A stretch of DNA of 43,257 bases from Saprospiraceae bacterium (GTDB lineage: Bacteria; Bacteroidota; Bacteroidia; Chitinophagales; Saprospiraceae): positions 1 through 43,257 of the forward strand of contig JADLCC010000130.1 in NCBI GenBank assembly GCA_020847425.1. Direction: 5' to 3'. The notes below the pieces were generated by a model. The model was not told the origin of the DNA, did not search any database, and saw only the letters and a list, made by a program, of their open reading frames with translations. Made by a program: the position numbers and the translations under genes. Each line of letters begins with the position of its first letter. Position 1 is the first letter of the stretch. Below, in pieces: positions 1-43,257 of the stretch.

Positions 1-1
1 G

Positions 2-223
2 CCGCAGCTCATCGTGCGATTTAAAAAAGAAGGGAAAGATGTGCGGGGTTTTGCCTTGCGCCCGCACCGTTTTTTAGATAATGGGAACAGCAAAAACCTG
101 CACATTGATGTCAAACTTCCCCGCCGATCTTTCGATACCGTCACTTTTTGTGTCTGGAATCCGGGCAGCGAGCAGGATTTGCAAATAGACAACCTGCGGG
201 CGGAACTGTATAATGAAGAATGA
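2..223 (+). CDS. C-terminal part of a protein continuing from upstream of the window; function unknown
   Basis: Open frame runs from the window edge to a stop at 223; the listed GTG start at 14 is probably internal. Confidence 0.5.
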   Translation, partial: PQLIVRFKKEGKDVRGFALRPHRFLDNGNSKNLHIDVKLPRRSFDTVTFCVWNPGSEQDLQIDNLRAELYNEE

Positions 224-313
224 TCTACAACTTTCTTTTTAAGATAGGTTTCCAATCTGAGTTAACTCAAGTTGTGACCTAATCGCAAAGCGGTTGAATT
301 AACCGGTTAAAAA

Positions 314-3313
314 ATGAAAAAAACGCCTTTCCTACTCCTTTCTTCCGCGCTCTTCAGTTTTGCCCTGTTCAGCAATGGCGATCCCGAAGCAGAGCTCCGC
401 AAACCAGAAAACGCCGTCAAAAACCTGCGCATTGCCGACGGCCTGCAAGCGCAATTGTTCGCTTCCGAGCCCATGATGACCAATCCGACCGATATGGATA
501 TCGACGACCGGGGCCGCATCTGGCTCTGCGAAGCATACAACTACCGCCCCGAAATCAACGGCAATCCCGTGCACCCGGAAGGCGACCGCATCCTGATCCT
601 GGAAGACAGCGACGGCGATGGCAAAGCGGATAAAAGTACGGTGTTTTACCAGGGCCCGGAAGTGGAATCGCCCCTGGGTATCTGGGTGATGGGCAACCGG
701 GCGATTGTTTCTCAAAGTCCTTACCTATGGCTGTTTACCGATGAAAACGGCGACGACAAGGCCGACAAAAAAGAGATTATCCTGCAAGGTATCGGCGGGC
801 ATCAGCACGACCACGGCCTGCACGCCGTGGTGTTCGGCCCCGACGGGAAATTTTACTTTAATTTCGGAAATGCGGGCGAAATGTTGCAGGACAGCAAAGG
901 CCAAACGATCAAAGATGCCGACGGGAAAGACATCGATCCCAAAAACTACCGACAGGGCATGGTGTTCCGCTGCGACCCGGATTTTACCCATTTTGAAGTG
1001 CTGGGGCACAATTTTCGCAACAACTATGAAGTGGCGCCCGACAGTTACGGCACCCTATGGCAGTCGGACAACGACGACGACGGTAATAGAGGCGTGCGCA
1101 TCAACTACGTGATGGAATTCGGCAATTTCGGCTATACCGACGAAATGACCGGCGCCGGCTGGCAGCTCAACCGCACCAATATCGAACCCGAAATTCCGCG
1201 CCGCCACTGGCACCTCAACGATCCCGGCGTGGTGCCCAATCTTTTGCAAACCGGCGCCGGATCGCCCTGCGGCATGTTGGTGTACGAAGGCGATTTATTG
1301 CCCGAACAGTACCGGGGGCAACCCATTCACGCCGACGCGGGCCCTAATGTGGTGCGGGCATACCCCGTGCAGCCCGACGGCGCAGGTTACAAAGCCTCGA
1401 TAGCCAACATTGCAGAAAGCCAGGTGGACCAGTGGTTCCGCCCCAGCGATGTCTGCGTGGCGCCCGACGGCTCCCTGTTCGTGGCCGACTGGTACGATCC
1501 CGGCGTGGGCGGCCACCAGGCAGGCGATCAGAACCGGGGGCGGGTGTTCCGCATTGCGCCGGTTGCGGCAGCGCGGTACACGACACCTGTTTTTGATTTT
1601 TCAACGGTAGATGGCGCTATCACGGCGCTGCAAAACCCCAACCTTTCGGTGCGCTGGAAAGCCTGGAACGCCCTGCACAATATGGGCGCCGATGCCGAAA
1701 CGGCGCTGGCAAAATTGTATCGCTCCGATGCCGCGCCCCATCTCCGGGCCCGGGCATTGTGGCTGCTGGCAAAAAGCAATAACCCGATGCCATACATCCT
1801 GGCCGCCTCAGCCGATGCCAATCCGAACCTGCGCATCGTGGCCATCCGCGCCGCCCGGCAGGGCGCCGTTTCACTGTTCCCACTGCTTCGACAAATGGCG
1901 CAGGATGCCGACCCGCAGGTGCGCCGGGAAGTTGCCCTGGCCCTGCACCACCAAAAATCGCCCGCAGTGCCCTCAATCTGGACAACACTCGCACAACAAC
2001 ACGATGGCAGCGACCGCTGGTACCTCGAAGCGCTGGGGATCGGCGCCGACGGCCAATGGGAGGCTTGCCTGAACGCCTGGCAAAAAGCGGGTGGCGATAC
2101 CCAAAGCGCTGCCGGTAAGGATATCGTTTGGCGGGCGCGTTGCGCGACAGCCTGCTCGTTGCTGGGCCGGCTGGCAACGGACCAGCAGACGCCGCTGGAA
2201 CAACGCCTGCGTTATTTCCGCGCATTTGATTTTCAAAATCCCGCACAGGCTTCACCGGTATTGCTCAATATTTTGCGCGAAAATGCAACCGATACCGCCC
2301 TTTCTACCCTGGCTTTGCGCCACCTGGATGTGGAACTGGTGAAAAAAACGCCCGATGCTAAAATTGCGCTGAGCAAAATCATGGCGGGTTTGCAGGGAGA
2401 AGCCTACCTCGAATTTGCGGACCGCTACCGCCTGCCTGAAGAAAACTCACGTTTGTACGAACTGATTTTGAAAGGGAGCAACCCGCGTCGGGCTTCGGAT
2501 GTGCTGCTGAAAAACCCTGCGGGTGTGGCCATGTTCAAACAAACCATCCAGCAAAAGCGCAAGGATAAGGAAACACTGCAATTGTTGGGTGCGATCCGCT
2601 GGACCGGCGGCAAGGAACAACTCGCTATCCTGGAATCCGTAGCACTCGACCCTAAACGCGACGATGTGCTGCGCCGCCAGGCGACGGAATGGATCGGCAA
2701 CAGCTGGAATGGCGAAGAACGTATCCTCGAATTGCTCAAAGCCGGAAAAATTGAACCGCGTTTTATCCCCGCAGCGGTGCAGGGCGTAAGTGGCGCGTGG
2801 CGCATGGCGATCCGGCTCGAAGCCGCCACTTATCTGGGAAATGCCGATCCAAAAGCCGCACAAAAAATACCCGCCATGGCCGATCTGCTCGCCCTGAAAG
2901 GTGATGCGGCAAAGGGCGCTCCACTTTTTGAACAGTATTGTGCCAATTGCCACCAGGTCGATGGGAAGGGCATTGATTACGGGCCAAAACTGAGCGAAAT
3001 CGGCTCAAAACTGCCGCGAGAAGGGCAATACCTGGCCATTCTGCATCCCAATGCAGGCATCAGTTTCGGTTACGAAGGCTGGGAATTTAAAATGAAAAAC
3101 GGCGACAAAGTGACCGGACTCGTGGCCAGTCAGACAGAAACGGATCTTGTGCTGAAATTGCCCGGCGGTACTTTAAAAACGTACAAACAAGCCGAAATCA
3201 ACAGCCGCAAACAGCTCCCCGATTCCATGATGCCGGCAGGTTTTCATATTGTTATGAAAGAACAGGAACTGGCAGACCTGGTGGAATACCTGACGGGGCT
3301 GAAAAAGAGGTGA
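314..3313 (+). CDS. PVC-type heme-binding CxxCH protein: membrane-bound dehydrogenase-like beta-propeller, HEAT-like region, C-terminal cytochrome c domain
   Basis: Signal peptide-like N-terminus; ADGLQAQLFASEP/DIDDRGRIWLCEAYNYRP; C-terminal EQYCANCHQVDGKGIDYGPKLSEIG heme motif. Confidence 0.85.
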   Translation: MKKTPFLLLSSALFSFALFSNGDPEAELRKPENAVKNLRIADGLQAQLFASEPMMTNPTDMDIDDRGRIWLCEAYNYRPEINGNPVHPEGDRILILEDSDGDGKADKSTVFYQGPEVESPLGIWVMGNRAIVSQSPYLWLFTDENGDDKADKKEIILQGIGGHQHDHGLHAVVFGPDGKFYFNFGNAGEMLQDSKGQTIKDADGKDIDPKNYRQGMVFRCDPDFTHFEVLGHNFRNNYEVAPDSYGTLWQSDNDDDGNRGVRINYVMEFGNFGYTDEMTGAGWQLNRTNIEPEIPRRHWHLNDPGVVPNLLQTGAGSPCGMLVYEGDLLPEQYRGQPIHADAGPNVVRAYPVQPDGAGYKASIANIAESQVDQWFRPSDVCVAPDGSLFVADWYDPGVGGHQAGDQNRGRVFRIAPVAAARYTTPVFDFSTVDGAITALQNPNLSVRWKAWNALHNMGADAETALAKLYRSDAAPHLRARALWLLAKSNNPMPYILAASADANPNLRIVAIRAARQGAVSLFPLLRQMAQDADPQVRREVALALHHQKSPAVPSIWTTLAQQHDGSDRWYLEALGIGADGQWEACLNAWQKAGGDTQSAAGKDIVWRARCATACSLLGRLATDQQTPLEQRLRYFRAFDFQNPAQASPVLLNILRENATDTALSTLALRHLDVELVKKTPDAKIALSKIMAGLQGEAYLEFADRYRLPEENSRLYELILKGSNPRRASDVLLKNPAGVAMFKQTIQQKRKDKETLQLLGAIRWTGGKEQLAILESVALDPKRDDVLRRQATEWIGNSWNGEERILELLKAGKIEPRFIPAAVQGVSGAWRMAIRLEAATYLGNADPKAAQKIPAMADLLALKGDAAKGAPLFEQYCANCHQVDGKGIDYGPKLSEIGSKLPREGQYLAILHPNAGISFGYEGWEFKMKNGDKVTGLVASQTETDLVLKLPGGTLKTYKQAEINSRKQLPDSMMPAGFHIVMKEQELADLVEYLTGLKKR

Positions 3314-3340
3314 GAAGTGAGAGGGTGAGAGAAGTGAGAG
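3307..3340. repeat. Heptad array, GTGAGAA type, overlapping the stop codon of the cytochrome gene
   Basis: GAGGTGAGAAGTGAGAGGGTGAGAGAAGTGAGAG. Confidence 0.85.
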
Positions 3341-3515
3341 AAAATCGCTCTTTGGGCAAGTTCATAGTTTTAGTTTGGGTCTTTCAGGCCTGTATTTAGT
3401 GAAAATTTATTCGGGGGAAATGTTCAAATAACTGTAGCGAATATTAATCAAGTATTTGATTATCAATGTTTTAAAACATGTGTTCCATGATTTTTCGAAC
3501 GCTTCCGAGCCAGGC

Positions 3516-3632
3516 GAAGCGGAGGACTCTACGCCTCTCACTTCTCTCCCCTAATGTAGGATGCCTAACGTAGTCAGGTGTAATCGAAGTCGGCTCTCAC
3601 CCTCTCACTTCTCTCACCCTCTCACCTCTAAC
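3516..3632. repeat. Heptad array plus cores (CTCACTT type), partner of 3307-3340, overlapping the 3' end of the DMT transporter
   Basis: cgaagcggaggactctacgcctctcacttctctcccc ... gtgtaatcgaagtcggctctcaccctctcacttctctcaccctctcacctct. Confidence 0.8.
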
Positions 3633-4532
3633 AATGAGTCCAACTCCCGCCAGCACCACCGCCGTTCCCACCAGTTGCAACGGCGTGATCGCTTCTCCCA
3701 GGTAAATATAACCCAGCACGATGGTCGCAACCGGGCCGACAAATCCGATAATGCCAGAATTATTGGCCCCGACAATCCGAATGCCTTCCACGATCAAAAA
3801 AGTAGGAATCACGGTAGATACCACCGACATCCAGACAGACAAAACATACACTTCCTTCGGGAAACGGAACAGGTCGAATCCGTTGTGGAAATACGACTGG
3901 ATGAGTGCCGGAAAAGTAGCGGCGATGACCGCATAACAGGTAAACTTTGCCGAACCGACCTTGTGCACATACTCACCCGTAAACACCACATAAATCGAAT
4001 AGGTAATGGCGCAGGTAAACACCAGGAGCCCGCCCAACAGCAAATTCTGTTGTTCGCCTAAACCCTGTTCCGCTACAAAAGCCAGCACCACGCCCACGTA
4101 GGTGAGCAAAATAGCGATGAGTTGAATGCGGGAAATACGCTTTTTAAATAAAAATGCCGACATCACGAGCACCATCGTCGGATAGGTAAACAGGATTAGT
4201 CGTTCCACGCCGGCCGAAACATATTGCAGACCCAAAAAATCGAGCATGCTGGAAACGTAATAACTCAGGATACCAAGGCCGCTGATGGCGAGCCATTCGC
4301 GGGTGGTCAGCCGGACGTTCGCGCTGCGCTGGTGCAGGTAGACAGCCACGCCAAGGTAGAATGGCAAAGCCAGCAACATGCGCAGGGCAATCACGGACTG
4401 TGTATCCACTTCGTAGCGGTACATCAGTTTGATTATTACCGCTTTAGCCGAAAAACAGATATTGGCAATGGCGAGCAGGAAAACGCCCAGCAACATACGT
4501 TGCCGGGAAGTTGCACTTTGCAGAGGGTTCAA
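3597..4532 (-). CDS. EamA/DMT family transporter
   Basis: Multi-TM protein; PLQLVGTAVVLAGVGLIV typical of EamA. The start at 4532 is TTG; an ATG is available at 4496. Confidence 0.85.
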   Translation of the reverse strand: MNPLQSATSRQRMLLGVFLLAIANICFSAKAVIIKLMYRYEVDTQSVIALRMLLALPFYLGVAVYLHQRSANVRLTTREWLAISGLGILSYYVSSMLDFLGLQYVSAGVERLILFTYPTMVLVMSAFLFKKRISRIQLIAILLTYVGVVLAFVAEQGLGEQQNLLLGGLLVFTCAITYSIYVVFTGEYVHKVGSAKFTCYAVIAATFPALIQSYFHNGFDLFRFPKEVYVLSVWMSVVSTVIPTFLIVEGIRIVGANNSGIIGFVGPVATIVLGYIYLGEAITPLQLVGTAVVLAGVGLIVRGERVREVRG

Positions 4533-4549
4533 ATGTAGTATCGTTATCT

Positions 4550-4593
4550 GTGTAATCGAAGTCGGCTCTCACTTCTCACTTCTCACTTCTTCT
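4550..4593. repeat. Heptad array plus core, direct copy of the array at 3578-3632
   Basis: GTGTAATCGAAGTCGGCTCTCAC (23 nt identical to 3578-3600), then ttctcacttctcacttcttcttcac. Confidence 0.85.
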
Positions 4594-6915
4594 TCACTCC
4601 ACCCTGCTCACCCCTGTCACCCAGTCGAACGCGCGCAGGGCAATAATCGCCCGCTGCAGCTGGTCGGTATTGGCCACGACCAGCGAGATACGGCCTTCAA
4701 AATAGCCGCCTTCCCCGCTGATGGAAAACTGACGGATATTGATACCCAGGTCGGCGATGCGGTTGGTGAGCCTGTTGATTACCCCCGGGCCGTCGTCGAT
4801 ACCGGTCACAACGATTTCTGCGAGGAAATCGGACTTGACGGTATTGCCCCACCAGGCTTTCAGGATACGGTGGCCGTAATTGGCGAGCAGGTTGTCGGCA
4901 TTCGGGCAGCTCGAGCGGTGTATTTTCACACCGCCCTGCACCAGTACGAACCCAAAAATATCGTCGCCCTGTACCGGATTGCAGCAGTTGGCGAAACTGT
5001 ACTGGTAGTAGTTGCCGGGTTCGTCGTTGATAATGACTTCGGGTTTCCCGGGCATCTTCGAGCGCACCGGGGTGTCGGATACCTGTTCGGGTGCATCCGG
5101 TTCCGGGGCGAGTTTGGCCACTACTTTTTGCACCAACTGGGCGCCGTCTGTGCGGAATTTGCGGCTCAGGCCTGTTAAATTCACCTGTTCCAGGTAAATA
5201 GCGCTCAAAAACTCCAGTCGGCTGGGGTAGCCGAAATATTTGGCCAGCATATCGGCATTGGCTTCCACGGTCACTTTCAGGGCGTTCAATTTACGGGTCA
5301 GGATTTCCTTGCCGTATTCCGCCTGCATGCGTTTTTCTTCTTTCAGCGCTACGCGGATCCGGTTGCGCGCCTTGGAGGTGGTGACGTGTTTCAGCCAGTC
5401 TTCGCTGGGTTTCTGGTTTTTATCCGTGATAATTTCGATCTGGTCCCCATTTTTCAGGTGGTAGTGGATTGAAACAGGCAGGTTGTTGACTTTCGCGGTG
5501 CGGCAGGCGCAACCCACATCCGAGTGAATACTGAATGCAAAGTCGAGGATGGTGGCGCCTTCCGGCATGATGCGCATTTCCCCTTTTGGCGTAAAAACAT
5601 GCACCTCATCCGTAAACAGGTTGCTTTGTACATCAGCCAGCAACTCCACGGCACTGCCCGAATTGTGGTTTTCCAGGGTCTCGCGCACCTGTCCCAGCCA
5701 ATGGTCGAAGGTATTGGCTTTGTTGGCAATACTTTTGACGCCTTTATATTTCCAGTGTGCTGCGAAACCGCGCTCCGCGATTTCATCCATCCGTTCGGAG
5801 CGAATCTGCACCTCAACAAATCGGCCTTCGGGCCCGGCCACTGTGGTATGCAGCGACTCGTAGCCGTTCGCTTTGGGATTGGTGATCCAGTCTTTCAGGC
5901 GCTCGGGAACGGGTTTGTAATGGTCGGTCACGATAGAGTACACCTGCCAGCAGGCAAATTTCTCCTGTTCCGGCGGCACTTCCACGATAATGCGCAGCGC
6001 GAACAGATCGTAGATATCTTCGAACCGGACGTTTTTGTTTTTGATTTTATTCCAGATCGAATAAATGCTTTTGGGTCGCCCGGTGATGCGCATTTTAAAA
6101 TCCATCTCCTCCAGGGAACTCAGCAGTGGCGCCATAAAGGCGTCGATATACTTCTGGCGCGCGCGTTTGGTATCGGCCAGTTTGGCGGCGATATCCTGGT
6201 ACACTTCCGGCTGTGTGATTTTCAGACAAGTGTCCTGTAGTTCCGTTTTGATGGCATTCAGGCCCAGGCGATGGGCCAGAGGTGTGTAAATATAACTGGT
6301 TTCTGCAGCGATTTTGAGTTGCTTGTGGTAAGGCATACTCTTTATCGTGCGCAGGTTATGCAGGCGGTCAGCCATTTTAATGAGCACCACGCGCACATCG
6401 AAAAGCATGGCTTTCAATACTTTACTCAGGTTTTCGGCCTGAGGGCTTTCTCTATCGTGCAGGCCGTCGAGTTTGGTCAGGCCGTCTACGATACGGGCGA
6501 TCCGGTCGCCAAACTGCTTTTTGATATCCAGGGCTTCTACCGGCGTATCTTCCACCACATCGTGCAGCAAAGCGCAGATCACAGCCGTCGCGCCCAGGCC
6601 GATCTCTTCGACACAGATCCGGGCTACTTCAATGGGATGCATGATATAGGGCTCACCGGCTTTGCGGCGTTGCCCATGGTGGGCTTCTGCGGCCAGTTCA
6701 AAAGCAGCGCGGATGTCTTCCTGGTCTTTTGGGCTCAGGGCCGTTTTAAGCGACTTCAACAGGTTGCGGTAAGCGCGCTGAATCAGCACCTTGTCTTCCT
6801 CCGAACCCGGGATAATCGCATCAAAAGAATCGACGCTTGCCGCTTCCTGCACCGCCGCATCAGTGGTGTAATCCACGGTGTCTTCCACAATAGTTATTGT
6901 ATTTACCTGCTCCAT
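4594..6915 (-). CDS. rsh: RelA/SpoT family bifunctional (p)ppGpp synthetase/hydrolase
   Basis: HD domain (ALLHDVVEDTPVE), synthetase domain (NPKANGYESLHTTV), TGS domain (VFTPKGEMRIMPEGATILDFAF) and C-terminal ACT domain. Confidence 0.95.
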   Translation of the reverse strand: MEQVNTITIVEDTVDYTTDAAVQEAASVDSFDAIIPGSEEDKVLIQRAYRNLLKSLKTALSPKDQEDIRAAFELAAEAHHGQRRKAGEPYIMHPIEVARICVEEIGLGATAVICALLHDVVEDTPVEALDIKKQFGDRIARIVDGLTKLDGLHDRESPQAENLSKVLKAMLFDVRVVLIKMADRLHNLRTIKSMPYHKQLKIAAETSYIYTPLAHRLGLNAIKTELQDTCLKITQPEVYQDIAAKLADTKRARQKYIDAFMAPLLSSLEEMDFKMRITGRPKSIYSIWNKIKNKNVRFEDIYDLFALRIIVEVPPEQEKFACWQVYSIVTDHYKPVPERLKDWITNPKANGYESLHTTVAGPEGRFVEVQIRSERMDEIAERGFAAHWKYKGVKSIANKANTFDHWLGQVRETLENHNSGSAVELLADVQSNLFTDEVHVFTPKGEMRIMPEGATILDFAFSIHSDVGCACRTAKVNNLPVSIHYHLKNGDQIEIITDKNQKPSEDWLKHVTTSKARNRIRVALKEEKRMQAEYGKEILTRKLNALKVTVEANADMLAKYFGYPSRLEFLSAIYLEQVNLTGLSRKFRTDGAQLVQKVVAKLAPEPDAPEQVSDTPVRSKMPGKPEVIINDEPGNYYQYSFANCCNPVQGDDIFGFVLVQGGVKIHRSSCPNADNLLANYGHRILKAWWGNTVKSDFLAEIVVTGIDDGPGVINRLTNRIADLGINIRQFSISGEGGYFEGRISLVVANTDQLQRAIIALRAFDWVTGVSRVE

Positions 6916-7025
6916 TTTGCCCTGCTTAAAGTTTGATTTGCACGCCGCATTACAAAATTAGGTTAAACATACGGTTGTACAAATGCGTTTAGCCCTTGTT
7001 AACTGTTTTTCTTATGAAGTAATAC

Positions 7026-7055
7026 TTTGTTTTTCAACAAAAGGCTTTACTTTTG
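7026..7055 (+). promoter_or_regulatory. Bacteroidota-type promoter (TTTG-N18-TACTTTTG), likely for tRNA-Leu
   Basis: TTTG at 7026-7029 and TACTTTTG at 7048-7055 match the -33/-7 consensus TTTG...TAnnTTTG; about 107 nt upstream of the tRNA. Confidence 0.6.
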
Positions 7056-7162
7056 CGCTCCTTTTTGAGGGGATTGTTTGATTCCCTGGATTTTGCACCG
7101 GCATGTCATACAGATGACAAATTACCTGCCAAAATCATAAAAGAGGCAAAAAAACATTCTGC

Positions 7163-7244
7163 GCGGGCGTGGCGAAATTGGTAGACGTACCAGACTTAGG
7201 ATCTGGCGCCGCGAGGCATGGGGGTTCGAGTCCCTCCGCCCGCA
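7163..7244 (+). tRNA. tRNA-Leu (anticodon UAG)
   Basis: GCGGGCG/CGCCCGC acceptor stem, CCAGA-CTTAGGA-TCTGG anticodon arm, GGTTCGAGTCC T arm, variable arm. Confidence 0.95.
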
Positions 7245-7254
7245 CCCCTTTACA

Positions 7255-7419
7255 GAGGTGAGAAGTGAAAGGTGAGAAGTGAGAGACCGTAGATTACACC
7301 CGGATGTTTTTGGCATCCTTGATATAGATACAAAAAGTATCCGGGTGTAATCTACGGTCTCTCACTTCTCACTTCTCACTTCTCGCTTCTCACCTCTTAC
7401 TTCTCACCTCTCACCTCTG
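7255..7419. repeat. Heptad-arm hairpin between tRNA-Leu and tig
   Basis: 34-bp perfect inverted repeat 7272-7305 / 7339-7372 (GTGAGAAGTGAGAGACCGTAGATTACACCCGGAT), extended by further heptads. Confidence 0.95.
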
Positions 7420-7425
7420 AATAAT

Positions 7426-8847
7426 ATGGTTGTCCGCAAAGATATAGACAACAGCTCGGCTATTGTGACCGTTACGATTACCCGCGAGGAATTGAAACCC
7501 AAACTTGATGCTGAATTAAAACGTTTTCGCCAGCGCGCACCCATGAAAGGGTTTCGCCCGGGCCAGGCGCCCATCGAATTTGTAAAAAAGATTTATGGTG
7601 CATCTATTTTCGGCGATACACTGAATGATATGATGGCGACCAAATTATACGATTACCTCCGCGAGAGCAAACTCGAGGTGCTTGGTCAGCCGCTGCCGAC
7701 TGCCGACCAGCAGCAGTTTTCCTTTAAAATCAGCAATCCCGATCCGGAATACGCCATCAACTACGAAGTAGGCTTTGTGCCAAATTTTGACATAAAAGGC
7801 CTGGACAAATCGGAATCGTTCGAGCGGATCACCATTTCAAACCTCGACGAACTGGCTGCCGACGACCTGAATTATGCCCGCAAACGAATGGGCAAACGCA
7901 GCAACCCGGAAACAGACATCCAGGAAAATGATATCGTGCGCATCGCTTCCCGCGAACTCGACGGCGATCAGATCAAAGCGGAAGGCTGGGAAACCACCAT
8001 TACCGTGCACTTGAAAAGTATGGCGGAGGGCGATTTGAAAACGCAGTTGCTTACCCTGAAAAAAGGAGACACCCTGCGTTTTAATGCCCGCCAGATTGAA
8101 AACCAGGAAAAAGAAGAAAATTACCGCAAGTATATACTCAATCTTGATGCAGCCGACGATCGTGTGGTTGGCGACCTGTATGAAGGCCAGATTGAAGAAG
8201 TCAACCGGGTGGAAGACGCCGACCTGAACGAAGAGTTTTATGATGGCTACTTCGGACCAGGCAATGTAGGCAATGAAACGGAAGCAATCGAGCAGATCAA
8301 AAAAGGCATCACGCAGTTTTATGATGTGCGCTCCAATGCCCTGCTCATGCGCTCTTTCCAGGAACGCCTGATGGAACTCAATCAGGTAGAACTGCCGGAA
8401 ACATTCCTGAAACGCTGGTTAAAAGTGACCAACGAAGGCAAACTGGCCGAAGAACAAATCGAAGCGGAATACCCTGCCTTTGCAGAAAACCTCCGCTGGT
8501 CGATGCTTCGCGATAAAATTAAGGAACAATTCGGCCTCGAAGTCAGCGACGAAGACCTCTACCAGGAATACGTCAAACGCGTGCGCAATTATTTCCAGGT
8601 CGAGATACCGGACAATATCATTGCCAGCAGCGTAGAAAGCCTGATGAAGAATGAGAAGGACGTGGAAAGCACCCGCCGCGACCTGGAAACGGATAAAATT
8701 TTCCAGGCCGTTCTGGGCCAGGTGAGTGTGAGCGACCGCGCGGTACCTTCCGACGAGTTCCACAAGATTTTGGATGAGATCACCAAGAAGGCTGAGGCCG
8801 AACAGGAAGAAGACGCAACCCTGCGTTCGTCGGTAGAAGAGGTATAA
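7426..8847 (+). CDS. tig: Trigger factor
   Basis: N-terminal ribosome-binding motif GFRPGQAPIEFVKKIYG; overall length and order typical of Bacteroidota trigger factor. Confidence 0.9.
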   Translation: MVVRKDIDNSSAIVTVTITREELKPKLDAELKRFRQRAPMKGFRPGQAPIEFVKKIYGASIFGDTLNDMMATKLYDYLRESKLEVLGQPLPTADQQQFSFKISNPDPEYAINYEVGFVPNFDIKGLDKSESFERITISNLDELAADDLNYARKRMGKRSNPETDIQENDIVRIASRELDGDQIKAEGWETTITVHLKSMAEGDLKTQLLTLKKGDTLRFNARQIENQEKEENYRKYILNLDAADDRVVGDLYEGQIEEVNRVEDADLNEEFYDGYFGPGNVGNETEAIEQIKKGITQFYDVRSNALLMRSFQERLMELNQVELPETFLKRWLKVTNEGKLAEEQIEAEYPAFAENLRWSMLRDKIKEQFGLEVSDEDLYQEYVKRVRNYFQVEIPDNIIASSVESLMKNEKDVESTRRDLETDKIFQAVLGQVSVSDRAVPSDEFHKILDEITKKAEAEQEEDATLRSSVEEV

Positions 8848-8849
8848 CG

Positions 8850-8925
8850 GAAAAGACAACAAGCAAAGGGCAAAAAGCAATGGGAGCGGTACGCGACACA
8901 TTGTTTTTTGCCCTTTTTGTCTTTC
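8850..8925. repeat. Heptad-arm hairpin after tig (GGCAAAA type)
   Basis: gaaaagacaacaagcaaagggcaaaaagcaatg ... cattgttttttgccctttttgtctttc. Confidence 0.75.
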
Positions 8926-9264
8926 AGCGCACACTACTGGACATTTTGAGCCTGAGTGAAAAACCGGTACGTTGGAACGCTGTATTTACCAAATTCAGGT
9001 ATCGGAAAACGACTTCCATGACACAATACGAAGCCCTTGATTTTCAACCCGTTTTATGTGTATTCCGCAGGTCGAAAGACCCGCTTTACCGGCGGTTCGG
9101 GACCTCAGTTATACGTTTGTAAAAAACGCTTTGTTAAAATCGTGAAAAATCTTTTTAAAACATTGGTTTTCAATGATTTAAAAAAATATTTTTCTTTTAA
9201 AAATTATGCCTGAAAACGGTTTTTTTTTCGTATTTTTGCATACTTAAAACGGAACAGGTATTAA

Positions 9265-11298
<2,034 letters not shown>

Positions 11299-11299
11299 G

Positions 11300-11352
11300 T
11301 AGTTATCGGTTATTTGTTATCAGTTATCCGGCTTGATACTCAAGCATTTATA
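11300..11352. repeat. Half element, GTTATCC type, after gyrB
   Basis: agttatcggttatttgttatcagttatccggcttgatactcaagcatttatatg; 7-nt spacing plus core TTGATACTCAAGCATTT shared with 28225-28241. Confidence 0.8.
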
Positions 11353-11392
11353 TGCAAAACAACTCAAACGGATTGCGTTTTTCCTACACAAT

Positions 11393-11432
11393 AAAAAACC
11401 GCATTTTTCATATAGAAAAATGCGGTTTTTTT
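11393..11432. terminator. Rho-independent bidirectional terminator between convergent gyrB and the T9SS gene
   Basis: AAAAAACCGCATTTTTC-atata-GAAAAATGCGGTTTTTT. Confidence 0.85.
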
Positions 11433-11457
11433 ATTTCATTTATTTGATAGTCAACTG

Positions 11458-14319
11458 CTACGGCCTGCTTTTCACCAGTTTCCGCGTCGCCGTCTGATTG
11501 TCAACGGTCATTCTGACCAGGTACATGCCGTCGGGCAGGTTGGTCAGGTCGATTGTTTCGGAAAGGTTGGTCGTACGTGACGCATTGGTTTCCCAGATAC
11601 TTTGACCCAACAGGTTCAACACTTGCACCCGTATATCCACCGCGCGGTCAAAAGCAGCTTGTAACTGCGCTGTACCGCTGGTCGGGTTGGGTTGCAGTGC
11701 GAGCGTGGTCAGTCCTTCGATGTTATCGGTGGAAACGCTTCCAACAACAACCTGCAAGGCATCCGTACATCCATTTACATCCGTTACGGTAACAGTGTAA
11801 GTGCCTGCAGCCACATTGGTGATAGAATCAAGTGTGGCGCCGGTATTCCACAGGAATGCATATGGCGCGTTGTCGGTAGCGCCTACCGTTACTATGGCCG
11901 TTCCGTTATCGCCTGTTGTAGAAGGAGATACGGTCGAGCTGAGTTCCATGTCATAAGCACAGTTGCTCAGGTTGATATTATCCAGGTCGAACCAGAAATC
12001 GCCCGCAGCCCATGTTCCGAGGAAACGCAACACAATTGCCTGGCCCTCAAATGCGGCCATTGGAACCTTTACCGTTTGCATCGGCACCTGTGGCGTATGC
12101 GTGGTATTGTCAATCGTATAAACGGTGGTATACGTATAACCGCAGTCGGTAGAAACCTGTACTTCAAACTTGTTGCTTTGCAGAATAGTAGGTTCGGTAC
12201 CGCCGCCTGTATAGTTGGTAATCCGGTAATCAAAGCGAAGGGTATCCAGTGCGTCGATATAGCCCAAACGTGGCGTGTTGTAATCCATGGTAGGAGAACT
12301 GCTCCAGACATTCATGGCCAGTACCTGCGACACGTTGTTGTGCGCGTTGGTTACATTGACAAATCCGGTAGTAATAGTCCAGTCGTCAATGGCAGTAAAT
12401 CCGCTTTCAAAATCTTCCTGGAAAGGCAATGGGTTCGGCGCCGGAGGAATATGGGTAATTGAATAAGACGTTGTGTCATTGGAAAAATTCTGTTCATCCT
12501 GCAGGATCGTCCAGGCCTTGATATTGAATTCCCCGTTGCGGCTGTCGAAAGGAATATTGAAGGTGTAATTGAACGTTTCGTCTGGGGCAACAACCGTCGC
12601 GCCGATATCTTCAATCACCGGAGTGCCGCCATTAACGGAGTAAGCAATCTGGAAAAACGCCTGCGGTTGGGTACCCAGGTTGCTGAAACTGAAGGTCACC
12701 TCGTCTTCCTCCACGCCACATTCGTTGTCGGCGCCGCTGGTAACAATGGAATTTGCACCCAGGTCATTGGCCAACGGAATGAAGATATGGATATCATCTA
12801 TGCCGATACCTTCATATTGTACGGAGCCATCAGCACCAAATACGAAACGCAGGCGAACTTCACTTTCACCTGCTGTGCCGAATAGCCCGTGGCGGGCAGT
12901 GATCCAGCCCGGGGAGTTCGTACCTGCCCATACATCACCAAGGTCGAGAATGGTATTAAAGAAGGTATACCAGTTTTGGCCTTCGTCGATTGCGCCGACT
13001 TTTTCCCAGTTTGCGCCGCCATCCAGAGACATCTCCAGGTAAAGTCCGTCGTAGCTGGTTTCCGTATTAAAAAACAGGGAGAACTCCATGACCGGATCTT
13101 CCGTGAGGTCGGAGAAATCGAAACAAGGTGAATTGAGGTAAGACAGTTCACTTGGGTTGTAAGTGGTCGTCAGGCTTGTTGCCCAGCAATTTACGCCGCT
13201 TGCAGCGCTGGATAGGATGTTTTTACCCGGCGAGCCAAATGCCCAGGATGAATTCTCGCTGATCGAATCAACATACCAGCCGCCGCTCCAGTTCTCAAAA
13301 TCCTGGCTGTAAGGAATAACCTGGCGGCCTACAAGATAGTAGGTAGCGGTATCGTTGTTGAAATCCTCGTCGCCGCCCATTTGGGTAAACACCTGTACCA
13401 CATATTCGCCCGGAGCGGAAAAGTCGTAAGTCGTTTCAAATTCGATCACTTCGCTGCTGTCCTTACCCAATACGCCGGTGTAAAAACCGTCTTGGGGCTG
13501 TGGCACACCCGCTTCCACACCATTGACCGTGAAATTGAACGGAACCAGGGATTGTGGCGCCGAACCGTAGTTGTTCATCAGGATCGTGAGTGTTTCCACG
13601 CCGAGGTCGCAGCCGCTGGTTGGGGTTACAACACCGGATATACCCACGTCATTGGTCCAGTAGGTTTCAAAAGTGATCGGACCGGTAGGACCGCTCACGT
13701 CACCTGCGCCGCAATCCTGTATCACATATGCATCGTAAAATGTTTTTTTCTGTAAGCCCGTCAGGGTTACTTTGGGGAGCGCCACATAAACGGTGTCGCC
13801 GACGCCCGGTCCCGGAACAAATCCCAGTGGGCCGTAAATAACCCACCAGCCGAGGGCTGTGCTGCCACCATCGGGTGTCCAGCGCAATTTAGCGCGGGTA
13901 TCGTACACATTTTCAGTTTTGAAGTCGATCGGCTTAAAGCAGCTGGGGCAAAAACCGGTTCCCAGGAAAAGCAGGCCGTCCGTCAAGGTTCCGGAGGTGT
14001 ATACCACATTGCCCAGGTAATCGACCACTGTAAAGAAGACTTCTTCATCATAGAAGCCTGGTGTCCAGGAAAGTACCAGTGGGTCTCCGTTGTTCACACT
14101 GAATACCACGGTACTGTCCGTGCCGTCGCCGGTACCTAAAAAAGGCGAATCGATCGTAAAATCGTATACATCGGTACCGCTTGAAATGGTAAGAATACCG
14201 CCATTCCAGCCATCGCCGAAAGTATCCTCCATATTGAGGGTGTACTCACACTGTGCGTTCAGGCTTCGAACAGACAGCAAAAGTAAAGCAAAAGCAAAGA
14301 GGCGTAGAAGTTTAAAGTT
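11458..14319 (-). CDS. Secreted adhesin-like protein with T9SS type A sorting domain, fibronectin III-like regions and an SprB repeat
   Basis: Start taken at MNFKLLRLFAFALLLLS (signal peptide); SprB-like YAFLWNTGATLDSITNVAAGTYTVTVTDVNGC; C-terminal LQPNPTSGTAQL...GMYLVRMTVDNQTATRKLVKSRP. Confidence 0.85.
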   Translation of the reverse strand, partial: NFKLLRLFAFALLLLSVRSLNAQCEYTLNMEDTFGDGWNGGILTISSGTDVYDFTIDSPFLGTGDGTDSTVVFSVNNGDPLVLSWTPGFYDEEVFFTVVDYLGNVVYTSGTLTDGLLFLGTGFCPSCFKPIDFKTENVYDTRAKLRWTPDGGSTALGWWVIYGPLGFVPGPGVGDTVYVALPKVTLTGLQKKTFYDAYVIQDCGAGDVSGPTGPITFETYWTNDVGISGVVTPTSGCDLGVETLTILMNNYGSAPQSLVPFNFTVNGVEAGVPQPQDGFYTGVLGKDSSEVIEFETTYDFSAPGEYVVQVFTQMGGDEDFNNDTATYYLVGRQVIPYSQDFENWSGGWYVDSISENSSWAFGSPGKNILSSAASGVNCWATSLTTTYNPSELSYLNSPCFDFSDLTEDPVMEFSLFFNTETSYDGLYLEMSLDGGANWEKVGAIDEGQNWYTFFNTILDLGDVWAGTNSPGWITARHGLFGTAGESEVRLRFVFGADGSVQYEGIGIDDIHIFIPLANDLGANSIVTSGADNECGVEEDEVTFSFSNLGTQPQAFFQIAYSVNGGTPVIEDIGATVVAPDETFNYTFNIPFDSRNGEFNIKAWTILQDEQNFSNDTTSYSITHIPPAPNPLPFQEDFESGFTAIDDWTITTGFVNVTNAHNNVSQVLAMNVWSSSPTMDYNTPRLGYIDALDTLRFDYRITNYTGGGTEPTILQSNKFEVQVSTDCGYTYTTVYTIDNTTHTPQVPMQTVKVPMAAFEGQAIVLRFLGTWAAGDFWFDLDNINLSNCAYDMELSSTVSPSTTGDNGTAIVTVGATDNAPYAFLWNTGATLDSITNVAAGTYTVTVTDVNGCTDALQVVVGSVSTDNIEGLTTLALQPNPTSGTAQLQAAFDRAVDIRVQVLNLLGQSIWETNASRTTNLSETIDLTNLPDGMYLVRMTVDNQTATRKLVKSRP

Positions 14320-14457
14320 CATGAGTAGCCTTGTTGTTGAGTAGTATTCAAATAATAGGTTTTCCACCAGTCGACCGAAGGTAGGCGCTGACACGCTTCA
14401 AAGGTAAGCCATGCTGTGAAAATGTAATAGCATTGAACGAATTCAGCAGATTTTAGC

Positions 14458-14501
14458 AAAAAAACAACCCTGCGATGGTACGACCGCAGGGTTGTTTTTT
14501 T
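14458..14501. terminator. Rho-independent terminator
   Basis: AAAAAACAACCCTGCG-atggtacgac-CGCAGGGTTGTTTTTT. Confidence 0.85.
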
Positions 14502-14502
14502 G

Positions 14503-14599
14503 TTTTTAGTATGTAGTGTTTAGGGTACTTTGCCCAAATTACTTACAATGACCTTAGGCAAAGCACCCTAAACACTAAACACAAAATACTAAACACTCA
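14503..14599. repeat. Heptad-arm hairpin (CTAAACA type)
   Basis: gtttttagtatgtagtgtttagggtactttgcc ... ggcaaagcaccctaaacactaaacacaaaatactaaacactc. Confidence 0.85.
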
Positions 14600-16171
14600 A
14601 ATAATGTAGCTGCGTTCTTTAATCCGCGGAGAAATGAGTATAAACAAAACTGCCGTTACCGCGCAAATTCCGGTGAACAACCAGAAGAAACCCTGGCCAT
14701 GGAATTGTGCGAAGAAACCGCCGTCTTTGATATTATTCTGGATCACCGAAACAATGACGTTGCCTGTCGTAACGGTCAGCAGCCAGCATGCCATGATGGT
14801 CGATTTCATGGAAGGCGGCGATTGCGTGTAGGCGTATTCCAGACCGGTAATAGAAATCAGCACCTCGCCTGCGGTCAACACGACAAAAGCCAGAATCTGC
14901 CAGCTGATGTTTGGTGTCTGGCCTGCGTCGATCCAGCCCTGAATGATGGCAATGATCACAAAAGAAAGGGCCGTTAGTACAAAACCTGCACCGATTTTGC
15001 GCAAAGGCGTCACTTTGATGCCCATTTTGTTCAATGTCGGATAAATTACAAACGAGAACAGGGGGATAAACATCAGGATGAAAGCCGCATTTACAAATGA
15101 AATTTGCTCGGCCTCCCATTTAATGCCCAGCCAGTTCAGGTCCATTTTGGATGCCTGTACCACCCATTCCGACTGGCTCTGGTCCCACAGTGCCCAGAAA
15201 ATCGGGATGAAAGCAAACACGGACAGTACGCGCCAAACGGAACGGATACCTTCCACGGCTTCATCTCCGTATTCCTTTTTTGCGGCTTCAAAACCGCCAT
15301 TGGTGAGGGCGTAAAGGTTGATACCCACAAAGTTGCCGGGTTTTGCAAACCATTGTTTTTTGAAAACAAAAGCGAGCACAATCACGAGGATCAGCCAGGC
15401 GCCCAGCACCGGACCAATACCTTGATGCATTATTTTATCGAAATAAATGTAACTGGCTACCAGGGAAAAGAAGGCTGTTGCCAGGACAACTATTTTGTTG
15501 CTGTCGGTTTTCGGCGGCGGTACACGGCGGTACTTGTTGCGGCCCAGCCAGAAGAAAAATACGGCCACGAGCATTGCAATAGCAGGTACTCCGAATGCTA
15601 CGGTAGGACCATAGTGCGTTTTCAGGTAAGGAATCAGCAGGATGGAAAGGACCGAACCTGCATTGATGGATGCATAAAATGCATCGAATGCCTTGGGCAA
15701 CAATTCTGAGTTGGAAGAGTCGAACTGGTCGCCGACATTCGCCGACACACAGGGCTTGATACCGCCCGCACCCAATGCGATGAGCATCAGACTGGTGGTG
15801 AACATGACCTCGCTATCGACAGAAAGCGCCACCATGATACTGCCTGTAGCATACACGAGGGAGAGCCACAGAATGGTTTTATATTTACCCCAGAACCAGT
15901 CGGCTACCATCCCGCCGAACATCGGCAGCAAATAAGTCATAGCCACAAAATCGTGGGTTTTGGCATTCGCAGTCGCTTCAGCAGCCTGTACTACCGCCGG
16001 GTCGGTCGAGCCGGAGTGGTTGTAAAATTGAGCCACCATAAAGGTGGTCAGAATAGCGCGCAGGCCGTAATAGTTGAACCGTTCTGCTGCTTCATTGCCA
16101 ATAATGTAGGGAATACCCGGCGGGAATTTTGCTTTTGGTTTGGAACCGGAAGTGTCGAGGGCTTCTGCCAT
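14597..16171 (-). CDS. POT family proton-dependent peptide MFS transporter
   Basis: IIGNEAAERFNYYGLRAILTTFM POT signature; GGIKPCVSANVGDQF; start taken at MAEALDTSG. Confidence 0.9.
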   Translation of the reverse strand: MAEALDTSGSKPKAKFPPGIPYIIGNEAAERFNYYGLRAILTTFMVAQFYNHSGSTDPAVVQAAEATANAKTHDFVAMTYLLPMFGGMVADWFWGKYKTILWLSLVYATGSIMVALSVDSEVMFTTSLMLIALGAGGIKPCVSANVGDQFDSSNSELLPKAFDAFYASINAGSVLSILLIPYLKTHYGPTVAFGVPAIAMLVAVFFFWLGRNKYRRVPPPKTDSNKIVVLATAFFSLVASYIYFDKIMHQGIGPVLGAWLILVIVLAFVFKKQWFAKPGNFVGINLYALTNGGFEAAKKEYGDEAVEGIRSVWRVLSVFAFIPIFWALWDQSQSEWVVQASKMDLNWLGIKWEAEQISFVNAAFILMFIPLFSFVIYPTLNKMGIKVTPLRKIGAGFVLTALSFVIIAIIQGWIDAGQTPNISWQILAFVVLTAGEVLISITGLEYAYTQSPPSMKSTIMACWLLTVTTGNVIVSVIQNNIKDGGFFAQFHGQGFFWLFTGICAVTAVLFILISPRIKERSYII

Positions 16172-16453
16172 AATTTTATCCTTGTCTGTAAATTGTGAAT
16201 GGTAAAATGATTCTGGTTGACCGGGCAAATGTGCGATTTTCTGCCGGCAATAGTATTCGCTTGGAGCGTTAATATTCAAAACAAAATGTCGAACAATTGC
16301 ACATCCTGCCTTTTTTTTGATTTAACAACCCCGATTTACCTTTTTTCGGCGTTGATAATAGCCTGTACTGTTCCTTTTTTTACAAGTTTGGCCGGTGTAT
16401 CTTTGCCCGCTTTTTATAGAAAAATGGTCGGGAGATCTTTCAATCCTACTCTT

Positions 16454-17056
16454 ATGCTACGAATTACCCTATTGCTGCTACCTGTCCTTTTTTTGTTTGT
16501 AGCGGGCTGCAAACAGGACGCCCCTGCGTCGGCCCCGGTATCGAATGTCCCGCAGGTGGATACAGCCGCTTTGAGCCAGTTCAGACAAAACAACTGGAAA
16601 AACCATGGCTGCGACCTGATCACGGAAGCGGATATGCAACGCCTTTTTGGAATCGACCCAAAAGAGACCACGCTGAACGGGCGTTCGTTGCCCGACCAGG
16701 CTTTTTGTATTCATTCCTGGAACAGACCCGACTGGAAAGAACGCGAAGCCAACAATGAAAAAGGTGGCAACACCTTTATGCAAACCCGCAACAGCCTGGT
16801 GGTTCAGGTATTCAGTTACGGCACCAATGAACATGCCCTCCAGCAATTTGAAATGTTGAAACGCGACCGGCGCGATACCTACGAAGAGTCGATTACCGGC
16901 CTGGGCGACGATGCTTTGTGGGGTACAACCACCGTTACGCTGCTTGTCAAAAAGAGCCATCTGGTACTCAGTATCACGCTCGATTGTATGGATAATCCAC
17001 ACGATAACCTCGCCAAAGCAAAAGAAGTGGCGGCGGTAGCACTGCAAAAACTATAA
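16454..17056 (+). CDS. Putative lipoprotein of unknown function
   Basis: MLRITLLLLPVLFLFVAGCKQ lipobox; internal start preferred over the ORF-track start at 16217. Confidence 0.7.
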   Translation: MLRITLLLLPVLFLFVAGCKQDAPASAPVSNVPQVDTAALSQFRQNNWKNHGCDLITEADMQRLFGIDPKETTLNGRSLPDQAFCIHSWNRPDWKEREANNEKGGNTFMQTRNSLVVQVFSYGTNEHALQQFEMLKRDRRDTYEESITGLGDDALWGTTTVTLLVKKSHLVLSITLDCMDNPHDNLAKAKEVAAVALQKL

Positions 17057-17075
17057 CCGTGTAAACTTCCCCCTT

Positions 17076-17624
17076 ATGTTTAGTTGGATCAGTAAGGTCA
17101 TACTCCGGCTGTGGGGCTGGAAAATCACCGGACAATACCCCCGCGAACTGGATAAAGTAGTAGTGGCCGTTGCGCCGCATACTTCCAACTGGGATTTCCC
17201 ACTGGGTGTTCTGACCAATAGTGCAGGTAAATTCCGGGCGAATTATTTAGGGAAACACACCTTGTTCCGCTGGCCTTTCGGCTATTTGTTCCGCTGGTGG
17301 GGCGGCATTCCGGTCGACCGCTCGAAGAACCACAATTTTGTGTCTTCTACGGTCGAAGCCTTTCAACGTGAAAAACGGCTGCACCTGGTAATCGCTCCCG
17401 AAGGCACCCGCTCTAAAGTGGAACGCTTCAAAACGGGCTTTTACCACATTGCCCGACTGGCGCAGGTACCTATTTGCCTCTGCACCTTCGATTGGGAAAA
17501 ACACGAAATTTTTTTTGATCCGGTGCTGTTTTATACCACCGACGACGAGGCAGCCGATATTGCCTATATCTGGAATTATTTCAAGGGGGTGAAAGGCGCC
17601 AATCCGGAGAAGGGGGTACACTAA
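17076..17624 (+). CDS. 1-acyl-sn-glycerol-3-phosphate acyltransferase family (PlsC-like)
   Basis: HTSNWDFPLGV (HX4D-type motif) and VIAPEGTRSK. Confidence 0.85.
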   Translation: MFSWISKVILRLWGWKITGQYPRELDKVVVAVAPHTSNWDFPLGVLTNSAGKFRANYLGKHTLFRWPFGYLFRWWGGIPVDRSKNHNFVSSTVEAFQREKRLHLVIAPEGTRSKVERFKTGFYHIARLAQVPICLCTFDWEKHEIFFDPVLFYTTDDEAADIAYIWNYFKGVKGANPEKGVH

Positions 17625-17731
17625 GGGATGAGGAATGAGGGATGAGGAATGAGGAATGAGGAATGGCAGAGTGTGATGTCCGACATCACGCTCGGCCATC
17701 CCTCATTCCTCATCCCTCATTCCTCATTCCT
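17625..17731. repeat. Heptad-arm hairpin (GGAATGA type) between convergent plsC-like gene and lptB
   Basis: (GGRATGA)x5-GGAATGG-CAGAGTGTGATGTC-CGACATCACGCTCGG-CCATCCC-(TCATYCC)n. Confidence 0.9.
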
Positions 17732-17734
17732 AAC

Positions 17735-18475
17735 CTATTGTTCCATCACCTTCCGTTTCAACACGAAGTGTTTGCCCAGGTACACTTTGCGCACCATTTC
17801 GTCAGCAGCCAGTTCTTCCGCCGTGCCCGCTTTCAGGATATTTCCCTCAAACATCAGGTAAGCGCGGTCAGTAATGCTCAGGGTTTCCTGCACGTTGTGG
17901 TCGGTGATCAGGATTCCGATATTCTTGGTTTTTAGTTTGGCGACGATCGACTGGATATCTTCCACCGCAATAGGGTCGATCCCGGCAAAAGGCTCGTCGA
18001 GCAGGATAAACTTGGGGTCGGTAGCCAGCGCACGGGCTATTTCCGTGCGGCGGCGTTCACCGCCCGAAAGGGTATCGCCGTTGCCTTTGCGCACGCGGTG
18101 CAGGTTGAACTCGTCGAGCAGCAACTCCAGTTTTTCCGATTGCTCGGCCTTGCTGAGGCGCGTCATTTCCAGCACGGCGCGGATATTGTCTTCTACGGTC
18201 AGTTTGCGGAAAACACTTGGCTCCTGCGGCAGGTAGCCGATGCCTTTTTGTGCGCGGCGGTACATGGGCAGGCTCGTAATGTCCTCATTATCAAGGTAAA
18301 CTTTGCCACTGGTAGGCTGAATAAAACCTACCGTCATATAAAACGACGTGGTTTTGCCGGCGCCATTGGGGCCCAGCAACCCTACAATTTCACCCTGTTT
18401 GACGTCAAAGGACACGCCGCGGACTACCGTGCGCTTGCCGTATACTTTGATGATGTTTTCTGCTCGAAGAACCAT
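17735..18475 (-). CDS. lptB: LPS export ABC transporter ATP-binding protein
   Basis: Walker [53 protein letters not shown]. The ORF-track extension upstream of [10 protein letters not shown] is translated heptad repeat ([18 protein letters not shown]). Confidence 0.92.
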
Positions 18476-18476
18476 T

Positions 18477-18607
18477 GCGTGAATCGTGAGACGTGAATCG
18501 TGAGACGTAAATCGTGAGGCGTGAATCGTGAGTGGCGCTTCGCCCAAGTGTACCAGGTAAAGATTGGGCGAAGTGCCACTCACGACTCACGATTGACGAC
18601 TCACGAC
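18477..18607. repeat. Heptad-arm hairpin (GTGAATC type) between lptB and yqeY
   Basis: Eight left units ending GTGAGTG-GCGCTTCGCCCAA; four right units GCACTTCGCCCAAT on the opposite strand. Confidence 0.9.
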
Positions 18608-19047
18608 AACAATGCCTTAACTATTTCCGAAATCGCCCGGCCATCGGCTTTGCCGGCCAGTTGTTTGTTGGCGGCGCCCATCACCTTGCCCATATCTTTT
18701 GCGGAGCTGGCGCCAGTTTCAGCGACAATCTGTTTCAAAATGGCCTCCAATTCGGCACCTTCAATCATGGCAGGCAAGTAGCGTTTGATGATTTCAATTT
18801 CTTCCCGCTCTATTTTAGCCAGTTCTTCCCGGTCGTTTTTGACAAAAATATCCAGCGACTCCTGGCGGGTTTTCACCAGTTTCTGGAGCATTTGCACTTC
18901 GCGGGTTTCATCGATCACCTGACCGCTGCCGTCTGTTTTGGCCAGTAAAATGGCGCTTTTGATGGCGCGAATACCGCGCAACGCGATATCGTCTTTGGCC
19001 CGCATGGCCGTTTTCAGGTCTTCGTTGATTTTTTCTTCTAATGACAT
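18601..19047 (-). CDS. GatB/YqeY domain-containing protein
   Basis: MSLEEKINEDLKTAMRAKD...ALRGIRAIKSAIL; GKVMGAANKQLAGKADGRAISEIVK. Confidence 0.9.
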   Translation of the reverse strand: MSLEEKINEDLKTAMRAKDDIALRGIRAIKSAILLAKTDGSGQVIDETREVQMLQKLVKTRQESLDIFVKNDREELAKIEREEIEIIKRYLPAMIEGAELEAILKQIVAETGASSAKDMGKVMGAANKQLAGKADGRAISEIVKALLS

Positions 19048-19060
19048 GGTTGTTTATGAT

Positions 19061-19083
19061 GTACCGGCTGCTTTAACTGCCGG
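19061..19083. repeat. Single copy of a GTACCGGCTGCTTTAWCTGCCGG repeat (same family as 27099-27153)
   Basis: GTACCGGCTGCTTTAACTGCCGG matches the 27131-27153 copy read on the minus strand with one difference; overlaps the 3' end of the gene at 19073-20479. Confidence 0.7.
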
Positions 19084-20479
19084 AGGATTGATAACGGAAT
19101 AAACGTTTTTCCTTCACTAAACGCGCCACTTCAAGCGGCACTTTTTCTTCCCATCCCGATTTTCCCTGTTGAATTATTTCCAAAACTTCTTTGTGGTAAA
19201 TTCCCAGAATATCGGGGTTAAAGTGTTGGATATCAACAATGTTCTTGTTTTCGAGCAGGTAGTCGTACAAAAAATGAATATTAGCTGGCACCGGCAGATT
19301 TTGCGCGGTGATCAGTGTTTGGCTGCCCTGATCCCTGGCCGGATAGATATAAAAACGAACATTGCGCAGGAATAGTTCGCCGAATGCACCGAGCAGGTTG
19401 TCGGGGTTGTGTTCGCAGGTTTCCCGGACGATATTCCCGAGTTTGCGTACACCCATCACCAAACCGATACGCTGCACTTTGTAGTCGCTAAAATAGGCAA
19501 TTAGTTTCTTCTGTTGTATACAATTGGAGATAATCACCGTTTGCTGCAGCGCGCAGAGCATCTCAGCACGGTCCATAAAATCGCGTTCGTCGAGCGCGCC
19601 GCCTGCGCGGAGATTGTCGAGCGATATTTCTGTCAGAAAAAAACTTTTTTCAGGCTGCACATCCGGCTCGGCCTGAAATTGCGCGTAAGCATTCCTGGTC
19701 ATGTCCTGTTGCACCAAAGTGATCGGGCGGTAGCTGCCGCGTGCGATCAGAATGGATTTTTTGTACAAAAACTCGCCGGCGTGCAGGCTGCGGCCGTCGG
19801 GGCCGAAAATGGCCACATCCGTCAGCCCGTTTTTGACCATCCAGAGCGTGATAAGCCGGTTGTCCAGGTGCTGAAAATCAGGTCCTTCGAGCCGGATCAT
19901 GTCGATGGCGATGCGCCCGTGCAGGTTGTCCAGCAGCGATTGTATCAGCACTTCCGGTTCCTGGTGAAACCGGTGACAGGCGTACAACATATTGACGCCG
20001 AGAATTCCGACCGCCTGCTGCTGGAGCCGGTTGTCGTTGTCGAGCAGCCGTACATGCAGCACCAGGTCATTGGGCGCCGTGTGGGCTTTTAACTGGAAAC
20101 GAAGCCCCAGCCAGCCGTCGCCTTTGATGGTTTTTTGAAAATTAATGGCCGCCACAGTATCGGCAAAAGCAAAAAATGTCTGGTCGGGGCGCAGGGTCCG
20201 CAGGCGGTTTTCCATCAACGCATACTCGTGGTCGAGCATTTTGTACAGGCGCGATTCGCAGACATAGCGACCGCTGCCTTTGTCCTCCGTTCCGTAAATT
20301 TCGTCCGACACCGTTTTGTCGTAAGCACTCATCGTTTTGGCGATCGTGCCGGCCGCCGCGCCCACCTGGAAAAAGTGCCGCGCTACTTCCTGGCCTGCGC
20401 CAATCTCGGCGAACGCCCCGTATATCTGGTCGTCGAGGTTGATTTCTAATGCTTTTTGCTCGGTTTCGAGAACTCTCAT
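19073..20479 (-). CDS. Conserved protein of unknown function (~470 aa family shared with other phyla; database names unreliable)
   Basis: Long intact ORF beginning MRVLETEQKALEINLDDQIYGAFAEIGAGQEVARHFFQVGAAAGTIAKTMSAYDKTVSD, recognised from memory as a conserved family without established function. Confidence 0.75.
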   Translation of the reverse strand: MRVLETEQKALEINLDDQIYGAFAEIGAGQEVARHFFQVGAAAGTIAKTMSAYDKTVSDEIYGTEDKGSGRYVCESRLYKMLDHEYALMENRLRTLRPDQTFFAFADTVAAINFQKTIKGDGWLGLRFQLKAHTAPNDLVLHVRLLDNDNRLQQQAVGILGVNMLYACHRFHQEPEVLIQSLLDNLHGRIAIDMIRLEGPDFQHLDNRLITLWMVKNGLTDVAIFGPDGRSLHAGEFLYKKSILIARGSYRPITLVQQDMTRNAYAQFQAEPDVQPEKSFFLTEISLDNLRAGGALDERDFMDRAEMLCALQQTVIISNCIQQKKLIAYFSDYKVQRIGLVMGVRKLGNIVRETCEHNPDNLLGAFGELFLRNVRFYIYPARDQGSQTLITAQNLPVPANIHFLYDYLLENKNIVDIQHFNPDILGIYHKEVLEIIQQGKSGWEEKVPLEVARLVKEKRLFRYQSSGS

Positions 20480-20514
20480 TGTGAGTTGTGAATCGTGAGT
20501 CGTGAGTTGTGAGT
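20480..20514. repeat. Heptad array (GTGAATC type) abutting the start codon of the gene at 19073-20479
   Basis: gtgagttgtgaatcgtgagtcgtgagttgtgag. Confidence 0.85.
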
Positions 20515-20680
20515 TTGGATCCCTTCTGGCTTTCGTTTATAGTTTTATTTTGGGTGTTTCAGGCCGGTAATTGAGCGAGTAAATGCTTTTTAAAATATTG
20601 AATATCAATACTTTAGTGCAAAAAAATTACATTTTAAGAAATTGAAAAATCCAAACTTCACACAAACCCCAAGGGCGAGC

Positions 20681-20737
20681 GTCTCTCACTGCTCACCCTC
20701 TCACCTCTCACTTTTTATTAGCCTCTCACCTCTCACT
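20681..20737. repeat. Heptad array (CTCACTT type) downstream of thrB
   Basis: gtctctcactgctcaccctctcacctctcactttttattagcctctcacctctcactt. Confidence 0.8.
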
Positions 20738-20738
20738 T

Positions 20739-21668
20739 CTAACAAATCGTTGCTCCTTCTTGGTTGATCGGAGAGAGGAAAATGTCGCTTTCAATGTTAT
20801 GCTGTGCAAATGCCCGTTGCATTTCCAGTCCGGCCGTTTCGGCGGCAAGGCTGTTGGCGCAAAGCGCAAAAACTGACGGACCTGAACCGGAAATACTACA
20901 TCCAAGCACACCTGCCTGAGCCAGTGCGGCAGATTTGACGTCGTAAAAACCCGGGATCAGCGCAGCGCGTTGCGGTTCGATAATATCGTCGCGGAGGCTG
21001 CGGCCGATGAGGGCAATATCGCTGTTGTACAAACCCACGATAAAACCGCCCACATTGGCGCTCTGGGAAATATATTGTTTAAGTGATACGTCAGGTTTGA
21101 GAATGGCGCGGGCTTCCTTGGTCAGTATTTCCACTTTTGGGTACACCACCGTCACGTATAAACCCTTGGGAACGTGCAACCTGTGTACATCGAGGGTAGC
21201 GCTGTCGCGGATCAGCACGATACCTCCGATGAGTGAGGGCGCCACATTGTCGGCGTGGTAACTGCCCGAAGCCAATTGTTCGCCCAGACAGGCAAAGTGC
21301 AGCAATTCTCGTTTGCTCATGCCGGTGCGAAGCAGTTCGCTGACAGCCAGTACGGCAGCCACTGCACTGGCGGCACTGCTGCCCAGTCCGCTGCCGAAAG
21401 GCATTTTTTTGTGGATTTCCAGTTCGATACCCCGGCCTGTTTCACCCAGGTGTTCGAGCAGGCTTCGCGCGGCCACACCTGCGGTATTTTTTTCCACCTC
21501 GCTGGATAGCCGCCCGCCGTGTCCGGTTATTTTGGTGATGCGCAGCCCGGGTGTTTCACTTTTTCGGGCAACTACTTCGTCGCCGGGTCGTTCGAGGCAC
21601 AGGCCCATGATATCGAATCCCACGCCCACGTTACCGATGCTGGCCGGCGCAAATGCTTTGATTCCCAA
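20739..21668 (-). CDS. thrB: Homoserine kinase
   Basis: GHMP kinase motif KMPFGSGLGSSAASAVAAV; N-terminal APASIGNVGVGFDIMGLCL. Confidence 0.92.
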   Translation of the reverse strand: MGIKAFAPASIGNVGVGFDIMGLCLERPGDEVVARKSETPGLRITKITGHGGRLSSEVEKNTAGVAARSLLEHLGETGRGIELEIHKKMPFGSGLGSSAASAVAAVLAVSELLRTGMSKRELLHFACLGEQLASGSYHADNVAPSLIGGIVLIRDSATLDVHRLHVPKGLYVTVVYPKVEILTKEARAILKPDVSLKQYISQSANVGGFIVGLYNSDIALIGRSLRDDIIEPQRAALIPGFYDVKSAALAQAGVLGCSISGSGPSVFALCANSLAAETAGLEMQRAFAQHNIESDIFLSPINQEGATIC

Positions 21669-21723
21669 TGTGTCAGATGTTGTTGGTGATGTGATGCTGT
21701 TTTGGAGCGGCGCAAAGATATAA

Positions 21724-21897
21724 GATAGAGGTGAGAAGATAGAGGTGAGAAGTGAGAAGCGAGAGTCCGTAGAGTGCGCCGCTTCGTATTCGGCATTTTC
21801 AGAACGAAGCGGCGCACTCTACGGACTCTCACTTCTCGCTTCTCACTTCTCACCTCTATCTTCTCACTTCTCACCTCTCACTTCTCACCTCTATTCT
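21724..21897. repeat. Long heptad-arm hairpin (GTGAGAA type) between the hypothetical gene and thrB
   Basis: Left arm 21731-21787 (57 nt), right arm 21804-21867 (64 nt), identical apart from one extra heptad AGTGAGA. Confidence 0.95.
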
Positions 21898-23304
21898 TTC
21901 AAGCAGCCATTTTTTTGAAACGATATTCGGCATTTCCTGGAGCCGTTTTTTAAATTTTTCGACAGCCTGCGGATTGGAAGTATTCAGCGTGGACAGTTTT
22001 TTTAAATAAATCAGAAAGTTGTTATACTCTCGCTTTAAACCCTTGGAAATCACTTTGTTACGGCGCAGATATATTTTAAAACTGTCGATGAGCGAATCCA
22101 TGGCGAGGTACTCGTCCGACTCGTAGTAGGTGCGCAGGAGCACCAGTTTGGAGCCGAGTGCGTACACGATATCGCTGTATTCCACATCGCGCAGGAGTTC
22201 GATTACCTTGTCGTACTTTTTCTGGTGGGAATACAGGTTGGCGAGGTTGAAACTTCGGGCATTTTCGCGGATATTGGAAGGCAGGTACGGCGCATAATCA
22301 CGGATAAATGTTTCCACCCAGTCGAATTCATTCACCCGCAGGCCGATGGTGACGGTATTTTTAAAAACACCTTCCGAAATCTGGCCGTTTTCCAGCAGAA
22401 TACCCCACTGAATCGTGTCTTTGATAAGGTTAAAAAAAACGGAATAGTACTCGGTGCGGCCCTGGTTGATTTTGAGGGCGCAGTAGTTTTGGGCGGTTTG
22501 GTAACATTCCCGCAGGTCTTCTTCGGGCAAATCATTGGCAAATTGCTCCAGTTCGGACACCAGTTTCCTGAAATGTTCCTCCTGCTCCGGTTCGGTAAAA
22601 CAGGCGATCATTTTCTGGTAAACCCTGATTATGGGTACATCGGCAAATTTGCTGCCGTTGATGTACTCCCAAAACCCCGGAATGACCTCCAGTACCTGAT
22701 CGGTGGCCCGGAAGCCGCGGTAGTGCAGCCAGCCGACGTAAAATTTCAGTTTTTGAACGATGTAAAAGCACTCCAGGTAGTGATCGGCGGGCAACAGGCG
22801 ATCCATATACCCTGCCGTGGAGACCGTTTTGGAGGCCTGGTTGAAGTTTTGCACATGCTTCCTGAACTGCGCATAGTAATACTGTGAGGATTTTCCGAGC
22901 GATGCGTCGATGTATTTGTCGATCTGGCGCTCGACGCCCGCCTGGTGTTTTTTCAGTTCCTGTTTCCCGAGTAGTTGGTGCATATCGAGCGCTTCTGACA
23001 GCGGGTCCTGTTGCCGGGCTTCGGCCACCATGAATTGCAGGGTCAACTGCGTCAGGTCGGAGGCGAGCCGGCGCAGTTGCAGTTCGTCCGGCGGAATACC
23101 GGGAAAAAGTTGTTGCCAGATGCGTTGTTTGTCAAAATCGGCAACATTACCGGTTCCTTTTCGAAGGCTCTCATTGATGATTTCAAACAGCCGGGTGGCA
23201 TCGGGCTGGTCGTTGAGGTAGGGCGACAGCAGGTATTTGCGGAACCGGTTGAGTTCGGGTTTGGAAAATGTCTGTAGGAGTGTAATCAGTTTTTCACTGA
23301 ACAT
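21871..23304 (-). CDS. Conserved hypothetical protein, probably helical-repeat
   Basis: Long intact ORF (MFSEKLITLLQTFSKPELNRFRKYLLSPYLN...); C-terminal residues IEVRSER arise from the heptad array. Confidence 0.7.
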   Translation of the reverse strand: MFSEKLITLLQTFSKPELNRFRKYLLSPYLNDQPDATRLFEIINESLRKGTGNVADFDKQRIWQQLFPGIPPDELQLRRLASDLTQLTLQFMVAEARQQDPLSEALDMHQLLGKQELKKHQAGVERQIDKYIDASLGKSSQYYYAQFRKHVQNFNQASKTVSTAGYMDRLLPADHYLECFYIVQKLKFYVGWLHYRGFRATDQVLEVIPGFWEYINGSKFADVPIIRVYQKMIACFTEPEQEEHFRKLVSELEQFANDLPEEDLRECYQTAQNYCALKINQGRTEYYSVFFNLIKDTIQWGILLENGQISEGVFKNTVTIGLRVNEFDWVETFIRDYAPYLPSNIRENARSFNLANLYSHQKKYDKVIELLRDVEYSDIVYALGSKLVLLRTYYESDEYLAMDSLIDSFKIYLRRNKVISKGLKREYNNFLIYLKKLSTLNTSNPQAVEKFKKRLQEMPNIVSKKWLLERIEVRSER

Positions 23305-23505
23305 AAGAATACAGCCTGGTCATTTTATTTTAACACAAAATGATGAAAATCAGTTTTTTAGACAAAAAGTACAACTTTTTTTTGTCCGACAAGTTATGGA
23401 AAATGTATTTGAATAACGCCGAAAAATAACGAACCTTTGTATGCTGAGAAACTATGACAGAAGAACCCAACGTGAAGTGGATAATTTCCTGTCTTATTCA
23501 AAACA

Positions 23506-25830
23506 ATGGAGCGGATGCATAACCACCATAGAAGTCGATTTGTAACATGCTTCTTTTTGCTGTCGCTGATCCAGTTATGGGTTGGCAACACACTCCATGC
23601 CCAGTGCGAACGTGTCGGCTGGGTCGCCAGCGTAACGCCTGGTTGCGGTGTCAAAATCATTGACCTCGACAATGGTCAGATCCTGCGGGCTTTTGAAGGC
23701 GCTGCAACGCTGACCGGTGGACAAACGATCCGTTTTACCAGCGTGCCGGCAACGCTACCAGAGGGTTGTTTTTCAGAAGGATACCCGGTTGTTGCTTTAA
23801 GTTGTTTGTCGGATACTCTGCCGTGTGCCGCCCAGTTTGGCTATTTCGTCAGCATGCAGCATGCTTTTGTGTTGAATTTTGAAGCCAATGTATACGATGC
23901 TTCCGTGCAGGAATGCCAATGGGATTTTGGCGACGGACAAAGCGCCACCGGAAATAATGTGCAGCATCAGTTCCCGGAAGAAGGCGTTTACAATGTATGC
24001 CTGACGGTGAGCGATGCGTACGGCTGTCATGCTGAAATTTGTAAGGAAGTGACTGTCAGCACCCAAAACCCGAATGATTGCGGGTACACCATAGACGTGA
24101 CGGCAGTGCGCACCGATTTGTATGGAAAACTGTACCAGATCGAGCCTAATCCTGACTTGATTATCAGCTCCGTAGAATGGTATACGAGTAAATCCAACCA
24201 GGTTTTATCTTATGAGCCGGTGTTGTCCGCGCAGTTGCCGGGTTATGGCGATTACCTGATTTGCGCGCAGTACCAGGTGAAAAATACAGTAACGGGCGAT
24301 TCCTGCACAACCACCCGTTGCCAGCCGCTGATTGTTGCCGAAGCGGGCTGTAGAAACCCGGTGATGGATGCAGTGGCGACGATCTGTCCGCCGGTTTTTG
24401 CGCCGGTTTGCGGTTGCGACGGCATTACTTATGCCAATGAGTGTGAAGCCCAGGGTTCGGGCCTGTCCGTCTGGTGGGCCGGCACCTGTGCGGAAGCGAT
24501 GGGGACTTGCTCGCTCGATATGGAAACAAGTGTTGTTTCAGGCAACCCGGAAATTGGTTACACGGTGCGTTTTGCACGCGTTTCCAGCGATGATTTTGCG
24601 TATATCCAACTGGATTTTGGCGACGATACGCCCCTTTGGGAGGGCACGCAGTTTGATACACTCGAGCACACTTACCCTGCCGGTGGTATTTACAAAACCA
24701 ATTTGAGCGGCTGGATCAACAACAACTGTGTTTCGTCAGTTACGCAACTCGTTTTCACCGATGCGTACAGCATGAATGTGGAAAATATGCCCGGCGGCAC
24801 AGACTATGTAATGCCCGGCGACGCGAATGGCGACCGCGAGGCCAATGTGTATGATTTGCTGAATATCGGCATCGGGCACTACTCGGCCGGCGCCCCGCGC
24901 CCCAATGCCACTTCTGAATGGGCGCCTCAATTTGCACCGGCATGGCCGCAAAGCGTGGCGCAAACGGTGAACTACAAACACCTCGACTGTGACGGCAATG
25001 GCGCCGTCAATGCGCTCGATGCTGATGTGATTCTGGAGCATTACGTACCCATCGATACCACACAAATTCTTTCCACCGCCGCTGCGCCGCCGCTTTGGGT
25101 GTCGTTTCCGATGGATACGATTTATATGGATACGGATAATCCGCAGTCGCTGGAAATCACGGCCGACCTGATGCTCGGCACGCCGGTTCAACCGGCTTTG
25201 GGGCTTTACGGTCTGGCTTTTGCCCTGCGTTACCCTGAATTTGTCGACCACAACCTGTCGGCTAATTACGACGGTACCTCCATGTTCGGCATCAACCACA
25301 TGCTCTGGTTACCGAAAGATAATCACAGCCGCCGTCAACTGGATATCGGCCTGACCCGCACCAACGGGCAAGCGGTAAATGGTTATGGCCGGATTGCACA
25401 ACTGACTTTTCGCTCCGATTTTATCATCATTATTGATGTAGCCGACCGTACCGACCAGAACACGATTCCTTTCCATATCGGCGCGGCCGGTTTGGTGGCC
25501 GTCGATGCGCAGGGAAATGAAAAACTGATCTCTGTGAAGCAGGATACCTTGTGGATCAAACTAACGGGCACTTCTTCCACCCGTAACCTTAAATTGGATA
25601 AACTGATCACGGTTTATCCCAATCCGACGGATGGTTTTGCAATGATCCAGAGCAAATTCCTCGATATGCAGCAAATAGAGGTTGTGAATGTCCTCGGTCA
25701 GGTAGTTCATACCCAACAAAGCGATGGTTTGACAGCGCGTGTCGATGCACACAACTGGCCCAAAGGGGTGTATACCTTGCGTATTCGGGCCAAACAGGGT
25801 GTGGTGGAAAAGAGGTTGGTGGTGAGATAA
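23506..25830 (+). CDS. Secreted PKD / Kazal-type / dockerin-like protein with T9SS C-terminal sorting domain
   Basis: PKD ECQWDFGDGQSATG; Kazal CPPVFAPVCGCDGITYANECEA; GDANGDREANVYDLLNIG...DCDGNGAVNALDADVILEHY; VYPNPTDGFAMIQ...GVYTLRIRAKQGVVEKRLVVR. Confidence 0.85.
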   Translation: MERMHNHHRSRFVTCFFLLSLIQLWVGNTLHAQCERVGWVASVTPGCGVKIIDLDNGQILRAFEGAATLTGGQTIRFTSVPATLPEGCFSEGYPVVALSCLSDTLPCAAQFGYFVSMQHAFVLNFEANVYDASVQECQWDFGDGQSATGNNVQHQFPEEGVYNVCLTVSDAYGCHAEICKEVTVSTQNPNDCGYTIDVTAVRTDLYGKLYQIEPNPDLIISSVEWYTSKSNQVLSYEPVLSAQLPGYGDYLICAQYQVKNTVTGDSCTTTRCQPLIVAEAGCRNPVMDAVATICPPVFAPVCGCDGITYANECEAQGSGLSVWWAGTCAEAMGTCSLDMETSVVSGNPEIGYTVRFARVSSDDFAYIQLDFGDDTPLWEGTQFDTLEHTYPAGGIYKTNLSGWINNNCVSSVTQLVFTDAYSMNVENMPGGTDYVMPGDANGDREANVYDLLNIGIGHYSAGAPRPNATSEWAPQFAPAWPQSVAQTVNYKHLDCDGNGAVNALDADVILEHYVPIDTTQILSTAAAPPLWVSFPMDTIYMDTDNPQSLEITADLMLGTPVQPALGLYGLAFALRYPEFVDHNLSANYDGTSMFGINHMLWLPKDNHSRRQLDIGLTRTNGQAVNGYGRIAQLTFRSDFIIIIDVADRTDQNTIPFHIGAAGLVAVDAQGNEKLISVKQDTLWIKLTGTSSTRNLKLDKLITVYPNPTDGFAMIQSKFLDMQQIEVVNVLGQVVHTQQSDGLTARVDAHNWPKGVYTLRIRAKQGVVEKRLVVR

Positions 25831-25831
25831 A

Positions 25832-25948
25832 TGTGTTTTGGTGTTTTGGTATTTTAGTGTTTTAGGCTGGTAATGCCCGGCATATATTTATATCCGGAGA
25901 GCATTGCACCCTCTAAAACACCAAAACACTAAAATACCAAAACACTCA
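25832..25948. repeat. Octamer-arm hairpin (GTGTTTTG type) between convergent T9SS gene and capA-like gene
   Basis: gtgttttg gtgttttg gtatttta gtgtttta gg ... ctaaaacaccaaaacactaaaataccaaaacactc. Confidence 0.85.
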
Positions 25949-27070
25949 CCTGACCTCCGGCCATCCCAGCCTTTTCCTTACCCCGCTTGCAAATTTCAGC
26001 ATTGCTGCCCGGCTGGCGGGATTCATTCCATTAAAATATTCAGGATTGCGCTCCAGCATACTGACCGGAAGGGTGTGGTAAGTCGATTTTCCTGATGCTG
26101 ATTTATGGATGTAGCGCCAGATTGGTACGATGCCCTGCCGGCCGACCCGCACTTCGGGCGAGCCTTTTTTCTTCAGTAAATCTACCTGAAACAGGATGCC
26201 GCCGTCGGTATTGGGCTGTTTCTGATTGGAAATAAAATTGCCCAGCGAATACACCACGATGGCTTCTTTGGTGGAGCCGTCCGGCATTTTAACCCGTTCA
26301 TTTTTAATGGGTTGTACCACATGTGGATGCATGCCGATCACCATATCGGCGCCATTGCGGATCAAAAAACGCGCCAGGCGCTGCTGGTCTTTGTTCTCAT
26401 TCAACTGATACTCGATGCCCCAGTGCATCACGGCGATAATGAAATGTGGTTTGCGGGCTACAGCCTCCTGCAAATCGGCTTTCATCTGAACCGTATCGAT
26501 CAGGTTCACAACTGTAGGCGCTTCCGTCGGCACGCCGTTGGTGTCATAGGTATAATTGACTATGGCGATTTTAAACCCGTTTTTATACACCATCAAGGGG
26601 TAAAAAGCATCGCGGTCGCGCCTGTTTTTGAAGGTGCCGGTTTGTAAAAAACCGAGGTCGCGCACAGTCTGAATGGTGTGGGTGACACCCAGTGCATGCG
26701 CGTCGTTGGAGTGGTTGTTGGCGGTTACAAGCAGGTCGAACCCGGCTTCCTTGAGCGCGCCTGCCAGGTCGTCGGGGCTGCGGAACATCGGGTAACCCGT
26801 ATATGGCGCTTTGCCGGGCAGGGTCAGTTCCAGGTTACCGATGGCGATGTCGGCGCGCTCCAGAACGGGTTTGATGTATTGGAAACAGGGCGCATAGTTG
26901 TATTTTTTATTTTTCACCACTTCCGCACTCTGTATCTGGGGCGCGTGGCCCATGATGTCGCCGGCAAAAATCAGGCGCAGGGTATCGGTTTGGGCGCTTG
27001 CATGCGCACAGGCGAGCCAATACATGGCGCCTGCCAACAGGATGCGAAAGAGACTCTTTTGCTTGAGCAT
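25946..27070 (-). CDS. CapA family protein (PGA_cap metallophosphatase-like)
   Basis: LIFAGDIMGHAPQIQSA; AIGNLELTLPGK; VTANNHSNDAHALGV; GADMVIGMHPHVVQP. Confidence 0.9.
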   Translation of the reverse strand: MLKQKSLFRILLAGAMYWLACAHASAQTDTLRLIFAGDIMGHAPQIQSAEVVKNKKYNYAPCFQYIKPVLERADIAIGNLELTLPGKAPYTGYPMFRSPDDLAGALKEAGFDLLVTANNHSNDAHALGVTHTIQTVRDLGFLQTGTFKNRRDRDAFYPLMVYKNGFKIAIVNYTYDTNGVPTEAPTVVNLIDTVQMKADLQEAVARKPHFIIAVMHWGIEYQLNENKDQQRLARFLIRNGADMVIGMHPHVVQPIKNERVKMPDGSTKEAIVVYSLGNFISNQKQPNTDGGILFQVDLLKKKGSPEVRVGRQGIVPIWRYIHKSASGKSTYHTLPVSMLERNPEYFNGMNPASRAAMLKFASGVRKRLGWPEVR

Positions 27071-27098
27071 TATGGACTGAATGTCGAGTTTGTGTAAT

Positions 27099-27153
27099 GT
27101 GCCGGCTGTTTTATCTGCCGTTTGTAGTATCCGGCAGATAAAGCAGCCGGTAC
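27099..27153. repeat. Inverted pair of the GTACCGGCTGCTTTATCTGCCG repeat (hairpin) between nadA and the capA-like gene
   Basis: GTGCCGGCTGTTTTATCTGCCG (27099-27120) and CGGCAGATAAAGCAGCCGGTAC (27132-27153). Confidence 0.8.
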
Positions 27154-27158
27154 GGGAT

Positions 27159-28175
27159 CTACCCGGAAATCAGCCCCGCCTTCGCCGAAATGTCCAGCAT
27201 CCGGTCGATACTGGCCCGGCCTTCGCGGATAACCCAATCGGGCAACACGATTTCCGGCAGTTCGTGCTCCATGCAGAGGTAAAGTTTTTCGAGCGTATTG
27301 CGTTTCATGTGCGGGCAATCGTTGCAGGCGCAGTTGTTTTCCGGTGGCGCCGGAATAAATGTTTTGTGCGGGCTCGATTTCTGCATCTGGTGCAAAATAC
27401 CCGCTTCGGTGGCTACGATATATTCCTGCGATGGGTCGTTGATCGTGAATTTGAGCAATCCCGTTGTGCTGCCGATATAATCCGCCATGTCGAGAATATG
27501 CGCTTCACATTCCGGATGGGCTATAAACTTGGCATTGGGATGGCGCTGCCGGAGTTTTACGATACGTTCGTGGCTGAAAATTTCATGCACCATGCATGCG
27601 CCGTTCCAAAGCACCATGTCGCGGCCTGTTTTTTTGATCAGGTAAGCGCCCAGGTTTTTGTCGGGTGCAAAAATGATCGGGCGATCGTGCGGAATACTTT
27701 CGATCACCTGCACGGCATTGGTGCTGGTGCAACAAATATCGGTCAGCGTTTTGAGTTCGGCTGTGCAGTTGATGTAACTGACTACGATATGGTCGGGGTA
27801 TTTTTCCTTGAATTTGCGGAACAGCGCCGGCGGGCAGGAGTCGGCCAGTGAACAACCCGCTTTCAGATCCGGCAACAGCACTTTTTTGCCTGGCGACAAC
27901 ATTTTGGCCGTTTCAGCCATAAAATGTACCCCCGCAAAAACGATGATGTCGGCATCGGTAGCCGCCGCTTTTTGCGACAGACCGAGCGAATCGCCGATAT
28001 AGTCGGCAATATCCTGGATCTCCGAATCCTGGTAGTAATGCGCCAGGATCACGGCATTTTTTTCTTTTTTGAGGCGATTGATCTCTGCCACCAGATCGAG
28101 CGTGGGGTCCACTTCGAGGTCGAGGAAACCGACGCGGTCCAATTGTTGGCTGGCAGATGCAAGGGTTGCGGTCAT
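27159..28175 (-). CDS. nadA: Quinolinate synthase
   Basis: [67 protein letters not shown]. Confidence 0.95.
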
Positions 28176-28609
28176 GGTAGTTATCTGTTATTAGTTATCC
28201 GTTATCAGTTATTGGTTATCCGTGTTGATACTCAAGCATTTGCAAAAATTTAAGCGAAACTAATTTTGCACACCTACTTAGTAGAGTTAGGAATGAGAAC
28301 GATTGAGACGTGGTACTTGTTTAAATTTATCGTGTCATGGCCTTCCATTAATCTCGCGACAAAGGTATAAAAGTTCGAAGTCGTCAGTGCGAAGTCGTGG
28401 TGGTGTGAAATCTGTTAAAGTTTATGCGGTGATCGTTTGTACTTTTATTAGACTAACGACTTCGCACTTGCAACAGACTTCGCACTTCGTACTGACGACT
28501 TCGGACTTTTATACCTTTGCCTGTATCAAGCAAAATATTTTAGATTAGAATTTCGCAAATGCTTGAGTATCAACACGGATAACCAATAACTAATAACGGA
28601 TAACTACTT
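28176..28609. repeat. Nested double heptad-arm element between divergent nadA and the flavoprotein gene
   Basis: Outer 50-nt inverted arms 28194-28243 / 28555-28604 (one mismatch, GTTATCC type) enclosing an inner hairpin 28360-28519 of AAGTCGT type. Confidence 0.9.
28239..28268 (+). promoter_or_regulatory. Bacteroidota-type promoter inside the nadA/flavoprotein divergent intergenic element
   Basis: TTTG (28239-28242)-N18-TAATTTTG (28261-28268), same spacing as the tRNA-Leu promoter; the TTTG belongs to the repeat core. Confidence 0.5.
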
Positions 28610-28621
28610 ATTCCCAATCTC

Positions 28622-29851
28622 ATGCAAATTGCCATTATCGGCGGCGGCGCTGCCGGTTTTTTTGCGGCGATCAACTGTGCGGAAGCCAATCCGGACTGCC
28701 GGGTCACTATTTTTGAACGCGGTAAATCCGTATTGGAAAAAGTGCGCATCAGCGGTGGCGGCCGCTGCAATGTCACCCATGCGTGTTTTGATGCCCGTGC
28801 ACTGGTGCAGTACTATCCACGTGGGCAGCGGGAATTGCTGGGGCCTTTTATGCAGTTTGGTCCGGCAGAAACCATTGCGTGGTTTGAACGCCGCGGGGTG
28901 GTGCTGAAAACGGAGGCCGATGGCAGGATGTTTCCGGTAACCGACGACTCCCAAACGATTGTATCCTGTCTGCAAAAGGCAGCCCAACAGGCCGGCGTAC
29001 AGGTGCTGACTTCTTCCAGGGTGGAACACATCGCATCTGCGCCCGACGGCGCCTGGCAATTAAAGGTTGCGGGCGACGAACGTCAGCGCATTTTTCAAAA
29101 AATCATGATCGCTACCGGCAGCAACCCGGCCATCTGGCAATCGCTGCGCGAAATGGGGCATAGCATTGTGGAACCGGCGCCTTCACTGTTTACTTTTAAC
29201 ACAAAGGATACCCGGCTGCGCGATCTTGCCGGTGTTTCGGTTCAGGATGCGGTGTTGCGTATTCCGGGCACTACGCTGAGTGCCAACGGTCCGCTTTTGG
29301 TCACGCATTGGGGACTGAGCGGCCCCGGAATACTGCGTATTTCAGCCTGGGGCGCCCGGCAATTGCAGGAAATGAACTATCATTTCCCACTCGAAATCAA
29401 TTTCACAGGCGGGAAAAAAATGCCTGATATTCAGGAAGAACTGCTCGGATTCAAAACAGGACAAGGCAAAAAAACGGTGGCAGCTCACCCATTTCCAGGC
29501 ATTCCGCTCCGGCTCTGGCAGCATCTGGTCACTGCCGCAGGTGTTCCGACGGAACGCCGCTGGGCCGATCTGGATAAAAAATTGTTGCAGGCATTGGCGG
29601 AACAAACCGGCTGTGCCGTTTTTCAAATTGCCGGGAAAAGCACTTTTAAAGAAGAATTTGTAACGGCCGGCGGTGTTGAACTCAAGGAAATCAACTTCAA
29701 AACCTTCGAAAGTCGCCTGCAACCCAACCTGTTCCTTGCCGGCGAAGTGCTGAATATCGACGCCATTACCGGCGGGTTCAATTTTCAGGCAGCCTGGACG
29801 GGCGGCTGGCTGGCGGGAAGAGCCATGGCAGAAGTTAGAGGTGAGAAGTGA
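28622..29851 (+). CDS. NAD(P)/FAD-dependent oxidoreductase, HI0933/BaiN-like family
   Basis: IAIIGGGAAGFFAAINCAE; VRISGGGRCNVTHACFD; ITGGFNFQAAWTGGWLAGRA. Confidence 0.9.
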   Translation: MQIAIIGGGAAGFFAAINCAEANPDCRVTIFERGKSVLEKVRISGGGRCNVTHACFDARALVQYYPRGQRELLGPFMQFGPAETIAWFERRGVVLKTEADGRMFPVTDDSQTIVSCLQKAAQQAGVQVLTSSRVEHIASAPDGAWQLKVAGDERQRIFQKIMIATGSNPAIWQSLREMGHSIVEPAPSLFTFNTKDTRLRDLAGVSVQDAVLRIPGTTLSANGPLLVTHWGLSGPGILRISAWGARQLQEMNYHFPLEINFTGGKKMPDIQEELLGFKTGQGKKTVAAHPFPGIPLRLWQHLVTAAGVPTERRWADLDKKLLQALAEQTGCAVFQIAGKSTFKEEFVTAGGVELKEINFKTFESRLQPNLFLAGEVLNIDAITGGFNFQAAWTGGWLAGRAMAEVRGEK

Positions 29852-29895
29852 GAGGGTGAGAAGTGAGAGGCGTAGATTACACCGCTTCGGGATTG
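29837..29895. repeat. Half element (GTGAGAA type) overlapping the stop of the flavoprotein gene
   Basis: agaggtgagaagtgagagggtgagaagtgagaggcgtagattacaccgcttcgggat; no right arm before the GNAT gene. Confidence 0.85.
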
Positions 29896-29935
29896 GTGTT
29901 TTTGAAAAGGGTGGTTTTGATCACATGAAGATTTG

Positions 29936-30481
29936 TTACAAATCAATCCTGCGGGTTAGCTGATAGAGCAATGCTTCGGCAGTTAATCCGGGTACCCGTT
30001 TTTGAATGGCGCTAAAACTACTTTCATCCGTTACCTGCAAAAAATGCAAACGTTCGAGCAGGGCAAGGGCTTTCAGGTTCAGGCTGCTGGTTATGGCAAT
30101 AATCTGTTGAAGTTTCATGTGTTGCCAGCCAAAATCAATAGCCGACCGCATGGCTTCTGTCATAAATCCTTTTCCTTCAAAGGCTGGTAACAGCACGCAA
30201 CCCAGTTCGCCGGTGCCGTCCTTGAGCCCGCGGTAATAGCCGCAAGTGCCCACAATGACATTGCTGGATTTATCGGCAATACCCCAATGCACACTATCGC
30301 CGTTTTGGTAATCCCGCTCGATGCGACGCAATATTTCCAATGCTTCAGCGGTATTGGTTGCTTGTTGGCCGTCGTACACAGAAATTTCGAGGATGTCCGT
30401 CAGGTCCGACGGCGTGATTTCCCGAAGGATAATTCGATCTGAATAGAGGGTTGGAAAAACATTGTATGGTGGCAGCTGCAT
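29936..30481 (-). CDS. GNAT family N-acetyltransferase (RimJ/RimL type)
   Basis: LYSDRIILREITPSDLTDILEI; ELGCVLLPAFEGKGFMTEAMRSAIDFGW. Confidence 0.9.
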   Translation of the reverse strand: MQLPPYNVFPTLYSDRIILREITPSDLTDILEISVYDGQQATNTAEALEILRRIERDYQNGDSVHWGIADKSSNVIVGTCGYYRGLKDGTGELGCVLLPAFEGKGFMTEAMRSAIDFGWQHMKLQQIIAITSSLNLKALALLERLHFLQVTDESSFSAIQKRVPGLTAEALLYQLTRRIDL

Positions 30482-30664
30482 GACATTTGAATAATTTAGG
30501 CACTATTATTGGCGGGTTCGCCCAGTTAAAATTTTATTTGCGCTAATATACAAGAGGACTGTGTATCAGCGTTTAAGCCGCTTTGGATTTGCCATTGTGC
30601 AGTTTTTTCATAATAACCGGTACTTTTACCAAAAAAATACGAACCCGCTTTACAATTTACTCCT

Positions 30665-31303
30665 ATGAGAAGCATTTTTTTTCTGTTCCTGACCTTTCTT
30701 GCCGTATCGGCAAACGCTCAAAAAACCACCCTGCTCATCCCTAAAAAAGGCACTGAAACGGCACCTGCTCCTGCGACGTATTCGACGCCCAGTACAGTAG
30801 CGCCTGCCCGGGCTGATTCGCGCCGCGCAGCAGCGGTGGCAAAAGTGCAAAGAACTTCCACCACTCCCGCAAGATCCAGCGCTGCTTCCAAAGGTGGCGA
30901 CCTGAGCCCGGTGACCTACAGCACTGTCAGCGAAGCCGCACCTGCTCCGGCCACCACCGTAACCGTAAACGGTGAAGAAAAATTCCGCAATGTCCGGGTT
31001 GGAAAAGGCCAGGTGCATTTCGGCGTTTTTACGCCTGTAGATGAACTGCATTTTATCCAGTTTGGGGTGTACTGCAACGATACGCCTGTAACACACGCGC
31101 CTCCCGTAGATGGCGTCTACTTGGTATGGCATGCCGAAAGTACCTGCCCCGGTGGCTCGCAAGGCGCTGCATACATCGTCAAAGGCCTGCCAACGGCGGA
31201 AGAAGCCAAAGCGGAAGCGAAATTGCTCAAATCGCAGGGGATCGATTGCTGGTACAATCCTGTGCTGACCGGTGTGAAGGTGGAGATTATTGGGGTGCGG
31301 TAG
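30665..31303 (+). CDS. Secreted protein with a possible SPOR-like C-terminal domain
   Basis: Signal peptide, Ala/Pro/Thr-rich linker, C-terminal AAYIVKGLPTAEEAKAEAKLLKSQGIDCWYNPV; SPOR assignment is tentative. Confidence 0.6.
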   Translation: MRSIFFLFLTFLAVSANAQKTTLLIPKKGTETAPAPATYSTPSTVAPARADSRRAAAVAKVQRTSTTPARSSAASKGGDLSPVTYSTVSEAAPAPATTVTVNGEEKFRNVRVGKGQVHFGVFTPVDELHFIQFGVYCNDTPVTHAPPVDGVYLVWHAESTCPGGSQGAAYIVKGLPTAEEAKAEAKLLKSQGIDCWYNPVLTGVKVEIIGVR

Positions 31304-31312
31304 TAGAGCCCA

Positions 31313-32695
31313 TCAAAGCCCATTTTTCAAAATCACCTCCCTGTACCAAAGCGCCGAAGCCTTCGGCACCCTGTTCAGCGTGCCCGCTTCCACGTGGGTG
31401 ATACCGAATTTTTTGGAATACCCCGAAGCCCATTCAAAATTGTCGAGCAGCGACCAGATGAAGTATCCCTTCATGTTGACGCCATGTTCGATGGCCTCGT
31501 GTACGGCAGCCAGGTAACCTTCAAAAAAAGCGATCCTGTCCCGGTCATCCACTTGCCCGTCGATGGGTGTTTGATCGAAAGCGCAGCCGTTTTCCGTGAT
31601 GTAAACGGGCGGGTTGTCATACCGTGCGGCAATCCACTCCAGCAGTTTGCGGCAGCCCCAGGGCACGATGGCCCATTGCATATCGGTCATGGCCCAGTCG
31701 GGCGATATGCTCAGGTTGACGTCCTGATCCTCCGATAAACCGCCGTTGCCATATACACTACCGCCATCAGAACCGTGTGTGGCATCGGCGGCATACATGG
31801 TGGTGTAATGGTTCAGGCCGAAAAAATCGGAAGAACCCCGGATCAGTTCCTGCTCCTCCGGCGTAAAAGCAGGTAGCCTTTCGCCCAGGCGCTCTTTCAT
31901 ACAGGCCGGGTAATCTCCTTTATAAATGGGATCGGCAAACCAGGCCAGGAAAAACTCCAGTGCTCTTTCTGCGGCGGCCCGGTCGGCCGGGCTGTCGGTC
32001 AGCGGCTCCCGCCAGTCGCAGTTGTTGGTGATGCCGATTTTCCCGCCTTGTTCTGGCTGGTATTTTTTCCGGTAAACGTCTACCGCTTTCGCGTGGGCTT
32101 TGATCAGGTTGTGCCCTGCGCGGTAAGGCAGGTCCTTCGATTTTTTACCCGGCGCAAAAACGCCGTGCCCGTAGCCCAGAATAGCGACCACCCAGGCCTC
32201 GTTGATGGTAATCCAGTTTTTTACCCGGTCGCCGAAATGCCGGAAACAGACATCGGCATATGCCGCGAAAGCGTCCGAAATCTCCTCGCCGAGCCAGCCG
32301 TCCATCTCAAATTCGAGCGCAGCGGGCAAATCCCAATGGTACAAAGTCACCCAAGGCTCGATGTCTGCTTCCAGCAGCGCGTCGATGAGTGCGTTGTAAA
32401 AATCGATGCCGGCCTGGTTGACGGCGCCCTGTCCGGCCGGAAGAACCCTGGGCCAGGAAATAGAAAACCGGTAGGCTTTCAGTCCGAGCGATTTCATCAG
32501 GGCCACATCTTCCCGGAAGCGGTGGTAGTGGTCGCAGGCTACATTCCCATTGTCATTGTCCTGTACTTTGCCCGGAATCATACAGAATACGTCCCAGATG
32601 GAAGGGCCTTTACCGTCGGCATTCCAGCCGCCCTCAATTTGATAGGAGGACGTGGCGCTGCCCCAGACGACTGTGGCGGGGAATTGTTTATTCAT
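31313..32695 (-). CDS. GH1 family beta-glucosidase
   Basis: ATSSYQIEGGWNADGKGPSIWD; TINEAWVV; YITENGCAF; GYFIWSLLDNFEWASGY. Confidence 0.95.
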   Translation of the reverse strand: MNKQFPATVVWGSATSSYQIEGGWNADGKGPSIWDVFCMIPGKVQDNDNGNVACDHYHRFREDVALMKSLGLKAYRFSISWPRVLPAGQGAVNQAGIDFYNALIDALLEADIEPWVTLYHWDLPAALEFEMDGWLGEEISDAFAAYADVCFRHFGDRVKNWITINEAWVVAILGYGHGVFAPGKKSKDLPYRAGHNLIKAHAKAVDVYRKKYQPEQGGKIGITNNCDWREPLTDSPADRAAAERALEFFLAWFADPIYKGDYPACMKERLGERLPAFTPEEQELIRGSSDFFGLNHYTTMYAADATHGSDGGSVYGNGGLSEDQDVNLSISPDWAMTDMQWAIVPWGCRKLLEWIAARYDNPPVYITENGCAFDQTPIDGQVDDRDRIAFFEGYLAAVHEAIEHGVNMKGYFIWSLLDNFEWASGYSKKFGITHVEAGTLNRVPKASALWYREVILKNGL

Positions 32696-32935
32696 TTCTA
32701 GTTATCCGTTTAAAATGCGCGCCCAAGAACGCGTTTTCCTTTTTCAATTCAAAAAGAATATTGTCCTGATATTGTTACCCATTGTAGTATTTTCCCAATT
32801 ATTATTCCGATATTAAAATAAAAAATAAGTATTTCGGCAAGTAAATACAGTTTTTCTTTTGGATGAGAAATTTCGGCGTTTACCTTTACTTCCATTCTGA
32901 ACAAAACGATTCACCATCTTCCTGTTAACTACAAG

Positions 32936-34873
32936 TTGTCTATGTACATTCTTTCTACCATCGACCTGGTGATCATCCTGCTGTATTTCGCCATGATGAT
33001 CATGTTGGGTTATTACATGCGGAATCAAGCCCGAAAAAGTAAAGACGCCTACCTGATGGGTGGCAAAAGCCTTCCCTGGTATATGCTTGGGCTGAGCGAT
33101 GCGAGCGATATGTTCGACATCAGCGGCACGATGCTTTTGGTCAGCATGGCTTTTTTATACGGTTTCAAAAGCGTCTGGATTCCCTGGATGTGGCCGGTTT
33201 TTAACCAGATTTTCCTGATGGTTTTCCTGAGTCGCTGGCTGCGGCGAAGCAATGCCACCACCGGCGCGGAGTGGCTGGGCACCCGTTTCGGGCTCGCCGA
33301 CAGAGGGGTGGCGCAAAGTCACGTGATTGTAGTCGTGTTTGCCCTGTTGCTGTGCATCGGTTATATGGCTTATGCGTTTGTTGGGGTAGGCGAGTTTTTG
33401 CAAATCTTTTTGCCTTATGAGCGCATCAGCGGGATGTTCCCATTCCTGAGCCACGGAGAGGCGGCTTTTGCGCCCGGATCGGATGCGTTTAATGCTGCAT
33501 TGCAGGTATCCAAACACAATACAGCGCAATTCTATGGTGTGCTGATTTGCCTGGTCGCCACGTTTTACAGCATCATTGGCGGTATGCACGGGATTGTTTT
33601 GGCGGATTTTATCAAATACATGATTATGATTATTTGCTCGCTTTGTGTGGGTATTATAGCCATGTATCACCTGGGCGGAAGCAGTGCCGGCGTATTAAAT
33701 AATGTGCCGAATGGATGGGATACGCCGTTTTTCGGGAAAGAACTGGGGCTCGACTGGGCAGATAAAATCGACGCTGCCGCTGTGAAACTACAGCAGGACG
33801 GCTATCAATTGTTCTCTGCCATAGTGGGTATGATGCTGATCAGCGGCATCATGAAAAGCCTGGCCGGACCAGCGCCTAATTACGACTGTCAAAAAATTCT
33901 GAGTACGAGGAGCCCGGAAGAGGCCGCCAAAATGAGCGGTTTTATCTCGGTTATCCTGATGCCTATCCGCTACTTCATGACTATGGGTTTGTGTGTGCTT
34001 GGCATCCTGTATTTCAAGGACCTCAACCTCCCGAACGGTTCCGACGGCCTGACCAATTTTGAAAGTATTATGCCCGCAGTCATCAGCAAATTTCTGCCGA
34101 TTGGACTGATCGGGCTGGTGCTGGCGGGATTCCTGGGGGCATTCATGAGCAATTTCAGCGGTACCCTCAACGCCGCACAAGCCTATATGGTGAATGATAT
34201 TTACCTGAAATATATAGAGCCCAATGCTGCGCGTAAGCAGGTCATCACCATGAGTTATCTCAGCGGCGTTATTATGGTGATTTTTGGTATCGGACTCGGG
34301 CTGGTAATCAAAGACGTCAATATGATTTTCAATATCATTACCGCCGGATTGTACGGCGGTTTTGTATGCGCCAATGTGCTGAAATGGTATTGGTGGCGCT
34401 TCAATGCAACCGGTTATTTCTATGGTATGTTGGCTGGTATTGTGGTCAGTGCTATTCCACCGGCATTGTCTGTTACTGGTATAACCAACTATTTTGATGG
34501 CACGCGCATGTTGTACTTCTTCCCCGTGTTCATCATTATTCAGTTAATCGCTTGTATTGCAGGCACTTATGCTGCCCCACCCACAAATACAGCAACACTG
34601 TTGAATTTTTACAAAACGGTTCGCCCCTGGGGCTTCTGGAAACCTATTCACGAAATGGCTATGGCAGAGGACCCCGGATTTGAAAGAAACAAAAACCTGC
34701 CCATCAATATCCTGAATGTAGCACTGGGCATGGGCGGACAAATACTGCTCATGCTGCTGCCGATGTACCTCATCCTGAGCAAATGGACCGGACTGGGCAT
34801 CGTACTGGCTTTGCTGGTGGTCGTATTTGTCGTGATGAAACGTACCTGGTGGAACAGGCTGACAGATTATTGA
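32936..34873 (+). CDS. Sodium:solute symporter family protein
   Basis: Multi-TM; GYYMRNQARKSKDAYLMGGKSLPWYMLGLSDASDMFDISGT; GFLGAFMSNFSGTLNAAQAYMVNDIY. Confidence 0.88.
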   Translation: MSMYILSTIDLVIILLYFAMMIMLGYYMRNQARKSKDAYLMGGKSLPWYMLGLSDASDMFDISGTMLLVSMAFLYGFKSVWIPWMWPVFNQIFLMVFLSRWLRRSNATTGAEWLGTRFGLADRGVAQSHVIVVVFALLLCIGYMAYAFVGVGEFLQIFLPYERISGMFPFLSHGEAAFAPGSDAFNAALQVSKHNTAQFYGVLICLVATFYSIIGGMHGIVLADFIKYMIMIICSLCVGIIAMYHLGGSSAGVLNNVPNGWDTPFFGKELGLDWADKIDAAAVKLQQDGYQLFSAIVGMMLISGIMKSLAGPAPNYDCQKILSTRSPEEAAKMSGFISVILMPIRYFMTMGLCVLGILYFKDLNLPNGSDGLTNFESIMPAVISKFLPIGLIGLVLAGFLGAFMSNFSGTLNAAQAYMVNDIYLKYIEPNAARKQVITMSYLSGVIMVIFGIGLGLVIKDVNMIFNIITAGLYGGFVCANVLKWYWWRFNATGYFYGMLAGIVVSAIPPALSVTGITNYFDGTRMLYFFPVFIIIQLIACIAGTYAAPPTNTATLLNFYKTVRPWGFWKPIHEMAMAEDPGFERNKNLPINILNVALGMGGQILLMLLPMYLILSKWTGLGIVLALLVVVFVVMKRTWWNRLTDY

Positions 34874-35014
34874 CGTGAATCGTGAGTCGTGAGTCGTGAA
34901 TCGTGAGTGGCATCCATTTATAAGAACATACTCTAATTAGTTAATGAGGACATTCTTCTAACTGGATGCCACTCACGATTCACGATTCACGATTCACAAC
35001 TCACAACTCACGTC
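34872..35014. repeat. Heptad-arm hairpin (GTGAATC type) between convergent SSS and TraB genes
   Basis: Left arm 34872-34916 (45 nt), right arm 34963-35014 (52 nt): five versus six heptads, then GTGAGTGGCATCCA core. Confidence 0.95.
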
Positions 35015-35015
35015 A

Positions 35016-35939
35016 TCATTGTTCCACTTCCACCCGGTACCCTTCCTTCCTGAGCAGGGCTACTACCCCGCTGGCGCCGCCCAGGTGGCCGGCACCGACC
35101 GCAAAAATGGTCGGTTTTTCGCGCATCAGCCGGCCCATGACCGGTATCCAGTTGCGGTTGCGTTTGTTGAGCAGGATTTCTTCATAGTTGCTCATGCCGT
35201 ACTGCACGTCCGAAATCATGGACTGCATGGCCGTGATATCCTGGTCGCGGTACATTTTGAGCATGGTATCCAGTTCGCTCTCGCCTTCTGGAGCCTTATC
35301 GGTGCTGCGCAGGCCATCGACCAGCATTTTGGCTTGTGCTTCGTAAGGTATACTGTCGAAAATCGACATTTGATAGGCAGCAGTTTCCAATCCTGTGGAC
35401 TCCATTTTCTGGCGGCGGGTCAGCCGGTACAATTCCATTTCCACAGAAGTCATGCTGCTGGTGGGGGCGCTGCCGCCCTCGTCTTCATTGGAAAAAAGTG
35501 TGCTGAGAAACATCGGTTTCATGCGCTCGAACATACCTGCCGGCAGCCCTTTTTCTTCCATTTTGGACTTGACCAGGGCGTAATCTTCCGGCGACAACAA
35601 ATCTTTCAACGTTTTGCCGCCAGCCATAAACGACTTGGTAATCAGGCTCATTTGCGTACGGATATTAGTCATTTCCTTCATGTCAATTTCAAATGCCACC
35701 CGTTTGCTGTCTTCCAGCGCATCAGCCACGGCGGCAGGTAATTTGAAATCATCTTTGGGGATGAGGTGAATTGTGCCATACAGGTATGAGGACTTTTTCA
35801 GGCCGTTGCCGCTGATTTTCCAAAAAACGGATTTTTCCGTTGGAACAATTTTTTCGGGCGCATAGGTCATTTTACCACCCGATTTGCAGGCACCTAGCCC
35901 GACAATAAAGGCGACCAACCAAAACCATATTTGTTTCAT
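35016..35939 (-). CDS. TraB/GumN family protein (lipoprotein)
   Basis: VFWKISGNGLKKSSYLYGTIHLIP; FAVGAGHLGGASGVVALLRKEGYRV; start taken at MKQIWFWLVAFIVGLGAC. Confidence 0.88.
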   Translation of the reverse strand: MKQIWFWLVAFIVGLGACKSGGKMTYAPEKIVPTEKSVFWKISGNGLKKSSYLYGTIHLIPKDDFKLPAAVADALEDSKRVAFEIDMKEMTNIRTQMSLITKSFMAGGKTLKDLLSPEDYALVKSKMEEKGLPAGMFERMKPMFLSTLFSNEDEGGSAPTSSMTSVEMELYRLTRRQKMESTGLETAAYQMSIFDSIPYEAQAKMLVDGLRSTDKAPEGESELDTMLKMYRDQDITAMQSMISDVQYGMSNYEEILLNKRNRNWIPVMGRLMREKPTIFAVGAGHLGGASGVVALLRKEGYRVEVEQ

Positions 35940-36116
35940 AGTGAATCTTTTTCTGAACAAACGAAATGAGTACCTAAATGTTGACAAAGTTGCCTCGCGG
36001 TATTGTCAAAGTTTTGCAAAGGTAATCCCGATGGGATCACATACTTTGATTTCCTTTACAATTAGGTTTGCCTGAAATGATGAAAACCAGTTACAACTTT
36101 CGCATAAACGCTGTAT

Positions 36117-39100
36117 ATGATGCTTACTGGCCGCTGGATACGATTTGCTCTTTTATGCTGTTTGGGACTGTTTTCCCCTTTCCAAACTCCTGCACAAACC
36201 ACCGAAATCAGGCTGGAACAGTTGGATATTCAGGACGCGCCTCCGTTGGCGACCATCGATTGTATGTATGAAGACAGTCGCGGATTTTTGTGGCTGGGCA
36301 GCTATTCCGGTTTGCATGTATTTGACGGTTATTCCATGACTTCCTTTTACCACAACCCGAAAGATTCACTCACCATCAGCGACAATAAGATCAAAGTACT
36401 GCTGGAAGACGAACAAGGGAATTTTTGGGTGGGCACCCAGGTGGGACTCAACTATTTTGATGTCCGGAAAAAAACTTTTCAGCGGTATAAAGGCAAAGCA
36501 AAATACGGTATCGGTGATGTGGCCATTCATGACCTGAAACTGGATGAAAAAGGCAATGTCTGGATAGGAGCAGACGACGGACTTTATCGTAAGGAGCCCG
36601 GAGATCTGCGCTTGAAAAAATCTTTTCCGGCTGATCAGGAAAAAGCAATTGCGGCGCCTGTTTTTGGCGTTGTGCCCGTGGCAGGGGGTGTTTATTTCTG
36701 TGCGCCGTCCGGGCTTTTTTACCTGGATTTTAATACGGGAAAAGCGGCAGCCATACCCGCGCAGTTGCCCTTGTTTGCTTTTTCCCAAAATGAAGATGTA
36801 GCACTGCAACAGGACCGTTTCGGGAATATCTGGCTCGGTAGCGCTAAAGGTTTGTTTTACTACCAACCTTTTGGTAATCAAACGGTTATTGCGCACCCTT
36901 CATTTAAAAGCGAACAGGTCACTTTTATCAACCAGGAAAATGACCTGGGCGAATTATGGGTGGGCACTTCCACAGGCATTAATGCCGTGAATACCCTGAC
37001 GCTGCATTGCAACAAGCATGTCCCTATTTCGATAAATGGAGAAAAAACGGAAACAAGGGGCTTCAAACGCGGGTGTTACACTGCTTCCGGAATCGTATGG
37101 CTCTCGTCCATGATGCGATTCCTGTACAAGGCGGATCAACGGAAACTACAATTCGGTCAGGTACCGATTTACCTGATAGAAAACCTGCATTCGGTAGCCG
37201 GCAAATTATTTGAATTGTATGAATACAGTCCGGGCGTACTGCTGATTCCCGAAAAAAACGGCCCATCTCTGCTGAACATTCATACGCGCAAGACCATTCC
37301 GTTTCCATACCGACCCACTTACAATCTGTCAGGCTGGAAAGGAGGAGTGGTTTGTTTTTTAGAAGAAAATGATGACCGGCTCTGGATTGGCGCCTGGGGT
37401 GGCTTATTCCTGTTTGATAAAAAAACGTTGCGTTTTTTTGATCTGGAGGCCTGGATCCCTGCATTTTCCAAACTACGGGGAGTTGGTATCCGGAAAATAC
37501 ACCGCGATAAAAAAAACAACCTTTGGGTGGCTACCTGGTATAATGGCGTTTTTAAGATCGACTTAAAAACGAAAGCATTGGCACAGTATCACCATTTAGA
37601 AGAAGACCTGACAGGAAAAACTGCCTACATGCGCTATATCCTGGAAACCCGCAATGGCGAGATCTGGATAGGCACTCGCGGTGGCCTTCTGAGATATGAT
37701 GAAAGAAGCGACTCGTTTCAGGTGTATAAAAGCATACCCGACCAGCCCGAATCCATGAGTGAAAGCACCGGGTTTTGCCTTTATGAAGACACTGAAGGCA
37801 ATATCTGGTGCGGCACTTACGGCGGCGGCTTGAACAAACTGGATGTGCGGACCGGGAAATTCAAACACTACACCACTGCCGACGGCCTGCTCAACAACAA
37901 CGTATTCAGCCTGCTGCCGGATAAAAACAACAACCTGTGGCTCCTGGGTTACAACGGCATTTCCAAATTCAATCTATCCGACCATACTTTTCAGGTTTTT
38001 ACGCAGCAGCAGGGCTTGTTAAGCAAAGAATACGACGCCTTTCTGTACGGCAAAAGCCGGTATTCCAACCTGCTCTTTTTTTGTGGCAAAAACGGCATCG
38101 ACTACTTCGATCCCGATAGTATCCGGTTGAGCGATGTTAAACCGCGTGTCTGGATCACCGATTTTAAACTGTTTAATGAATCCGTGCCGATTGCAGGAAG
38201 CGGCAGGGATACCAGCGGTTTTGCCCTGCCGGAGGATATTTCATTTACCCGGCGCCTGACGCTCCGGCACGACCAGAATGTGCTGACGTTCGATTACGTT
38301 GCGCTGGACTTTTCTTCGCCCCGCACGATTCAGTACGCTTATCAACTCATTGGTTTTGATAAGGACTGGCAATATGTGGGCAATAAACGCAGCGTCACCT
38401 TTACCAACCTCGACCCCGGCGATTACACCTTTCAGGTAAAAGCAAGCAACGGCGACGGTGTCTGGAACAGTGAAGTGCAATCCCTGCGGATCACTGTTCT
38501 GACGCCCTGGTGGCGCAGCTGGTGGTTTATTGCCCTGGTATTTTGCGCTGTTTCGGCATTTGTTGTTTCATTTTACCGGTACCGCATCGGCCAGATAAAA
38601 CAAAGGGAGTCCATTCGTGCTAATTTGAACCAGCGCATAGCGGAAGCGAAAATGGAAGCCTTGCGCGCGCAGATGAACCCGCATTTTATTTTCAATTGCC
38701 TGTCGTCGCTGAAATCCTATGTGGAAAAAAATGAAACGGAAAAAGCCTCGCTGCACATCAGCAAATTTTCCAAACTGCTGCGGCAGGTGCTGGATCAGGC
38801 CAAATCGGATTTTATTACACTGGATGCGGAACTGGATACCTTGCAGCGCTATGTAGCACTCGAACAGATGCGTTATAAAAACTTTAATTTCCAGGTCGAA
38901 ATAGCGCCCGATGTGCCCCTTCAGGAAATCAAAATACCGCCCCTGATTATTCAACCGTTTGTCGAAAATGCGATCTGGCACGGCCTGCAATACAAAACAA
39001 ACGGCGAAGGTTTGTTGCAGTTGCAGGTAAGCATGCTGCACGAAAAATGCCAAATCGTTATTGAGGACAACGGCATTGGCAGGGTCGCCTCGATGGAACA

Positions 39101-39281
39101 CAAAAAGAAAAGAATGAACCTGCACCAATCACATGGATTGAATGTCACTGCGGAAAGGATTGCACTGTTCCACCTCAAATATCAAAACGACGCTCGTATC
39201 GACATCATTGATCTGGAGGACGTGGAAGGAAAGGCTGCGGGAACCCGTGTGGTATTGGCGTTCAGGTCTGTATTCATATGA
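36117..39281 (+). CDS. Two-component sensor: two-component propeller (reg_prop) and Y_Y_Y domains, TM, LytS-type histidine kinase
   Basis: Repeated WIGTxxGL propeller units; NVLTFDYVALDFSSPRTIQYAYQLIGFDKDWQYVGN; MEALRAQMNPHFIFNCLSSLKSYV; PPLIIQPFVENAIWHGL. Confidence 0.92.
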   Translation: MMLTGRWIRFALLCCLGLFSPFQTPAQTTEIRLEQLDIQDAPPLATIDCMYEDSRGFLWLGSYSGLHVFDGYSMTSFYHNPKDSLTISDNKIKVLLEDEQGNFWVGTQVGLNYFDVRKKTFQRYKGKAKYGIGDVAIHDLKLDEKGNVWIGADDGLYRKEPGDLRLKKSFPADQEKAIAAPVFGVVPVAGGVYFCAPSGLFYLDFNTGKAAAIPAQLPLFAFSQNEDVALQQDRFGNIWLGSAKGLFYYQPFGNQTVIAHPSFKSEQVTFINQENDLGELWVGTSTGINAVNTLTLHCNKHVPISINGEKTETRGFKRGCYTASGIVWLSSMMRFLYKADQRKLQFGQVPIYLIENLHSVAGKLFELYEYSPGVLLIPEKNGPSLLNIHTRKTIPFPYRPTYNLSGWKGGVVCFLEENDDRLWIGAWGGLFLFDKKTLRFFDLEAWIPAFSKLRGVGIRKIHRDKKNNLWVATWYNGVFKIDLKTKALAQYHHLEEDLTGKTAYMRYILETRNGEIWIGTRGGLLRYDERSDSFQVYKSIPDQPESMSESTGFCLYEDTEGNIWCGTYGGGLNKLDVRTGKFKHYTTADGLLNNNVFSLLPDKNNNLWLLGYNGISKFNLSDHTFQVFTQQQGLLSKEYDAFLYGKSRYSNLLFFCGKNGIDYFDPDSIRLSDVKPRVWITDFKLFNESVPIAGSGRDTSGFALPEDISFTRRLTLRHDQNVLTFDYVALDFSSPRTIQYAYQLIGFDKDWQYVGNKRSVTFTNLDPGDYTFQVKASNGDGVWNSEVQSLRITVLTPWWRSWWFIALVFCAVSAFVVSFYRYRIGQIKQRESIRANLNQRIAEAKMEALRAQMNPHFIFNCLSSLKSYVEKNETEKASLHISKFSKLLRQVLDQAKSDFITLDAELDTLQRYVALEQMRYKNFNFQVEIAPDVPLQEIKIPPLIIQPFVENAIWHGLQYKTNGEGLLQLQVSMLHEKCQIVIEDNGIGRVASMEHKKKRMNLHQSHGLNVTAERIALFHLKYQNDARIDIIDLEDVEGKAAGTRVVLAFRSVFI

Positions 39282-39320
39282 TTTTTCCTTTCATTGCATC
39301 CGAACAGGTAAAAGAAAAAA

Positions 39321-39367
39321 TTGCAAATGCCTGATTATCAACACGAATAACAAATAACGAATAACCA
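39321..39367. repeat. Half element (GAATAAC type) between sensor kinase and response regulator
   Basis: gcaaatgcctgattatcaacacgaataacaaataacgaataacc; core matches the 28555 arm. Confidence 0.85.
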
Positions 39368-39370
39368 GAA

Positions 39371-40114
39371 ATGACCTGTATTCTCATAGATGACGAAGCC
39401 GACGGCCTGGACCTTCTGGCTTTGTTGATACAAAAATACTGCCCTGCGGTGCAGATCATCGGGCAATACAACAACCCGGCGGCAGGCATAGCCGCCATTC
39501 GATCCATGCGCCCGAACCTGGTGCTGCTCGACGTGGAAATGCCGGAAATCGACGGTTTCGACGTGCTGGAAGCGTGCCGGGATATCCCCTTCCATGTGAT
39601 TTTTACCACGGCTTACAACGAATATGCGGTCAGGGCTTTTAAGTACAGCGCAATCGGTTATTTACTCAAACCGGTAGATGAAGAAGACCTGCAGGAAGCC
39701 ATTCAAAGGGCGCAGCATCTGCTGACCGTCCAACAACACGCCGAGCAGCGCGCTATATTGTTCGATTCCCTGCAACAGGCCAAACCGGCACGCCAAAAAA
39801 TTGCTTTGCCGGGCGCCGATGGCATCGTTTTTCTCCATATCAGCGACATCATTTACTGCAAAGCGGAAGGCAATTATACCAGTGTTTTCATTTTGCATCA
39901 AAACAGGCCTCAACTGTTTACCAGGCAACTCATCTTTATTGAAAACCTCTTACCGGAAGATGCTTTTTACCGCTCCCATAATTCTTATTTGGTCAACCTG
40001 CAACACGTGGAACAATACAGCAGAGAGGGCGAACTCCTGCTGAAAGACGGACACAAGGCGCCTGTTTCAAGAGCGCAGAAAGATGGACTGCTGGAACGAT
40101 TAAAGCAAATTTGA
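39371..40114 (+). CDS. LytTR family DNA-binding response regulator
   Basis: Receiver CILIDDEADGLDLL...LVLLDVEMPEIDGFDVL; LytTR DIIYCKAEGNYTSVFI...FYRSHNSYLVNLQHVEQY. Confidence 0.95.
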   Translation: MTCILIDDEADGLDLLALLIQKYCPAVQIIGQYNNPAAGIAAIRSMRPNLVLLDVEMPEIDGFDVLEACRDIPFHVIFTTAYNEYAVRAFKYSAIGYLLKPVDEEDLQEAIQRAQHLLTVQQHAEQRAILFDSLQQAKPARQKIALPGADGIVFLHISDIIYCKAEGNYTSVFILHQNRPQLFTRQLIFIENLLPEDAFYRSHNSYLVNLQHVEQYSREGELLLKDGHKAPVSRAQKDGLLERLKQI

Positions 40115-40251
40115 TTCAGGCATTTCCGCCACTTATACGCCATTCCCACCAACTATACAGTTAAGTGCCCCAACCATACAAAAGCGTTTATATCAGGCTG
40201 AAAATGAGTTTAAATTGTCCTGTCATTCCTTGATTTGTACACTTAAACTAA

Positions 40252-41373
40252 ATGATCCTGATGAAAAAACTACGTTTTTCAGCCCTGCTTTTTTGGGGCA
40301 CCCTGACCTTTTTCGCCTGCTTAAAAGAACAAAACCCGGCTAATACACCCGCTCAGGAGGACAAAAACTACTTTGTCCCCGACATGAAAACCTTTTCCCT
40401 CAGCCGCAGCAGTTGCGACTGGACAACCTTGCCCGCCGGTTCTGCCGATGCGCTGGCCGAAGCCATTGCCAATACCTGCGAAGGGGGAGTTATTTACCTG
40501 AAATCGGGGATTCACACCGAATCTCAATCTGTTGTTATTCAGAAATCGGTAAAAATCGTCGGCGAGGCCGGCGCAGTCTTAAAAGTGCAATCCGAACTTT
40601 CGCCGGTAGATACCGCAACCGGTAACATTCCGGTGCACGCCGCGCTGCATATCCTGAATGCACCGGGTACGCTCATACAGGATATCGCTATCGAGCCACT
40701 GGGCAGCGACGGCGGCGCAGCCATTTTGATAGAAAACGCCTCACAATCCGCTGTCATTCACTGCAATATCACGGCGCACCAATTCGGAATTATCCTGGAA
40801 AAATCGGACCGTATCGCCCTGATGCGCAATACCATTGTGGTATCAAGCGCCTGGCAAACCGGCCTGGTATCCGACGCGCACGGCATCGTCGTAATGAACG
40901 GGAAAAGCGCTTACGTGAGTGACAACGACATCAGCAATGCCCTTTTTGGTATCTGGGCCTGCGACAAATGGGGTACCTGCGAACGCAACAGCACCCATGA
41001 GAACTATATCGGCATCATTTTGTGCAAAGTGCCCAACGGCAGTATGCGGCTGCCGGGCGGACAGGTAACGGGCGCTGAGTTTTCTGCAACGCTCTGGAAA
41101 ACCCGTCAGAACCATTCCTACAACAACTTCGACGCGGGTTATCTGATCATCGACGGCTCCAACAACAACCTGCTAGAAAACAACGACGGCGGCAACAACG
41201 CCACGTATGATTACGAAATCGTAGGCGACTCCTATCGATTCGGTTTTTTTACCCCTTTTGCTTTCGACAATATTTTGTACGCCAAACCGGGACAAACGGT
41301 GAAAAACTGCGGGCAGAATTCTACGGTTATTGGTGGCGTGGCGGTGGATACGGGGGTAGATGTGTGCCAGTGA
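40252..41373 (+). CDS. Lipoprotein with right-handed parallel beta-helix repeats
   Basis: MKKLRFSALLFWGTLTFFACLKE lipobox; beta-helix-like GVIYLKSGIHTESQSVVIQKSVKIVGEAG, NNNLLENNDGGN. Confidence 0.8.
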   Translation: MILMKKLRFSALLFWGTLTFFACLKEQNPANTPAQEDKNYFVPDMKTFSLSRSSCDWTTLPAGSADALAEAIANTCEGGVIYLKSGIHTESQSVVIQKSVKIVGEAGAVLKVQSELSPVDTATGNIPVHAALHILNAPGTLIQDIAIEPLGSDGGAAILIENASQSAVIHCNITAHQFGIILEKSDRIALMRNTIVVSSAWQTGLVSDAHGIVVMNGKSAYVSDNDISNALFGIWACDKWGTCERNSTHENYIGIILCKVPNGSMRLPGGQVTGAEFSATLWKTRQNHSYNNFDAGYLIIDGSNNNLLENNDGGNNATYDYEIVGDSYRFGFFTPFAFDNILYAKPGQTVKNCGQNSTVIGGVAVDTGVDVCQ

Positions 41374-41424
41374 GTAAAATGAAAAAAAACAAATAATTGA
41401 TTATCAAAACTTTAAATCTGAATT

Positions 41425-42279
41425 GTGATCTGTAAAACCATCTTAACAGCTCTCCTTAGCCTTACTATGCTTTGGAACGAAACCACCGCGCAAACCGCCG
41501 CCCATATTCCAGGCACAACCAACAGCCCCGTTGTTTTCAAATCCGGATATCTCCAGGTCAACGGTGTTAAATTGTTTTGGAAAGAAGCGGGGCAGGGGCG
41601 CCCGATCCTGTTTTTGCACGGCGGGCTGGGCGACAGTGAAGCGCATTTTACCAACCAACTGGAAGTATTTGCCCAAACCAACCGGGTGATAACTTTTCAT
41701 ACGCGGGGGCATGGGAAATCCGAATTCGACGATAAAAAACTCAGTTACCAGTTGTTTACCGATGACACGTATGCCGTTTTGCGGCAACTCAAACTGGACA
41801 GCATAGACATCGTCGGGTTTAGCGATGGCGCAATTATCGGCGCCATGCTGGCTATGCAGCACCCTGGAATAGTAAAAAAACTGGTTATGATCGGCGCCAA
41901 TGCTACGGCAGATGCCTTGTATCCGGAAACCATTGAATGGGTAAGGGGATGGGATGAAGTGAAAATGACGGCCTACGCCAGGTCGGTATTTAAAGAACAC
42001 CCGCAACCCGAACGGCTACAGGATTATGTGGCGCAGATGCAAAAACTGTTTCTGACAGAACCGGACCTGAAAGAGGCAGATCTTCAAAAAATCAGTTGCC
42101 CGACGCTGCTGATGGCCGGCGACCACGATATGATCAAAACGGAGCACCAGGTGTATTTGTACCGGTCAATTCCCAAAAGTTCCTTGTCCATTTTATCCGA
42201 TGCCGGGCATGAGGTACACATCGAACGGTCGGTTATCGCCAATGAAATGATCCGTTCCTTTCTGGAGAAAAAAGAATAG
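41425..42279 (+). CDS. Alpha/beta hydrolase
   Basis: FLHGGLGDSEAHF; nucleophile elbow IVGFSDGAIIGAML; LLMAGDHDMIK; DAGHEVHIE; GTG start. Confidence 0.88.
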   Translation: MICKTILTALLSLTMLWNETTAQTAAHIPGTTNSPVVFKSGYLQVNGVKLFWKEAGQGRPILFLHGGLGDSEAHFTNQLEVFAQTNRVITFHTRGHGKSEFDDKKLSYQLFTDDTYAVLRQLKLDSIDIVGFSDGAIIGAMLAMQHPGIVKKLVMIGANATADALYPETIEWVRGWDEVKMTAYARSVFKEHPQPERLQDYVAQMQKLFLTEPDLKEADLQKISCPTLLMAGDHDMIKTEHQVYLYRSIPKSSLSILSDAGHEVHIERSVIANEMIRSFLEKKE

Positions 42280-42313
42280 CGCTCCATACAACTGGACATT
42301 TTTTCCAACATCC

Positions 42314-42346
42314 AGACCTATAAGGTTTCAGAAACCTTATAGGTCT
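42314..42346. terminator. Perfect 16-bp palindrome between convergent genes; probable bidirectional terminator or dispersed palindrome
   Basis: AGACCTATAAGGTTTC-A-GAAACCTTATAGGTCT. Confidence 0.6.
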
Positions 42347-42374
42347 CGTCCCACCTCTGGTAGTGTGATAGCGC

Positions 42375-43257
42375 TCACACCAACTGCTTCAGATACCGCC
42401 CCAACAAATCCCAATACCGGCGGGCCGTTGCTTCCAGCTCGGCCTTCCGGTGTTGTTCCAGTTCCTGCAGCGCCACTTTCAGGCGCACATTGGCCCGGTA
42501 GGCTTTGAAATACAGGAACAATTGTTCGTCTTCGGGGCATTCGATGCAGCGCCAGAGTTGACCGTATTTTTCCATAAATGTTTCCGCCAGTTCGTGGTGG
42601 TCGCCTGCGTCCAGGTCCATGCACAAAAAGGCGAGCTCGTTGAGGATATCCAGCTGCCGGAAATGCGGATTGAATTCAATACAGTCGAACACCACCGGGC
42701 CTTCCGGCAGCAGGAAAATATTGCGCGCATGCAGATCGCCATGCCCGTCCACCCAAAAACCGTTGAGAGCCCGTTCGTGCAGCCTTGTTTCGTGCCGCTC
42801 TAAAAACGCCGCTACCTTTTGGCGCCAGCCTTCGAGTATGTCGATAGCCGGCAGGCCCATAAGTTGAGCGCATACGCCGTTCAGTAGAAACAGATCGTCA
42901 AAATCTGCGCGGTTGTCTCCCGGCTTGTAAGAAACGCTACTGCGCGGCATCACTGCTGTACGGTGAAAACGGGCAAGCATCCGGGCCATTTCCGCCATAT
43001 CATTGACGGAAACAGCATTTTGGCGCAACAACAGGTCCATCTGGCGGCTGTTGTCCATCCTTTTCATCCAGACCGCATAATCCAGCGGCATACCTTCATG
43101 CACATTTTGGCTAATGGCAGGAACGCCGTCGTCGGTCAGGTAAACCGGCAGCACATCCAGGTACATATCCGGGGCGAGGCGGCGGTTCAGGCGAAGTTCC
43201 TCCCGGCAAAAGAATTTTCGTTTTTCAGCCGTACTGAAATCCAGGAAAGGGAACTGA
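42375..43257 (-). CDS. Aminoglycoside phosphotransferase-like family protein (5' end beyond the window)
   Basis: NGFWVDGHGDLHARNIFLLPEGPVVFDCIEFNPHFRQLDILNELAFLCMDL; frame remains open to the window end. Confidence 0.75.
   Translation of the reverse strand, partial: QFPFLDFSTAEKRKFFCREELRLNRRLAPDMYLDVLPVYLTDDGVPAISQNVHEGMPLDYAVWMKRMDNSRQMDLLLRQNAVSVNDMAEMARMLARFHRTAVMPRSSVSYKPGDNRADFDDLFLLNGVCAQLMGLPAIDILEGWRQKVAAFLERHETRLHERALNGFWVDGHGDLHARNIFLLPEGPVVFDCIEFNPHFRQLDILNELAFLCMDLDAGDHHELAETFMEKYGQLWRCIECPEDEQLFLYFKAYRANVRLKVALQELEQHRKAELEATARRYWDLLGRYLKQLV

Follow-up and report, generated by a model that had tools for sequence, protein, structure and literature searches.

The focal hairpin and its neighbours in the window

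The window, a stretch of 43,257 nucleotides, is contig C130 of a 5.9-Mb MAG (G000) in 628 contigs and carries the hairpins and arrays collected in Table 1. The focal hairpin has a palindromic core and a short loop, flanked on both sides by a heptad array. Its arms pair over 21727–21787 and 21804–21871 with one mismatch and a single 7-nt gap in an affine-gap alignment; the extra AGTGAGA lies in the right arm and adjoins the core GTCCGTAGAGTGCGCCGCTTCGT. The original prediction that the two arms differ by exactly one heptad at 21731–21867, with the extra AGTGAGA on the right, is thus borne out as a clean 7-nt gap. The arm lengths reported with it, 57 and 64 nt, hold for the matched part but not as full lengths, since the right array extends to 21892 by about three further units that have no left partner. 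The right array exceeds the left by one unit where the two pair, and by about three units in total. The stop codon of a minus-strand ORF (21871–23304) falls within the right array. This ORF encodes 477 amino acids, has no Pfam match and is conserved across the genus and the order, with many paralogues per genome.

Table 1. Tandem arrays and hairpins located in the window
Position	Strand	Feature	Basis
3310..3632	.	Two GTGAGAG arrays in inverted orientation, lying between convergent ORFs with ends at 3313 and 3597	
7254..7418	.	Hairpin, GTGAGAA units, core CCGTAGATTACACC, downstream of tRNA-Leu (7163–7246)	
14498..14593	.	Hairpin, TAGTGTT-type units, between two minus-strand ORFs	
17624..17731	.	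Hairpin, AGGAATG/AGGGATG units, six versus five	Tandem Repeats Finder
18498–18547/18564–18606	.	Hairpin, CGTGAGT/CGTGAAT units, left arm longer by one clean unit (7 nt)	
21722..21764	+	Focal hairpin, left heptad array, AGATAGAGGTGAGA... units	Sequence, Tandem Repeats Finder, repeat search
21765..21826	.	Focal hairpin, core palindrome GTCCGTAGAGTGCGCCGCTTCGT, 16-nt loop and complement of the core	
21827..21892	+	Focal hairpin, right heptad array, TCTCACT units, 9.4 copies	
25833..25945	.	Hairpin, 8-nt GTGTTTTG units, flanked by convergent ORFs that end at 25830 and 25946	
28192..28606	.	Outer hairpin, GTTATC units, core GTGTTGATACTCAAGCATTTGC, between divergent genes	
28360..28519	.	Inner hairpin, GCGAAGT (ACTTCGC) units, nested inside 28192–28606	
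34871..35015	.	Hairpin, CGTGAGT/CGTGAAT units, five versus six	

Chance formation of the hairpins can be rejected on two grounds. Control sequences drawn from a first-order Markov model of the window yielded no hairpin at the threshold used, with a best score of 52 versus 157, and the focal hairpin folds with z-scores of −16 as RNA and −18 as DNA. A search of viral contigs for the focal core gave no match.

The same one-unit offset had been claimed at 34872–35014, 17625–17731 and 28360–28519. The hairpin at 34871–35015 runs from the stop codon of a plus-strand ORF (32936–34873) to that of a minus-strand ORF (35016–35987); the 7-nt gap appears once the alignment is extended beyond both stop codons, but a gap-free alignment scores nearly as well. 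The hairpin at 17624–17731, which begins at the stop codon of a plus-strand ORF (17076–17624) and belongs to a family that is multicopy in G000 and in its relative G006, does have six versus five units, but the difference lies at the outer end and the best alignment is gapless. An extra ACTTCG(C/T) unit is present in the right arm of the inner hairpin, where the aligner however places a 9-nt gap. A clean one-unit case that the original list did not contain lies at 18498–18606. Between the convergent ORFs at 3310–3632, both stop codons fall at or within the arrays. Copies of the outer-hairpin arm at 28192–28606 are dispersed as a repeat family through G000 and G006. Two unit families are nested at this site, GTTATC outside and GCGAAGT inside, and elements within elements also occur in relatives; the nesting points to insertion close to the loop or to growth from the base.

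Hairpins with tandem arms in the genus

The closest named relatives are a Saprospiraceae MAG (JALHMA, G006), a Bacteroidota MAG (JAKQJD, G016) and a Bacteroidetes MAG (JAIUPL, G034). Non-coding hairpins were collected with a gapped palindrome finder from sampled stretches of 23 genus members, and the genome-wide figures rest on these samples; most of the genomes are short-read MAGs, in which some unit counts may be assembly error. Hairpin density was 2.0–2.5 per 10 kb in G000, G006, G016, G028, G034 and G021, and 0–0.7 in the other genus members. The clade of five genomes formed by G000, G006, G016, G028 and G034 contributed 244 hairpins, 160 of them with tandem arms, whose period was 7 in 116, 8 in 26, 10 in 11 and 9 in 7.

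Unit families vary by locus and species and include GTGAGAA, CGTGAGT, GTCCTGA, AGGAATG, GTTATC, GTTATGA, GCGAAGT, GTGTTTTG and GTTGATGAGG. Some of them have the core CCGTAGAGTRYRCC in common, and several are dispersed repeats common to G000 and G006, mostly at 82–95% identity. Each palindrome may be pictured as a family core beside the loop plus an outer tandem array, mostly of 7-nt units, that would start at the neighbouring stop codon. In the five genomes, 5' arms are rich in G+T whichever strand is read (mean 0.61 over the outer 28 nt of period-7 arms, and above 0.5 in 82%).

Whole units are gained or lost in one arm

Genus-wide, among inter-arm gaps longer than 1 nt, 18 of the 38 in period-7 hairpins measured exactly 7 nt, versus 5 of the 74 in the others (Fisher p=1.3e-6); gaps of 1–6 nt also occur. 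Contigs C157 and C249 of G016 represent two haplotypes that are 92–94% identical. They share a GCGAAGT/ACTTCGC hairpin, of the same unit family as the inner hairpin at 28360–28519, in which one haplotype carries one more ACTTCGC in the right arm while the number of left-arm units is equal in both. In a second G016 hairpin, the haplotypes share an identical left array and one of them carries an additional 8-nt unit on the right. Sister haplotypes thus differ by a whole-unit indel that affects a single arm. The expectation that units come and go whole agrees with both the 7-nt gap excess and the presence or absence of ACTTCGC in G016. The original prediction had proposed comparing these loci in close strains; the G016 pair showed the whole-unit change in one arm only.

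The one-unit offset would then be a whole-unit insertion or deletion in one arm, probably through replication slippage within the tandem array. In most genomes, heptanucleotide repeats have been noted as the most frequent class, with polymerase slippage named as their source (Mrazek 2007, as cited in PMC4679880). Single-arm whole-unit indels and period-specific gaps together support slippage in one arm, and an enzyme is therefore unneeded. An enzyme that adds 7-nt units had been put forward as the alternative. It would resemble telomerase or a reverse transcriptase and act on hairpin ends, and the dominance of period 7 (116 of the 160 tandem hairpins in the clade) would fit it. Against it, the same genomes also have arms built of 8-, 9- and 10-nt units, and gaps of 1–6 nt; many unrelated unit sequences stand side by side; the observed unit changes are internal and confined to one arm; and in many bacteria heptamers outnumber other simple repeats, which the account of Mrazek 2007 given in PMC4679880 puts down to polymerase slippage. 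We regard such an enzyme as extremely improbable. Another explanation, that short-read unit counts are unreliable and the one-unit offsets artefactual, draws on two contigs of G000, C312 and C601, which are perfect head-to-head palindromes folded at a hairpin; assembly can therefore fail at these structures. The gap length is however specific to the unit length, and the G016 haplotypes are real alleles, because they differ at many flanking sites too. Assembly error is accordingly a very unlikely source of the offsets. The two contigs, of 33084 nt (C312) and 23298 nt (C601), were covered to 3.5 and 8.4 kb, respectively, in either direction from the contig midpoint and are perfect palindromes over that stretch, most likely by assembly fold-back; linear hairpin-ended DNA would give an identical picture.

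Hairpins are seated at stop codons and their junctions are conserved

On the stop side of genes, the median distance from stop codon to arm was 0 nt, and the stop codon lay inside the arm in 81 of 179 cases. Gene calls were simple longest ORFs, and start-side distances are rough. Stops in all three frames were found in 68 of 116 period-7 arms when read inward versus 17 of 116 when read outward. Junctions with hairpins were convergent in 85 cases and divergent in 29 (p=1.5e-7). The idea that a stop codon is a universal part of the unit holds for most unit families and fails for GTGTTTTG and GTCAACA.

Mapping of 28 hairpin junctions between G034 and G028 located a hairpin in both genomes at 24, and at 12 of these the two hairpins were unrelated in sequence. 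Junction occupancy between the same genomes was 19 of 24 where a hairpin was present versus 2 of 37 where it was absent. The four mapped junctions at which a hairpin was missing concern other elements or a degenerate remnant. The hairpins are thus anchored at stop codons, at junctions that are conserved while the sequences are swapped.

A terminator scan of 14001–34000, with a loop limit of 8, listed no heptad hairpin, and the sequence just after the focal hairpin has no run of T. The hairpins have no T-run and are not classical terminators. They would more probably be bidirectional 3'-end structures, terminator-like or protecting mRNA ends, for which the junction would be kept and the sequence free to change. 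A 3'-end, terminator-like role appears the most likely function.

The two arms of a hairpin are matched to each other

In the GTCCTGA family (50 hairpins from G034 and G028), an arm agreed with its own partner at 0.901 versus 0.801 with the arms of other copies, and the maximum among 2000 permutations was 0.826. The own-arm excess was greatest beside the loop (0.905 versus 0.756) and smallest in the outer units (0.847 versus 0.791). Transversions made up 122 of 223 matched variant cells; a G-U intermediate cannot account for these. The GTGAGAA family of G000 (8 hairpins) behaved like GTCCTGA (0.729 versus 0.523), and the own-arm excess of the CGTGAGT family of G000 (12 hairpins) was not significant. 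Matching of the arms is therefore real; it fits template-switch correction, as well as replacement by family copies or selection.

Co-located hairpins of the same family in G034 and G028 differed by 55 compensated double changes where about 8 were expected, half of them transversions. Most of these pairs are not nearest relatives within the family (ranks 10, 1, 27, 27, 3 and 4 of 29). Copy replacement could therefore yield the double changes, since co-located pairs are mostly no closer than other copies, and this control weakens the double changes as proof of arm correction. The arm-to-arm correction proposed originally is thus partly supported by the own-arm agreement and the double changes, but replacement can mimic the pattern. 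In the closest pair, the G016 haplotypes, the unit indel is confined to one arm, and so are all four stem substitutions in the same hairpin, with no compensated change. G007 and G009, about 96% identical and nearly complete, were tried as a strain pair, but no more than three hairpins could be mapped between them, and these all belong to other kinds of element.

The arms would match because the two are produced or corrected jointly. The most likely route would combine template switching at the hairpin (quasipalindrome correction) with the overwriting of entire hairpins by other copies.

Alternative origins of the matched arms

Two further explanations bear on the matched arms. Selection alone could preserve a 3'-end RNA hairpin through compensatory mutations, with the arms mutating independently; the location at stop codons, the convergent bias, the conserved junction occupancy and the pairing that is best beside the loop all agree with it. 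It is nevertheless unlikely to suffice, since about every second matched variant is a transversion, whose intermediate is unpaired, and since variants of whole units have their mirror image in the opposite arm. Alternatively, the hairpins could be mobile palindromic elements, REP- or MITE-like, inserted whole or overwritten by another copy, with arms matched from birth and an offset introduced by later slippage in one arm, so that no arm correction is needed. In keeping with this, families share cores and are dispersed within and between genomes at 80–93% identity, half of the co-located G034/G028 hairpins are unrelated, and the same-family ones are mostly not nearest relatives. The diversified families nevertheless require matched two-arm changes at some stage, and genes for REP-associated tyrosine transposases (RAYT) do not clearly follow hairpin density. 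Heptad-armed hairpins showed no target-site duplication, and none of the 28 mapped junctions gave a clean empty site for one; the clean empty sites that were seen belong to other elements. We consider such mobility a serious possibility, at somewhat less than even odds.

Spread driven by RAYT was considered and set aside: the presence of Y1_Tnp at first followed hairpin density (p=0.008), but the specific RAYT model does not. RAYT genes lie on contigs C204, C557 and C479 of G000 and on C19 of G028. Matches to NF047646 (RAYT) above the cut-off were found in G000 and G028, the hairpin-dense G016 gave a 33-bit match only, and the hairpin-poor G008 and G031 had 12 and 6 matches. The two high-scoring Y1 proteins examined, one each in G018 and G026, both show Y...Q..HH, the signature of the IS200-like subclass 1.2 (PMC6006769).

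We conclude, with a probability of about 0.6, that the focal hairpin belongs to a large, lineage-specific group of dispersed intergenic palindromes whose arms slip, whose two arms are maintained as a pair and which act at 3' ends. A wider proposal is more doubtful and is offered tentatively: at gene ends throughout the genus, the position of the hairpin may be conserved while both arms are repeatedly rewritten together, through template switching or copy replacement and with slipping heptads as raw material, so that the structure would be inherited and the sequence not.

The offset itself is ordinary slippage; what is unusual is the hairpin system around it. Each genome holds hundreds of natural trials in which long hairpin arms are kept alike while the sequence turns over between species about 87% identical. 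The question of palindrome upkeep, by template switching, selection or copy replacement, becomes testable with strain-level long reads, and the seat of the arms at stop codons bears on transcript ends in these Bacteroidota.

Relation to known repeat systems

Arrays of the heptamer TAACTGA have been described in Beggiatoaceae, Cyanobacteria and Bacteroidetes (MacGregor 2015, PMC4679880). Like the hairpins studied here, those repeats consist of intergenic 7-nt units close to start or stop codons, occur in several Bacteroidetes and include mixed heptamers, and the GTTATC family of the window is of their unit type (GATAACT...). They are however mostly direct repeats of one unit, with one inverted case in 170 sets, whereas here the arrays build the two arms of hairpins, with many unit families side by side. 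The hairpins thus share the intergenic tandem 7-nt units near start and stop codons, and not the single genome-wide unit in direct orientation.

REP, BIME and REPIN sequences (PMC3733652, PMC6006769) are likewise dispersed intergenic multicopy palindromes, in families with compensated stem variants. A REP is a palindrome of 20–40 bp with an unpaired GTAG/GTGG or CGTC tag at its foot. No such tag was found here: GTAG occurs only within the paired core of some families (CCGTAGAGT) and is absent from the CGTGAGT, GTGTTTTG and GTTGATGAGG families. REP stems are 5–13 bp, in contrast to the 30–70 bp with tandem arrays seen here, which also show no clear co-distribution with RAYT genes. An atypical RAYT subclass of Bacteroidetes (2.6) is flanked by unusual structures that are copied elsewhere in the genome (PMC6006769, PMC3733652).

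Template switching at quasipalindromes (PMC8794818, PMC7202029) predicts matched multi-base and transversion changes in both arms of an imperfect hairpin. It is documented for short quasipalindromes and RNA genes, whereas here it would act on heptad-armed hairpins across whole genomes. Intrinsic (rho-independent) terminators are similar in placing a strong hairpin straight after stop codons with a convergent bias, but differ in that the present hairpins lack a U-tract, have far longer stems and are swapped in sequence between close species. Perfect inverted repeats are enriched after stop codons in all bacterial phyla (PMC13155455). The literature searched held no description of heptad-armed hairpins in Saprospiraceae, an absence that is not proof, and the combination of slipping heptad arms with a seat at stop codons was not met there; the individual parts have known relatives.

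Other palindromic elements in the genus

Elements of other types were seen in the same comparisons. At about 828062–828144 of G007 contig C2, an element with ends AAAAACTTAGGCAG...CTGCCTAAGTTTTTACG contains a nested ACAGGATTTACA hairpin, and the mapped site in G009 is without the element. On contig C17 of G034, palindromic elements of about 160 nt with ends GAGCGTGTT...AACACGCTC lie at about 178921–179081 and 205027–205195, and the corresponding junctions of G028 are empty; with these clean empty sites, the elements appear MITE-like.
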